The notes under the pieces are model-generated. The model worked only from the letters and a program-made list of their open reading frames with translations. It had not been told where the DNA came from and ran no database searches. Below, in pieces: positions 1 to 64,000 of a stretch of 64,000 nt of DNA. Position 1 is the stretch's first letter; every line of letters begins with the position of its first letter. The position numbers were made by a program, and so were the translations under genes. Location: positions 161,930 through 225,929 of the forward strand of contig CABYND010000002.1 of NCBI GenBank assembly GCA_902520195.1, written 5' to 3'. This DNA is from Halieaceae bacterium (GTDB taxonomy: Bacteria; Pseudomonadota; Gammaproteobacteria; Pseudomonadales; Halieaceae).

Positions 1-139
1 CGCGATCGCAAAAGAACTGGCGTAACGCTTGTAGTAAGTCCGCCCTCGCGGCGAGGCCCTCCGGCGACGCCGAGGGTAGCCATTGACTCACCGGTCAGTC
101 ACTCAAAAACCATTCACTCACGGGTCAGTCGCTCGCCGG

Positions 140-712
140 TCAGCTTTTACTCGCGCGGCTCACGTATTCACCGGTGCGGGTATCGACGCGGATGACTTCA
201 CCCTCAGTGATAAACAGCGGCACCCGCACCACTGCTCCGGTAATGAGAGTGGCGGGCTTGCTACCCCCCTGCGCGGTGTCGCCCTTCAGGCCCGGGTCGG
301 TTTCGGTGATTTCCAACTCGATGAAGTTGGGCGGTGTGACTGCCAGCGGCGTGCCGTTATAGAGCGTAATATCGTAGCGCTCCTGCTCTTTGAGCCACTT
401 TTCGGATTCGCCCACTGCATCGCGATCAGCACCGTACTGCTCGTAGGTAGAGGGGTCCATAAAATGCCAGAACTCGCCATCGGTGTAGGAATACTCGAGG
501 TCCACGTCCATGACGTCGGCACCCTCGAGGGTGTCTCCCGACTTGAAGGTCCGTTCCCAGACCCGCCCGGACTTCAGGTTGCGCAGTTTGACGCGGTTGA
601 ATGCCTGCCCCTTGCCCGGCTTGACAAACTCGTTCTCGAGAATGGAACAAGGGTCGCCGTCGAGCATGACCTTCAGTCCGGGCTTGAATTCGTTGGTTGA
701 AAAGTTTGGCAT
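140..712 (-). CDS. efp: Elongation factor P
   Basis: Translation from internal [48 protein letters not shown]...; full-length EF-P pattern including the K of KPGKGQ and C-terminal GEYVSR. Confidence 0.97.
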
Positions 713-794
713 CGTCGATGACCCGTTGAACAAAAACGCGATCATACCTTAGGGCGTGACCCCGAGGCATCATCAGGCGTTGCGAGCGGGAGAC

Positions 795-1715
795 TCAGGT
801 GTTGGCGAATTCGCCCTTGCTGCCCAGCAAGTAACACACCCCATCCAGACCACAGTGGGTAACTTCAATGGGGCTCGCGGCGCGCACCGCGGGCTTCGCA
901 TGAAACGCCACACCCAACCCTGCCATCGCCATCATGTCGAGATCGTTGGCACCATCACCCACCGCGATACAGGCATCCACGCCAATACCGAGCCGGGTGG
1001 CAAGGGCCTGCAAGGCTGCCGCCTTGTGCTCTCGATTCACGATAGGTGGCACCACCCTGCCGGTGACTTTTCCGGATGCAATCTCCAGCGTATTCGCCAC
1101 CACTTCATCGAAGCCGTAGTCCACCTGCAGTCGCTCTGCGATCGGCATAAAGCCACCGGAGAAAATCGCCAGCTTCAGTCCCTGCGCCTTGAGGGTGGTG
1201 GTCATTTCCCGCAGGCCCTCTTTCACCGGCAGCCGGTCAGCCAATTCCTCGACTGCGCGGGCATCGAGGCCCTCTAACAGTGCAAGTCGGGTGCGATAAC
1301 TCTCATCAAAATCGAGCTCGCCGCGCATCGCTTGCGCGGTGATTTCGGCAACGGCTTCGCCAACACCGGCCTGCGTTGCGAGCTCATCAATGACCTCACA
1401 GTCAATGAGCGTAGAGTCCATATCAAAGACCGCCAGCCGATAGGACTGACAGCGCGCCGCGCGCGGCTGCAGTGCGATGTCAACGCCATATTGATCAGAT
1501 AGGTCTCGCAGCCTTGAGGAGAGCCCCTCGGTGTCGGCACTGCTGACCAGCAGATTGTGGACAGTGCGACGATCGAATAGTGTCACCGGCACCGGCACGG
1601 CGCGTGTCTCAATGACGTCAGCACCAGCTGCCTGAGCGACTTCAGCGACCCGATCGACCTTCAGTGCCGCTCCCCGGGGCACCATCAGTACAATAATGTG
1701 TGTCGCATTCACCAC
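795..1715 (-). CDS. serB: Phosphoserine phosphatase SerB
   Basis: HAD motifs VFDMDSTLIDCEVIDELA, IFSGGF, VGDGANDLDMMAMAGLGVAFHAKP. Confidence 0.95.
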   Translation of the reverse strand: MVNATHIIVLMVPRGAALKVDRVAEVAQAAGADVIETRAVPVPVTLFDRRTVHNLLVSSADTEGLSSRLRDLSDQYGVDIALQPRAARCQSYRLAVFDMDSTLIDCEVIDELATQAGVGEAVAEITAQAMRGELDFDESYRTRLALLEGLDARAVEELADRLPVKEGLREMTTTLKAQGLKLAIFSGGFMPIAERLQVDYGFDEVVANTLEIASGKVTGRVVPPIVNREHKAAALQALATRLGIGVDACIAVGDGANDLDMMAMAGLGVAFHAKPAVRAASPIEVTHCGLDGVCYLLGSKGEFANT

Positions 1716-1810
1716 TGAGTTCTCGGTCAGGTCGCAGAAGAGGTGCCGCTCTCAACCGACAACGGCATGACGTGAGTTTATACTGATCGCGGCGTCACCG
1801 GAGGTTCTCT

Positions 1811-3085
1811 TTGGAACAACTATTGCAACGTTTGCGCAATCAGCCACTGTCGCAGCAACTGGCGCTCGCGGCAGCAGGTTGTTGCCTGCTGGCCACCTTG
1901 ACCCTAGTTGGGGTCGCCGCGCAATCAACGCAGTCCATTCAGAACGCGACGCTGGCAGAGCACGCCGACGCTGCCGTGCGACAGCTCGCCAGTCGAGCCA
2001 GCGCCGAGTTGGCCACAGGGGACCGGCTGCGATTGGTCGCCGAGCTCCAGTTCTACACCGACCAAACCCTGTTCGCTGCGGCGAGAGTGCTCGATGTGGA
2101 CGGTCTGGAGGTCGCCACCCGAGGCACCATGCCGACGGATACCGAAGCACACCGCTATCCGGTGCTGATCGATGGCAATACCGCTGGAAGCGTTGAGCTG
2201 TATCTGGATTTGGCTGAACAACGCGCAGCGCGGGAGAAGCTGATCTGGGGTTTGATCGCCCTGTCTGTGCTCCTGAGTACCGCGGTGTTCGCCCTGACAA
2301 GACCCATGGGTCAGCGACTGGCCAGCAACATCAGCGAGGCCGTTGCTCAGTTGGAAGCCATCACAGAAGAAGGCTCAACCTACGTCAATGAGGTACACAA
2401 GTTGTGGGATCGCATCAACGCGCTGCCGCTGGACTTGCTGAAGTCCCGTGACATCGAGGAGCCGGATGAGGAGCATTACACCGATACCGCGATTCTCTGT
2501 ATCGCGCTCAAGCACTTACCTGCCTACCTCGACACACTCGATGAATCTCGTCTACACGGCTACGTCTCCAGCTTGCATCGCATGGCGTACGGGAGCGCCG
2601 GTTTTTACGGCGGGGATCTCAGTGTGGTCCGTCAGTTTGGTCTGGCGATCTATTTCTCGGGGTCTCATGCTGCGGGTTCACCGGTGTTACGCGCGGCGAG
2701 TTCCGCTTGGCTATTGTCCCGCTGCAGCGAGATTGCCGAGAAGCAAGAGCGGCTCTCGTTTACCCCCGGCATGGCGATCGGTATCAGTGAACTCGGGCGC
2801 GGCGATGACGAAGATATTTACCCTGGCCTCTATACCCAGGCAACGCTGGATGATTTGTTGGCACTGGCCCAGCAGGATCTGGACGGTATTTTGCTGTCGT
2901 CTCGAGCGGCAGAAGATACCGGTCTCACCACGCGGATTGGCATTGATGTCATCGACGAGCAGTGGATGGCGCTCGGCGATATCAGTGGCAGCCACCTCGA
3001 TCTGCTCGAGCGACAACTGCTCATTCTGCAACGCGCCATTGCGCCCAGCGACGATGACACGCCGCAGGGGTTTCTGCCTTTCTAG
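1811..3085 (+). CDS. Membrane protein resembling the YtjB/AhpA (Smp) family
   Basis: N-terminal TM, periplasmic region, second TM (LIWGLIALSVLLSTAVFAL) and long cytoplasmic part; divergent from serB as in many gammaproteobacteria. Confidence 0.6.
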   Translation: MEQLLQRLRNQPLSQQLALAAAGCCLLATLTLVGVAAQSTQSIQNATLAEHADAAVRQLASRASAELATGDRLRLVAELQFYTDQTLFAAARVLDVDGLEVATRGTMPTDTEAHRYPVLIDGNTAGSVELYLDLAEQRAAREKLIWGLIALSVLLSTAVFALTRPMGQRLASNISEAVAQLEAITEEGSTYVNEVHKLWDRINALPLDLLKSRDIEEPDEEHYTDTAILCIALKHLPAYLDTLDESRLHGYVSSLHRMAYGSAGFYGGDLSVVRQFGLAIYFSGSHAAGSPVLRAASSAWLLSRCSEIAEKQERLSFTPGMAIGISELGRGDDEDIYPGLYTQATLDDLLALAQQDLDGILLSSRAAEDTGLTTRIGIDVIDEQWMALGDISGSHLDLLERQLLILQRAIAPSDDDTPQGFLPF

Positions 3086-3097
3086 CAGTCAGTCAGG

Positions 3098-5398
3098 TCA
3101 GTCCGCCACCACTTCCAGGTGCGTCACCCGTTGATAGCCCTTCGGTAACTTACTGCCCCGGCGCCCACGCTCACCGCGGAAGTGCTCCAGCTCAGACCAC
3201 TTGAAGTTGCGGTAGTGCCCACCTGATGTCACTTGAAGGGTATCGCCCTCAGTAACCACGCAGAGTCCGGCCACAAACTCCTCGCGCGCAGCGGCCCGTG
3301 CTGAGGGGATACCGATCAATTTGTTGCCCTTACCCCGCGCCATCTCCGGGAGATCTGCCAGCGGGAACACCAGCATACGGCCCTCGTTGGTGGCCACCAC
3401 GACCAGGGGCTCTTCCCCTTGTGCAATGGCTGCCGGTGGCAGCACCTGCGCGCCCTTGGGCAAGGTGAGCACCGCCTTGCCGGCCTTGTTTTTCGCCTGC
3501 AGCTGGCCGAACTGCACCACAAATCCGTAGCCGGCGTCGCTCGCCAACAAGTAGCGGTCTCCCTCTGCCCCGGTCAACAGGCCCTCAAAGGTGGCACCGG
3601 ATGGCGGGTTGATGCGCCCGGTGAGGGGCTCCCCCTGACCGCGGGCCGAGGGCAACTGATGCGTGGGTAAGGTGTAGGCTCTGCCGGTCGAGTCGAGCAC
3701 CACCGTTGGCAGGTTCGATTTGCCCCGGGCCGCAAAGCGGAAACCATCACCCGATTTGTAACTCAGCGCCGCAGGGTCGATGTCGTGGCCCTTGGCGGCG
3801 CGAATCCAGCCCTTTTCAGACAGCACAATGGTGAGCGGATCGGCCGTGGTAAGCTCAAGCTCACTGAAGGCCTTCGCTTCCTCGCGCTCGGTAAGCGGCG
3901 CCCGTCGGTCATCTCCGTGGGTCTCAACCACCGCTTTCAACTCGCGCTTAATCAATGTCTTGAGCCGCGCGTCACTGCCCAGGGTCTTTTTCAGCCCGTC
4001 GCGCTCTTCGGCAAGCTCATCCTGCTCGCCGCGGATTTTCATCTCTTCGAGCTTGGCGAGGTTACGCAGTTTCAGATCGAGGATGGCCTCTGCCTGCACA
4101 TCGGAGATCACGAAGGTTTTCATGAGCACGGGTTTCGGCTCGTCCTCCTCGCGGATGATGCGAATGACCTCATCGATATTGAGAAACGCAACGAGATAAC
4201 CCTCAAGAATATGAAGCCGGCGCTCAACCCGTTCCAACCGGTGTTGCAAGCGACGCTTGACCGTCGCCTTTCTGAAGGCCAGCCACTCCTTAAGGATGGT
4301 GACCAGCGACTTCACCGCCGGCCGGCCGTTGATACCGATCACGTTGAGGTTCACGCGGTAGGTACGCTCAAGATCAGTAGTGGCAAACAGGTGGCTCATC
4401 ACCCCGTCGAGATCAATGCGGTTGGACCGGGGCACCAGCACCAGGCGCGTGGGATGCTCATGGTCAGACTCGTCGCGCAAATCCGAGACCATCGGCAGTT
4501 TGCGGGCCTGCATCTGCGCCGCGATCTGCTCCAGCACCTTGGCACCCGAGACTTGGTAAGGCAGCGCGTGAATCACGACCGCGCCGTCTTCGAGGGCATA
4601 GGCGGCCCGCACCCGTAACGCACCCCGCCCCGTCTCATAAAGTGTTTTGAGTTCATCCGCCGGGGTGATGATCTCGGCTTCCGTGGGGAAATCCGGCCCC
4701 TTAATGTGCTTGCAGAGGTCTGTGACGGTTGCCTTGGGTGAGTCCAGCAGGTGGATGGTGGCCGCGACCACTTCATTGAGGTTATGCGGCGGAATATCCG
4801 TCGCCATCCCGACGGCAATACCCGTGGTGCCATTGAGTAACAGGTTGGGCACCTGGGCCGGCAGCACGGTGGGCTCTTCGAGGGTGCCATCAAAATTGGG
4901 CTGCCAATCCACCGTTCCCTGGCCGAGTTCCGAGAGCAGCACCTCGGCGTAGGCCGTTAGCCGTGACTCGGTGTAGCGCATGGCGGCAAAGGATTTCGGG
5001 TCATCGGGCGAGCCCCAGTTCCCCTGGCCGTCGATCAGCGGGTAGCGGTAGGAGAAGTCCTGCGCCATCAACACCATCGCCTCGTAGGCCGCGCTATCGC
5101 CGTGCGGGTGGAACTTACCGATCACATCTCCGACCGTGCGCGCCGACTTTTTGTATTTAGCCGAGGCTTTGAGTCCAAGCTCACTCATCGCGAACACGAT
5201 GCGGCGCTGCACCGGTTTCAAGCCATCACCAATGTGCGGCAGGGCACGGTCGAGAATCACGTACATAGAGTAGTCGAGGTAGGCTTTCTCTGCGTAGTCA
5301 CGCAGGGACAGCTGCTCAACGTCGACCGAGGGCTGCATCATGTCTGTCATCGTAATGGGGCCCTCTCTGGAGGCGGCGGGCTCGGCGGTGTGGGTCAC
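3098..5398 (-). CDS. parC: DNA topoisomerase IV subunit A
   Basis: [73 protein letters not shown]; start may be the internal Met near 5350. Confidence 0.97.
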
Positions 5399-5484
5399 CC
5401 TGTAATCTCAATCGGGTTATCCTAACGCACCCCCGTGCGGGAAGACCACGTAACCAACGCTTTGATGGGTCGAGGAGACGCTCC

Positions 5485-5955
5485 ATGGCGCTCAATCCGG
5501 AAACGCTTCGCAATGAGCTGGTCTGGCGCTGGCGACACTTTGCGGTGTTCAGCGGGCCGGAGTGGCATCGGGTGCTGAGCCTGCGCACGGAGATATTCGT
5601 CGTCGAACAAACCTGTCCTTATCAGGAGGTCGACGAAAAGGATCCGCTGTGCTGGCATCTGGAGCTGACCCATCAGGGCGCGCTGATCGGGACACTGCGG
5701 GTCTCGCCTCCGGGGGTGGCCTATGACGAATGCTCCATTGGCAGGGTTGCTATTCGCCAGGATTATCGGGGCCTCGGGCTGGGCCGGGACATGATGGACA
5801 TGGCGCTGGCATTCTGTGATACACGGTGGCCGGCAGTGCGCCTCAGCGCCCAGGCCTATCTGCAACCATTCTATGAGTCACTGGATTTTTCGGTAACCAG
5901 CGAACCCTACCTCGAGGACGATATTCCCCACATCGAGATGTTGAGATCGCACTGA
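5485..5955 (+). CDS. GNAT family N-acetyltransferase (ElaA-like)
   Basis: WRHFAVFSGPEWHRVLSLRTEIFVVEQTCPYQEVDEKD...IGRVAIRQDYRGLGLGRDMM. Confidence 0.85.
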   Translation: MALNPETLRNELVWRWRHFAVFSGPEWHRVLSLRTEIFVVEQTCPYQEVDEKDPLCWHLELTHQGALIGTLRVSPPGVAYDECSIGRVAIRQDYRGLGLGRDMMDMALAFCDTRWPAVRLSAQAYLQPFYESLDFSVTSEPYLEDDIPHIEMLRSH

Positions 5956-5991
5956 GTCTTTGGACTTAGGCTTTACAGCTCTTCAGCCTCA

Positions 5992-7806
5992 TCAGGCCGC
6001 GTTCCGCGACGCGCGCTTACGCTCGTGTTCGAGCAGCAGCTTTTTGCGCAGGCGAATACTGTCGGGAGTGACCTCAACCAGCTCGTCTTCATCGATGAAC
6101 TCGAGCGCCTGCTCCAGGCTGTGCAGCACTGGCGGCGTGAGAATGACGGCCTCGTCGGTGCCTGAAGCACGCACATTGGTCAGCTGCTTAGCTTTAGTGG
6201 GATTCACCACCAGATCATTACCGCGGCTGTGCAAGCCCATGATCTGGCCTTCATACACATCCACATTCGGCTCAATGAACAGGCGCCCTCGTTCCTGCAG
6301 GCTAAATAGCGCGTAGGCCAGGGTCTTGCCCGAGACCATAGAGACCAGCACGCCGTTGTTGCGCGCACCCAGCTCAGACTTGGCCACCGGTCCGTAGTGA
6401 TCGAACACGTGAGTCATGATCCCTGAGCCCGAGGTTAATGTCAGAAACTGCGATCGGAAACCAATCAAGCCGCGGGCGGGCACGATGAATTGGAGACGGA
6501 TCCGGCCGGCACCATCGGTAACAAGATTCTGCAGCTCCGACCGGCGCAGTCCCAGCTCTTCCATCACGCCGCCCTGATGGGCTTCCTCGCAGTCGATCAC
6601 GAGCTGCTCATAGGGCTCACATAATTTCCCGTCGATTTCTTTCTGTATGACCTCGGGTCGCGATACACCGAGCTCAAAACCCTCGCGGCGCATATTTTCA
6701 ATCAGCACCGAGAGGTGTAGCTCACCGCGACCCGAGACCTTGAATTTGTCGGGACTGTCGCCCTGCTCCATACGCAGCGCCACATTATGTATGAGCTCCC
6801 GCTCCAATCTTTCCTTGATGTTGCGCGACGTCACGTACTTGCCCTCGCGGCCGGCAAAGGGCGAATCGTTGACCTGAAAAGTCATGCTCACCGTCGGCTC
6901 ATCGACCGTTAGCGCCGGGAGTGCCTCGGGTGCGGCGGGGTCACATAGCGTGTCCGAGATATTGAGCGCGTCGACGCCGGTCACGCAGACGATATCCCCC
7001 GCCTCGGCACGGTCTGCCTCGACCCGCTCCAGACCCAGATACCCCATGACCTGGAGCACCTTGCCATTGCGGCTCTGACCTTCGCGATCCACCACCGCCA
7101 CGGTAGTGTTGGGCGTTAACACACCGCGCGTGATTCGGCCGACGCCAATAACACCGACGTAGCTATTGTAGTCGAGCGCTGAAATCTGCAGCTGCAAGGC
7201 GCCGTCTGCGTTCACCTGGGGCGCCACCACCTTGTCAACGATAGCCTGAAATAGCGGCGACATATCCGCCGCCATGTCATCAAAGTCCTCGCCGGCCACA
7301 CCATTAATGGCCGATGCATAAATCACGGGGAAGTCGAGCTGCTCCTCAGTCGCGCCCAAGGTGTCAAACAGGTCAAACACCTGATCGACCACCCAGTCGG
7401 GGCGCGCACTGGGGCGGTCGACCTTATTGACCACAACAATGGGGTTTAAGCCACGCTCAAACGCTTTGGCCGTGACGAAGCGGGTCTGGGGCATTGGTCC
7501 GTCCACCGCATCCACCAGGAGCAGTACCGAGTCCACCATCGACAACACGCGCTCCACCTCACCGCCAAAATCGGCGTGGCCGGGGGTGTCGACGATGTTG
7601 ATGCGATAGTCGTTCCAGTTGATGGCGGTGTTCTTCGCCAGAATCGTGATACCGCGCTCACGTTCCTGATCGTTGGAATCCATAATGCGCTCGGCGCCCG
7701 CATTCTTTCTGTCCAACGTGCCGGACTGCTGTAGCAGACAGTCCACCAGGGTCGTTTTGCCGTGGTCTACGTGGGCAATGATCGCGATGTTGCGGAGTGC
7801 TTTCAT
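5992..7806 (-). CDS. typA: Translational GTPase TypA/BipA
   Basis: [25 protein letters not shown]..., [21 protein letters not shown], full-length C-terminus. Confidence 0.97.
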
Positions 7807-8052
7807 AACAAATCCGGGCTGAGGGAGGTGGAGGGGTGCGTCAGCGCGCGCGGAGTGTACACCAGCATCGGGAAATTGGTTCAGTAAAAAATGGCAAACC
7901 CTGCTAGGAAAATCTGCCCCCCGGACCCTCGATAATCCTTTTAAACGTCGACGAATTGCGGCCTTACCAGTAGCCTAGCGAGAAGATCCCGCTCAAGAGA
8001 CGGCGCAAAGATGAGCAGGAAGTCACAGCACGATTTTTGCAGCACCAAAGAA

Positions 8053-8083
8053 AGCCCCCCTGAAGCGCTGCTTGAGGGGGGCT
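8053..8083 (-). terminator. Rho-independent terminator downstream of the GSII gene
   Basis: AGCCCCCCT-gaagcgctgcttg-AGGGGGGCT inverted repeat followed on the minus strand by a T-rich stretch (TTTCTTT). Confidence 0.8.
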
Positions 8084-8105
8084 CAAAACGAAACGGGAAG
8101 ACGCC

Positions 8106-9116
8106 TTATGCAAGCGCCTCTTTAGTCGTTTTGACGATGGCCGCCGCAACCTTATAAGGGTCTGCGTTGGACGCAGTCCGTCGATCCTCGAGTCTGCCAA
8201 TCCAGCCATCCGTGTGCGTGGACACAGGAATCCTGATGGAGGCCCCTCGATCGGAGATGCCGTAACTAAACGTATCGATGGACTGTGTTTCGTGATCACC
8301 GGTAAGCCGTTGATCGTTGTCTGCCCCGTACACGCTGATGTGCCGTTCGATATTTTTACCGAACTCCTCACAGATCTTTGTGAACACAGCTTCCTCGCCC
8401 GCTGTCCTCATCACTTCGTTGGAGAAGTTGGCGTGCATGCCTGACCCATTCCAATCTAACTTTCCGAACGGTTTGGGGTGCCAGTTAATAGAGAACCCGT
8501 ACTTTTCACCGACTCTCTCTAGAAGATACCTGGCTACCCAGGTTTCATCTCCAGCCCTCTTGGCGCCCTTGGCGAACACCTGAAACTCCCACTGGCCTGC
8601 GGCGACCTCGGCGTTGATCCCTTCCACGTTAATACCCGCAGCTAGACACATATCAAAATGCTCTTCGACGCACTCCCTACCAAAGGCATTTCCCGCTCCC
8701 ACGGAACAGTAGTAAGGCCCTTGTGGGCCTGGGTATCCGTTCACCGGGAATCCGGGAGGTAATTGCGTATCTACATCCCACAGGAAATATTCCTGCTCAA
8801 AGCCGAACCAGAAGTCATCATCGTCGTCATCAATGGTGGCCCTGCCGTTGGATACGTGCGGCGTACCGTCGGCATTTAGCACCTCGGTCATGACCAGAAA
8901 GGCGTCCTTGCGACCGGGATCGGGATAGATGGCCACCGGCTTCAACAAACAATCCGAACTGCTTCCGTCCGCTTGCTCTGTGGAACTCCCATCGAAGGAC
9001 CACATAGGGCACTCTTCCAACGTGCCTCCAAAGTTATCTCGCACTTGGGTCTTGCTTCGCAGGCTTTGGGTTGGCTGATAACCATCGAGCCAAATGTATT
9101 CGAGTTTCGCTTTCAT
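8106..9116 (-). CDS. glnII: Glutamine synthetase type II (GSII, eukaryotic-type)
   Basis: MKAKLEYIWLDGYQPTQSLRSKTQV...CPMWSFDGSSTEQADGSSSDCLLKPVAIYPDP...FGFEQEYFLWD...; ~336 aa GSII architecture. Confidence 0.9.
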   Translation of the reverse strand: MKAKLEYIWLDGYQPTQSLRSKTQVRDNFGGTLEECPMWSFDGSSTEQADGSSSDCLLKPVAIYPDPGRKDAFLVMTEVLNADGTPHVSNGRATIDDDDDDFWFGFEQEYFLWDVDTQLPPGFPVNGYPGPQGPYYCSVGAGNAFGRECVEEHFDMCLAAGINVEGINAEVAAGQWEFQVFAKGAKRAGDETWVARYLLERVGEKYGFSINWHPKPFGKLDWNGSGMHANFSNEVMRTAGEEAVFTKICEEFGKNIERHISVYGADNDQRLTGDHETQSIDTFSYGISDRGASIRIPVSTHTDGWIGRLEDRRTASNADPYKVAAAIVKTTKEALA

Positions 9117-9231
9117 TTTGAGTACGTCTCCGGACGGTGCATCACGATGCACAGTTCATTGCTTCGGTTAGTTTGTCGACAATGCATCCCCGACGCGTTG
9201 TTGTGCGCTGAGGCATTGCGTCTCTTTAACT

Positions 9232-9247
9232 CGCAAGAACCGTGCCA
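9232..9247 (-). promoter_or_regulatory. Sigma54 -24/-12 promoter for GSII gene
   Basis: Minus strand reads TGGCACGGTTCTTGCG, close to TGGCAC-N5-TTGCA. Confidence 0.75.
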
Positions 9248-9307
9248 GCACAAGCGTGTTTTAAACGCCTGATATTCGGTTAGTTTCCATTGAAGCCCTG
9301 CATTGAG

Positions 9308-9324
9308 CGCACCATTAGAGTGCG
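9308..9324. promoter_or_regulatory. Candidate NtrC-binding site between the two glutamine synthetase genes
   Basis: CGCACCATTAGAGTGCG resembles the TGCACY-N5-RGTGCA NtrC consensus. Confidence 0.5.
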
Positions 9325-9471
9325 TGACGACCGTAAAATGCACCATAATCTGGCAAATTTGCCGTCTGAGACCTTATAATCGGGCACGGTAGTCGGCGGT
9401 TGCGCCCTCTGAAGGTCAATAACGGTGCAAACACATGACACACCGACGCAGTACAAGCGTTGTGCGCCAAT

Positions 9472-9487
9472 TGGCACAGCGCTTGCA
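9472..9487 (+). promoter_or_regulatory. Sigma54 -24/-12 promoter for glnA
   Basis: TGGCACAGCGCTTGCA matches TGGCAC-N5-TTGCA exactly, ~80 bp upstream of glnA ATG. Confidence 0.85.
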
Positions 9488-9568
9488 AGTAACTCTCACC
9501 CATGAAGCGCACAGGCACTGATCGATTTTAGAGCCTGGCGCGCGTCGGGCGCCATCGAGGAAAGCACT

Positions 9569-10975
9569 ATGTCAGAGCATACGCTCAGCTTGATAAACGA
9601 CAATGACGTCCGCTGGGTGGACCTCAGATTCACTGACACCAACGGGAAAGAGCAACATGTCTCCATCCCCGCGAATGTCGTAAATGAAGATTTCTTCGAG
9701 GCCGGCAAGATGTTTGATGGCTCGTCCATTGCTGGATGGAAGGACATTAACGAGTCCGACATGATTCTGATGCCCGATGACAGCACCGCCATCCTCGACC
9801 CCTTCACCGACGATCCGACTGTGATTCTGCGCTGCGATATTGTTGAGCCCGCCACCATGCAGGGCTATGACCGCGATCCCCGGAGCATTGCCAAGAAGGC
9901 CGAGGGCTATCTGACGTCAACCGGTTTCGGCGACACCGCGTTCTTTGGCCCAGAGCCAGAGTTCTTTGTGTTCGAAGACGTGAAGTGGCATGCCGACATG
10001 AGCGGCGCGAGTTATGAGATCAACGCTGAAGAAGCGGCATGGTCCTCAAACCTCGACTTTGAAGATGGCAATACGGGTCATCGTCCTAGAGTCAAAGGCG
10101 GCTATTTCCCGGTGCCGCCGGTCGATTCACTGCATGACATCCGTGCCGCTATGTGTGCCGCGATGGAGCAGATGGGTCTCGACGTCGAGGTTCACCACCA
10201 TGAGGTGGGCACCGCAGGTCAGTGTGAGATCGGCATCAAGTTCAACACTCTGGTAACCAAGGCAGATGAGGTGCAGATCCTTAAGTACTGCGTACTCAAC
10301 GTCGCCCATGCCTACGGCAAGACAGCAACCTTTATGCCCAAACCACTAGTTGGCGACAACGGTTCCGGTATGCACGTTCACCAGTCGATCGCCAAGAGCG
10401 GCGACAATACCTTTGCCGGCGACGGCTACGCGGGGCTGTCTGATACCGCGCTGTACTATGTCGGCGGCATCATCAAGCACGCGCGTGCGCTGAACGCCTT
10501 CACCAACGCCTCCACCAACAGCTATAAACGTCTGGTGCCGGGCTTCGAAGCACCCGTAATGCTGGCCTACTCCGCACGCAACCGATCAGCATCGATTCGT
10601 ATCCCTTACGAGCCCTCACCAAAGGGCAAGCGCATTGAGGTCCGCTTCCCTGACCCCACCGCCAACCCCTACCTCGCCTTTGCGGCCATGCTGATGGCGG
10701 GCATCGACGGGATTCAGAACAAGATTCACCCGGGCGATGCGGCGGACAAGGATCTTTACGACTTGCCGGCAGAGGAAGCAGCGGATATCCCAACCGTCGC
10801 CTCCAGCTTGGAAATGGCTTTGGATGCGCTAGAGGCAGACTGCGACTTTCTGACCGCGGGGGGCGTCTTCACGGATGACATGATCGAGGCCTACATCGAA
10901 CTCAAACGGGAAGAGGTCGAGCGTCTGAACATGACCACTCACCCCGTCGAATTTGATATGTACTACTCCGTCTAA
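9569..10975 (+). CDS. glnA: Glutamine synthetase type I
   Basis: 468 aa [30 protein letters not shown], adenylylation region [15 protein letters not shown]-terminal [10 protein letters not shown]. Confidence 0.97.
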
Positions 10976-11002
10976 GTGTATCTGTCGGCAAAAAACGGCC
11001 AC

Positions 11003-11031
11003 CAAAAGAGCCCGCCACAAGGGGCTTTTGT
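11003..11031 (+). terminator. Terminator-like hairpin after glnA
   Basis: CAAAAGagcccgccacaaggggCTTTTG inverted repeat with terminal T run. Confidence 0.5.
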
Positions 11032-11054
11032 AGGTTTGCGCGGCAAGACCGCTT

Positions 11055-11071
11055 TGCACCAAATTGGTGCA
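11055..11071. promoter_or_regulatory. NtrC-binding palindrome upstream of DUF4124-ntrBC
   Basis: TGCACCAAATTGGTGCA: palindrome fully matching the NtrC consensus, ~54 bp before the DUF4124 ATG. Confidence 0.8.
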
Positions 11072-11124
11072 TATGGGGTGTTTGTGCCGTCTAATTCTTC
11101 GCAGAACCTAATGGGACGTCAACA

Positions 11125-11658
11125 GTGACCCGATTGAGTCCACAAACCAAACGGTGGCAGGCGATCAATTGGTTGCTGACCGGAGTCATCTGTTTGGAGC
11201 CGGCGCACACCACACTCGCGCAGCCGGTTTATAAATTCACGGATGCGGATGGCAACGGCACCTTTACCGACACACCGCCGCTCTCAAGCGGCGGCACGAT
11301 TGAGGAGCACGCCGTCCACGCGCCCAATACGGCCGAACCCACAGAGACGACCCGAGCCCCCGCCACACCTGTTGAGGTAGAGGAGCCCACTCGCTACGAC
11401 ACGCGGATTGTGACGCCGGCCGATAACGCCACCATTCCGATGGGGCCCGGCAACTTTGCGATGCAGGCTGCGCTGAATTCGCGCCTGGCGCCCGGTGAAA
11501 CCCATCAGCTGTTGCTCGATGGTGACCCCGTCGGTGCCCCGCAGCGAATCGCAAACTGGCAGCTCGCAAACGTGTACCGCGGCGAACACCAGCTGCAAGT
11601 AGTCCGCCTCGATGCGAGTGACGCCCAGCTCGATGCATCACCTGCGAGCACGGTGTAA
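11125..11658 (+). CDS. DUF4124 domain-containing protein
   Basis: Signal-like N-terminus then AQPVYKFTDADGNGTFTDTPP (DUF4124 motif); adjacent to ntrB as commonly seen. Confidence 0.85.
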   Translation: MTRLSPQTKRWQAINWLLTGVICLEPAHTTLAQPVYKFTDADGNGTFTDTPPLSSGGTIEEHAVHAPNTAEPTETTRAPATPVEVEEPTRYDTRIVTPADNATIPMGPGNFAMQAALNSRLAPGETHQLLLDGDPVGAPQRIANWQLANVYRGEHQLQVVRLDASDAQLDASPASTV

Positions 11659-11689
11659 GTGATGCGACCCACTGTGAACAGGTAACAAG

Positions 11690-12757
11690 ATGGCTGCTGA
11701 ATCCTTGATGGACCTCTCTGCCGACTACCATCTCGATCTACTGGCGACCGGGGTCATTCTGCTGGACGCTAATCTACACATTCGCGAGCTAAACCTCTCG
11801 GCAGAGAACCTGCTCGAAGTCTCTGCCAGTCGGGCATTGGGGAGTCCTCTCGAAGAACTGCTCGATGAATCCAACGAATGGTACCCCCTCCTTTATCAGG
11901 CGCTGGCCGATAACTACCCCATGGTGCGCAGAGCGATTCCGCTCACTACTCGAACGGGGCAGGAGCGGACCGTCGATCTGACGCTGAGTCCCATTGCGGG
12001 GAAAGTCAGCTCCCGCTGTCTCTTGGTAGAGATGACCATGATTGATCGACTGCAGGCCATCAGCCGGGATGAAAGTGAGTGGCAGGCGCAGGCCACACTG
12101 AAAGAAATTATGAAAGGCGTAGCACACGAGGTGAAAAACCCACTGGGTGGGATCCGCGGCGCTGCACAGTTGCTGGCAGGGGAGCTCGCCAACCCCAATC
12201 TGCAGGAGTACACCGACATCATCATCTCTGAGGTCGACCGGTTGCGCACGCTGGTTGACCGCATGTTGGGCCCAAAAGAGCGCCTGGAATCGGAGCCCAC
12301 CAACATCCACGAAGTGACGGAGCACGTCCGGCATCTAATCGAGGCCGAGGCGAAAGGCGGTCTCAGCATAGAACAGGACTACGACCCCAGCCTGCCCGAC
12401 TTTCTGGCCGACGCGGGGCAGCTCACTCAGGCCGTGCTGAATCTGGTTCGCAATGCCTGGCAGGCCTGCGGGGATGGCGGGTTGATCACACTGAAAACTC
12501 GGGTGTATCGACAATTCACCGTCGGTGGCAACCGGCACAAGCTGGTGTGCGCACTGCACATATCGGATAACGGCCCGGGCGTTCCTGACGATCTGCTCCC
12601 TATGCTGTTTCTACCGATGGTCACCGGGAACGCAAAGGGCACCGGGCTCGGACTGTCGATCGCACAGCGCATCGCCAACCAACACGGCGGATTGATTCAG
12701 GTGCAGAGCGTACCCGGCGATACCTGCTTCACCCTGTTATTACCCATGGAGACCTGA
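11690..12757 (+). CDS. glnL: Nitrogen regulation sensor histidine kinase NtrB
   Basis: PAS N-terminus; GVAHEVKNPLGGIRGAAQLL H-box; DNGPGVPDDLLPMLFLPMVTGNAKGTGLGLSIAQ. Confidence 0.95.
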   Translation: MAAESLMDLSADYHLDLLATGVILLDANLHIRELNLSAENLLEVSASRALGSPLEELLDESNEWYPLLYQALADNYPMVRRAIPLTTRTGQERTVDLTLSPIAGKVSSRCLLVEMTMIDRLQAISRDESEWQAQATLKEIMKGVAHEVKNPLGGIRGAAQLLAGELANPNLQEYTDIIISEVDRLRTLVDRMLGPKERLESEPTNIHEVTEHVRHLIEAEAKGGLSIEQDYDPSLPDFLADAGQLTQAVLNLVRNAWQACGDGGLITLKTRVYRQFTVGGNRHKLVCALHISDNGPGVPDDLLPMLFLPMVTGNAKGTGLGLSIAQRIANQHGGLIQVQSVPGDTCFTLLLPMET

Positions 12758-12758
12758 G

Positions 12759-14171
12759 ATGCCGATGACTGACCAGGTATGGATCGTCGATGACGACAGC
12801 TCAATCAGGTGGGTCATGGAAAAAGCCCTGTCCCGGGCGGGCGTCAACTGCCGAGCCTTTGAGACAGGTGACGACGTGTTGGACGCGCTGAGCGAGGAAG
12901 AGCCATTAGTAGTGGTGAGTGACATTCGCATGCCCGGCATGGATGGCATCGCGCTGCTCTCCAAGCTCAAATCTCAGCAACCCGACCTGCCAGTCATTAT
13001 CACCACGGCACACTCGGATCTTGACAGTGCCGTCAGCTCCTACGAAGAAGGAGCATTCGAATACCTGCCAAAGCCGTTTGATATCGAAGAGATGGTGGCC
13101 ACCGTGACCCGCGCCCAGTCCCAGCGGACTCGGCACGATCAGGTCGATGAGGGTCAGGGCGGTAACCCCTCTGCAGAAATTATTGGCAACGCGCCGGCCA
13201 TGCAGGAAGTGTTCCGCGCGATTGGCCGACTTGCCCAGAGCCATATCACGGTGCTGATTAACGGCGAGTCCGGCACCGGCAAAGAGCTGGTGGCGCGCGC
13301 ATTGCATCGTCATAGCCCCCGCGCCAGCAACGCGTTCGTTGCACTCAATATGGCCGCAATCCCTCAAGAGCTGATGGAGTCGGAACTCTTCGGTCACGAG
13401 AAGGGTGCGTTCACTGGCGCCAACAGCCGGCGTGAAGGCCGCTTCGAACAGGCCCGCGGCGGCACGCTGTTCCTCGATGAAATCGGTGACATGCCGGCTG
13501 CTACCCAGACTCGCTTATTACGCGTGCTTCAGGACGGTGAGTTTTTCCGCGTCGGCGGCGTCGACTCGATCAAGGCAGACGTACGGATCATCGCCGCGAC
13601 CCACCAGAAGCTGGAATCACTGGTGGAAACCGGATTGTTCCGGGAAGACCTGTTCCACCGGCTGAACGTGATTCGCATTCATGTCCCGAAACTTTCCGAG
13701 CGCCGGGAGGACATCCCAAGACTGCTGACCCACTTTTTAACCGTCGCCAGCGCCGAGCTCGATGTGGAGACAAAGACGCTGTCAGAGAATGCGCTTCAAG
13801 TGCTGACCCAATTGCCGTGGCCAGGCAATGTCAGACAGCTTGAGAACACTTGTCGCTGGCTCACCGTGATGGCAGCGGGACGCGAGGTACTGTTATCGGA
13901 TTTGCCGACAGAGCTCCTGCAGCATCAGGACGAAATGCCCGAGGGTGTCGCCGAGAGCTGGCACGAGCAGCTGGCGGGCTGGGCCAACCGGCAGTTGGCA
14001 GAAGGGCAATCCAACGTCCTGCGTCAGGCGTTGCCCCTGTTTGAATCGATTATGATTGAAGCGGCGCTTCGGCACACCGGCGGACGCAAGGCCGAGGCCG
14101 CGGAGCTGCTCGGGTGGGGAAGAAACACCCTCACCCGTAAGCTCAAGGATCTGGATTTACCGGCCATCTGA
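12759..14171 (+). CDS. glnG: Nitrogen regulation response regulator NtrC
   Basis: Receiver domain [18 protein letters not shown]; sigma54 AAA+ [20 protein letters not shown] and [14 protein letters not shown]-terminal Fis-type HTH. Confidence 0.97.
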
Positions 14172-14187
14172 GCGGTGGACTAGAGAA

Positions 14188-14706
14188 TCAGTGAGTGGCG
14201 CCCTCGGGGGCCGCCTCGCCACCTTCACCCGTGTCACCCGCCTCAGTTGCCTGCTGCGCAACGGCTTGACGGAACAGCGCGTCGAAGTTGACCGGCGCAA
14301 TCATCAGCGCGGGGAAACCGCCTTTGACCACCAGGTTATCGACTGCCTCCCGAGCGTAGGGGAATAAAATAGTGGGCGCGACCGTCGAGAGTAGCTGCCG
14401 CAGCGCATCGCCCTCGATGCCAGCGACAAAGAAAATGCCCGCCTGCTGCACTTCGACCAGAAAAGCGGTCTGCTCTTCCAGCTTGGCCGTGATCGTCAGC
14501 GTCAGGACCACCTCGTGATTGCCTTCCTCATCCACACGACTACTCTTGGTGTTGAGATCGACATTCACAGCCGGCTTCCACTCCTGGCGGAAGACGTTCG
14601 GCGTCATCGGAGACTCGAAGGAAATATCCTTGGTATAGATCCGCTGGGTGACAAATTGCTGTTGTGCGGCTGCTTCCTGAGCGGCTGCCGTTCCTTCTTC
14701 AGCCAT
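14188..14706 (-). CDS. secB: Protein-export chaperone SecB
   Basis: [43 protein letters not shown]...[17 protein letters not shown]. Confidence 0.95.
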
Positions 14707-14750
14707 ACTGGCTCTCCTTCTGTATCAAAGTCGTGGCGGTTGCTTTGAGA

Positions 14751-15035
14751 CTACGCAAGCAGCGGGTCCAACCCGCCTGAGCGCTCAAGACCATACAACT
14801 GGTCGCAACCACCAATATATTGTTCGCCAATCCAAATCTGCGGTACCGAGGTTTGCCCGGCCCGCTCGGCCATCTGCTGTCGTGTAGTGGGGTCGCCATC
14901 TACCGGGATATCCTGATAAGAAACCCCTTTTTGATCGAGTAGCGCTTTTGCCCGAATGCAGAATGGGCACCACCGCGTGGTGTAAATCACCACCTCACTC
15001 ACTGGGTCACGACCGGGAGCTTTTGTGCATCCCAT
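14751..15035 (-). CDS. grxC: Glutaredoxin 3
   Basis: VVIYTTRWCPFCIRAKALLDQKGVSYQDIPVDGD...TSVPQIWIGEQYIGGCDQLYGLE; the start is probably an internal GTG. Confidence 0.93.
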   Translation of the reverse strand: MGCTKAPGRDPVSEVVIYTTRWCPFCIRAKALLDQKGVSYQDIPVDGDPTTRQQMAERAGQTSVPQIWIGEQYIGGCDQLYGLERSGGLDPLLA

Positions 15036-15436
15036 TCCATCATGCCGCCAGAGAGCTTTTGTGCCCGACTGAAGCCCTGAGACCGAAGTGTTTTGGTTGC
15101 AGGGCCGGCTGACTGTCCCATTTTACACACCACGACCACCGGTTTTTCTCGGAATTTTTCCAATTCGCCGGCGCGATTCGCCAGTGCAGCGGCCGGAATA
15201 TGCAGCGCGTCCGTAATGTGACCGCGCGCGTAGTCTGCCGCGTCCCGGATGTCGAGAAAGATGCCGCCTTCGCTATTCACTAACTGGACCGCTTCGTTGA
15301 TCGACAGAGCCGGTCCCGCTTTGCGCGTCTCATGTAGCACCAGCATGGTCAGCGTCGTCGCCAACGCGGCCACCAAAATCCACTGCTCACCTAAAAACTG
15401 AAAAATTAAATCTGCTGACACGCTCTTTCTATCCAC
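14999..15436 (-). CDS. Rhodanese-like domain protein (YibN-like)
   Basis: TM then [24 protein letters not shown]...[24 protein letters not shown]. Confidence 0.88.
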
Positions 15437-15632
15437 TGGGCAATCGTCTTCTCAACCACACCGACGTGGCTTTGAATGTTTTGCGCTCTTTCAGAGTTTC
15501 GCAATCGACTTACTGCATAATATGCGGGGCGCGAGTATATCGGTTCAACCGACCACCCTCCAGTCAGGAGTAGTGCCCTGTCTGCGGGGGCACGTTACAA
15601 TACGCGGGACAGCTACCCGAGCCCTACACGCC

Positions 15633-17165
15633 GTGTCTACGCCCCGACGCACCACGCTACTTGTCATTCTGGATGGTTTTGGTCATCGCTCTGCCAGCGA
15701 GGACAACGCCATTTTTGCGGCAAAGACACCCACTCTCGATCGCCTGTCGCGTGAGGCACCGCACACGCTGGTGTCAGGATCCGGGCTGGATGTCGGGCTC
15801 CCGGAAGGCCAGATGGGTAATTCCGAAGTGGGCCATATGAGCCTCGGCGCCGGACGCATCGTTTACCAGTCCATCACCCGCATTGATCAAGCGATTGCCG
15901 GCGGCGAATTTGCTGCTAACAGCGCGTATTTGGACGCCATCGATCGCGCCGTGGCGGAAAATAAAGCGGTCCATGTTATGGGCCTCTTGTCCCCCGGCGG
16001 CGTTCACAGCCATGAGGAACAGCTGTTCGCGGCGGTGAGACTGGCCGCGGAACGCGGCGCGAAGAAGCTCTTCTTGCATGCGTTTCTCGACGGCCGTGAT
16101 ACCCCGCCCCGCAGTGCAGCCCCGTCACTGGAGCGCGCTGAAGCAGTCTTTGCCGCACTCGGCACCGGGCGAATTGCGTCTGTCCATGGTCGCTACTGGG
16201 CGATGGATCGCGACAACCGTTGGGAACGGATTGAAAAAAGCTACTCGTTGCTGACAGAGGGCGAGGCAGCACACGATGCGCCCACTGCCCTGAAAGCATT
16301 AGCAGCCGCCTACGCAAGGGACGAGGAAGACGAGTTTGTCGCCCCGACCCGGATTGGTGACCGCGCGGCCTTCGCCGATGGCGACGCAGTACTGTTTATG
16401 AATTTTCGTGCGGACCGCGCCCGGCAGCTCACCCAGGCACTCACCGAATCGAATTTCGACGGCTTTGACCGACGCCATCAGCCCGCCCTGCGACTCGTCA
16501 CGACAACCGAGTACGCAGGGTCTTTGTCGTGTCCGGTGGCTTTTCCAGCCGACACGCTGGAAGACAGCCTCGGCGAGGTGCTTGCGGATGAAGGACTCAC
16601 TCAGCTGCGGATTGCCGAGACCGAGAAGTATGCGCACGTTACCTTTTTCTTCAGCGGCGGTCGCGAAGACACGTTTACGGGCGAAACCCGCACGCTGATC
16701 CCCTCACCCAACGTTGCCACCTATGACTTGCAGCCGGAAATGAGCGCTCATGAGGTCACCGATGCGCTAGTCGCGGCCATCGAATCGGGTGCCTACGACT
16801 TTATCGTCGTCAACTTTGCCAACGGTGACATGGTGGGCCACACCGGTCAGTTTGATGCCGCAGTGGCGGCAGTGGAAACCCTTGATGAGTGCCTGGGCCG
16901 CATCGAAGCGGCACTGCTTGCTGCGGGTGGTGAAGGTTTGATCACCGCGGATCACGGCAATTGTGAGCAGATGCGCGACTACGAAAACGACCAGCCACAC
17001 ACCCAGCACACCACCGAGCCCGTGCCCTTGATTTACCTTGGTCAGGGCAATCGAGACCTGGATCCCGATGGTGGCATCCTCGCCGACATCGCGCCCACGA
17101 TTCTGGCCATGATGTGCCTCGACGTCCCCGCTGCGATGTCGGGACGCAGCCTCCTCAAGCACTGA
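15633..17165 (+). CDS. gpmI: 2,3-bisphosphoglycerate-independent phosphoglycerate mutase
   Basis: [32 protein letters not shown]...[28 protein letters not shown] start proposed. Confidence 0.95.
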
Positions 17166-17176
17166 GCCCGCGCTCA

Positions 17177-18340
17177 GTGGTTCGTGTCTTCACGCTCTGC
17201 CCCGAACCAATTAGCTGCTGTATTGCCTTGTGGGCGGGCCTGACGGCTGCAGCATGGGCACAGTCGCCCGACACCCTCGACCAAACCTCGGAACAAATAG
17301 AAGCGCTGCGCGCAGAGATCACCGTCATTCAAGCACGGCTGGCGTCTCAGGAAAGTGAACGCGACGCGCTGCAAGATGCATTGCGAGAGGCAGAGGTTCG
17401 AATCGGCGAACTGGACCGACAGCTCGGTGCGCTGGGCCAGGAACGTCGCGCGCTGCAGCAGGAACTCAATGCGCTCGATGCGGAAAGCGAACATCTCCGA
17501 CAAGCCCAACGCCAGCGAACCGATACCATCGACACCAGCATTCAACAGCTGTGGCTTTTGCAGCAGGGAGGCGGCTTCCGGGTCTGGTTCGGCGACCAAA
17601 ACCCTCAGGACGTTGCCCGCAACCTCGCCTACTTTCAGACGCTGATCGAGGCGCAGCAGCAAATGATTGCGGACTACGGACTCGGTCTGGAAGCCATCAC
17701 AGAGAACCGTAGCCGCATCGCCCAAGCCGAGACCGCACTGAGAAAACAGGCGAGCGCGACCGAAGCGACAAAAACAACTCTCACAGACCAACGGGCAATG
17801 CGACAAGCGACCCTTGCCCAAATCAGCCAGCAGGTGCAGGACGATCAGCAACGCCTGAACGTGCTGCAACGCGACCAAGCGCGCCTGAACGCCCTGCTCG
17901 GTGAGCTGGAGGCAGTCGCTGCGGCTGCCCCACCCGAACCGCGAATGCCCTTCGCAGACGCTCAGGGTATATTGGTCATGCCATTGGTGGGCACGCTGAA
18001 AAACCGATACGGCGCGCGACGCAATGCGGATATTCGCTGGCGTGGCTGGCTGATCGCAGCGGATCAGGGCGAACCTGTGCGCGCTGTCCACGGCGGCGAC
18101 ATTATATATGCCGACTGGCTTCGCGGTCAGGGCCTGTTGGTGGTGGTGGATCACGGTGAAGGATGGCTATCCCTTTATGCCCAAAACCACAGCCTGCTCC
18201 GAGGCGTGGGCGACCGTGTCAGTGCCGGGGACATCATCGCCAAAGCAGGCGCCAGTGGCGGTAGCGAGACATCCGGCCTGTATTTTGAAATTCGGCACCG
18301 CGGCGAACCGGTCGATCCCGGCGAATGGATACGCCGCTGA
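17177..18340 (+). CDS. envC: Murein hydrolase activator EnvC family (coiled coil plus LytM/M23)
   Basis: Signal-like N-terminus, coiled coil, C-terminal M23-like domain (LKNRYGARRNADIRWRGWLI...LLVVVDHGEGWLSLYAQNHSLL); between gpmI and ctp. Confidence 0.85.
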   Translation: MVRVFTLCPEPISCCIALWAGLTAAAWAQSPDTLDQTSEQIEALRAEITVIQARLASQESERDALQDALREAEVRIGELDRQLGALGQERRALQQELNALDAESEHLRQAQRQRTDTIDTSIQQLWLLQQGGGFRVWFGDQNPQDVARNLAYFQTLIEAQQQMIADYGLGLEAITENRSRIAQAETALRKQASATEATKTTLTDQRAMRQATLAQISQQVQDDQQRLNVLQRDQARLNALLGELEAVAAAAPPEPRMPFADAQGILVMPLVGTLKNRYGARRNADIRWRGWLIAADQGEPVRAVHGGDIIYADWLRGQGLLVVVDHGEGWLSLYAQNHSLLRGVGDRVSAGDIIAKAGASGGSETSGLYFEIRHRGEPVDPGEWIRR

Positions 18341-18408
18341 GACGGAGCCGAATAATCGGGTACCATTACCGGCCCACAGATTTGAGGTCTCACCCTCAGG
18401 ACAAACTC

Positions 18409-19884
18409 ATGGACGTGCGTTTACGCTTTCGCGGCATCGGATTGCTGCTCACACTCTTGATCTGCTCGCCACTGCTGGCGCAGGACCCTGAAAACGAAGA
18501 AAGCCTTACCGCGCCAGGCAACGATCCGCACAGCGGGATGGATATTGCGATAGAAAACGCCGACGATCCCACGACGCAATCGCTGCCCCTCGAAGAACTG
18601 CAGATGTTTGCCGACGTGTTTAATCAGATTCGGCAGGGCTATGTGGAATCAGTCCCCGACAGCGAGTTATTCGAACTCGCGGTTCAGGGCATGCTGTCCG
18701 GTCTCGACCCCCACTCCGTCTTTTTGAGAGAAAAGGCCTACGACTCTTTGCAGGAAACAACGCAAGGCGAGTTCAGCGGTCTCGGTATCGAAATCGGACA
18801 GGATCGCGGCTATATCACCATCATTGCTCCGATTGACGGCTCACCCGCCGAGGCTGCGGGCCTCGAGGCAGGGGACGTCATTCTGAAAATCGATGGTGAA
18901 TCGATTCGTGACCTGCCCGTAAACAAGTCGGTCGAAATGATGCGCGGCCCTACCGGTTCAGAGGTCTTGCTCAGCATCGGTCGACGCGGTGTCGCTGACC
19001 CGTTCGATGTCACCGTCATCCGCGACATCATCAAGGTGCCCAGTGTGAGAAGCCGGGAACTCATGGACGGCTACCTCTGGTTGCGGGCATCCCAGTTCCA
19101 GCGAGATACCGGACTGGAAGCCATCGCCACCTTGGCTAAAGCGCAGGCCGAAGGCCCCTTAAAGGGCGTTGTCATTGACCTGCGCAATAATCCGGGCGGC
19201 GTGCTCGGTGCGAGTGTCGACATGGCGGGTGCTGTGCTGGATGGCGGCTTGGTGGTGTACACCGAAGGTCGTCACCCCCAAGCCGCAGACCAGTATGAAG
19301 CGGCGGCCGGCGACATGCTCAACGGCGCGCCGATCGTAGTGCTGATCAACAGCGGCTCCGCCAGCGCATCGGAGATTGTCGCCGGTGCACTTCAGGATCG
19401 TCGGCGCGCGGTGATCATGGGCACGAGAAGTTTCGGCAAGGGCTCGGTCCAAACAATACTGCCCGTCAATGACACCCGCGCAATCAAACTCACCACTGCG
19501 CTGTACTACACCCCCAATGGCCGTTCGATTCAGGCAGAAGGTATCGTGCCCGATATCGTGGTGGAGCGAGCAGAAGTGACCAGCGTCGAGTCAAATCGCC
19601 GCACCAAAGAAGCCGATCTGCAGGGGAGTTTGAGCGGTGACGGTGGTCCTGTCGATGCTCAATCTGAGAGTGAAGCCCTGACAGAATTGCGCAATTCGGA
19701 TAATCAGCTTTACGAGGCGCTGACTCTGCTGCGCGGCATTAATTTGCTGACTCCCGAGGCACCAGCCAAAGTATCCGAGGAGAAGAACCCGGTTACAGCG
19801 GCGCTCGGTACCCCCTTTATTACCGCCTGTACACAGATCGCCATGCGCGGGTGCTTTATTGAGCCTCAGGGACAGCGACAGTAA
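18409..19884 (+). CDS. S41 family C-terminal processing peptidase
   Basis: PDZ domain and S41 motifs VVIDLRNNPGGVL, INSGSASASEIVAGALQDRRRAVIMGTRSFGKGSVQ. Confidence 0.93.
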   Translation: MDVRLRFRGIGLLLTLLICSPLLAQDPENEESLTAPGNDPHSGMDIAIENADDPTTQSLPLEELQMFADVFNQIRQGYVESVPDSELFELAVQGMLSGLDPHSVFLREKAYDSLQETTQGEFSGLGIEIGQDRGYITIIAPIDGSPAEAAGLEAGDVILKIDGESIRDLPVNKSVEMMRGPTGSEVLLSIGRRGVADPFDVTVIRDIIKVPSVRSRELMDGYLWLRASQFQRDTGLEAIATLAKAQAEGPLKGVVIDLRNNPGGVLGASVDMAGAVLDGGLVVYTEGRHPQAADQYEAAAGDMLNGAPIVVLINSGSASASEIVAGALQDRRRAVIMGTRSFGKGSVQTILPVNDTRAIKLTTALYYTPNGRSIQAEGIVPDIVVERAEVTSVESNRRTKEADLQGSLSGDGGPVDAQSESEALTELRNSDNQLYEALTLLRGINLLTPEAPAKVSEEKNPVTAALGTPFITACTQIAMRGCFIEPQGQRQ

Positions 19885-20003
19885 TCTTTGATTCAAATCT
19901 GCGATCTGCAAATTAGCATCCCTAGCAAGGTATGGCGAACGCTACCGCAACTACCCGCCAGTGATTGGCCCATGCCTAAATTGAGCCCACGGCCTGAGAA
20001 AAA

Positions 20004-20774
20004 TCACAAAAAAATTAATTTGACGATCATCAGGGAAAGGGCCGTAAACAATATAAGTTTTATGAAAGCTCCACCAAAGCTTACAGATGCCTTTGCCCCG
20101 ATCATTCCCCCTAGCGCCATTCCAAACGCGAGGAACAATCCCAATACCCACTCCAGCTCTACGTTGTTAGCGAAAACCAGTAACGCGGCTAATGTGTAGA
20201 CAGCGATAATGAATGTTTTATTCATATTCGCAGACACTAGGTCGAGACCCAATATTTTGTGCATCACGGGCATTATGATGAAGCCAATACCTATTTGGAT
20301 AAACCCGCCCCAAAGTCCCACGAAAACCATCGCTGCATGCCCCGCAAGCAGTCGACTCGGACTGATTTTTAGAGGTATGTCCTCACTGCCCAAAACATCG
20401 CTACTCTTTGTAGGGACCGCCATACTGGCCATAACAGCCAGCATTACTGCGGCAACTATGTAGTCAAACCATTTTCCGTCTAGTCGAGTTCCAACATAGG
20501 CCCCAAAAATCGCCCCCGGTATGGTGGCAATTGCGAGAGTAAGGCTTAGCCGCCAATTACGGTATCCATTCAGAAAAAATGTGCAGGCCGCGGTAACATT
20601 CTGGCTAAGTATCGCGATGCGATTCGTGCCATTGGCTACCGGTCCCGAGCAGTCGAGAAACAGTAGAGAGGGGACTGTGAGTAACGAGCCTCCACCAGCG
20701 ACGACATTAAAAAAACCACCCGCGATACCCACCATGGCGATCAGGACAGCTTGCCATAGATCGATAGAGATCAT
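20004..20774 (-). CDS. TSUP (TauE/SafE) family membrane permease
   Basis: Multi-TM, GGFFNVVAGGGSLLTVPSLLFLDCSGPVANGTNR motif typical of TauE/SafE. Confidence 0.88.
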   Translation of the reverse strand: MISIDLWQAVLIAMVGIAGGFFNVVAGGGSLLTVPSLLFLDCSGPVANGTNRIAILSQNVTAACTFFLNGYRNWRLSLTLAIATIPGAIFGAYVGTRLDGKWFDYIVAAVMLAVMASMAVPTKSSDVLGSEDIPLKISPSRLLAGHAAMVFVGLWGGFIQIGIGFIIMPVMHKILGLDLVSANMNKTFIIAVYTLAALLVFANNVELEWVLGLFLAFGMALGGMIGAKASVSFGGAFIKLILFTALSLMIVKLIFL

Positions 20775-21865
20775 TTTAATTCGGGGGCAACGGTACCTTT
20801 CTCCGGAAAAATATTACGCGGTACCTTTACGTGGATACCCTGTGTCCCGTCTACAACCTGTGTGACGTTAAAGTCAGTGGCAATACTCATTAGCGAGTAA
20901 GCGTCGTGCGCAGACAGGCCGCATTGCTCTGTGAGCAAATGAAGCATATCAATAGAGGCATTTTTCATGGCTATATTTAAGTCCTCATCAAAGCCATGCA
21001 CGATCCAATAATTTGGCGTCTCAAGAAGAGGGCTAGGAAAAGTGAAGTCCTTTCTTAATATGACTTGAAAAAGAACATTCAGCGATGCCTCAATCGCAGT
21101 GCCGCTAATCTCACCATCCCCTTGTGAAATGTGCGGATCTCCAATTGAGAACAGAGCACCATCAACAGCAACTGGATAATACATCACGGCACCAGCGCCT
21201 ATCCGCCAATTATCGATATTTCCGCCATGAAGGCCCGGTGGAATGGTGCTCACTCTGCCTCGGACGTCAGGGGCCACTCCCGCAGTGCCTAAGTGGGGCC
21301 TAACGGGGACTCGCACCCCATCAAGCGCTGACTCTCGATCGCAGTGCGGGCAGTTCGTGATTTTACCGGGTACCGCGTAACTTCCAGTATTATCGTAAGC
21401 ATATATCGCTGAAGCAGTTTGATGATTGTCATCTAATTTATAGATCGTTACTCGCTCAGTTTCATCGAATTCTTTATATAAGTGTCCCCAATTGGCGGCC
21501 ACATTAGACCCGTAATTGAGTCTAGGTAGCATCTGAAAATAACGAACTTCCAAGATATCTCCCGGCTTTGCATCGTTCAGATAGATCGGCCCAGTCATTA
21601 AATGAACGCCCGGATGGCGATCGGACTCAGGGATATCGCGGAATATCTTTTCAATTCGGGGGTCCATGAGCAGCTCTGGGTCATCTCCAGCGTGATGGGT
21701 AACAGCTTCCGCCCAAATTAAATCCCCGCTTTCAGCAATCATTACCGGTGGGATAGTTGGATCAAAATAACCCCAGTGACAGTTTTCGGGTGTCGCTGGC
21801 AGATGCCTGAGCGTCTGCGGTGGGACGTCGAGTCGTGGTTTTCCATCCATGCTCATAAAGCCCAT
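20771..21865 (-). CDS. Acetamidase/formamidase family protein
   Basis: GDILEVRYFQMLPR, PHLGTAGVAPDVRGRVSTIPPGLHGGNIDNWRIGAGAVMYYPVAVDGALFSIGDPHISQGDGEISGTAIE: FmdA_AmdA signature. Confidence 0.92.
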   Translation of the reverse strand: MGFMSMDGKPRLDVPPQTLRHLPATPENCHWGYFDPTIPPVMIAESGDLIWAEAVTHHAGDDPELLMDPRIEKIFRDIPESDRHPGVHLMTGPIYLNDAKPGDILEVRYFQMLPRLNYGSNVAANWGHLYKEFDETERVTIYKLDDNHQTASAIYAYDNTGSYAVPGKITNCPHCDRESALDGVRVPVRPHLGTAGVAPDVRGRVSTIPPGLHGGNIDNWRIGAGAVMYYPVAVDGALFSIGDPHISQGDGEISGTAIEASLNVLFQVILRKDFTFPSPLLETPNYWIVHGFDEDLNIAMKNASIDMLHLLTEQCGLSAHDAYSLMSIATDFNVTQVVDGTQGIHVKVPRNIFPEKGTVAPELK

Positions 21866-22424
21866 AAATTTTCACCTTTAGCCATAAAGTTCATTGAAGA
21901 ATATCTGGACCTCTACGTAATTTAGGTCCCGCCAAGCTTGGGCCAAGTATTCATAGATTCAGCTAAAACAACAGGTTGCACCTACTCCCCGCATTTAACT
22001 GTATATCGATCACTGCACACTTTTAGTGCTTTGCACATTCCGGGTGCGGTCAATGCACCACCCCCCGAGCTGATTGCTCTGTTAACGTTGGCAGTGATTG
22101 GTAGCCCTGAGACCAATGTCTCGATTCATTAATCTGGTAAGAGTCAGTTAAATTTGCCAATAGTGACGTCCGCGGGGCTGCCCTCTGAGCTTGGTCCCTG
22201 ACCTAAAGGTCTGCTCTGAAATTTAAAGGCCTGCTGGAATGGTTGTTAAGTTTTTTGTGTTAAAGGATTGCTGACCTCAATTGCCACTTGCGAAAAAGAA
22301 GTGATTGCCGCCAGACTTCTATCCCTCGATCGGAAAAGAAGCCGAGCGTTTTGTCAGCAAACACGCTTCTGCTGGGACGAAGACAATACTCAGCCTCCCA
22401 AGACTTTAGAGTCAGCCCGGCGAC

Positions 22425-24737
22425 TCAGAATTCGTAGCGTAAAGAACCTATTACTTGACGCGGTGGGATGTATTCCCTGCTGGTCGACCAAATTCCGAAT
22501 GGATTATTAAAAATATTGTTAACACCGTCCTCGTCAGTTGCATTTGAGATTGTGAGCCCAAAAGCGATGTTTTCCGCGCTATTGGGGACAAATTGGAAGC
22601 TCAGGTTCAACACATCGTAGCTCGGAACTTTATCGAAATCTGGATTGTTGAAGATGCGAGCATACATCTCACCGCGATGCACATATTCAATTCTGCTCGT
22701 TAAGTCTCCCATGCCGCCCAAGCTAAGCGTGTTAGTAACGCCGATTCGAGCAAGCAGATCTGGCATTTTTGGGGGCTCGTTGCCCTTTAATGAGGTATTG
22801 GACAGACCAAACTTAAGTCCAATTCCTCCATCCGTAAAATAGCCGACGCCGGGGCCAAGAAACTCTCTAAAATCAATGATGTCCATCGCTGTGTCGTCAC
22901 TTTCGACTTCTCCGTCTTGCCAAGAGAGCATTCCGTCTAATCTCCAAGACTCTGAAATTTGAAAGCTAAACTCAGTTTCGATACCTTTCTCTTCCAATTC
23001 AGAGATGGTGTTGGTTCCTCCTCCGTATGGGATTGGATCCTCAAAAATGTACTGTAGGTGCTCGTGGTCGTACAGAAATGCAGTTATGTTCAGCTTAGCT
23101 CTGCCCCCCAAGAAGGTGTTACGTGACCCTATCTCAAATGCGGTCACCTCCTCAGGCTCGTAGCCTACTGGTAATAGGGCCGCCCCTCCGGTAATCGCTG
23201 CAGGATTAGTTCCACCGTTTTTCCAACCAGTCGAAGCTAAAACGTAAATCATGTTGCTGTCTGATAAATCGTACTCTGCGCCCAGTTTCCAAGTTACCGC
23301 GTCGTCATTAGTTTCCCTTGAGAATGGCCCAAAAATGCCGAAGAACTGTGCACCAGCGTCTGTTTGCTCCTCGTCTTGCCAACGCAAGCCTGCTGTTATA
23401 GCTAGCCGATCAGTCGCCCTGAAGGTGCCCTGTCCGTAAACCGCGATATCTTTGCGGGACACCGTTCGCTCTTCTGTAAAATTCAGCACTGAGCGAAATG
23501 GTGGAAGTGTGGCAAGGCTGGGATTTTCAACAGCGGAAGCGGATGCTGAGTATGGTGCTCCGCCAGTAGCCTCTACAAAGTTGTTGTAGTTGTCGTGATC
23601 CAGATAGTAAGCACCAAGGTTCCAATCCACATCGGAGCCTAGGTAACTCAAAACCAATTCTTGGCTAGTGGCCTCTGAGTTGTTGTCCCAAAAAGGAAGA
23701 ACATCCCAGTTGTCAGCGCGACCAAAACCTAGCCTATCAATAGATATAGTGCTTTCCGTGAGTCTATCACCGTCGGTTGTCTGCTCCTTCTCAAGTTCCT
23801 GGTATCCAGTCAGAGACTTAAATGTAAGCCTGTCAGAAATGGCCCATTCGATGATCATGGAGTAGCTTTCATTGTCGAGGTTGAAAATGCCGGGATAATC
23901 CTGTGTGAGTTCGCGAGGATCGGAATTTGGGTCATCGACGTTTTTCTGGGCTGCCGCGTTCTGGTCTGATTGGTGAACGAACCCCTGCAAAAAGATTGAC
24001 AGTGAGTCAGTAGGCTCCCACAGCAATGCCAGCCGAGAGCTTGTCGAGTCGGCGTCATCTAACTCATAGCCGTCCAGAGCCCCTCCCTCAATTTCTGCAA
24101 AACCATCGTGACGGTGGCGCTGGACTGAGGCCCTTAATGCTGCGTTTTCTCCGATCGGGATGTTTACCGCACCGCGAGCGTTGACAGTGCTGTAGTTTCC
24201 TAAGCCAATGTCGACATATCCGCTGGTTTCATTAAGAACTGGCCTTTTGGAGACGAGGTTAATTGCACCGCCGGTGGTTCCTTGACCGAATTCGGTGCCT
24301 TGTGGCCCCCGGAAAACTTCAATTCGCTCTACCTCACCTAGATCAAGGCCCATAGACAGTGGATTAGCTAAGTAGACGCCATCTACATAAGAGAGCACCG
24401 ATGGCTGTGACGCCAGATTTTGAGCCGTTTCCCACCCAATACCGCGGATAGTTACTACTCTGCCAGCGCCGTCGTTTTTGGCGACTACGAGCCCTGGGAC
24501 GTAACCATTAAAATTATCAAGCCTCATGATATTTGACGCGTCAAAATCCGACCCTGAAGTAACTGAGACAGCAATTGCCGCATCCTGCAATTTGACTTCG
24601 GTTTTCTTAGCGGTAACGGTCACCTCTTCTAGGACGAGGTCTTGGGCCACTACATTTCCACCAATTGTGAGCGCAACCAAAGCTGCGGCGAGGGGACGCA
24701 GTGCGAGACCATCCGCGCGAAAAGTCATAAATTTCAT
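22425..24737 (-). CDS. TonB-dependent outer membrane receptor
   Basis: Signal peptide, VLEEVTVTAKK, plug domain RIEVFRGPQGTEFGQGTTGGAINLVSKRP, C-terminal aromatic LRYEF. Confidence 0.93.
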   Translation of the reverse strand: MKFMTFRADGLALRPLAAALVALTIGGNVVAQDLVLEEVTVTAKKTEVKLQDAAIAVSVTSGSDFDASNIMRLDNFNGYVPGLVVAKNDGAGRVVTIRGIGWETAQNLASQPSVLSYVDGVYLANPLSMGLDLGEVERIEVFRGPQGTEFGQGTTGGAINLVSKRPVLNETSGYVDIGLGNYSTVNARGAVNIPIGENAALRASVQRHRHDGFAEIEGGALDGYELDDADSTSSRLALLWEPTDSLSIFLQGFVHQSDQNAAAQKNVDDPNSDPRELTQDYPGIFNLDNESYSMIIEWAISDRLTFKSLTGYQELEKEQTTDGDRLTESTISIDRLGFGRADNWDVLPFWDNNSEATSQELVLSYLGSDVDWNLGAYYLDHDNYNNFVEATGGAPYSASASAVENPSLATLPPFRSVLNFTEERTVSRKDIAVYGQGTFRATDRLAITAGLRWQDEEQTDAGAQFFGIFGPFSRETNDDAVTWKLGAEYDLSDSNMIYVLASTGWKNGGTNPAAITGGAALLPVGYEPEEVTAFEIGSRNTFLGGRAKLNITAFLYDHEHLQYIFEDPIPYGGGTNTISELEEKGIETEFSFQISESWRLDGMLSWQDGEVESDDTAMDIIDFREFLGPGVGYFTDGGIGLKFGLSNTSLKGNEPPKMPDLLARIGVTNTLSLGGMGDLTSRIEYVHRGEMYARIFNNPDFDKVPSYDVLNLSFQFVPNSAENIAFGLTISNATDEDGVNNIFNNPFGIWSTSREYIPPRQVIGSLRYEF

Positions 24738-25194
24738 GTTAAAGCGCCTCTGCAACAATTGAGTAATCTTAGCATCCAACGCAGGAACAACAAGGTTTTG
24801 CACGCAAGCGCACGATACGTTGACATTTTATGAATAAACTAAATTAGTATTCGCGAGTGAAAGAGAGTGGAAAGGTAATCTCAACTTATTATTTATGTTG
24901 AAAAGGAAGCATAGATGTAATCCAGCCCCGTAATTAACGAGCTTGGCTACCGTCCTCAGCTGTTTTTCGTGTCACTCGTATTCTTAGGGTCTGGTGGCCC
25001 CGTGGCAAATTGAGCTGGAGATTCATCGACCCCGTTTATTTTTGCCAAGTTTCCAATCTTTATGTGCAAGAAACGAGTGTTTGATCTGTTAGATTGATGC
25101 TTTTGCAACTAAGGTCGCGTGCACTGTGGGCAAAAGTTTTTGAACCTGTGGAAAGTATGGCCGCTATGCTTAGATGCTGTCCGAGGAGTGAGGC

Positions 25195-26379
25195 ATGAGA
25201 CCTTCAATTTTGACCGACGAATTTTTTGACTGTCTGGAAAGTTCGGTGCTTCCACTTGAGGACGCCGAAACATTGCCGCCTGAATGCTACACGGACCGAG
25301 ATTTTTACGAGCTCGAGAAGCAGGCATTGTTCAATCATGAGTGGTTATGTGTCGGCCGAGAATCAGACATCCCAGACGCGGGCGATTTTTTTACCACACA
25401 CATTGTGGACGAGCCGATTATCGTCGTCAGAAACAAGAGCGGGAACATTAAGGCGTTATCTGCAGTGTGTCAGCACCGAGCCATGCTGGTTGCTGAGGGT
25501 AAAGGCAATAAGCGAGCGTTTCGATGCCCATATCATCATTGGACATATTCGTTGGATGGGGACCTCTTAAAGGGGCCAGCGATGGAAGCGACCTGCAATT
25601 TCTCCGAAGCTGACTATGGCCTTCCGAGCTTCCAAGTAGAGTTGTGGCTGGGCTTTATTTTTATAAATTTCGACACAGAAGCTGCCGCGCTCAGTCCAAG
25701 GCTCACGGCAGTTGAAGAGACTATAGCTAACTATGATCTAGCGTCAGCTTCGAGCATACCGCCGGAGACTGTAACTTTTACTTGGAATTGGAAAGTTCAG
25801 TTTGAAAATAACAACGACGGTTACCACGCCAACAGGCTTCACCAAGGCAAGAACCATGATTTTTGCCCCAGTCATCTATGCTCATTTCCCAAGATGCCGC
25901 CCGGCACTGCTGGCTACACCCGAGTGAATGGTCTCACCCACAAAGATGCTGCCTACAACCCGACTCAGAGGGCGCTTCACCCCTTGTTTCCAAAACTAAC
26001 GGATGAGGACAGACATAAGTTTTACTTCGCTAATGTGCCGCCGACGCTGTCTTTGGTACTGACGCCCGAAATGGTTTTTTATTTAATCGTGCGTGCCACT
26101 GGTCCTGAAGTGCATGAGATGGATACTGGCTTGTTGTTTGCCCCCGGAGCCACAGAGCATCCAGAGTTTGAAAGTCGGTTGGAGCAATCTTGGCTCACAG
26201 GGTCAGAGATCATGGCCCAAGATCAACACGTTGATAAACTAGTGCAAATCGGGCTGCGCTCGAGACATGCTGCAAGAGGCAGATACTCCTGGCAGGAGGG
26301 TGCCCAACAACAGCTAAATAGTTGGCTGGTACCTAGATACAGAGCCGCTTGGCATCGTATGAAGAAGGCAGCAACTTGA
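25195..26379 (+). CDS. Rieske [2Fe-2S] aromatic ring-hydroxylating oxygenase, alpha subunit
   Basis: Rieske CQHRAM...CPYHHW; mononuclear iron motif NNDGYHANRLH. Confidence 0.92.
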   Translation: MRPSILTDEFFDCLESSVLPLEDAETLPPECYTDRDFYELEKQALFNHEWLCVGRESDIPDAGDFFTTHIVDEPIIVVRNKSGNIKALSAVCQHRAMLVAEGKGNKRAFRCPYHHWTYSLDGDLLKGPAMEATCNFSEADYGLPSFQVELWLGFIFINFDTEAAALSPRLTAVEETIANYDLASASSIPPETVTFTWNWKVQFENNNDGYHANRLHQGKNHDFCPSHLCSFPKMPPGTAGYTRVNGLTHKDAAYNPTQRALHPLFPKLTDEDRHKFYFANVPPTLSLVLTPEMVFYLIVRATGPEVHEMDTGLLFAPGATEHPEFESRLEQSWLTGSEIMAQDQHVDKLVQIGLRSRHAARGRYSWQEGAQQQLNSWLVPRYRAAWHRMKKAAT

Positions 26380-26397
26380 CCCCTAACGGGTTCATCG

Positions 26398-27210
26398 TTG
26401 GGTCTACCAATGGCTGAGAACGGATTAACGCCAGTTGCTTTTTTCGGGCATGGATCGCCTACAACTATTATGGATGATCCCGCCACCATGAGTGCTTGGT
26501 CAACGCTTGCGGGAATTATTGGTAGGCCCAAGGCCGTCATATGTGTCTCTGCTCATTGGTGCACTGAGGGAGTGAAAGTCACTGCAATGGAGGCTCCGCG
26601 GACGATACATGATTTCGGCAGGGGGCTACCCTCCCAGTTATTCGAAGTGCAATATCCAGCGCCCGGGAGTGCTGAACTAGCGATACGGATTCAGCAAACT
26701 CTGCATCCAATTCCTGTGGAACTGGACCATACATGGGGCTTAGATCATGCTGCTTGGACGGTTCTGTCTGTGATCTATCCGCAGGCAGACGTTCCCGTCG
26801 TGCAACTCAGCATGGACGCGTCAAAACCGATTTCTTGGCACTATGAATTAGGGCGCGCTTTACGGCCGCTGCGCGAGGAAGGCTTCCTCATCTTGGGTTC
26901 AGGTAACGTAGTGCATACATTGGCTCAAATGGAGTGGGATATCAATGCGAGACCTCACGATTGGGCTCAAAGATTTAATGACTTAGTGATAGATGTGGTG
27001 GAGACCAATACTCCGGAACGTTTGTTCAATCATCAAGCGTTGGGACGCGATGCTGCCCTGTCGATCCCACCCCCTGATCTTGGTCATTATTGGCCCCTAT
27101 TTTATGTATTAGGAGCTAGGCACCCCGATGACAAATTAACGATGAATCCCAAGCACGTGCAGTACAAGTCCCTGAGCATGTTGAGTTTTGTTCTTGACTC
27201 AGCCGCGTAA
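26398..27210 (+). CDS. DODA-type (LigB-fold) extradiol dioxygenase
   Basis: PVAFFGHGSPTTIMDD, CVSAHWCTEGVKVTAMEAPRTIHDFGR, DHTWGLDHAAWTVL, GSGNVVHTL; start may be ATG 26410. Confidence 0.92.
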   Translation: MGLPMAENGLTPVAFFGHGSPTTIMDDPATMSAWSTLAGIIGRPKAVICVSAHWCTEGVKVTAMEAPRTIHDFGRGLPSQLFEVQYPAPGSAELAIRIQQTLHPIPVELDHTWGLDHAAWTVLSVIYPQADVPVVQLSMDASKPISWHYELGRALRPLREEGFLILGSGNVVHTLAQMEWDINARPHDWAQRFNDLVIDVVETNTPERLFNHQALGRDAALSIPPPDLGHYWPLFYVLGARHPDDKLTMNPKHVQYKSLSMLSFVLDSAA

Positions 27211-27349
27211 CAGCTGCCTTCGTTGGTATGCGAGGTGATGTAGCCTGGGTATTGGTTTGGTGTTCGAGATCACAAGCAAGCGAGAAGTGGTCTTTAGTCA
27301 GCGAGAAATTAAGATTTACACCTAGATAGATAAGACAGGAGAGAAAGCC

Positions 27350-27841
27350 ATGCCCTACCCAAACACCCTGATTTTTGTTGATTTGTCATCTGATGACCCG
27401 GCCGCAGCGGGGGAGTTTTATGCTGAAGTCTTTGGTTGGGAAAACGATCCCAGGCCCTTGGGGACTTTTCACAGGATGGTGCCAGGTCAAAACTTTCTGA
27501 ACCCTGATGGTAGTCAAAGCGAAATCGGCAATCTTCATTTAGGAATACACAATTCGCAAAATGTGCGGCCACACCCCAATCCTGACGGAGTGGAGCCAAG
27601 AATGCCGAGTACGGATGGACGGAAGCCAAGGGTATTTATTTTAGTAAGTCCCGATGATTCCGCTGATAGAATCATAGAGACCGCAGAGCGATTAGGGGCC
27701 GAGGTCCTGTGGCGCAACCATTATTGGAGTGAATTTAATGGCTTCAATGACGCTTTTCGCGATCCATGGGGTAATGAAATCGTCTTGTGGACCAAGGGAG
27801 GCGAGAACCCAGAGATTCCTGATCATTTCACCGACGAGTGA
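27350..27841 (+). CDS. VOC family protein
   Basis: FVDLSSDDPAAAGEFYAEVFGWE...FRDPWGNEIVLW. Confidence 0.85.
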   Translation: MPYPNTLIFVDLSSDDPAAAGEFYAEVFGWENDPRPLGTFHRMVPGQNFLNPDGSQSEIGNLHLGIHNSQNVRPHPNPDGVEPRMPSTDGRKPRVFILVSPDDSADRIIETAERLGAEVLWRNHYWSEFNGFNDAFRDPWGNEIVLWTKGGENPEIPDHFTDE

Positions 27842-27967
27842 AGCCTCGCTATTTTTTGGCCAAGCAGCAATGGAAAGGCGAGAGAGTTGATAGCTCGTTT
27901 AGCCCTTTTCCTTCTAAAACAGACTTTGCGCACGCCGCAGTAACTAGGGCATAAAAAAGGGGATGTT

Positions 27968-28471
27968 ATGAATTCTGAAGCACAGCCAGCCGAGACAGAG
28001 GTTAACCACGCTTTTCACGTCTCCAGACAGACCTGGACTCACATAGCTCTTCATTGCAAAAACATAGACGAGATGATCTCTTGGTACGAGCAGCACACTC
28101 ATTTCTCCCTGCTTTTCAAAGAGGAAGATCCCTTCGGGGCGGGAGCGTGGATGGGCGATAAATCTCAGGTCGAGCAGCCATTTGTGTTGGTCTTTCAACA
28201 ATTCGCAGAGGGTAATGACCCTTTTTCACCCGCGGAGCATCATCCACTGGGTCCTTTTGCTCACATTGGAATTGAAGTCCCTGCTAAAGAGGATGTAGAC
28301 GATATCGCAGCGAAAGCAGAGAAATCTGGGTCTCTGATTATGGGGCCCGTCAGAATGCCAAAACGCATTGGTTATATTTGTTTTGTGCGTGACCCAGAAG
28401 GAAATGTAGTGGAGTTCTCTTTTGACCAAGGCGTATACACAAAAGCTCGAGAAGCCTGGGCGGGAGAGTGA
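27968..28471 (+). CDS. VOC family protein
   Basis: WTHIALHCKNIDEMISWYEQHTHF...FAHIGIEVP...GYICFVRDPEGNVVEFSFDQ. Confidence 0.85.
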   Translation: MNSEAQPAETEVNHAFHVSRQTWTHIALHCKNIDEMISWYEQHTHFSLLFKEEDPFGAGAWMGDKSQVEQPFVLVFQQFAEGNDPFSPAEHHPLGPFAHIGIEVPAKEDVDDIAAKAEKSGSLIMGPVRMPKRIGYICFVRDPEGNVVEFSFDQGVYTKAREAWAGE

Positions 28472-28604
28472 TCCAGAAACTGCGGATCCGCTTGCACATG
28501 ACAGTCGAGTCTGAAGAACACCTGTCGCCGGGAGTCAGAGGCTTGCTTGAGTTATTCGCATGCTTGGTCGCATCCAGCAAACAAGTTTTCAACAGGAGAG
28601 AATA

Positions 28605-29636
28605 GTGAAAGCGTTGATTTACGAGGAACATGGAGCTGATGTGCTCAAGTTCCGGGATGTGCCAGATCCTAGCCCCGATAGCCGTGATGTCATTATTGAG
28701 GTCGCTGCGACGACTGTGAATCACTTGGATGTGACACAAAGGAATGGTTGGTTCACCATGCCGGGCTTTACGTTACCCCACATTTCCGGGATGGATGTAG
28801 CTGGGACCGTTGTGGAAATGGGGTCCAAAGTGAAGTCAGTCGAGAAGGGCGAGAGGGTAATCGTCGACCCTTCGCTTACTAACGTACCCCAAGATTCGCA
28901 ATTGAGCGGGAGAGGGGATTTATATGGTGAATTGGGAGTTATCGGCGCAAATGCTGACGGTGGCTACGCGGAGCTGTGCGTCGTGCCCGAAACTCATGTT
29001 TATAGAATCCCTGAACACATGTCTTGGCATCAGGCCGCGATGTTCCCAACTGTTTGGATGACAGCCCACCATGCGTTATTCGATGTTGCTCAACTGAAAG
29101 CCGGGGAAGTTGTGATGATACACGCTGCTGGAAGCGGCGTTTCAATGGCTGGAATCCAGCTTGCCAAACGGGTTGGGGCAATAGTACTTGCGACTGCTGG
29201 CAGTCAAACTAAGTGTGATAAGGCGTTGGAGTTGGGTGCAAACCATACTTGCATTAATCGGGAACATGACATTGCTCAGTGGGCTCGGGAAGTAACCCAC
29301 GGTTCCGGCGTAGATGTCGTTTTTGACCATGTTGGCGAGGCACTATGGTCACAGTCTATGTTCTCACTAGCACCGCGCGGGAGGTTGGTGAATTGCGGAG
29401 GCACATCAGGGAACGCGCCGGTAATCCCTAATTTAGGTTACATGTACCACATGGGTTTGAGGATTTTGGGATCAGATCCTTATCGATACGAGGAATTTCA
29501 GCCTGCTTGGTCGACCTACTGTACCGGAGAGTTTGAGTCTGTTGCGGACAGCATTTTTCCCTTATCTGAGGGTGCTGCGGCGCAAAACAAGCTACTCCAG
29601 GGTGACTTTTTTGGAAAAATAATATTGGAGCCCTGA
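28605..29636 (+). CDS. Zinc-type alcohol dehydrogenase / quinone oxidoreductase (MDR family)
   Basis: GTG start after AGGAGAG; MKALIYEEHGADVLKFRDVPDP, HISGMDVAGTVVEMG, VMIHAAGSGVSMAGIQLAKRVGA. Confidence 0.9.
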   Translation: MKALIYEEHGADVLKFRDVPDPSPDSRDVIIEVAATTVNHLDVTQRNGWFTMPGFTLPHISGMDVAGTVVEMGSKVKSVEKGERVIVDPSLTNVPQDSQLSGRGDLYGELGVIGANADGGYAELCVVPETHVYRIPEHMSWHQAAMFPTVWMTAHHALFDVAQLKAGEVVMIHAAGSGVSMAGIQLAKRVGAIVLATAGSQTKCDKALELGANHTCINREHDIAQWAREVTHGSGVDVVFDHVGEALWSQSMFSLAPRGRLVNCGGTSGNAPVIPNLGYMYHMGLRILGSDPYRYEEFQPAWSTYCTGEFESVADSIFPLSEGAAAQNKLLQGDFFGKIILEP

Positions 29637-29642
29637 GGGCCC

Positions 29643-30713
29643 ATGAGTGCCGATTCTCCTTATCCTGAGTTAAAGAAAACGCATACCATGGCGCACGCCG
29701 GGCGTCCTTGGAGGGATTACAAGCCTCCACCGTCCGGTCCAGTGTGGTCGGTAATTAATGCGGGTAATACTTACTGGATGCTGATCGCAGCCATAGACCT
29801 AGGCGTTTTCGACGCTATGGAGCCCGGGGTAGGTACCAGTGGTTCCGATTTGGCGGTACAACTCGATGTGTCCCAGCATGGCCTGCAACATTTGTTGGAT
29901 TGTATGGTCACGCTAGGTTTCCTCGACCAAATTGATAGCTGCTACGAGTTGACAGAGACTTCTGAGCGCTACTTACGCTCCGACGGCCCGGCATCCATGG
30001 TCTCCCTGGTCAAAATATCCCCGGGGCCGCTAGATAACTGGATAGGTCTATCGGAGACCATTAGGTCCGGAAAGGTCAAAAACCCGATTGACGACGACAT
30101 TGTCGGTTTTTACCGGCCTTTGGTTTCCGCGACCTTTCCAACTCAATACAGGGTGGCTACACGATTAGGCTCCATCATGGGTTGGGCCCGGCATTCGGGC
30201 CTGAGGGTGTTGGACCTTGGGGCTGGCGCAGGACCATGGTCTGCGGCTCTGCTGGAGCATGCTAAAGACTCCATGGCTGTAATAAACGACTTCTCATCAA
30301 TCCTCGAATTAGCCGAGTCGTCGATGAAGTCAAAAGCTTTGTGGCAACAATGCGAATTCCGCGCCGGGAGTTTTCATGAGATCCACATCGAAGAGAGTTG
30401 TTATGACATGGTGTTTTTGGGACACATCTGCCGGACTGAGGGCGAAAAAAATACTAAGGATTTGGTGAGGCGTGCTGTGGCTGGGTTGAAGCCTGGCGGT
30501 AAAATTGTGGTAGCCGACTATTTCTCTGACAATGATAAGAGGGTTAATGCGTTTGGAGTAATGATGGGGCTGACGATGTTGGCGAACACGAGAAATGGCG
30601 GGGCTGTTACTTTTGAAGAGATGTATCGGATCCTTGCGGCGAATCCTATTGAGAGGATCAGAGTGTTGGAGCCAATTGGAGCGAACATGGTTTTCGTAGG
30701 CGATAAAACTTGA
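29643..30713 (+). CDS. SAM-dependent methyltransferase (O-methyltransferase family 2-like, N-terminal dimerisation domain)
   Basis: LGVFDAMEPG... winged-helix N-terminus; VLDLGAGAGPWSAALLEH; GLKPGGKIVVADYF. Confidence 0.85.
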   Translation: MSADSPYPELKKTHTMAHAGRPWRDYKPPPSGPVWSVINAGNTYWMLIAAIDLGVFDAMEPGVGTSGSDLAVQLDVSQHGLQHLLDCMVTLGFLDQIDSCYELTETSERYLRSDGPASMVSLVKISPGPLDNWIGLSETIRSGKVKNPIDDDIVGFYRPLVSATFPTQYRVATRLGSIMGWARHSGLRVLDLGAGAGPWSAALLEHAKDSMAVINDFSSILELAESSMKSKALWQQCEFRAGSFHEIHIEESCYDMVFLGHICRTEGEKNTKDLVRRAVAGLKPGGKIVVADYFSDNDKRVNAFGVMMGLTMLANTRNGGAVTFEEMYRILAANPIERIRVLEPIGANMVFVGDKT

Positions 30714-30729
30714 AAAGGTAGATTTTTTT

Positions 30730-32127
30730 ATGGTTACAGAAAATCAAGTTGAGATCGATAAGCTAATAGACGCGTGGTATGTCGTTACTATGAATGAAAC
30801 CAGAGACATTGTTCATCGTGGCTCTGTGGCTGTTCATAAAGACAAAATCGTCGACATTGGTAAGACGCTAGATCTTGAAAAACGTTATCAGGCCAAGGAG
30901 AGGCTTGGTGGAGATCGCTTCGTACTTACTCCAGGTTTGGTAAACACACATATCCACATTACCGGAGAGCCGATTACTCGAGGTTATGTGCCTGACGACA
31001 CTCCTTTTGAGGAAAATGTTTTCCTTTGGCTGTGTACGCTCTATTCAGTGCAAACTGCTGAGGAGGAGGTCGCCTCTGCAAAGTTAGCAGCTGTTGAGAT
31101 GCTGAGGAGTGGCACTACATGTTTTCTTGAGGCAGGTACTATTTATCATCTAGATGAGGTGTTTTCCGAGCTGTCTAAAGTAGGCATCCGCGGGCGCTTA
31201 GGAAAGTGGATCTGGGATTTGCCGCCAGAACCAGTGATTTACAGGCAGTCTACCGATGTGGCAATCGAGAATTTGAACCGGCAGTTGGAGCGCTATAACA
31301 AACCCTCTGAGCTGCTCTCCGCGTGGAGCACGCTTGTGGGACATACAACCTGCAGTGACCCTTTGTGGAGAGAGGCCAAGGCGCTGGCTATCAAACATGA
31401 CGTTGGAATGAGCTTTCACATGTCTCCTGCCCAGATCGATCCGGATGGTTTTGTTGCAGAGTTCGGCCATCGACCAATAGTGCACTTGGCCGAGATTGGT
31501 GTCTTAGATGATAGATGTGCACTTACTCATATGGTTCGGGTCAACGACGCGGAAGTTGATATCCTCGCTGAATCAGGAGCTAGTGTCGCACATTGTCCTA
31601 CTACGGCTCTAAAGGTGGCTTACGGTGTTACTCAGGTCGGGAAATTCCCCGAGATGGTGCAAAAAGGTGTGAATGTCTCGCTGGGAACGGATGGTAACAA
31701 TGCTTCGAATTATTCTGACCTAATGCGCGCATCTTATTTGGCCGCTGGTATTTTTAAGGATGCAAGGGAAGACCCGCAAATGTTTCCTGCAGAAAAAGCT
31801 TTCGAAATGGCCACGATAGACGGCGCCAAAACTCTGCTGATGGATCAGGAAATCGGCAGTTTAGAGATTGGTAAGAAAGCTGATTTGGTGTTGCATGATA
31901 CCGACAGACCGGAGTGGCGACCATTACTCAATGTCATGAATCAGTTGGTATGGTCAGCTGACGGGCGAGGTGTTCACACAGTCTTAGTGGATGGACAGAC
32001 GGTCGTTGAGGATGGAAGGTGTCTCACTGTGGATGAGGAAAAGCTTTGGTCGGATGTGCAACAAATGGGAGAAGCAATAACCGGCAGATCGGGCTTGCCA
32101 GATAAAGCGAAGTTCCCAACGCTGTGA
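30730..32127 (+). CDS. Amidohydrolase superfamily protein (TrzN/AtzB/SsnA-like deaminase/chlorohydrolase group)
   Basis: LTPGLVNTHIHITGEPITRGY (HxH metal motif), SVAHCPTTALKVAYGV, VSLGTDGNNASNYSDLMR. Confidence 0.88.
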   Translation: MVTENQVEIDKLIDAWYVVTMNETRDIVHRGSVAVHKDKIVDIGKTLDLEKRYQAKERLGGDRFVLTPGLVNTHIHITGEPITRGYVPDDTPFEENVFLWLCTLYSVQTAEEEVASAKLAAVEMLRSGTTCFLEAGTIYHLDEVFSELSKVGIRGRLGKWIWDLPPEPVIYRQSTDVAIENLNRQLERYNKPSELLSAWSTLVGHTTCSDPLWREAKALAIKHDVGMSFHMSPAQIDPDGFVAEFGHRPIVHLAEIGVLDDRCALTHMVRVNDAEVDILAESGASVAHCPTTALKVAYGVTQVGKFPEMVQKGVNVSLGTDGNNASNYSDLMRASYLAAGIFKDAREDPQMFPAEKAFEMATIDGAKTLLMDQEIGSLEIGKKADLVLHDTDRPEWRPLLNVMNQLVWSADGRGVHTVLVDGQTVVEDGRCLTVDEEKLWSDVQQMGEAITGRSGLPDKAKFPTL

Positions 32128-32762
32128 AGAACAGCCTAAGTTCTCTATGCTCGCTTTCGCGTATTTAGTGATTTGGCAGATAGGGTGGTGTGGCAAGCAA
32201 GCGTACAGACGATGTTGCCCTCCCAGAGAGCGGCCTCGTACAGACAAACCTTGGGGACCCCGTTGCAACGCGAATTCTTTATCCTCAGTGCTTTAGTGAA
32301 TAATTGCTTCGGCACCAAGCGCCTTCTCGAAATCGCGGTTCGTTGCACTAGTCGTGATGCAGATCTTGGTGCAAAGTGCGTTGCCGTTGGAATTGCAACG
32401 CCGCCAACATCGCCAGCGCTGGTCTGGATAAAAGCCTAGGCCTGCTCGGAGATGGCTGATTTCGTTCGCGGCCTGGCGACGTAATTAACAGTGAGTCTCC
32501 CGATCCGTCCTTGAGTTTAAAATTGTTACGAAGCCGAACCTTTTTTTGGTTTTGACGGCAGTTAGCGGCATTCTTGAAGGGCGCCGTAATGGCATGATGG
32601 TATTTGAGCATCGAAGACCGAGTGCCGTTAGAGATACCGTCAAATCTGTCGTTTTGTGATGAGTATGCGTGAACATACACGGTAGGCCGTAAAGGAACAG
32701 TATTCAGATCAATGAGTGTCTTAAGATCGTCTTGGAAGGTTTTGAGAATCACAAGTTGTAGC

Positions 32763-33536
32763 TTACCGCCGCACCGTGATCCCCTGATCGGCCATGAACG
32801 CCTTGGCCTCGCCCAACGTGTACTCACCAAAGTGGAAGATACTGGCAGCCAACACGGCGTCGGCGCCTCCTTCCGTCACGCCATCGACAAGATGTTGAAG
32901 CGTTCCCACGCCCCCTGAAGCGATCACCGGAATGTTAACGGCGTTAGTAATTGCGCGGGTAATCACCAAATCAAAACCATCGCGGGTGCCGTCGCGATCC
33001 ATACTGGTTAACAAGAGTTCACCAGCACCCAACGCCGCCATCTTTATGGCCCACCCCACCGCTTCAATCCCAGTGGGCTTCCGGCCGCCGTGGGTAAAGA
33101 GCTCATAGCGCGGTGCGTCACCAGGCACCGAGACCTGCTTCACATCAATCGCCACTACAATGCATTGCGATCCGAATCGCGCCGCCGCGTCTCGCACCAG
33201 CTCGGGCTCGTGAATCGCCGCGGTATTGATGCTGACTTTGTCGGCACCCGCGTTAAGCATGGTGCGAATATCCTGCAAAGAGCGGATGCCGCCACCCACT
33301 GTCAGAGGGATAAATACCTCGCCGGCAATTTGCTCCACAGTGTGCACTGTGGTGTCACGCTCTTCGTGGCTTGCGGTGATATCGAGAAACGTGATCTCGT
33401 CAGCGCCCTCTTCGTTATAGCGCCGCGCAATCTCTACCGGGTCGCCGGCGTCGCGAATGCCCACAAAGTTGACGCCCTTTACCACCCGCCCCAGATCCAC
33501 GTCTAGGCAGGGAATGACTCGCTTGGCAAGCGCCAT
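32763..33536 (-). CDS. hisF: Imidazole glycerol phosphate synthase subunit HisF
   Basis: [53 protein letters not shown]. Confidence 0.98.
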
Positions 33537-34279
33537 CAGCCGCTTCCCAAATACGCGTCGACCATAGTCTGGGCCACAGCCAGATCCAGCGTGCCCTCAT
33601 AGATCGCGCGCCCGGTAATGGCGCCGCATATTCCCGCTCTTGCGTGTTGCATCAGGCCACGCACATCTTCAAGGTGACTGATGCCGCCCGAGGCAATTAC
33701 CGGTAAACCCGATTCAGCTGCTAGGGCGACCGTTGCCTCAACATTGACGCCTTGCATCATGCCGTCGCGGCCAATATCGGTGTAGACCACCGCGCTCACG
33801 CCAGCACCGGCAAAGCGCTTGGCAAGTTCAGTCGCATCGAGTTCGCTCTCGCTCGCCCAACCCTCAACAGCCACTCGGCCCTCGCGGGCATCGATGCCGA
33901 CAATAATCTGCCCTGGAAAAGCCGCGCACGCTTTATGAACGAAGTCCGGTTCCTTGACCGCCATGGTGCCGATGATAGCGAACTCCACCCCGGCTTCGAG
34001 AAAGCGCGCAATTGTCTCCAAGCAGCGGATACCACCGCCAATCTGAATCGGTAGGGTTGGCAACGCTTTTGAGATCGCTTCGATTATGCCGGCGTTGACG
34101 GGCTCCCCTGCAAAAGCGCCGTCGAGGTCGACAATATGGAGCCGCCGAGCACCCTCGTCGAACCACCGCTGCGCCGTAGCAATGGGATCGTCAGAGAATA
34201 CGGTGCTATCTGCCATGTCGCCCTGCCGCAAGCGCACGCAATGGCCATCTTTTAGATCAATGGCAGGTATTACAAGCAT
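33536..34279 (-). CDS. hisA: Phosphoribosylformimino-5-aminoimidazole carboxamide ribotide isomerase
   Basis: [39 protein letters not shown]. Confidence 0.97.
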
Positions 34280-34923
34280 GTACCATCCCAATCGAGAAAA
34301 TTTTTGAGCAGCGTCAACCCCGCGGTATGGCTCTTCTCCGGATGAAACTGCGTTGCGAACAGGTTCTCCTGCGCAATCGCCGCACAACCGGTGAGGCCAT
34401 AGTCAAAGGTTCCCGCGATAACGGCCTGGTCATCGGGAACCACATGGTAGCTGTGAACAAAATAGAAGCGGGTACCGGGCTCTATGCCGCGCCAAAGGTG
34501 ATGACCCATCACCGGCCGCACCACGTTCCAACCCATGTGCGGCACCTTTAGCCGCTCGCCTCTATCGCTTTGTTGCGCGTCGCCAAAGAAAGCGACCTCG
34601 CCGGGTAACAAATCTAGGCAGGCGACACCCCCATTCTCCTCAGAGTGGGACATCAATGCCTGCATGCCGACGCAAATGGCTAACACCGGTTTGCGGTCCA
34701 CGTTCAGCACCTGATCCAGTAACTGATCACAGCCGAGGCGACCAATCGCCTCCATACAGTCGCGAATACCGCCCACCCCGGGGAATACGACCCGGTCGGC
34801 TTCTAGAATCACTTGGGGTTCATGGCTGACCACGACCTCGGCAGCCCCCGCGTGCTGCAGCGCACTCGCCACAGAGTGCAAATTACCCATGCCGTAATCA
34901 ATTACGGCAACTCTTGGGATCAC
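34270..34923 (-). CDS. hisH: Imidazole glycerol phosphate synthase subunit HisH
   Basis: [23 protein letters not shown]..., [27 protein letters not shown]. Confidence 0.97.
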
Positions 34924-34926
34924 GGC

Positions 34927-35535
34927 TTACAAAACCCCTTTGGTCGAGGGGCTGGTGCCGGACATGGCTGCGTCGGGCGCGACCGCCATGCGCAACGCAC
35001 GGCCAAATGCTTTGAACACAGTCTCGGCCTGGTGGTGCGCGTTGTGGCCGCGGAGATTGTCGATGTGAATTGTGAGGTTGGCGTGATTCACAAAGCCCTG
35101 AAAGAACTCGACGACCAGATCAACATCGAACTCGCCGACCTTGGCGCGGGTAAAGGGCACATGAAATTCGAGCCCCGGACGGCCGCTGCAGTCGATCACC
35201 ACCCGCGATAGCGCCTCATCCAACGGTACGTAAGCATGCCCGTAGCGCACTATGCCCTTCTTATCGCCGATCGCTTCGCTAAACGCCTGCCCGAGAGTGA
35301 TGCCAATATCCTCCACCGTGTGATGTGCATCGATGTGCAGGTCTCCCTTGGCCTTGATATCGAGATCCACCTGACCGTGTCGGGCAATCTGATCCAGCAT
35401 ATGCTCGAGGAAAGGCAACCCTGTGTCGAGGGTGCATTGGCCGCTGCCATCGAGGCAGAGCTCGACCGCAATCTGGGTCTCAAGGGTCTCCCGACTGACT
35501 GATGCCTTGCGAGCGCCCGCTTCCTGCTGACTCAT
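34927..35535 (-). CDS. hisB: Imidazoleglycerol-phosphate dehydratase
   Basis: [48 protein letters not shown]. Confidence 0.97.
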
Positions 35536-35632
35536 ACTGTATTCTCCGGGCAACCCGCTAGACCTCACGGGCGCTACACTGAGACATTGTATAGAAAGAG
35601 CACTGCTACTTCATTGCGAAGCTTTACCACTA

Positions 35633-36718
35633 ATGAGTGAAAAAGATCACATTGCCGGAGCGTTGCTCGAGTGGTTTGAACAGCACGGCCGCAAAGACCT
35701 GCCCTGGCAGACAAACCGCACGCCCTACCGCGTATGGATATCAGAGATCATGCTTCAGCAAACCCAGGTCAGCACGGTAATTCCCTTTTACGAGCGTTTT
35801 ATGACGCAGCTACCCACAGTTGAAGAGCTGGCCGCTGCCACCGAGGACAGTGTGCTTCACTTATGGACCGGCCTCGGCTATTACGCCCGCGCCCGCAACC
35901 TGCACCGCTGCGCTAAGCAAGTTTGCGCATCGCACAAAGGTGTATTCCCAAGTGACCGTGCGGGCCTGGAGGCGCTCCCAGGCATTGGGCGCTCTACCGC
36001 CGGCGCAATCCTCTCGCTGGCCATGGATACTCGAGCGCCGATTCTTGATGGCAACGTAAAGCGGGTGCTCGCGCGTTACCACGCGGTAGCAGGCTGGCCC
36101 GGTCAGCGGGTCGTGAGTGATACGCTGTGGTCGCATGCCGAGAACCACACGCCGCAGAAGCGCGTCGCTGACTATACGCAAGCAATCATGGATCTTGGCG
36201 CGACCTGCTGCACGCGCAGCCGGCCCATCTGTGAGCAGTGCCCCCTAAAGCGGGGTTGCGCAGCTTGCGCGCAGGGTCGACAAAGTGATTTTCCCGGCCG
36301 AAAGCCGCGCAAGCCGATTCCCCTGAAACAACGCTGGCTCGCCGTGGTCACACGCCCGCCCGGGGAGGTTTTGCTGCAAAAACGATCGGACTCAGGTATC
36401 TGGGGCGGCCTCTGGGCGCCGCCGGAATTTGAGACCGCATCTACTGCCGAAGCCTGGATTGCCAACACCTTGTCGCTAAAAGCAGAGCGCTGTCGAATAG
36501 ACGAGCCGTTTCACCACACCTTCACGCACTTCAAGCTGGAGGCTCACCTGGTGAGAGCACAATGCGCCGCGAACCACCCTGAGACGATTGACGTAAAATC
36601 CGACGTCGATCACTTACAATGGTTTGCTTTTCACCCACTCCCCTCGGTGGGTCTGCCCGCGCCCATTGTGCGGCTACTAGCCAGGTTAGGGAATGAAAAC
36701 CCTCAAAGGAGCAACTGA
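35633..36718 (+). CDS. mutY: A/G-specific adenine glycosylase
   Basis: [40 protein letters not shown], 4Fe-4S cysteines [18 protein letters not shown]. Confidence 0.97.
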
Positions 36719-36990
36719 TGGCGAGAATCGTTCACTGCCGACGCTACGGTGAAAACCTCGAGGGACTCGAGAGGCCACCCCTGCCCGGCGCCAAAGGCCG
36801 GGATATTTTTGACAACGTCTCAAAGAAAGCGTGGCTCGAGTGGCAGGGCCACCAGACCATGCTCATCAACGAAAAACACCTCAGCCTAATGGATCCGGAA
36901 GCGCGCAAGTACCTCATGGTTGAGATGGAAAAGTTTCTAGCTGGCGAAGACTTTGATCAGGTTGAAGGTTATGTGCCGCCCAATGAGTAA
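36718..36990 (+). CDS. yggX: Probable Fe(2+)-trafficking protein YggX
   Basis: [66 protein letters not shown]. Confidence 0.95.
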
Positions 36991-37003
36991 CCACCTGATC
37001 ATG

Positions 37004-37047
37004 CTGCATTCCAAACTAGTTGGCCGCAATTCGATACTGGAATGCAG
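37004..37047. promoter_or_regulatory. Perfect 10-bp inverted repeat at the start of the RND operon
   Basis: CTGCATTCCA (37004-37013) and TGGAATGCAG (37038-37047), 24-nt spacer, second arm overlapping the first ATG of the adaptor gene. Confidence 0.5.
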
Positions 37048-38139
37048 ACAATGAACGCCAAATCCTGGGTCATCACTGTTTCAATGTGCGGCTTTGTTAC
37101 GGCTGCTTTGGCCGGGATCAAGTTTGTACAGATTTCGCAGGCCATAGCGTTTATGGAGAGCTTCCCGCCCGCCTACGAGACTGTCACCGTTGCCGGCGCC
37201 GAGGCTGACCAGTGGCAGCCCACTCGGCTTCTGAGCGGCACCGTGCAGTCACCCGAGCACCTTGTCATCTCAGCAGAGACACCCGGCCGGATTGTGGAGC
37301 TCCCGTATCAAAGCGGCAACACCGTCCCTGCTGGTGCCGAGGTGCTAGTGCTATTCGATGACGACATCGAAGCCCAACAAGACGCGCTACGAGCTGACCT
37401 AAACCTCGTTGAAACCCAGTTATCACGAAATCTCACGCTGGAGGCGGACTCATTGGTTTCACAGGACCAGCTGGACATCCTCAGGGCTCGTAATCTGTCG
37501 CTGACCGCGCAGATAGCGGCACTTGAGGCGCGCCTGAGTCGCATGACAGTGCGTGCGCCGTTTGCCGGCAAGATGGGTATTTACACGCAACGTGTTGGCG
37601 ATTTAATGCGCGTCGGTGAGGTGCTCACGACCCTAACGGGTCTGACAGCCATGCGATGGATTGACTTTAAGGTCCCGCAAGGCCTCGCCAGCATTGTGGT
37701 CGGGGATACCGTCGAGATCCGTGACGTTAACGGCTTCTTTTCCGAGCCAGCCAGAGTCATCGCCGTCTCCGCTGCGTTCAGTGACGAAACTCGGACCTAC
37801 GAGGTCCGCGCTGAACTCAAGGCGCCCGCGCTCAAGCATGGCTCACTTGTGCAAGTGGCAGTGGCTACTGGCCCCCTTGAGAACTTAATGTCGGTGCCAA
37901 AACGCAGCGTGCGCTGGGACGTCCAAGGTCCACACGTATTTGTCGTTGAAGAAGCCGAGGCAAATGCCTTCCTTCCACACCGCGCCAGCATCCGGCGAGT
38001 AGAAGTTCGTGGAGAGAGCCGTGACAAGCTATTCATCACTGGAGAGATGGCCCCTGGCGAGCTCGTCGCCAATCGTGGGGCGTTTAAGCTGCAGGACAAT
38101 CTCCTTGTAGCAGTTCATGCCCTCAACACAGACCAATGA
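37042..38139 (+). CDS. RND efflux periplasmic adaptor (MFP/HlyD family)
   Basis: SGTVQSPEHLVISAETPGRIVELPYQSGNTVPAGAEVLVLFDDD...MTVRAPFAGKMGIYTQRVGDLMRVGEVL; start may be ATG 37051. Confidence 0.92.
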   Translation: MQTMNAKSWVITVSMCGFVTAALAGIKFVQISQAIAFMESFPPAYETVTVAGAEADQWQPTRLLSGTVQSPEHLVISAETPGRIVELPYQSGNTVPAGAEVLVLFDDDIEAQQDALRADLNLVETQLSRNLTLEADSLVSQDQLDILRARNLSLTAQIAALEARLSRMTVRAPFAGKMGIYTQRVGDLMRVGEVLTTLTGLTAMRWIDFKVPQGLASIVVGDTVEIRDVNGFFSEPARVIAVSAAFSDETRTYEVRAELKAPALKHGSLVQVAVATGPLENLMSVPKRSVRWDVQGPHVFVVEEAEANAFLPHRASIRRVEVRGESRDKLFITGEMAPGELVANRGAFKLQDNLLVAVHALNTDQ

Positions 38140-41100
38140 TCCCTCCTCCTGCCTCGCCACGATGGACTGACCTCTTCATTAAGAGGCCCGTGGTGGCGGT
38201 TGTGGTTTGTCTTAGCCTGTTGCTCGTCGGAATTCGATCGGTAGTGAATCTCCCGGTAATTTCGTTCCCAATTATTGAAAGCTCTTCGGTCGCGATAGTA
38301 ACAATCTACCCCGGAGCCAGCGCTGAAACTGTGCAAGGTTTTGTGACCGAGCCAATTGAGCGGGCCGCCAGCAGTGTACCTGGGCTCGACTACATCGAAT
38401 CAGTGAGCACTGCAGGTTCGAGCACCGTTACTTTATGGCTAAAACTTAATCAGGATACTACCGAGGTAATTTCTACACTTTCCACCAGATTGAGCCAGAT
38501 CCGCCTCGAGTTGCCAGGAGGAGCCGAGGATCCAGCTATCCAAATAAGTCGTGCCGACACACCTTGGGCAAGTTTCTATCTCGCGCTGCGTATTCCATCA
38601 AATCGAACCTATGCAGGCGTAAGCGACCTGATACACCGAGACATCATCCCCTCGCTAGCTGCCATACCTGACGTCGAGCGAGTAGAAAACGATGGACTGC
38701 AGCAGTCAATGCGCATCTGGCTCAACCCATGGAAGATGGCGGCACTCGGTGTCAGTGCGACCGACATCTCAAGCGCTCTTAGACGCAACAACGTTATCGG
38801 CACTTTCGGGCGGACCGAGAACAACTCCCAAAGAATTAACTTAAAAACAAACAGTGAAGCCAAGACACCCTCTGACTTTGCAAATATGTTGATCCAAAAT
38901 GACGGCAACTCAGAAATTCGCCTCGGCGATGTGGCTGAAATTGAAATCGGCACAACGGAACTAAATAATCTCGACCGCTACAATCAGGATCGAGTGATTT
39001 TTATTGGGGTTTATCCTGAGCCAGGCACCAGCGAGATCGAGGTTGGCGACAGCTTGTACAAAACCGTCGAGAAAATAAACCAATCACTTCCCGACGATCT
39101 CCAGCTATTCATACCTTATGATAATTCTCGATATATGCGCCAGGCCGTTGCGGAAATCTTCAGCACCCTGGGAGAAACGATTTTATTAGTTGGGTTGGTC
39201 GTGCTAACGCTTATGGGCTCTGCTCGAAGCGCCCTTGTGCCACTTTTAACAATTCCAATTTCCATTTTGGGCGCCACCGCTGCGATATCCCTAATGGGTT
39301 TTTCAATAAATCTGCTCACAATTCTAGCGATAGTACTCTCTGTTGGTTTAGTGGTAGACGACGCCATTGTGGTCGTTGAGAACGTCGCCAGAAACCTCCG
39401 TGAGGGCATGACGCGAAAGGAGGCCGCTCTGGCTTCGTCCCGAAGACTTTTAACCCCGATTATTGCAATGACGATGACCTTAGCAGTGGTTTACGCGCCA
39501 ATAGGCTTTCTCTCCGGATTGTCTGGCGTGTTGTTCAAAGAGTTCGCCTTCACGCTAGCTATCGCAGTTCTGATATCCGGCTTCGTTGCAATCACGCTAT
39601 CACCCGTTCTGAGTGCCTGGGTATGCCCAGATAAGGGGCACGAAACCAACATGTCACTGTGGGTGAATAATCGCTTTGAGAATGTTGTCGAGCGGTATGG
39701 ATGTGTTGTGGATTTCTCGCTTCACTGGAGATGGCAGCTGGTATTAGGGGGCTTTTTTCTATCGTTACTTATTGCGCCTCTTTACGTTTTCTCTCTGAAG
39801 GAGCTCTCGCCCACTGAAGATGAAAGCAACATCATGCTGGTGGTCGAAGCAGCTCCAGAGGCGTCGATTGATGAGACCGTAAGTGGCTTTAAAGATGCTG
39901 TCGATGTGATGCTAACAGAGCCCACAACTTCCGCCATTTGGCAAAGCATAAATCCTGGGTTTGGATTTGGCGGTCATGAGTTTGTCTCGCCTGATGAGCG
40001 AAGTGTCAGCATCCATGAGCTCTTGCCAGTTATGACTGAACGGCTGAAGAATGTGTCAACAATAAGTGCATTCCCCTCCACTACCCCTTCACTGCCCACG
40101 GCCGGCCAATATGATCTTGAGGTTGTAATCACGTCTAGTGACTCCCTAGACAACATGCGCCGCCTCGCCAGTGCCATGGCAGGTCGGGCAATGGACTCGG
40201 GACTGTTTTATTTTTTTGAGAGCGGCCTCAAGATCGATTTGCTGGCGGTGGAATACCAGCTAGATAAGGACCGCATGGCTGATCTGGGCATGAGTTTGGG
40301 AGATCTGACCTCTCAAATGGATCTCTTTGTCTCAGAGGGCTACGTGACTCGGTATGACGAACGCGGCCGGGCCTACCGGGTGATCCCGCAGCTACACCAG
40401 GCCTTCAAGGGCTCGCCAGAGGCACTTCTGGATACGCCAGTGGTGCTGCCCTCTGGGGAACAAGTTCCCTTTGGTGCCTTCGCCACTTTGCAACGCACTA
40501 CCGAGCCCCGAGCACTGACTCGTTTTCAGCAAAAGAATAGCTTCAAGCTCTTTGGGGGCGTGATTCCCGGCTACACCAAAGATCAAGCGCTGACCTATGT
40601 GGAGGAGCTGGCCGACGAACTTTTGCCACCGGGGTACATTCTGGATTACACCGGCGAGTCCCGGGAAATAAGGCGTGAGGGGAACACTATGATCAACGTG
40701 CTCGGGCTCTCCTTAATCATGGTGTTTTTGGTGCTGGCGCTCCAATTCGACAGCTTCCGCGACCCACTAATTATTTTGCTAGGCTCGGCACCGCTGGCAT
40801 TGTTCGCTGCACTGGTGATCACCTTCACAGGCTTCACCACCATCAATATCTACTCACAGGTGGGGTTGATCACGCTAGTGGGGCTCATCTCCAAAAACGC
40901 GATCTTGATTGTGGAGTTTGCCAACCAAGCGCAGGCACAGGGGATGAATAAGCTGGAGGCGATCAAGGCTGGCTCGCTTTACCGGCTCAGACCCGTGCTC
41001 ATGACCACCGGTGCCACGATATTTGGTCATTTCCCGCTCGTGTTAGTTGAAGGTGCTGGCGCCGAGGCACGCAACAGCATCGGCTTTATTCTGGTGATCG

Positions 41101-41237
41101 GTATGTTGATCGGTACACTGTTCACGCTAGTGTTATTACCTGCGATTTACGCGCTGCTGGCATCGAATCATCAATCGGCAGAGCCCGACACTGGCAGCAC
41201 CGCCACAGAAGAACCGAACCAATCGATACCGGCCTAA
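38136..41237 (+). CDS. RND efflux transporter permease (AcrB/MexF family)
   Basis: 1033 aa; SAETVQGFVTEPIERAASSVPGLDYIES, ILAIVLSVGLVVDDAIVVVENVARNLREGMTRKEAALASSRRLLTPI, GLISKNAILIVEFANQAQ. Confidence 0.96.
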   Translation: MIPPPASPRWTDLFIKRPVVAVVVCLSLLLVGIRSVVNLPVISFPIIESSSVAIVTIYPGASAETVQGFVTEPIERAASSVPGLDYIESVSTAGSSTVTLWLKLNQDTTEVISTLSTRLSQIRLELPGGAEDPAIQISRADTPWASFYLALRIPSNRTYAGVSDLIHRDIIPSLAAIPDVERVENDGLQQSMRIWLNPWKMAALGVSATDISSALRRNNVIGTFGRTENNSQRINLKTNSEAKTPSDFANMLIQNDGNSEIRLGDVAEIEIGTTELNNLDRYNQDRVIFIGVYPEPGTSEIEVGDSLYKTVEKINQSLPDDLQLFIPYDNSRYMRQAVAEIFSTLGETILLVGLVVLTLMGSARSALVPLLTIPISILGATAAISLMGFSINLLTILAIVLSVGLVVDDAIVVVENVARNLREGMTRKEAALASSRRLLTPIIAMTMTLAVVYAPIGFLSGLSGVLFKEFAFTLAIAVLISGFVAITLSPVLSAWVCPDKGHETNMSLWVNNRFENVVERYGCVVDFSLHWRWQLVLGGFFLSLLIAPLYVFSLKELSPTEDESNIMLVVEAAPEASIDETVSGFKDAVDVMLTEPTTSAIWQSINPGFGFGGHEFVSPDERSVSIHELLPVMTERLKNVSTISAFPSTTPSLPTAGQYDLEVVITSSDSLDNMRRLASAMAGRAMDSGLFYFFESGLKIDLLAVEYQLDKDRMADLGMSLGDLTSQMDLFVSEGYVTRYDERGRAYRVIPQLHQAFKGSPEALLDTPVVLPSGEQVPFGAFATLQRTTEPRALTRFQQKNSFKLFGGVIPGYTKDQALTYVEELADELLPPGYILDYTGESREIRREGNTMINVLGLSLIMVFLVLALQFDSFRDPLIILLGSAPLALFAALVITFTGFTTINIYSQVGLITLVGLISKNAILIVEFANQAQAQGMNKLEAIKAGSLYRLRPVLMTTGATIFGHFPLVLVEGAGAEARNSIGFILVIGMLIGTLFTLVLLPAIYALLASNHQSAEPDTGSTATEEPNQSIPA

Positions 41238-41315
41238 CATCAGGCCTCGCGTTACTTGACGCGTGGAGGGTGCGCGGGTTTAATACGCGGCCTTCACGCT
41301 GTGCGCCCCTCTTTT

Positions 41316-41391
41316 GCCCAGGTAGCTCAGTTGGTAGAGCAGTGGACTGAAAATCCTCGTGTCGGTGGTTCGATTCCGCCCCTGGGCACCA
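41316..41391 (+). tRNA. tRNA-Phe (GAA), CCA encoded
   Basis: GCCCAGG...CCTGGGC acceptor stem, GCTCAGTTGGTAGAGC D arm, CTGAAAA anticodon loop, GGTGG-TTCGATT-CCGCC T arm, ACCA end; anticodon stem GTGGA/TCCTC has a U28-U42 mismatch. Confidence 0.95.
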
Positions 41392-41452
41392 TTAAAAACC
41401 GGAAATATCCATATAAATTAAAGGCTAAATGAGGTTCTGTTTGCCTTACTCC

Positions 41453-41486
41453 CCAATGTACTCCCCAAAATTTGGGGCGACATTGG
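41453..41486. repeat. Near-perfect 34-nt inverted repeat just downstream of tRNA-Phe
   Basis: CCAATGT-ACT-CCCCAAA-A-TTTGGGG-CG-ACATTGG. Confidence 0.8.
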
Positions 41487-41801
41487 CTTATTTCATCCAG
41501 AAACAATTCGCGCCGGTTCGGCTTAGTAATGCTGTTTCTCTAGCTCTGCAGATGACGCACCGATAATGCAATCTTCCGGTTTTGACCCACTTGGATTGAG
41601 GTTGAATAGCGGCGATCGGAAGTAACGGTCCCCAATGCGTCAGGCTCTTAACCTCTGATTCTCTCCCCATGAACGAAACTCTAAGCCGATTCGGAGGGTG
41701 AAAAACCCTATAACAATTGCTAAATCACTTTCCGGGCGGATCTCGATGAGGGAAAGCAATAGCATCCCAGCGGGGAAGCCCACAAAAATATAAGGGAAGG
41801 T

Positions 41802-42053
41802 TCACAAGGCTGCTGCGTAAATGTCTCTGATGCGTGTTTCTAGGATTGCCATGGCGGCGTAGCCACCAAGAAATCCAGAGCCTACGCCTGGAATCCATTC
41901 AGTTAAAAAGTTTATCCAAGATAGGTCGAACCAGTTGAATATGTTGATGCCCCACCACAAAGCTTTAAGTGCCCAATAAAAACCTGTCCAGCAAAGGACC
42001 ATTGCTAACATGAGCACGAAAGACCAAAGCAGAGACCGGATAAGTTTAGTCAT
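41802..42053 (-). CDS. Small hypothetical membrane protein
   Basis: 83 aa with TM-like segments MTKLIRSLLWSFVLMLAMVLCWTGFYWAL and GSGFLGGYAAMAILE. Confidence 0.55.
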   Translation of the reverse strand: MTKLIRSLLWSFVLMLAMVLCWTGFYWALKALWWGINIFNWFDLSWINFLTEWIPGVGSGFLGGYAAMAILETRIRDIYAAAL

Positions 42054-42119
42054 GTCCTGTAGCCTCCGGCGGCTCGAGCCTTGACGTAACCGAGCGTTAA
42101 GTTTTTTGAATTCTTTCGA

Positions 42120-42305
42120 ACCACAACGTAACTCCAGATAACTCAGGAACTAAACCATTCGTACTTGATTTGAGACGACTCAAGACGGGTGATTTTATTT
42201 CTCTTTTGTCATTATTTTATCAGGGATCTACACCCCCCCCCGGGAGGGGCTAACTGCCGTTGTGATTGTGATGTTTACCGCCCAGATACATTAGGGGTGG
42301 GATTG
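42120..42305. repeat. Intergenic repeat family, copy 1 (long form)
   Basis: Shares GATAACTCAGGAACTAA and G/C palindrome + TAACTGCCGTTGTGATTGTGATGTTTACCGCCCAGATACATTAGG with the other copies. Confidence 0.85.
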
Positions 42306-42554
42306 AGTTCATAGCCGCTAGCATGTTTAGAAAAATCTTGAGGAGAAGCAGTGCAGTCGGATTGGAGAAACTCATATTCATGGTAGAAATTTATTTGGTC
42401 AGAACCCTGTTCCCCGGAAACGCCGGCAGCTGCACACCAAAAGGATGACTGAACCTGGAAGGTCGTGAAGTCACTACGGTTGTGAAAGTTTAGCGTCACA
42501 GCAATTTATTAGGTTCCCCGTAGCTAGAGACGCCTTGTGATAATTTTTGAAACC

Positions 42555-43679
42555 TCAATCCAAGCTAGGATTAAGAAGGTATTTGCCTCCAGTCCGTAAC
42601 TCACTCATTCGAACCAATACCTCAGGGTTTAGTGCCCCGGTCATCGATATTTCTTCTTCATAGGAGCTAGCGAATATGGTCGTGAGGTTGGCTGCCACGA
42701 CATTCCTTAGACGTTCCATTTCAGTGCCACCGATTCCTCGTAAATGAGTATCCAGCAAAAATCCTTCTATCCCCCAGTCCAAACCAAAGGACCGTTTGAT
42801 AACAGTCGGCGACGGATTAAGTCCCCCGTAGATATAGAGATGCTTTCGCAACCCGGCATTTAAAGTCGGTGGGTTTCCTTGGTCTTCACTGAACACTTTG
42901 TGCATCGAGTTGAGTAACTGTCCAGCCAATTCACCGCCACCAATTGCATCAAAAGCAACAGTCGCGCCGGTCTCCAGAATATATTTTTCTAGTGTTCTGG
43001 AAAACCGCCCGTCTTCATAGTTCAAAACGTACCTTGCTCCGATTGCGCTAAGAATTCTCGCTTGCTGAGTATTCCGTACGATATTTATTAGTGGGACTTC
43101 CTCAGCAATGCATAATCGCTGCAACATTTGACCAAGATTTGATGCCGCGGCGGTATTTATAAGTGCGGAATGTCCCCCTGACCGCATGACCATAAGCATG
43201 CTGAGCGCCGTGAGCGGATTGATAAAGGCGGAAGCGCCCTGCCTCGGGGATAAGTCTTGGTCAATTTTTAAACAAGAATTAACGTCAATTAACAAATACC
43301 TCTGATAGGTACCGTCGCCCTTCACAGCAACTGTCTTACCTAAAAGCCGTTTTGCCGCCGCTGAGGTGCCCGCAGCGACGACCACGCCCGCCCCCTCTCT
43401 ACCAAAGACCAACGCTTTACCGATGCGACTTAGTAATGCACTGAGCTTATTATTCGGGATGCTTCCCTGAATTCCGAATCTTTTGCCGTCGGTCACCCGC
43501 GCCAAAGTTGAGAGAGTTGCGCCAGCCAAAAGCCCTTTGAGGTCTATTGGATTAAATGGTGCAGCCTGCACTTCGACCAATACCTGGTTCTCCAGACATT
43601 CCGGGACTTTTGTCTTTTCAATAAAAAGTTCCAAGCGTCCGTCTGGTGTTATGAGAGAGATTAATCGCCTATTTTCCAT
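42555..43679 (-). CDS. MDR-type zinc-binding dehydrogenase-like protein
   Basis: ECLENQVLVEVQAAPFNPIDLKGLLAG..., GREGAGVVVAAGTS, SALINTAAASNLGQMLQRLC. Confidence 0.8.
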   Translation of the reverse strand: MENRRLISLITPDGRLELFIEKTKVPECLENQVLVEVQAAPFNPIDLKGLLAGATLSTLARVTDGKRFGIQGSIPNNKLSALLSRIGKALVFGREGAGVVVAAGTSAAAKRLLGKTVAVKGDGTYQRYLLIDVNSCLKIDQDLSPRQGASAFINPLTALSMLMVMRSGGHSALINTAAASNLGQMLQRLCIAEEVPLINIVRNTQQARILSAIGARYVLNYEDGRFSRTLEKYILETGATVAFDAIGGGELAGQLLNSMHKVFSEDQGNPPTLNAGLRKHLYIYGGLNPSPTVIKRSFGLDWGIEGFLLDTHLRGIGGTEMERLRNVVAANLTTIFASSYEEEISMTGALNPEVLVRMSELRTGGKYLLNPSLD

Positions 43680-43879
43680 ACCTTGAGGACCGCCCAGTTT
43701 TGCAAAGTTGTGATTCACGCAAAAAAAACTGGCTGCTTGCAGCAATACGATTTGCGATGACCGAGATTATGTCACCTAAAGTTGCTGATCTCGCAATTAA
43801 GAGGGGGCAGAGGTATGTCAGCGACGAGAAGGGTAACGACGCGGGGAGTTGTGAATTCTTCCTAGCGTCAACAAAACTC

Positions 43880-44052
43880 AGCGTAACCTCGGATAACTCA
43901 GGAACTAAGCTATCCGTACTTGAGTTGAGGTGAGTTAAGACGAGTTATGTTGTCTCTAATTTGTCAGTGAAATACACCCCCCCGGGGGGGCTAACCGTCG
44001 TTGTGATGGTGATGGTTACCGCCCAGATACATTAGGGGGTGGAATTGGGCAG
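43880..44052. repeat. Intergenic repeat family, copy 2 (long form)
   Basis: GATAACTCAGGAACTAA identical to copy 1; C7G7 palindrome then CTAACCGTCGTTGTGATGGTGATGGTTACCGCCCAGATACATTAGGGGG. Confidence 0.85.
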
Positions 44053-44116
44053 GCCCGTTTTCTTTATCGTTGCTATGGGAAACTGCCAGCACGGTTGCGA
44101 AAAACGGCACGGGTTT

Positions 44117-44497
44117 TCATAACGGATATTTTAAATCTACGTTGCAGTCGAAAGCGTCTATGAAAGCATTCGACACCAGATGCAGAGCGAGGTTATTTAA
44201 TTTCTCTGGATTCTCATTCAAATACTTGATAACCAGCCCCACTATCTCTTGCCTAGTAGCCGCATCAGGCATGCAGTATTTGCCGCTATCTATGCCGCCA
44301 GTGCTAGACCAATGAAGATGGTCAAAGGCATCGGCCACACCAACAATGTAACCAACGCACCCGCCAGATTCCCACTCATCGTCAGCCGCACAAAGACCAG
44401 CGAGAATATTGCCGTTCATGAAGTCGGCTCGGGCAGGCGGTACGTTAAATCCTATATAGAAGACAAAAGCGATAATGGCGAGCAGTGGTTTAGTCAT
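44117..44497 (-). CDS. Rap1a/Tai-like family secreted protein
   Basis: Signal peptide MTKPLLAIIAFVFYIGFNVPPARA; NGNILAGLCAADDEWESGGCVGYIVGVADAFD...YCMPDAATRQEIVGLVIKYLNENPEKL. Confidence 0.65.
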   Translation of the reverse strand: MTKPLLAIIAFVFYIGFNVPPARADFMNGNILAGLCAADDEWESGGCVGYIVGVADAFDHLHWSSTGGIDSGKYCMPDAATRQEIVGLVIKYLNENPEKLNNLALHLVSNAFIDAFDCNVDLKYPL

Positions 44498-44583
44498 GCC
44501 CTCGGTCTGTGAGGATGCTCCCTCAGTGCGGATTTTCGACATAGTGGATACCGCGTAACGTCGAGGTTTGGCTGGGACACTAA

Positions 44584-45072
44584 TTAGCGCCTCCTCCATT
44601 CCCACGGCGGCATCGGATCTTCGTCTACCCACAACCCCTTAGGTGCCTGCTGAGCCTCGACCTGACAGTCATTCAGCACCTGACTATCCGGTGCATAACG
44701 CTCATACCACCACGCATACCCCGCACACACCATTGAGGCGTTGATGTCATAGCCATCATTCGAGTGATATAGCTGGCCTACGAGACGGCCATAGCGATCC
44801 TCATCGACCTCACCTAAATAGACACTACGAGCGACCATGTATACGAGAGCGGCAGTAGCGATTGGACCGTAGGGTTGATCCCGTTCGGGTGCGTCTATGC
44901 CGTGTAAGCGGACGCGTGTGCGATCCATCAGGACGATAGTGTCGCCATCAGTCACTCGGTCTACTTTGACCCAGCGGGCTTCTGAGGGGACGCCCGCGGG
45001 CCGCTCATCCGCATAGACGGATAACGCCCAAGCACAGGCAGCAAATGAAGCAAAGCTGAGTAAACGGATCAT
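44584..45072 (-). CDS. Secreted thermonuclease-like (SNase) family protein
   Basis: Signal peptide; WVKVDRVTDGDTIVLMDRTRVRLHGIDAPERDQPYGPIAT...VYLGEVDEDRYGRLVGQLY. Confidence 0.92.
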   Translation of the reverse strand: MIRLLSFASFAACAWALSVYADERPAGVPSEARWVKVDRVTDGDTIVLMDRTRVRLHGIDAPERDQPYGPIATAALVYMVARSVYLGEVDEDRYGRLVGQLYHSNDGYDINASMVCAGYAWWYERYAPDSQVLNDCQVEAQQAPKGLWVDEDPMPPWEWRRR

Positions 45073-45083
45073 GCGGCCAGATT

Positions 45084-45143
45084 AACACCCCCGGGAGGGA
45101 GCTAACTGCCGTTGTGATTGTGATGGTCACCGCCCAGATACAT
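45084..45143. repeat. Intergenic repeat family, copy 3 (short form)
   Basis: ACACCCCCGGGAGGGAGCTAACTGCCGTTGTGATTGTGATGGTCACCGCCCAGATACAT. Confidence 0.85.
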
Positions 45144-45307
45144 AAGATAGGAATTTTGAAAGCTACACAGACAGCGCGATAAGCTATTGCCCACCAGTCG
45201 CCGTGTCCCTATCGACCACGGCGAAAGATTCATAAATCTGTATCACCCTGGATTCTGCCGTGATAGCGTCAAAATGCGACGCCAAAAAATACTTAGAGTA
45301 AGTTGAA

Positions 45308-45646
45308 ATGGAAAATCTTTCCCCCATCGCAGAGGCCATACGACATTACAAGCTCAATGCAAGCGGTGGTTATGACGAGTGGTCAAAAGTGCCGCGGGCG
45401 CCTGATTACAAAATGCATGTGCCTTCCATGGACTTCAATGTGACAGGTCACGACGAGGTGCGAGAAGTCATTTTCGGTTGGCTGACAGATATTGGCGCCC
45501 AGCAAGAACTAGTCAATATCGTTGAGTTCGGCGGCTCAGTAACTTGTTTCCTGCACATCACAGACAAAGAAGGCGCTGTCCTAGACATTGTCGAGGTCTT
45601 TCAAATAGACGACCAAGGCAGGGTCAGTGAAATTTGGGCGCTTTGA
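45308..45646 (+). CDS. SnoaL/NTF2-like small protein
   Basis: 112 aa; GHDEVREVIFGWLTDIGAQQELVNIVEFGGSVTCFLHITDKEGAVLDIVEVFQIDDQGRVSEIWAL. Confidence 0.65.
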   Translation: MENLSPIAEAIRHYKLNASGGYDEWSKVPRAPDYKMHVPSMDFNVTGHDEVREVIFGWLTDIGAQQELVNIVEFGGSVTCFLHITDKEGAVLDIVEVFQIDDQGRVSEIWAL

Positions 45647-45780
45647 GTATAAAAAGCCACCTATACAGATGGTAAAGATCGCGGGGGCACACGGCAGGAT
45701 TTGGCAACAAGGAAACCCCAGCGCCTAGTGAGGATGGTCTAGCTGGGCTTGGGTTGGAACATCAGATGCAGCCAGATGAG

Positions 45781-45852
45781 GCCCTCCGGGGCCGCCAACT
45801 GCTGTTGTGATTGTGATGGTTACCGCCGATATACATTAGGGAGTGGGATTGG
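45781..45852. repeat. Intergenic repeat family, copy 4 (divergent short form)
   Basis: GCCCTCCGGGGCCGCCAACTGCTGTTGTGATTGTGATGGTTACCGCCGATATACATTAGGGAGTGGGATTGG. Confidence 0.8.
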
Positions 45853-45891
45853 GTGTAATCTCAGGACGCCAATAGTTGGAGTCGCATTGCA

Positions 45892-46530
45892 GTGACCGTT
45901 CTTCATGATTTTTCATCCGACGAAGTTGAATACTTTGAGCGCCAATATCCTGAGGACTTAGAGCATATATTCGCTCTGCACGGGCCCGAGATGCCGCTGC
46001 TGATTTTCACGGGAACCAGAGACAACCGGCATGTCGAAGAGTGGCAGAAGCATTTCGCTCTTATTGAGCGCAGGATAGATTTCTTATTTTGTTTGTTTTT
46101 CCACGTCTTGATCGATCAAGCGTTGAACAGTACCCGGCGACGCGAGCGATTAAACACATGGTCAGCTTCCCGACGCCATGTCGCTCAGCCAAAGCTTCAT
46201 GGAGTCCTAGGCACAGCCCGCAGCAATATAAGTCCTTTTTACCTCCTAACATCAGCGGCTTTATGGCGGGATGATGAGACTGATGTGGACAAAAAACTCA
46301 TCGCTTACAGCCGATTATTTCGCCGTGAGAGCGAGGAGCAAAATATTCCTTACGATTTCCTTGTCACACGCGATATCTCTCGCGTGACACAAACGTTCGC
46401 CAATCATTACAGTGAATTTGTCCGTCCATATTTTCATAATCAAAAGCCAGATATGGAATTGCTTGAATTGTGGGGGTCATTGTTATTGAGAGAGCTTGGG
46501 GTAACTCACGCAAACGAAGGTGATATCTGA
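45892..46530 (+). CDS. Hypothetical protein
   Basis: 212-aa ORF from GTG; no family recognised. Confidence 0.5.
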   Translation: MTVLHDFSSDEVEYFERQYPEDLEHIFALHGPEMPLLIFTGTRDNRHVEEWQKHFALIERRIDFLFCLFFHVLIDQALNSTRRRERLNTWSASRRHVAQPKLHGVLGTARSNISPFYLLTSAALWRDDETDVDKKLIAYSRLFRRESEEQNIPYDFLVTRDISRVTQTFANHYSEFVRPYFHNQKPDMELLELWGSLLLRELGVTHANEGDI

Positions 46531-46728
46531 GCGGATGCGAGACATCAGAAGACGCTGGGAATACATATTTCAGTGCTTAAAGATGAGGGCCATATGATTG
46601 CCCCTAAAGAGGTTTGACGAGCTATCGAGCAGTTTATGAGCAGACTATCGAGCGTCAGGGTGCGTAAATGTTTGCCCTCGGTGATTACTCGTAACCCTCG
46701 TCATTTGCCGGTAAAGGTCCTCGAGGCG

Positions 46729-46959
46729 CTAGTCAATTTCATACTTCCTGCACAATGCGTCGACGAATTCATCGCCGGCGCGCATACCAACAAGTAGATC
46801 ACGTGAAAATGCAATGGGCCAGTTTGGTGCCTTGGGCATTGGCTCAGCAGGGCAAATTGCCGCCCAAAAATCATCAAAGGACAACTCAAGTTCGTTGGAC
46901 TTAACGTGGCAAACGTAGGTGTAGGCTGCGCGACGAACCTTATCTTCAAGACGCGGCAT
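46729..46959 (-). CDS. Hypothetical small protein
   Basis: 76-aa ORF MPRLEDKVRRAAYTYVCHVKSNELELSFDDFW... Confidence 0.4.
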   Translation of the reverse strand: MPRLEDKVRRAAYTYVCHVKSNELELSFDDFWAAICPAEPMPKAPNWPIAFSRDLLVGMRAGDEFVDALCRKYEID

Positions 46960-46965
46960 CAGACA

Positions 46966-47238
46966 CTATCTCTCTGAGGCAAGTGCTGCGCATCGCTCTT
47001 TGTCTTGCGAAGCGTATGTCTCACAAAGGTCAATCACATCGACCGGCCCCGCGGTTGCGTTGGGGTACCTCCCAGTTTCGCGACATTGCCACTCTGCTCT
47101 CTCGACCTGACGTACACAACGGTCATAGCGCGTTTCCTCGTCGCTAATGCGCATTTCCTGAGCTAAACCCACAAACACCGCGGTCAAAAATGCGCCGATC
47201 ACAATCTTGTTAAGCAACAGGTGTCTTCCCCGGTCCAA
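46966..47238 (-). CDS. Hypothetical protein with N-terminal TM
   Basis: 90 aa, TM-like KIVIGAFLTAVFVGLAQ, Cys-containing C-terminal part. Confidence 0.45.
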   Translation of the reverse strand: MDRGRHLLLNKIVIGAFLTAVFVGLAQEMRISDEETRYDRCVRQVERAEWQCRETGRYPNATAGPVDVIDLCETYASQDKERCAALASER

Positions 47239-47552
47239 GTGCGACCAAAGTACTCATTACGTCACACGCTTTCAAACCTCACATCCTGTGGGCTGTTTGT
47301 CTGGATCAAAGGTGCACTAGGTGCCTTACCATTTCTCGCGCCATTACGACTTGTTAAAAGCTTTGCGTAACAATGGGCGCGATGGATGAAATAGCGGCCA
47401 ATCGATATTGCTGCCAGACGTTCGTGCAGTAATGAGGTGATGACCACCAAAGGGTGCAAATTTGCTCTGAAACTGCTGGTGAACCGACCGCGCGTTCGTT
47501 ATGTTTGTCTCGTTTTCAGTGCGGGCGTAGTCGCCGTCAGGATTTGCTTTAC

Positions 47553-47864
47553 ATGATCATGTCTCACCTGCTTCGCAAAATCTTTCCCTGGGTCGTCGAG
47601 ATTAGTCTTTGGTTGATCTTCGTTGCAGGTGCTGTCATAGGATACGAGGTTAATTATCTTGGCTCGGCTGCGATGTCGGCACTTCTGGGCGCCGTCATAG
47701 GGTTTTTCGCAGCGGTCATTCCTTTGGGAATGCTGCAAACCATGATTCGAAACAATATCCTGCTCGAGTCAATGGTCAAAGATGGCTATGGACGGCCTCG
47801 GTTAAGTCTGCACAAAGGTCAGGTGGTCGAAATGCCTTATGTGTCTTCAGAGGACCAACTTTAG
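47553..47864 (+). CDS. Small hypothetical membrane protein
   Basis: From internal ATG: two TM segments IFPWVVEISLWLIFVAGAVIGY and AMSALLGAVIGFFAAVIPLGML. Confidence 0.5.
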   Translation: MIMSHLLRKIFPWVVEISLWLIFVAGAVIGYEVNYLGSAAMSALLGAVIGFFAAVIPLGMLQTMIRNNILLESMVKDGYGRPRLSLHKGQVVEMPYVSSEDQL

Positions 47865-47877
47865 GAGTGTGCTAGTG

Positions 47878-48972
47878 TTACGCCTGCATCTGGTGCGCCA
47901 ACTTGTCCCAGGTCAATTTCACTTCTTTAGCATCCTTCACGTACGGCATGTTGAAAGTTTCGCCCTCAGCCGAAATTTTCAAAGTGCCATAACCGAACAA
48001 TGTGCCGACAACCGACCGACGGACCTCAAGGCCACTGACGCTATCGGCGTATAGATCCTCTCTTGGAAAGAAAAATGTGGTGCTCTGGACCACCCGATGA
48101 TTGGTGATAAACCGATTAGAGCTACTAACAAACTCTAATGTTGCATAGCCCAAGGCCAGCAACGGATAGACAACACAACACAGGAAGATAACGTCCGATT
48201 CCGCGCTGGCATTGTCGCTCCATAGCAGGAATACGATGGCAAACGCTGCTATAACGGTCGCTCTCGCTGCATGCTCCCAAAGACATCCCACAGGGCGCCC
48301 CAGGTTCATAAAAGTATGCTCGCCAATTTCGCCGTGTTCGCGGGGCGTAAACGCTCTGTCTTTCATGATGGCCAATAGCCTCTTTTGTTCGTGCACTTTC
48401 TCCATCCTGGGTAACGTATACGGTAACGCAAACAGTATGCCTAGCAAAGCCGCCCCAATGATCATTGACAAAATAATCTGAAAATCCATTGGCTCGTCAC
48501 GATTCATAAGCACTTCAAAGGCATCACTGGGAGCATTTTCAGGGGCAACAGCGGGGTCGATGGCAATAGATAAAGATCTAATATTGCTTATATTTTTGTT
48601 AATTGACGATACCAGCGCTCGCTCATATCGATCAATAAAAGCAATCGCGTCACTGGTCATTAGGTCAAGACACATACCAAGATACAGCGCATCGAGAGCA
48701 AACTCCCAGGAGCCCACGAAGTCAGGGAGCCCTAATCTTGCCCGAATGTGGTTCACCACAATCAGCAGCTCGCTGCCGCTGGCAAGAGTGGTATCACCTA
48801 GCTGAGCACAACGCGTTTGGGCGAGAAAGCTGTTTCCGTCGCGCGGTGAGCAGCCAGAAATCGAAATCATCACAACCGATAGGAAAAGACCCAAAATAAT
48901 CAGGGTCTTTCGGGTCTTCGGTCGACCGGTCTCTAACCTGTGCAAGCGCGTTTTTTTATTTTGGTTCAACAT
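47878..48972 (-). CDS. Membrane protein with C-terminal bacterial PH (DUF304-like) domain
   Basis: FVSSSNRFITNHRVVQSTTFFFPREDLYADSVSGLEVRRSVVGTLFGYGTLKISAEG; TM segments; N-terminal lipobox-like ISISGC. Confidence 0.65.
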   Translation of the reverse strand: MLNQNKKTRLHRLETGRPKTRKTLIILGLFLSVVMISISGCSPRDGNSFLAQTRCAQLGDTTLASGSELLIVVNHIRARLGLPDFVGSWEFALDALYLGMCLDLMTSDAIAFIDRYERALVSSINKNISNIRSLSIAIDPAVAPENAPSDAFEVLMNRDEPMDFQIILSMIIGAALLGILFALPYTLPRMEKVHEQKRLLAIMKDRAFTPREHGEIGEHTFMNLGRPVGCLWEHAARATVIAAFAIVFLLWSDNASAESDVIFLCCVVYPLLALGYATLEFVSSSNRFITNHRVVQSTTFFFPREDLYADSVSGLEVRRSVVGTLFGYGTLKISAEGETFNMPYVKDAKEVKLTWDKLAHQMQA

Positions 48973-49394
48973 CAATATCTTGTGGCTCGGTGCTGATGAA
49001 CCTACAAGATAGGAGGGCAAAAACTACAGATCAAGAAAGTGTTTGACGGATTTTTCCCGTAAAAATGACCACTTGCAACGTTTATCTGATTTGATAGGTC
49101 GGCAATATGATGCAAGTCCCGCATTTAGTCTGCGGCGTCCTGCTAAGTCAGAGAAAGCGACCGTCCTGTTACCGCGTTAGGCGCGTCGTATTTGGCATAA
49201 GCAATCTGGCAACCCTCTCGAAACGTATGCAGTGAGCAAGAGTCATACCTAGGCGAACTGCATGGAATTATTGTTTTGGATGGTCGCAGCCACCTTATGG
49301 ATTGGAATTAGCGTCGACTCGGCCCGCAGGCAAACACCGCTTCTACTGCTTGACCAAGCCCACTCTCAGTGACCGCTGAGGCAGAGGCATCACT

Positions 49395-49583
49395 TTGACC
49401 TGGTTGATCATTGGCTTCTGGGGTTGCACCGGCATGTGGCTACTCAGCTTGGCCGGGGATCTGGGACTTGCGCGCGACCCCGACGTTGCAGAGGGCCTTC
49501 AATGGCTACCTTTGATCAGCGCCATCATTTCTTTCATAGGCATGTGTTATTTCGGAAATGCCACATCGATGTTTGGTTGGTGA
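49395..49583 (+). CDS. Small hypothetical membrane protein
   Basis: 62 aa with two hydrophobic segments. Confidence 0.35.
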   Translation: MTWLIIGFWGCTGMWLLSLAGDLGLARDPDVAEGLQWLPLISAIISFIGMCYFGNATSMFGW

Positions 49584-49738
49584 CACTCGACAACACTCAG
49601 CGAGATTAAGGCATATGCATCAACAGCAGGTATTGCATTTTTCAGCAAAGGAAGACCGCCGAGCCAGCTTTTTTTTCGCTCTGTTAGCAGTAAACTGAAG
49701 CGAAAATCAAAGCAGTAATCCTCGAGGGGTCACTCCAC

Positions 49739-51094
49739 ATGAATGCGCCGATTCCGATTTTAGATACCTGGCCCCAGCAATCGATTCGCGGTCACAGCAT
49801 CCCCGGGTCCCGCTATACCTCCCGTGACTTCATGGAGCAGGAATGGGAAGGCATGTGGACACGGGTGTGGCTACTGCTGGGCCGGGAGTCTGAGTTGCCA
49901 GAGTCCGGCGACTGGCAGATGGAGCCCGTGGGGCGCGAGGAGATCCTGATGGTGCGCCAGCAAGACGGGAGCATTAAAGCCTTCTATAACGTGTGCCAGC
50001 ATCGGGGCAATCCGCTGGTGGACGAGCCCAAGGGCAGCAACCCGCGGCGCTTTGTCTGCCGCTACCACAGCTGGGCGTTTCTGCCCGACGGCGCACTGCA
50101 GTTTGCGCCGGATAAGGAGGACTTCCCGGACGGCAACCCCTGCGGCAAGCTGCGGCTCGCCGAGCTCAAATGCGAGACCTTTGCCGGCTTTATCTGGGTC
50201 AATATGGACCCCGACTGCGGGCCTTTAGAGGATTACCTAGGGCCGATCTGGGACGAGTGGAAGGCCAGAGAGGTGGATACCTGGCAACGCACCATGGCCA
50301 ACACCATGTGGTTACCCTGCAACTGGAAGGTGGTGCTCGATAACTTCAATGAGTCCTACCACGTACCCACGGTGCACATGGGGGCGACGCCCTCCACAGA
50401 CCGCACCGCCATCGCCGGAGGCATTAATACCTACTTCAAAGAAACCCAGTTTGATCTGGCGAATGAAGGCCATGCGCGCATGATCATGAAGGGCGGCTAT
50501 GGTGCCGGCGTGACCGACACCGACGGCAACATCGTCGAGCCGCTGGCCTCGCTCCTTGGCTACTGGAACCTCGACCCCGCTGACTTTAAAGGCAAACCCG
50601 AGGACACCCGCGAGGCGCTGCAGCAGGCAAAGCGAGCGCTGGGCCCCGACAAGGGCTACAGCCACTACGCGGCCGTGCCCGACGAGCAGCTTACCGATGC
50701 TTTCCACTACACGCTGTTCCCCAACTTTGCGGTGTCGCTATGGGCCGACGGCTTTCACTTTTTGCGGGCGCGCCCACACCCTACCGACCCGGAGCAGTGC
50801 CTGTTTGATAATTGGTGGTATGCCAGCCCGGCCAGCGTGGCGGCCGAGTTAGACGATGGCACCAGCGCCACCGAATCACTAACCGGTGACGGTTCGGGTG
50901 ACGTGCCCGTCAAATGGCTGACCTGCGGCGAGGACTCGATTGGCCCGGCGATCGAAGACGACGTGGCGGTGTTTATCACCCAGCAGCGCGGCGTGCGTTC
51001 GCGAGGGTTCAAAGGCGCCTATCTCTCCGGTCAGGAAAAACGCATCAGCCGTTACCACGAGCGCATCGATGACTACATCGATGGCAAGCTATAG
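49739..51094 (+). CDS. Rieske aromatic ring-hydroxylating oxygenase alpha subunit (second locus)
   Basis: CQHRGNP...CRYHSWAFLPDG; NFNESYHVPTVH. Confidence 0.93.
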   Translation: MNAPIPILDTWPQQSIRGHSIPGSRYTSRDFMEQEWEGMWTRVWLLLGRESELPESGDWQMEPVGREEILMVRQQDGSIKAFYNVCQHRGNPLVDEPKGSNPRRFVCRYHSWAFLPDGALQFAPDKEDFPDGNPCGKLRLAELKCETFAGFIWVNMDPDCGPLEDYLGPIWDEWKAREVDTWQRTMANTMWLPCNWKVVLDNFNESYHVPTVHMGATPSTDRTAIAGGINTYFKETQFDLANEGHARMIMKGGYGAGVTDTDGNIVEPLASLLGYWNLDPADFKGKPEDTREALQQAKRALGPDKGYSHYAAVPDEQLTDAFHYTLFPNFAVSLWADGFHFLRARPHPTDPEQCLFDNWWYASPASVAAELDDGTSATESLTGDGSGDVPVKWLTCGEDSIGPAIEDDVAVFITQQRGVRSRGFKGAYLSGQEKRISRYHERIDDYIDGKL

Positions 51095-51125
51095 CCATAA
51101 ATAACGAAATAGGGCATGGAAGGAT

Positions 51126-51536
51126 ATGAGTTACGCCGACGATCGCAGACAGCTCCAGGATGTGATGCTCTCCTATGCCGCTGCCGTGGATACGCGGGAC
51201 ATGGCGCGCTACCGCGCCTGCTTTGCCGATGACGTCGAAATTGTGGGTTTTGGCGAAGCCGCGATTTCCGGCGCCGATGCCTGGACCGCATCGGTGGAAA
51301 GCCAGCTCGAGGCTTTTTCTTCAACCCAGCATCTGATGAGCCCACAGCTGGCGACGATATCGGGTGATACCGCCTCCGCCCGAACCGACGTGCAAGCGCT
51401 GCACGTGCTGAAAGACGGCGATGGCGCCATGTTCACTCTGTGGGCGACCTACCTGACCGACTTTATACGCGCCGGCGACGGCTGGAAAATTGCCCGCCAT
51501 GAACTGGTCATTCGGGGCACCCAGCAAACCCCCTGA
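51126..51536 (+). CDS. SnoaL-like (NTF2 fold) protein, possible small dioxygenase subunit relative
   Basis: LQDVMLSYAAAVDTRDMARYRACFADDVEIVGFGEAAISGADAW...DGWKIARHELVIRG; 31 bp after the Rieske gene. Confidence 0.82.
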   Translation: MSYADDRRQLQDVMLSYAAAVDTRDMARYRACFADDVEIVGFGEAAISGADAWTASVESQLEAFSSTQHLMSPQLATISGDTASARTDVQALHVLKDGDGAMFTLWATYLTDFIRAGDGWKIARHELVIRGTQQTP

Positions 51537-51656
51537 CAACACTGAGATGTCACTGCGCTCTTCAGCGGGCTTAAGCCCGGCATGGCGACTGTCTGTTAAC
51601 CACTTTACGGCGGCGTTGCTGGCCTGCTGGGTGAGCTACGGGCAAGCGGCCGAAAC

Positions 51657-52058
51657 ATGGCCATTGGTGGTGACGGCAGATCAGAGTGGTCAGTGTACGC
51701 AGGCGCTCTCAAAAGGGACGGCAACAGTAGCGCACAGCGGGTTTGGCGACCTCGTTCTCAATGCTCAACTGGAATTTCGAGAAAGCACAGCATCCAGACT
51801 TTGATTCGGGCGGTGGTGGAAAGCGAGTGCGAATTTAATCGCAACGGCTCACTCCACTCAGCGGAGACGGCGGCCGAGCACCTTAAATTCAAATACTCCC
51901 GGGGGAAACGCTACGCTGACTCCGCCGAGGCATTTATCGATCGTCTGGCACGTAAGTGCTGCTGGAGCGGCGAGCCCTATCAACTGATCTGCGACGGCGA
52001 GACAAAACCCGCTGGCGACTGGCTAAGAATAAGGCTTGAAGCGCTTCGCAGTCAGTGA
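51657..52058 (+). CDS. DUF5329-like protein lacking a recognisable signal peptide (possibly 5'-disrupted)
   Basis: LIRAVVESECEFNRNGSLHSAETAAEHLKFKYSRGKRYADSAEAFIDRLARKCCWSGEPYQLIC; N-terminal part in this frame looks non-native. Confidence 0.45.
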   Translation: MAIGGDGRSEWSVYAGALKRDGNSSAQRVWRPRSQCSTGISRKHSIQTLIRAVVESECEFNRNGSLHSAETAAEHLKFKYSRGKRYADSAEAFIDRLARKCCWSGEPYQLICDGETKPAGDWLRIRLEALRSQ

Positions 52059-52108
52059 GTAGAGGTGTGACGCACCTCAATCTGTCTGAGGTGATCAGAA
52101 GGCTGTCT

Positions 52109-52570
52109 TCAGGCGTCGGCAAATCGCTGCAGGCTAGACAGGGCCGAAGGCTCATCGGGCACCAGTGCGGCGCTCGCGCCCCACAACGCGCGGTTGGCGA
52201 GGGCGCTGTCGAAGCATTCGATGATCGCGCGAATTTGGCCGTCCCGGACTTTGAAGATGTGGACGTAAATCTGATCGTAGCGCTCACCGGTTAATGCCAG
52301 GCCATTGTTCTGTGCCATGGCCACCACCACCTCACCGCCGTCAAACACTATCCGGTGATCGGCACAAAAGGTGATCTCGTCGGGGTTCACGCAGCCAAAT
52401 ACGAGCGGGGTCACTTCCTCAAAAAATCGCTGCTTACCCTCATAGATGCCGGACAGCACATGATCCTGTGTCGGGCATATCAGACAAAAGTCTCCGGCAA
52501 TGGCGCTATCCAGCAGCGCGGTGTCACCGGTTCGGATTGCCTCATAAAACTGGTCAACAATGTGGCTCAT
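52109..52570 (-). CDS. SnoaL-like polyketide-cyclase/NTF2-fold protein
   Basis: MSHIVDQFYEAIRTGDTALLDSAIAGDFCLICPTQ...GVYGG-like core; FKVRDGQIRAIIECFDSALANRALW. Confidence 0.8.
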   Translation of the reverse strand: MSHIVDQFYEAIRTGDTALLDSAIAGDFCLICPTQDHVLSGIYEGKQRFFEEVTPLVFGCVNPDEITFCADHRIVFDGGEVVVAMAQNNGLALTGERYDQIYVHIFKVRDGQIRAIIECFDSALANRALWGASAALVPDEPSALSSLQRFADA

Positions 52571-52668
52571 TGGCGCCTCCGCGTAAGTATCGATCTGTCG
52601 TTTTGCCTGTTGGGCCGGATAAGGGCTGACGCCGTGCGAGGCGTCACCGCAAGCTAATGGCATCATCC

Positions 52669-53040
52669 TCAGGTCTCATCGTCGGGCGTATCACCTGCCC
52701 GCAGCGACTGTACGCCCCGAATAACAAAGTGGATAAAAGCGATCCACAACGTCACGTAGGCGAGGGTAAAGCCCCACTGCCACCCCACATGACCCAGAAT
52801 GACGCCCGTTACCGGCACCATCGCCAGCCAGTGACCCGTTATCCAGGCCGAATGCTTCCAGGAAAAGTAGACCGCACTGACCGCTGCAACAATCATCAGG
52901 ATCGAAAAAACGTCCTGCGCCCAAGGGCGGGTGTACATCAGGCCTCCCAGTACCACCGCGGATATCCCCGCAATGGCGTGGGCCAGCGCACCAAAATCAA
53001 TGCCGCTCTGTGGGGCTGAGTCTGTGGGAACGTCGCTCAT
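52669..53040 (-). CDS. Hypothetical 4-TM membrane protein
   Basis: Four hydrophobic stretches in MSDVPTDSAPQSGIDFGALAHAIAGISAVVLGGLMY... Confidence 0.65.
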   Translation of the reverse strand: MSDVPTDSAPQSGIDFGALAHAIAGISAVVLGGLMYTRPWAQDVFSILMIVAAVSAVYFSWKHSAWITGHWLAMVPVTGVILGHVGWQWGFTLAYVTLWIAFIHFVIRGVQSLRAGDTPDDET

Positions 53041-53120
53041 TGGCACCCAATGTGTCACCTTTTTGCTGTTGCTGACAAACCGGCCTTGTTTATCTGCTGC
53101 ACCATACGCGGGTCGTACCC

Positions 53121-53588
53121 TTAAGGGGTGAGGTCCCGAATATAGCCGAGCACATTGGGGTAGTGCGTTGTGGGGGTACCGGTGGCTCGCAGGGCTGCGA
53201 CAGCCTCATTGGATACGGCGCCGTACAGCTCAACGGTAAAGACATCCAAGAGTGGTGAGACCTCCTCGAGGTATGCCCCCAAATCTGCATTGTTGAGATG
53301 GAAGATGAGCGCCTCGCTGTTTTCATAGACCTCGGTCCAGATAAAGCCCTGAGGGTCGGACGGATCCTGATCGAAGGTATGCAACAACATTCCGGGCTCC
53401 CCAGCCTCCACCTTTTTGTCGACGGCGGCAGACAGCGCCACCACTTGATCTGCCTGATCAGGCAATGCATGCAATCGCGCAATCAGGACAAAAGCCGATG
53501 GTCCTGCGGGCAAGGTGTTCTGAGCCTGCACCGCTGAGGACAACCCGGCCACCGCCAAGGTCAGAATAAAAAATAGATTACGCAACAT
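53121..53588 (-). CDS. Secreted antibiotic-biosynthesis-monooxygenase (ABM) domain protein
   Basis: Signal peptide; FVLIARLHALPDQADQVVALSAAVDKKVEAGEPGMLLHTFDQDPSDPQGFIWTEVYENSEALIFHLNNADLGAYLEEVSPLL. Confidence 0.85.
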   Translation of the reverse strand: MLRNLFFILTLAVAGLSSAVQAQNTLPAGPSAFVLIARLHALPDQADQVVALSAAVDKKVEAGEPGMLLHTFDQDPSDPQGFIWTEVYENSEALIFHLNNADLGAYLEEVSPLLDVFTVELYGAVSNEAVAALRATGTPTTHYPNVLGYIRDLTP

Positions 53589-53817
53589 GCTGAGCCCCCA
53601 ATTCATTAGAGGCGTCAGCTTAGACGAATCCGTCATCTTCTGCGAAATTTTGCTCCTTCATCTGAGCTTCGCTGATGGCCAGAGTGTTTAGGCCCAACTT
53701 AAGCGGCCTGCGAGCCTGAGAAGCACGCCGAGAAAACAACCGAATGGATGAACATACCGTTCTTGAGCACTTGGGCAATCTGGGGGTCATCCTGCTTGCC
53801 GTCCGGCCTCCACCTCA

Positions 53818-54192
53818 GTGCATTACCTGTTTCTAGCACACTTGAAGCGCGGCGCGCGGCTGGCACTGAAATTCCCTCAGATCAGGCTAGGCTATGGCGT
53901 GATCGTCTCGCTGGTCGCCCATTTCATTGAAGTCGCCCTGTTCGCGTCCGCATACAAGGTGTCGATTGAGTCGGACTTTGGGACGCTCGAGGGTAACTTT
54001 CAGGTCTCGATTGCGGACCACCTCTACTTCTCTTACGCGGCGTTCACTACCGTAGGGTTTAGCGACATCGTGCCGACAAGGCCACTACGGTTGCTGGCGG
54101 GTATGGAAGCCCTCACGAGCTTCGTGCTGATCACCTGGACGGCGTCGTATCTATATTTTGAAATGACCCAACTATGGCGAATTCAAGACTGA
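53818..54192 (+). CDS. Ion channel (Ion_trans_2-type, potassium-channel pore); N-terminus possibly frameshifted
   Basis: Pore DHLYFSYAAFTTVGFSDIVPTRPLRLLAGMEALTSFVLI; first helix partly in another frame at 53744. Confidence 0.75.
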   Translation: MHYLFLAHLKRGARLALKFPQIRLGYGVIVSLVAHFIEVALFASAYKVSIESDFGTLEGNFQVSIADHLYFSYAAFTTVGFSDIVPTRPLRLLAGMEALTSFVLITWTASYLYFEMTQLWRIQD

Positions 54193-54196
54193 GGGT

Positions 54197-54415
54197 CTAA
54201 CTGGGGTCGATCAACGCAAACCGCGGTACCACGCCATCCGGCGTCTCAACGCTTTCCTGAAACATCGACAACGGCCGCACCCAGAGCCCACGGCCGCCGT
54301 ATTCGGGTCGGTACACCACCAGCGCCTCCCCAGTTTCTTAATGCTGGGCCACACCCATCACGGTGTACTCACCACACTTGTAGTGGCGGTATCGGCCCAG
54401 CGCGAGGTCGCTCAT
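54197..54415 (-). pseudogene. DUF1653 protein interrupted by one in-frame TAA
   Basis: Minus strand: MSDLALGRYRHYKCGEYTVMGVAQH*ETGEALVVYRPEYGGRGLWVRPLSMFQESVETPDGVVPRFALIDPS*; internal stop at 54338-54340; ATGA overlap with rdgC stop. Confidence 0.85.
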
Positions 54416-55314
54416 TCGGCGATCCCGCCAAATGCTTTGATCAAGTCAGCCTGCAGGCCCGCGAGAATCTCACAGAGAATCAGAAAGTCCGCATCCGCCC
54501 GGGCTAAGGGGTCTTCAACCAGCTCGTCGTTCGCTTCACGAATGGCATCGCTGAACTTCAGGCGACGCAGAGACAGGTCTTTATCGACCACGGCTGCAAC
54601 CCGCGCACCCCACTCCAATGTCAGTTTCTCAACCTGATGGCCCGAGGCGAGGTGTGCCAACACCTCCTCGCTATCGAGGGGCACGCCGCGCACCTTCACA
54701 GAACTGCCCTCCTCGCGCTGATTGGCAAAATCGGCCTCGTCACCCAGCTCAATCGCCTCGGGAATGCCGCCCTGCATCAGCCATTGGGTCATCATGTGGG
54801 CGGGGGCTTTTTGGGTTTCGGGCAAGACAGCAGGTAAGTTGCCGAGCGCCTCGCGCAGATGATTGAGCACCTCTTCCGAGCGCCCGGCGCTGCTACTGTC
54901 AATCCAGACCCACCCGGCTTGATCAGCAATGATCGCGCGGATCGTGCTGGAGCGGGAAAAAGCGCGAGGCAACAGATCTTGCATGACCTCATCGGTCAGA
55001 GCCAATCGCTCACGACGACTGACCTTGCGCCCCTGCGCCTTGGCAATTTGCGCGCAGCGCACATTGGCCTGCTCGCGCACTACCGTCGCAGGCAGGAGCT
55101 TCTCCTCACGCTTTAGGCGCACCATCCAGTAAGGCCCTGCCGCATGGACCAGTGCCGAGGCTGCATCATCCAGCGCCGGCACCCACCCCAAGCTGCTCGC
55201 CTGAGCCGGCGTGCAGCTTGAGAAAGTCCGGGACTCCAGGCGGCGTTCCAACTCCTCGGCGTCGAGGCCGAGACGGCTGGGTAATCGGTAAGGTCGAAGC
55301 GCGCGGAACCACAT
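54412..55314 (-). CDS. rdgC: Recombination-associated protein RdgC
   Basis: MWFRALRPYRLPSRLGLDAEELERRLESRTFSSCTPAQASSLGWVPAL... Confidence 0.95.
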   Translation of the reverse strand: MWFRALRPYRLPSRLGLDAEELERRLESRTFSSCTPAQASSLGWVPALDDAASALVHAAGPYWMVRLKREEKLLPATVVREQANVRCAQIAKAQGRKVSRRERLALTDEVMQDLLPRAFSRSSTIRAIIADQAGWVWIDSSSAGRSEEVLNHLREALGNLPAVLPETQKAPAHMMTQWLMQGGIPEAIELGDEADFANQREEGSSVKVRGVPLDSEEVLAHLASGHQVEKLTLEWGARVAAVVDKDLSLRRLKFSDAIREANDELVEDPLARADADFLILCEILAGLQADLIKAFGGIAE

Positions 55315-55424
55315 AAAGCAAATATCCAGAGGGTGTCATGATCGGGGGCCGCGCAGTGTATCGAATTCTTCGCCAGCGGGTGGGACTTGGCCTAAAATCG
55401 TTCTGTCTACACCGGGAGCAACTC

Positions 55425-55865
55425 ATGCGATACCTCCACACAATGATCCGCGCCGCCAATCTCGATGACACCCTCGACTTCTTTGTCGACAAGCTGGGGC
55501 TGGTCGAGGCCTACCGGTATGACAATGACGCCGGGCGCTTCACGCTGGTCTTTCTCAGCGCGCCAGATGATCTGGAAGGCGCCAAGGCACGGCAGGCGCC
55601 GCTGGTGGAGATCACCCACAACTGGGACGCCGAGACCTACGATGGCGGGCGCAATTTTGGGCACCTGGCGTATCAGGTCGACGATATCTATGCGAGCTGT
55701 CAGCAGCTGCTGGATAAAGGCGTAACGCTAAATCGCCCACCCCGCGACGGACGCATGGCGTTTATCCGCTCGCCCGACGGGATCTCGATTGAGTTATTGC
55801 AGTCCGGTGACGCCCTGCCGCTGCAAGAACCATGGCAGTCGATGGAGAACATCGGGGAGTGGTAA
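55425..55865 (+). CDS. VOC family / lactoylglutathione lyase-like protein
   Basis: MRYLHTMIRAANLDDTLDFFVDKLGLVEAYRYDNDAGRFTLVFLSAP...NFGHLAYQVDDIYASCQQLLDKGV. Confidence 0.88.
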   Translation: MRYLHTMIRAANLDDTLDFFVDKLGLVEAYRYDNDAGRFTLVFLSAPDDLEGAKARQAPLVEITHNWDAETYDGGRNFGHLAYQVDDIYASCQQLLDKGVTLNRPPRDGRMAFIRSPDGISIELLQSGDALPLQEPWQSMENIGEW

Positions 55866-55868
55866 CTC

Positions 55869-56570
55869 CTAGCGGTAAAGGAAGGCCAACATCCAGCGCG
55901 CAACGCGATCTCCCTCGTGCTGGCGCCACTCGAAACTCGCCATGCCCTCTGCCACCCGCTCCGCACCGATCATGTCGTGGCGAAAGTTCATGATCTCTCG
56001 CGAGTACTCGGGAATGAATTCGGGATGACCCTGAAAGGTCAGGATGTGCTCCCCTAAGGTCATACCGGCCACCTCGCAGTGGTCATTGGTGGCAATCAAT
56101 TGGGCGCCGGGGGGCATAGCCATCACCTGATCCTGGTGTGAGGCCAGCAGACAGAATTGATCGCCATCGGCCAGATCGAACGCCGCTTGGTCGACGTTGT
56201 AGCAATTTACGCCCACGCCCCAGCCCTTATCAGACTTACCAACTGTCCCGCCCAACGCCTGGGCCACGAGCTGGTGACCAAAACAGATACCAATCACCTT
56301 TCGCCGTGCGGCGTGGCACTGGCGCACGAAGCCTTCCAATGCGCGGATCCAATCCTTGTGGTCGTAAACGCTGCTCTTACTCCCGGTAATCAAGAAGCCA
56401 TCTGCCGCCTCAACGGTGTCGGGCAGTTCACCCGCCTCTACATTCCAAATGGTAAACGTCAGAGCGTCGTCCTCGGCCAATAACAGGCGTTCGAACATGT
56501 CCGGGTACTCACCGTAGGTGGGCACCCACTCTGGCCTGACGGAATCGGTGCGCAAAATACCGATGTGCAT
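55869..56570 (-). CDS. Type 1 glutamine amidotransferase
   Basis: GFLITGSKSSVYDHKDWI, KVIGICFGHQLVAQALGG, ILTFQGHPEF. Confidence 0.9.
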   Translation of the reverse strand: MHIGILRTDSVRPEWVPTYGEYPDMFERLLLAEDDALTFTIWNVEAGELPDTVEAADGFLITGSKSSVYDHKDWIRALEGFVRQCHAARRKVIGICFGHQLVAQALGGTVGKSDKGWGVGVNCYNVDQAAFDLADGDQFCLLASHQDQVMAMPPGAQLIATNDHCEVAGMTLGEHILTFQGHPEFIPEYSREIMNFRHDMIGAERVAEGMASFEWRQHEGDRVARWMLAFLYR

Positions 56571-57321
56571 ACTCTTGTGCTCCGCTACAACTACTAGCCC
56601 GCGGGCAATCCGCTACGGCGCGCCAGCGTACGCCAACTTGGCAATTCTGACAAAGTCATCAAACTGACACGGACTCGTCACAAAAAGGCCACATGCCGCG
56701 CCTACCGTTGGTGGTATGGCGATACTGTCGACGCTGCACCAGCGGGACGTGCGACTGTTGAAACAGCTCTTTTCACAGGGGCAACGGCGTCGCTCATTGA
56801 TACAGTTCTCGAGAATCGTTTTACTAAGTGGCGACGGGTGTCTGCAAGTCGTATTCCCCGTTACCGCCTGGTCGCTCGCCACACCCGCAGCCTCTGCCTA
56901 ATGCGAGCACGCTCCCCAATGACGAACAGGGAAATGTGGGGCGTCGTACTACGAACGTCGCCAGGTTCAAGTCAGACCTTGCAAGCGCCCGTGGGGTTGT
57001 CTGTAATTGCGGTTTCGAACTGATCTCGGAGTGTTTGCATTGGCGCAAACCGGTTCTCACGAGACCGCTGGCAAAACAGATGGAGCAGCTCTCCAACGGC
57101 GCGGCGCTCGAGACCCTGCATTATGCGACCGTCATGCGGCAGATCGACAACGAGCTGACCGCAAGCTGGTCAGCGGCACCCCCTCCGGCGCCGAACCCGT
57201 CTTTTCGGGATGTCAGCGCGCCGTTGGCAAGTTGGCTCGCCAACGGCGCAAAGACGCCTGTCGCCACCCTGGGATTGGCAATTTATGGGCAGTCCGCCGC
57301 CATTTAATACTGGTAGCGCTG

Positions 57322-59574
57322 ATGGTTTTCGGCACCCTGACCGCTACCGCGGTCAAGGCCGAGCCGAGCTACGTCGGTAATGCCGCCTGTGCCGGCTGCC
57401 ATGAGCGGGCCAGCGCCGACTGGACAGACTCCCATCACGATCTGGCGATGCAGGAGGCCACACCCGAGACGGTCCTGGGCGACTTCAACCACGCGACCTT
57501 TGATTATTTTGGCGTAACCACGACCTTCAGCCAAAAAGGCGACGCCTTTTTCATTGAGACCGATAACGCCGCTGGCGAGCTGGAAACGTATCCGGTCGAG
57601 TATGTGTTTGGGGTTGAGCCCCTGCAGCAATATTTGCTGCCTCTTGGCAACGGCCGGTTGCAGGCACTCTCGGTTGCCTGGGATACCCGGCCCAAGAGCG
57701 AGGGCGGGCAGCGGTGGTATCACCTCTACCCCGACGAGCCCATCGCAGCCGGTGACCCGTTGCATTGGACGGGTGGATTCTTCAATTGGAATACCAGCTG
57801 TGCGGAATGCCATAGCACCGACGTCGAGAAACGCTACGACGCGGGGAACGACCGGTTTGATACCCACTATGAACAAATCGATGTAGGCTGTGAGGCCTGT
57901 CATGGACCGGGAAGCGAGCACGTTGCACTCGCCAATGCGGGAAGCCTGTCTGCTGCCCAGACCGGGTTTGCAATGAGCCTCAAGGCGAGAGGCGCCTGGC
58001 AGTGGGCTGAAGGCGCCGATATCGCACAGCGCAGTGAACCCCTGACCACCAACCACCAGATTGATAGCTGCGCGCGATGTCACGCGCGGCGCGGCACCTT
58101 GGGCGAGTACCACCCGGGCAAGCCACTACTCGATACCCATCGCTTGGCCATCATCGAAGAGCCGCTTTACTGGCCCGACGGGCAGATCCGCGACGAAGTG
58201 TACGTTTACGGTTCGTTCATCCAGAGCAAGATGCATCAAGCTGGGGTGGCCTGCACCAACTGTCATAACCCACACAGCAACCAGTTGGTAGCGGAAGGCA
58301 ACGGCGTGTGTGCCCAGTGTCATCTGGCCAGCACCTACGACAACCCCACCCACCACCGGCACCCGGTCGCATCGGCCGGCAGCGCCTGCGTGGACTGCCA
58401 CATGCCGAGTCAGCTCTACATGAGGGTCGATTCGCGGCGCGATCACAGCATGCGCATCCCGCGGCCAGATCTTTCCATGAGCACTGGCGCACCCAATGCA
58501 TGCAATCAATGCCATACCGATCATAGTGCGGACTGGGCCTACTCGGCCTTGGTGGATTGGGGTGTGCGCTTTGCAGATCGCAGGAACCACCCTGCGCGCG
58601 CGTTTTACGCAGCTGGCCGCGGTGACGTGCGCGCCGTACCGGTGCTGTTAGAGACCGCCAACAATGCGGGCAATACCGCCATGCTGCGCGCCTCCGCGAT
58701 TACCCAGCTGGGTCGTCTGCTCCCGGAGCGGCTTATGCCCTCCCTTCCCTTGTGGTTAGAGAGCGACGACCCCCTGATTCGCTTGGCAGCGGCAGAGGCA
58801 GCGGAGCAACTGCCGCCAGAGCAACAACTCGAGCGCATGCTGCTATTGAGCCAAGATCCAGTGTTGGCGGTGAGAATGGTGGCAGCAGAACAATTAGCGG
58901 GACTAATGCCGCCCGCGGCCGGCATGCGTGAGTCGGAGACACCAGACTTGCCGGGGCAACAAGCGACCGTAGAGGAGCAACCGAAAGCAGCGAGTCCGTT
59001 GGACGCCCTCTTCGACGAGTACGTTCGCGTGCAGTCACAGCATCTCGACATGCCGTCGGTGCTCACCCAGCTGAGTGGCTTTCAGCAGGCCCGCGGCGAT
59101 GCCAAAGAGGCCGAGGCACTGTTGGTTTCAGCGCTTGAGAAAAATCGTCAGGCGAGCGCCAGTCGGGTGAATCTTGCAGACCTCTACCGCGCTCAAGGCA
59201 AAGAGGAAGCCGCGCGGGCAACGCTGGAAAGCGGGATAGCGCTTAATAAAAAGGATGCGTCTTTGTGGTTCAGTCTTGCCCTATTAGAGGTGCGGGAAGG
59301 CAATGGCGAGGCCGCACTGGGGGCCTTGGAAAAAGCCGCTTCACTGGAAGAAACGCCGAGCTACTACCACTACGTTTACGCCGTGGCCCAGCACGATCAA
59401 GGGCGGCCTGCAGACGCACTTGCGACGCTCAAAACAGCAAACCGTGCCGCGCCGGGTCAACCCAATGTGATCGCTGCCCTCATGCAATACAGCCAGCTAG
59501 CCGGCGATATGCAGGCGGCTCAGCGGTATCAAGCTGAGCTGCGCAACACGGCACAGGCGGCCGGGGTGCAATAG
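57322..59574 (+). CDS. Secreted multiheme c-type cytochrome with C-terminal HEAT/TPR-like repeats
   Basis: Eight CXXCH motifs (CAGCH, CAECH, CEACH, CARCH, CTNCH, CAQCH, CVDCH, CNQCH) then repeat-rich C-terminus; ATG 57322 proposed instead of ORF start 57007. Confidence 0.9.
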   Translation: MVFGTLTATAVKAEPSYVGNAACAGCHERASADWTDSHHDLAMQEATPETVLGDFNHATFDYFGVTTTFSQKGDAFFIETDNAAGELETYPVEYVFGVEPLQQYLLPLGNGRLQALSVAWDTRPKSEGGQRWYHLYPDEPIAAGDPLHWTGGFFNWNTSCAECHSTDVEKRYDAGNDRFDTHYEQIDVGCEACHGPGSEHVALANAGSLSAAQTGFAMSLKARGAWQWAEGADIAQRSEPLTTNHQIDSCARCHARRGTLGEYHPGKPLLDTHRLAIIEEPLYWPDGQIRDEVYVYGSFIQSKMHQAGVACTNCHNPHSNQLVAEGNGVCAQCHLASTYDNPTHHRHPVASAGSACVDCHMPSQLYMRVDSRRDHSMRIPRPDLSMSTGAPNACNQCHTDHSADWAYSALVDWGVRFADRRNHPARAFYAAGRGDVRAVPVLLETANNAGNTAMLRASAITQLGRLLPERLMPSLPLWLESDDPLIRLAAAEAAEQLPPEQQLERMLLLSQDPVLAVRMVAAEQLAGLMPPAAGMRESETPDLPGQQATVEEQPKAASPLDALFDEYVRVQSQHLDMPSVLTQLSGFQQARGDAKEAEALLVSALEKNRQASASRVNLADLYRAQGKEEAARATLESGIALNKKDASLWFSLALLEVREGNGEAALGALEKAASLEETPSYYHYVYAVAQHDQGRPADALATLKTANRAAPGQPNVIAALMQYSQLAGDMQAAQRYQAELRNTAQAAGVQ

Positions 59575-59581
59575 GCAGACG

Positions 59582-60157
59582 TTAGTTTGCGGGGACAAGT
59601 TGCAGCGCCACCGTGACAGGAATCACCCGACTGATGGCATTGAGGCCGGCGATCTCTTGCAGCGCAGCCACACCGCCCTCCAATCCGAACTCAGCGGCCG
59701 TCAGCAAAATGGGTTGGGCGGTCGTTGCGCTCACCCCTTGATCCGTCACCGCAACGTTCAGCTCCGCATCCTTGGTCACGGTCTGGCCATGCAAATCGAT
59801 TTGTAGCGCTACGTTGGTGACCCCACCATCGGACATCGCAGCAATGGCCTCGGCATCCAGTTGCGCGGTAATCACGGCGTCAGGATAGAGCCCCACTTCA
59901 AACAGCATCGTCTTCATACGCTCGTTGCGGATACCGATGGTCGTTTCAACCGAGTCCAACGCCACCCGTACCTCGACCTCACCAGCGTCAGTCACCGTAC
60001 CGGCAAGGGTCTCGAAGTGACTGACCTCGCCAATCATGTTGTTCTTGATCGACACAAACTGCACCTGCGAGCCGGGCCCGACCTGCCAATCTGCCTGCGC
60101 CAGCGGAGATAAAGTTGCTGCCGCGGCACAAGCCAATGCAAAACGCGTTTTCATCAT
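59582..60157 (-). CDS. YceI family periplasmic protein
   Basis: Signal peptide; ADWQVGPGSQVQFVSIKNNMIGEVSHFETLAGTVTDAGEVEVRVALDSVETTIGIRNERMKTMLFEV. Confidence 0.9.
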   Translation of the reverse strand: MMKTRFALACAAAATLSPLAQADWQVGPGSQVQFVSIKNNMIGEVSHFETLAGTVTDAGEVEVRVALDSVETTIGIRNERMKTMLFEVGLYPDAVITAQLDAEAIAAMSDGGVTNVALQIDLHGQTVTKDAELNVAVTDQGVSATTAQPILLTAAEFGLEGGVAALQEIAGLNAISRVIPVTVALQLVPAN

Positions 60158-60460
60158 GTTTGCTCCTTTGCACGCCGACATAGCGCTCGGCGATGACTGC
60201 TGACTATACGAGGTCTGTGACGCTCTGGACTCGAGGGCATCACGCCGTGGCGAGACGACATCCGAGGTGCTGCCAAAGTACCTGCTACCCACCTCCACAC
60301 TGTAGTGAAAAGCAGAGGCTAGCAACGAGTCCAAGAGGTAGGACCCCACCAATGCTAAACCGCCCTAACCACAGAGCCTCAAGGTATGAGACCTGTAACT
60401 TGCAACTGGAAATTAAACACGGAGAACCCGAGAGCGACGATGGATACAGCAGGCTCTGCG

Positions 60461-62353
<1,893 letters not shown>

Positions 62354-62433
62354 CTACTGCAGCTCGTGTAATACGGTTGGCGTTGTGGCCGGCTCGCTAT
62401 CGCGCAAATACCACCCGGTGTAACAATCTCGTT

Positions 62434-63258
62434 TTACGCGTAACCCGGCGAGTTCAGGTCCACGGCAAATGTCTCATCGGTGACCCTAAGCACGGTGGTT
62501 TCCCAAGCGCCTGACTCATGTAGCGTCAGCATTCGGCATCCGGGCGCCTGCGCATCCACCTGAAAATCCTTTGAGTTGGGCGCAAATTGAATGCAGGTCG
62601 AAGGGACCGTCAGGCATTGTACGCCCTGATACGTCTGCGCAGAATCCTGATGGACGTGGCCCGAGATCACCACCGCTTTCTCATCCAGAGGGGCCAGCCG
62701 CTGCAGCGCTGCTTGCGCGTTCTCGGCGCCAATCTCATCCAACCATGCGCAGCCCACTGGCATCAGCGGATGATGGGTCGCAACCAGTAACGGCCTGCCC
62801 GTTGTCTGTGCATGATCAACCGCCTGCTCCAGCGCCTGAATCTCTGGGTCAGCCAAGCGCCCCGCCACGACCCCGGAATGCTGGGTATTCAGCAAGAGTA
62901 TGTCCCAGTGGGGTAGCTGAACCGTTCGCTTGAAATGCGACTTTAGCGGATGGTCGTCCGAACACACGGCATCGTGATTGCCGGGTAGCCAGAAACTCGG
63001 CACCCCGAGCGGCGCCAGCGCCTCATCCAGCCGGCCATAAGCCTCCTCCGCTTCATCGCCGGAGAGATCACCGGTAAGTAGCAGCGCGTCGATCGGGCCT
63101 TGAGCTGCGACCAAACGGCAAACTGCGGCGAGGGACCTGTCAGTATCGATACCCACCAGCTGGCCGCCGGGCTCACGCATCAAATGCGTGTCAGACAGTT
63201 GTACTACGCGGCTGGAGGCAGCCGTTTCAAGTGTGGCCACGCCACTGAGCGCGTTCAT
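62434..63258 (-). CDS. cpdA: 3',5'-cyclic AMP phosphodiesterase CpdA
   Basis: VVQLSDTHLMREPGGQLVGIDTDRSLAAVCRLV, LLTGDLSGDEAEEAY, WLPGNHD, VVISGHVHQD; next to parE. Confidence 0.93.
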   Translation of the reverse strand: MNALSGVATLETAASSRVVQLSDTHLMREPGGQLVGIDTDRSLAAVCRLVAAQGPIDALLLTGDLSGDEAEEAYGRLDEALAPLGVPSFWLPGNHDAVCSDDHPLKSHFKRTVQLPHWDILLLNTQHSGVVAGRLADPEIQALEQAVDHAQTTGRPLLVATHHPLMPVGCAWLDEIGAENAQAALQRLAPLDEKAVVISGHVHQDSAQTYQGVQCLTVPSTCIQFAPNSKDFQVDAQAPGCRMLTLHESGAWETTVLRVTDETFAVDLNSPGYA

Positions 63259-63746
63259 GGTGAGGGTTGGTCGGGTTCTGGCAAGACAGCGTCTACTGAC
63301 CGGCCATTGTTCAGGCAAAACTCCATCAGCTCTGCCGCAAAGCGGTTCTGCTGAAACTTTTCGTCACGCTGCAACATGTCGGGGTTGGGGTAGCGGTAGC
63401 GGGCCTCGAAGCGCCGGGAGGTGCTGCAGTGGACAACCTCGGCCATTCTGGCATCGTGATACAGGCGCAGATCAAAGTAGCTGTTAGCCCCAAAATCAGA
63501 CAGCACGCCCTGGTAGCGAAGCCGCATATCCGTGGTGTAACGATCCCGCGCAGTAACCTCGAGCACCACCGAGACCTCACCAGCCTCAAAAATGCATCGG
63601 CTCTCCTGCTCATAGGCGGGAAAAAGGCGCATCAGACGGTGGTAATTGGCCTCACACTGGGCGTGCAGGTCCGACAGGTCAATGTGATAGCCCTTTCTCA
63701 GTCTGCAGCGCGGCTGCGCTTGTCTGGTTTTGTCCACCATACCCAC
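63255..63746 (-). CDS. DUF1249 family protein (YqiB-like)
   Basis: HIDLSDLHAQCEANYHRLMRLFPAYEQESRCIFEAGEVSVVLEVTARDRYTTDMRL...MAEVVHCSTSRRFEARYRYPNPDMLQRDEKFQQNRFAAELMEFCLNNG. Confidence 0.9.
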   Translation of the reverse strand: MGMVDKTRQAQPRCRLRKGYHIDLSDLHAQCEANYHRLMRLFPAYEQESRCIFEAGEVSVVLEVTARDRYTTDMRLRYQGVLSDFGANSYFDLRLYHDARMAEVVHCSTSRRFEARYRYPNPDMLQRDEKFQQNRFAAELMEFCLNNGRSVDAVLPEPDQPSP

Positions 63747-63864
63747 AGTGTAGCAAGCCGCTCAGGCCCGGGAACTGCCAAAATGTTGTCGGATTTGACG
63801 CCGCAAAAGCCAATGGCAGAGTGGTAGACTCCCGTCCCCTTACTGATTCAGGCCCTGCAAAGCC

Positions 63865-64000
63865 ATGCCGACATCGCCTCTCACTACTCGAGCACTGACC
63901 ACCGCCTTCTTAAGCGGTGCGCTCTGTGTTGCAGCGCAGGCCGATACGCTGGTGGACATTTATGAGCTCGCGCTGGAGAACGACGCGCAGCTCAAGGCGC
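63865..64000 (+). CDS. tolC: TolC family outer membrane channel, 5' fragment cut by window end
   Basis: MPTSPLTTRALTTAFLSGALCVAAQADTLVDIYELALENDAQLKA...; canonical neighbourhood of cpdA/parE. Confidence 0.8.
   Translation, partial: MPTSPLTTRALTTAFLSGALCVAAQADTLVDIYELALENDAQLKA

Follow-up and report, generated by a model that had tools for sequence, protein, structure and literature searches.

All life uses flavins, which plants, fungi and microbes produce, and lumichrome acts as a plant and quorum-sensing signal. Genes for returning the flavin ring system to central metabolism became known only in 2025, when the lumichrome (lum) pathway of Nocardioides simplex ATCC 6946 was reconstituted (published in November 2025; PMC12746152). 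There, the pyrimidine ring is opened by LumH, followed by a urea-group hydrolase (LumI) and an imino hydrolase of ~52 kDa (LumM), and a Rieske oxygenase yields a catechol that passes through extradiol cleavage, a cupin hydratase (LumY) and a retro-aldolase (LumX); LumU is a P450 fused to a reductase and a ferredoxin, and LumKL is a ThDP decarboxylase (PMC12746152). According to the authors of that work, known lum-type clusters occur exclusively in soil bacteria. Soil actinobacteria are so far the only organisms in which genes have been matched to flavin-ring chemistry. An older system is that of Pseudomonas RF, whose riboflavin degradation was described biochemically from 1958 and whose strain has been lost (summarised in PMC12746152).

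Within the window (the whole 64-kb stretch of DNA that was analysed), a ten-gene island resembles lum in its pathway logic, with putative counterparts in the island itself and on another contig of its genome, C3. As in lum, a Rieske gene and an extradiol dioxygenase gene lie in one cluster, where they adjoin each other; their subfamilies differ from those of a related Streptomyces locus (L098, see below). Unlike lum, the island has a single-subunit Rieske protein instead of an alpha/beta pair and a LigB-type DODA enzyme instead of the 46-kDa extradiol enzyme, its cluster type uses HyuA/HyuB or RutA-like enzymes, import is of the TonB type, and the host belongs to the Proteobacteria. Neither a LumU-type P450 nor a ThDP decarboxylase is among the ten genes, whereas FmdA, an O-methyltransferase (OMT) and a dehydrogenase (ADH) are additional. 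The sequence-only reading had called the pathway unassigned. We found no paper that describes this operon or gene set, but since its logic matches the published lumichrome pathway (PMC12746152), it is not wholly unassigned.

The island between ctp and hisF

ORF calls in the 64-kb window place ten intact genes at 20004-32127 between ctp and hisF, all ten with an open reading frame and with positions that agree with those noted earlier exactly or to within a few codons (Table 1). With the TonB receptor starting at an internal ATG (24738), the two divergent units are separated by a gap at 24739-25194. ORFs, Pfam and GC thereby bear out the AT-richer island in two divergent units that had been claimed from the letters alone, and Pfam backs each family assignment. 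The GC content of the island genes is about 49% compared to about 59% in the flanks (range 0.476-0.510 versus 0.54-0.62 in the adjoining blocks), and GC3 is likewise lower (0.46-0.57 versus 0.60-0.71). The proposed check of the ctp-hisF junction gave an empty site: both genes are neighbours in 21 of the 24 congener loci, with <200 bp between the two alignments in 17 of those 21, while 12.9 kb lie between them here. The island ends showed neither flanking repeats nor mobility genes.

A close relative of the Rieske protein is missing in the other 139 family genomes searched (E<=1e-90) as well as in 368 further genomes drawn from the class (E<=1e-120). Since a search with HyuB (E<=1e-200) matched none of the other genomes among 392 of the order, the cluster is patchy and not ancestral in the order. 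We read the island as a catabolic cluster gained by horizontal transfer, and give about an even chance to this reading together with an alloxazine/quinoxaline-type substrate. Rfam returned zero riboswitches in the window and five related loci.

Table 1. Positions of the island, its ten genes and two relatives on the Streptomyces plasmid.
Feature	Coordinates	Strand	Support
Inserted island, ctp/hisF	19885..32762	.	GC step, GC3 step, empty site in 21 congener loci
TSUP/TauE-SafE family transporter	20004..20774	-	PF01925 2e-39
FmdA/AmdA-family amide hydrolase (FmdA)	20771..21865	-	PF03069 5e-33
TonB-dependent outer-membrane receptor, start at internal ATG	22425..24738	-	PF00593/PF07715
Single-subunit Rieske oxygenase, core gene	25195..26379	+	PF00355/PF00848 (Rieske + Ring_hydroxyl_A)
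DODA/YgiD-type (LigB) extradiol dioxygenase (DODA)	26398..27210	+	PF02900 8e-21
VOC1, glyoxalase-like, core gene	27350..27841	+	PF18029
VOC2, first of block common to Streptomyces	27968..28471	+	PF00903
ADH, MDR/quinone-oxidoreductase-type dehydrogenase	28560..29636	+	PF00107/PF08240
OMT, O-methyltransferase-family protein	29643..30713	+	PF08100/PF00891
AHyd, TRZ/ATZ-type amidohydrolase	30730..32127	+	PF01979 (Amidohydro_1) 1.6e-44
VOC2 relative	L098:22360-22800		44%
AHyd relative	L098:20875-22245		60%

The Rieske protein has both of its motifs intact (CQH-x-CPYH and DGYHANRLH) and is proposed to be a quinoxalinedione-type dioxygenase; as noted earlier, no ferredoxin or reductase gene adjoins it. 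FmdA, whose relatives (66-76%) adjoin a Rieske gene in many genomes, scores 65.7 bits against the formamidase model NF045496 and thus falls below its cut-off of 500. By these scores it is a member of the Pfam family and not a formamidase equivalog, and we propose an oxamide-type amide hydrolase. AHyd likewise stays below the curated cut-offs of the known deaminase equivalogs (5'-deoxyadenosine, 8-oxoguanine, TRZ/ATZ), with 275.9 bits versus 522 at best. It is proposed to be an amino/imino hydrolase that would take a LumM-like step, its proposed orthology to LumM being based on size and context.

DODA is proposed to cleave a catechol and passes the NCBIfam 4,5-DOPA-extradiol-dioxygenase model PRK10628 with 291.6 bits (cut-off 233). 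This match, the presence of an O-methyltransferase in the island and the conversion of DOPA into betalamic acid by a related DODA of an acetic acid bacterium (PMC12186922) would suit the catabolism of a methoxylated or DOPA-like benzenoid, in which a Rieske demethylase or hydroxylase acts with a DOPA dioxygenase and the other genes are passengers. We regard this as very improbable, because the constant partners across dozens of genomes are amide/ureide-hydrolysing enzymes and not genes of ferulate/vanillate or tyrosine pathways. That betalain/DOPA paper holds no gene-cluster information. The earlier reading, an uptake and breakdown of a methoxylated and/or N-containing aromatic, keeps its N-heterocycle, ring cleavage and amide release, whereas "methoxylated" is unsupported, as it was based on the OMT and Rieske genes alone and nothing was found that points to O-demethylation.

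Related clusters and the block common to Streptomyces

Relatives of the Rieske protein at 57-81% identity were retrieved from 80 loci, with carriers among Caulobacter, Novosphingobium, acetic acid bacteria, Alteromonas and a Porticoccaceae MAG. The search for conserved synteny that had been suggested thus found the set together elsewhere: a core of Rieske, DODA, FmdA and VOC1 (relatives of the latter at 60-85%) recurs across Alpha-, Beta- and Gammaproteobacteria, while the TSUP transporter had no tblastn match in the related cluster loci. The cluster family is widespread but undescribed. Accessory genes encode a RutA-like LLM monooxygenase or HyuA/HyuB, an isochorismatase close to biuret amidohydrolase/RutB, as well as either of two mutually unrelated deaminase-type hydrolases, AHyd or an enzyme of the M20 type that is related to 5-nitroanthranilate aminohydrolase; these companions would fit pyrimidine-type ring opening and deamination. 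In the 60 loci that span at least 17 kb, HyuA (10 loci) and the RutA-like enzyme (40 loci) never occur together, and neither do AHyd (10 loci) and the M20 enzyme (30 loci), so that the mutually exclusive enzymes are alternatives for the same proposed steps. The pairing of a RutA-like with an isochorismatase-type protein, seen in 39 of the 40 RutA-bearing cluster loci, recalls the Rut pathway (RutA/RutB). It differs in that the RutA model score (252.6) is under the curated cut-off of 498.3 and that the cluster partners are Rieske and ring-cleavage genes; the window itself holds no RutA-like gene.

A second line of comparison leads to plasmid NZ_CP108854 of Streptomyces sp. NBC_00841 (locus L098), which carries a complete riboflavin-cleaving rca set with the riboflavin lyase RcaE (E=1e-208, 697 bits to PDB 5w48), a flavin reductase, a riboflavin kinase and a ribokinase gene. 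Within about 35 kb of this set lies a lumichrome-type cluster (Rieske alpha/beta, VOC-type extradiol protein, cupin, HpaI, FAH, P450-reductase-ferredoxin fusion), whose composition is close to that of the published lum cluster. VOC2, ADH, OMT and AHyd of the window have side-by-side relatives there (44, 44, 36 and 60%, respectively) in the order of the window, except that the VOC gene comes last. The window Rieske protein reaches only about 30% in a partial alignment to the Streptomyces Rieske protein and the two are not orthologues, and neither is DODA orthologous to the Streptomyces VOC-type extradiol enzyme. In the MAG behind locus L011, the VOC2-ADH-OMT-AHyd block has the window's order (ADH 74%, OMT 63%, AHyd 79%) and is followed by an AraC gene and then by a TonB receptor 73% identical to that of the window. 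The plus-strand unit, taken earlier as one seven-gene unit, is by this comparison a composite of the widespread core Rieske-DODA-VOC1 and a second module, VOC2-ADH-OMT-AHyd, common to the Streptomyces riboflavin/lumichrome-type cluster.

The island itself contains none of the rca genes (RcaE, flavin reductase, ribokinase, riboflavin kinase). The best RcaE-like match in its own genome (on C3) reaches about 27%, a search of that genome gave neither a clear ribokinase nor a TauD1 orthologue, and the RutA-like proteins of related clusters are about 25-30% identical to RcaE. The likeness to rca lies in flavin degradation, in the complete rca set beside the window-like block in Streptomyces, and in ribokinase-like genes that recur in 25 proteobacterial cluster loci (one over the curated cut-off).

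Pterin or folate could in principle call for similar enzymes, by which a pterin would be deaminated, its pyrimidinone ring opened and the pyrazine or p-aminobenzoate part broken down further. In its model scores AHyd comes near to the 8-oxoguanine and 5'-deoxyadenosine deaminases, a lumazine ring would be a fitting substrate for RutA-like/isochorismatase or HyuAB, aryl-amide hydrolases are found among the M20 enzymes, and a Variovorax is known to degrade folate with a pterin deaminase (PMC9513972). However, the conserved Rieske and extradiol pair would find no obvious benzenoid catechol in a pterin, and the closest distant relative of the four-gene block adjoins a riboflavin lyase and not folate genes, so that we consider this origin improbable. 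Trigonelline, pyridine, creatinine, mimosine and IAA pathways were considered and dropped, as they left the constant gene set unaccounted for.

A possible route for the flavin ring

Contig C3, which is linked to the window by binning alone in a 69%-complete assembly, encodes HyuA/HyuB, a cupin, an HpaI-type aldolase, IclR and an isochorismatase. Cupin and HpaI genes are missing in the window and adjacent at C3:11265-12549; their relatives adjoin in L098. With these genes included, it is about an even call that the island degrades an N-heterocycle of the alloxazine/quinoxaline type, with lumichrome (the riboflavin ring system) or a close derivative as the most likely compound; substrate, order of steps and all catalytic assignments are inferred. 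The compound would be imported by the TonB receptor, its pyrimidinedione ring opened by HyuA/HyuB (in other bacteria by the RutA-like monooxygenase), the ureido group taken off by the isochorismatase-type hydrolase of C3 and the amino/imino group hydrolysed by AHyd. Further oxidation/decarboxylation might give a quinoxalinedione, which the Rieske oxygenase would dioxygenate to a catechol and an oxamide-type fragment; the latter would be hydrolysed by FmdA, and the catechol would be cleaved by DODA and converted to central metabolites by the cupin hydratase and HpaI-type aldolase of C3. The proposed pathway would run parallel to that reconstituted from Nocardioides, with different Rieske and ring-cleavage enzymes.

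The C3 region also holds a molybdenum hydroxylase, carbazole-type Rieske proteins and an mhpDFE-like lower pathway, HyuA/HyuB families act on various lactams, and OMT and ADH are without counterpart in the published lum description (PMC12746152). These points would agree with another fused N-heterocycle (an indole/oxindole-, quinoxaline- or quinazoline-type natural product), the likeness to flavin clusters then reflecting reuse of shared modules. We hold this to be rather unlikely, since many of the clusters carry ribokinase genes and the four-gene block has rca/lum genes as neighbours, both of which point to a flavin-like source with a ribose part.

Returning to lumichrome, the quinoxalinedione and oxamide intermediates of Pseudomonas RF would account for the set of Rieske, DODA and FmdA. 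More tentatively, and with somewhat less than an even chance in our view, the Rieske-DODA-FmdA family may be the widespread route by which Proteobacteria degrade the flavin ring to completion. In its chemistry it would correspond to the lost Pseudomonas RF route (quinoxalinedione, oxamide); its modules would be exchangeable (ring opening by RutA-like enzymes or HyuAB, two unrelated deaminases, two TauD types, two LigB types), and it would spread in the form of islands to marine, freshwater, soil and fermentation-associated bacteria. Should the family act on flavins in Proteobacteria, with marine groups and acetic acid bacteria among them, it would supply genes for the route known from 1958 onward whose strain was lost, the conserved context of DODA/YgiD-type dioxygenases would gain a function, and lumichrome turnover would become traceable in metagenomes; since there are cultured carriers, among them Caulobacter sp. 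Root655, Kozakia baliensis NBRC 16680 and Novosphingobium capsulatum, the idea is directly testable.

Two other plasmids touch on these gene sets. A related cupin is found on a Rhodococcus plasmid (L099), yet in an ordinary hydroxyphenylpropionate-type context, and a Maritalea plasmid (L125) carries rca genes only.

Composition and insertion site of the island

All ten island genes are real and intact, and the metal-binding and cluster motifs are preserved in the Rieske, DODA and amidohydrolase (AHyd) proteins. The sequence-only reading had described the island as AT-richer than its surroundings, which was borne out for GC (0.476–0.510 against 0.54–0.62 in the adjoining blocks) as well as for GC3 (0.46–0.57 against 0.60–0.71). 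The island splits ctp from hisF, and comparison with close relatives revealed that these genes are adjacent in 21 of the 24 congener loci fetched with hisF, whereby the gap between the alignments is below 200 bp in 17 of the 21. Searches of 139 further genomes from the family and 368 from the class found no close relative of the Rieske gene. Neither mobility genes nor end repeats were found at the island. The source genome (2.1 Mb, 57 contigs, completeness ~69%) yields 17 Rieske-type matches, one of which is a further alpha subunit in normal-GC DNA of the window, where a small SnoaL-like protein comes next. The window has a second AT-rich block (GC 0.47–0.52), which encodes an RND efflux pump, a nuclease-like protein and several unassigned proteins.

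Coordinates of features in the window, on contig C3 of the same source genome (G000) and in retrieved loci (L-numbers)
Feature	Location	Remark
Second AT-rich block	window 38000-50000	
tRNA-Phe	window 41316-41391	inside the second AT-rich block
Further Rieske alpha subunit and SnoaL-like protein	window 49739-51536	
Second, partly paralogous N-heterocycle region	G000:C3:1-40000	L095 and L096
rca and lumichrome-type region	L098:430-36004 with L126:46045-46921	Streptomyces sp. NBC_00841 plasmid NZ_CP108854

Related clusters and their alternative modules

Relatives of the window Rieske protein (57–81% identity) occur in 80 retrieved loci, the closest (81%) in a Porticoccaceae MAG and others in alphaproteobacterial MAGs, Caulobacter, Phenylobacterium, Novosphingobium, Sphingomonas, Hyphomonas, Parvibaculum, acetic acid bacteria, Paraburkholderia, Variovorax, Alteromonas and Thalassolituus. 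By tblastn mapping and clustering of predicted neighbours, the proposed search for conservation of the gene set returned a recurrent core of Rieske, DODA, FmdA (66–76% identity) and VOC1. A large group, type B, adds to this core a RutA-like luciferase-type monooxygenase, a flavin reductase, an isochorismatase, an M20-like enzyme (only close solved relative: 5-nitroanthranilate aminohydrolase), two TauD dioxygenases, an SDR, MFS transporters, AraC and sometimes a VanB-type reductase. In type A these are replaced by HyuA/HyuB, a cupin, an HpaI-type aldolase, IclR, VOC2 and often the amidohydrolase. VanB-type reductases are plausible electron donors where present; none lies near the window Rieske gene. 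Ribokinase-like genes were detected in 25 proteobacterial loci, of which one exceeds the curated cut-off. Several Novosphingobium clusters (L040, L064, L067, L084) carry two different amidohydrolase copies ~14–15 kb apart, on separate tree branches. A second, divergent FmdA-type gene (~35–39% identity to the first) comes after an AraC regulator beside the Rieske gene in many clusters, among them L009, L053 and L069.

Among the 60 loci that span 17 kb or more, co-occurrence was 0/60 for HyuA (10 loci) and the RutA-like gene (40), for AHyd (10) and the M20-like aminohydrolase (30), for TauD1 (37) and TauD3 (12), and for DODA (42) and a second LigB type (10). Since these loci are non-independent (many Caulobacteraceae) and flanks stop at 10 kb, the exclusions are only suggestive; they fit unrelated enzymes serving the same steps, namely cyclic amide opening, ureido removal and amino/imino hydrolysis.

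Relation to the lumichrome pathway and a second region in the same genome

The general reading, catabolism of an N-heteroaromatic compound in which a ring is cleaved and an amide released, holds, whereas methoxylated aromatics as substrate are unsupported. After import, the substrate would undergo ring opening, ureide removal, deamination by the window amidohydrolase and oxidation/decarboxylation; the Rieske enzyme would then form a catechol and split off an oxamide-type unit, followed by extradiol cleavage by DODA, amide hydrolysis by FmdA, and finally hydration and aldol cleavage. The same step order is found in the lumichrome pathway that was reconstituted from Nocardioides simplex, running from cyclic amide opening, ureido removal and amino/imino hydrolysis through Rieske and extradiol reactions to cupin hydratase and aldolase (PMC12746152). 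However, several of its defining enzymes are absent from the island, and the Rieske and extradiol enzymes of the window fall into different subfamilies, so that the island is not assigned to it. By analogy, the island would work like this pathway. Judged from sequence, flavin-ring (lumichrome-type) degradation is the best specific hypothesis, with about even chances of being right.

The MAG behind L011, a related cluster, has VOC2-ADH-OMT-AHyd in the identical order, then AraC and a TonB receptor that shares 73% identity with that of the window; an FmdA of 69% identity is encoded elsewhere in that genome. The island resembles a pared-down form of this cluster. The first 20 kb of C3 encode HyuA (59% to L011), HyuB (71%), a cupin (65%), HpaI (37%), IclR (35%), paralogues of the window DODA (74%) and VOC1 (58%), a divergent Rieske protein (34%), an AMP-ligase, an isochorismatase, a TonB receptor and mhpDFE-like genes; a molybdenum hydroxylase, M20 enzymes, an amidase and carbazole-type Rieske protein(s) follow within the next 20 kb. 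We infer that C3 could supply the island's ring-opening and end genes in a division of labour. No clear ribokinase and no orthologue of TauD1 were found in the ~69%-complete source genome; this would be consistent with lumichrome, not riboflavin, being used, or with nothing more than an incomplete assembly.

A Streptomyces plasmid region with rca genes

A link to flavins at the level of sequence was obtained from a plasmid search with the window amidohydrolase: its best match (60%) is on a Streptomyces plasmid, of which the surrounding 48 kb (L098) were analyzed. An amidohydrolase tree covering these loci separates the window and Streptomyces proteins from the rest of the proteobacterial set (98/100). 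L098 encodes RcaE (697 bits to riboflavin lyase, PDB 5w48) beside a flavin reductase, a riboflavin kinase and a ribokinase gene, after which a LacI-type regulator and a transposase are predicted. Next come TauD3 (62% to Sandaracinobacter TauD3), a Dabb-VOC extradiol protein, Rieske beta and alpha subunits, a reductase, IclR, cupin and HpaI, then a 387-aa amidohydrolase, FAH and ADH-OMT-AHyd-VOC2 (44, 36, 60 and 44% identity, in this order, to the counterparts in the window, which are arranged VOC2-ADH-OMT-AHyd). A ferredoxin, a Bmp-type ABC transporter, a second AHyd, aldehyde and alcohol dehydrogenases and a 777-aa P450-reductase-ferredoxin fusion follow. Compared by published masses, the calculated 46.6, 40.6 and 83.5 kDa of L098 proteins are close to LumE, LumW and LumU (46, 40 and 81 kDa; PMC12746152). 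The complete rca set lies within ~35 kb of a lumichrome-type cluster; according to PMC12746152, no strain with RcaE colocalised with lumichrome genes had been identified. Matches to the ribokinase gene of the plasmid fall in two reading frames, and this gene is perhaps disrupted.
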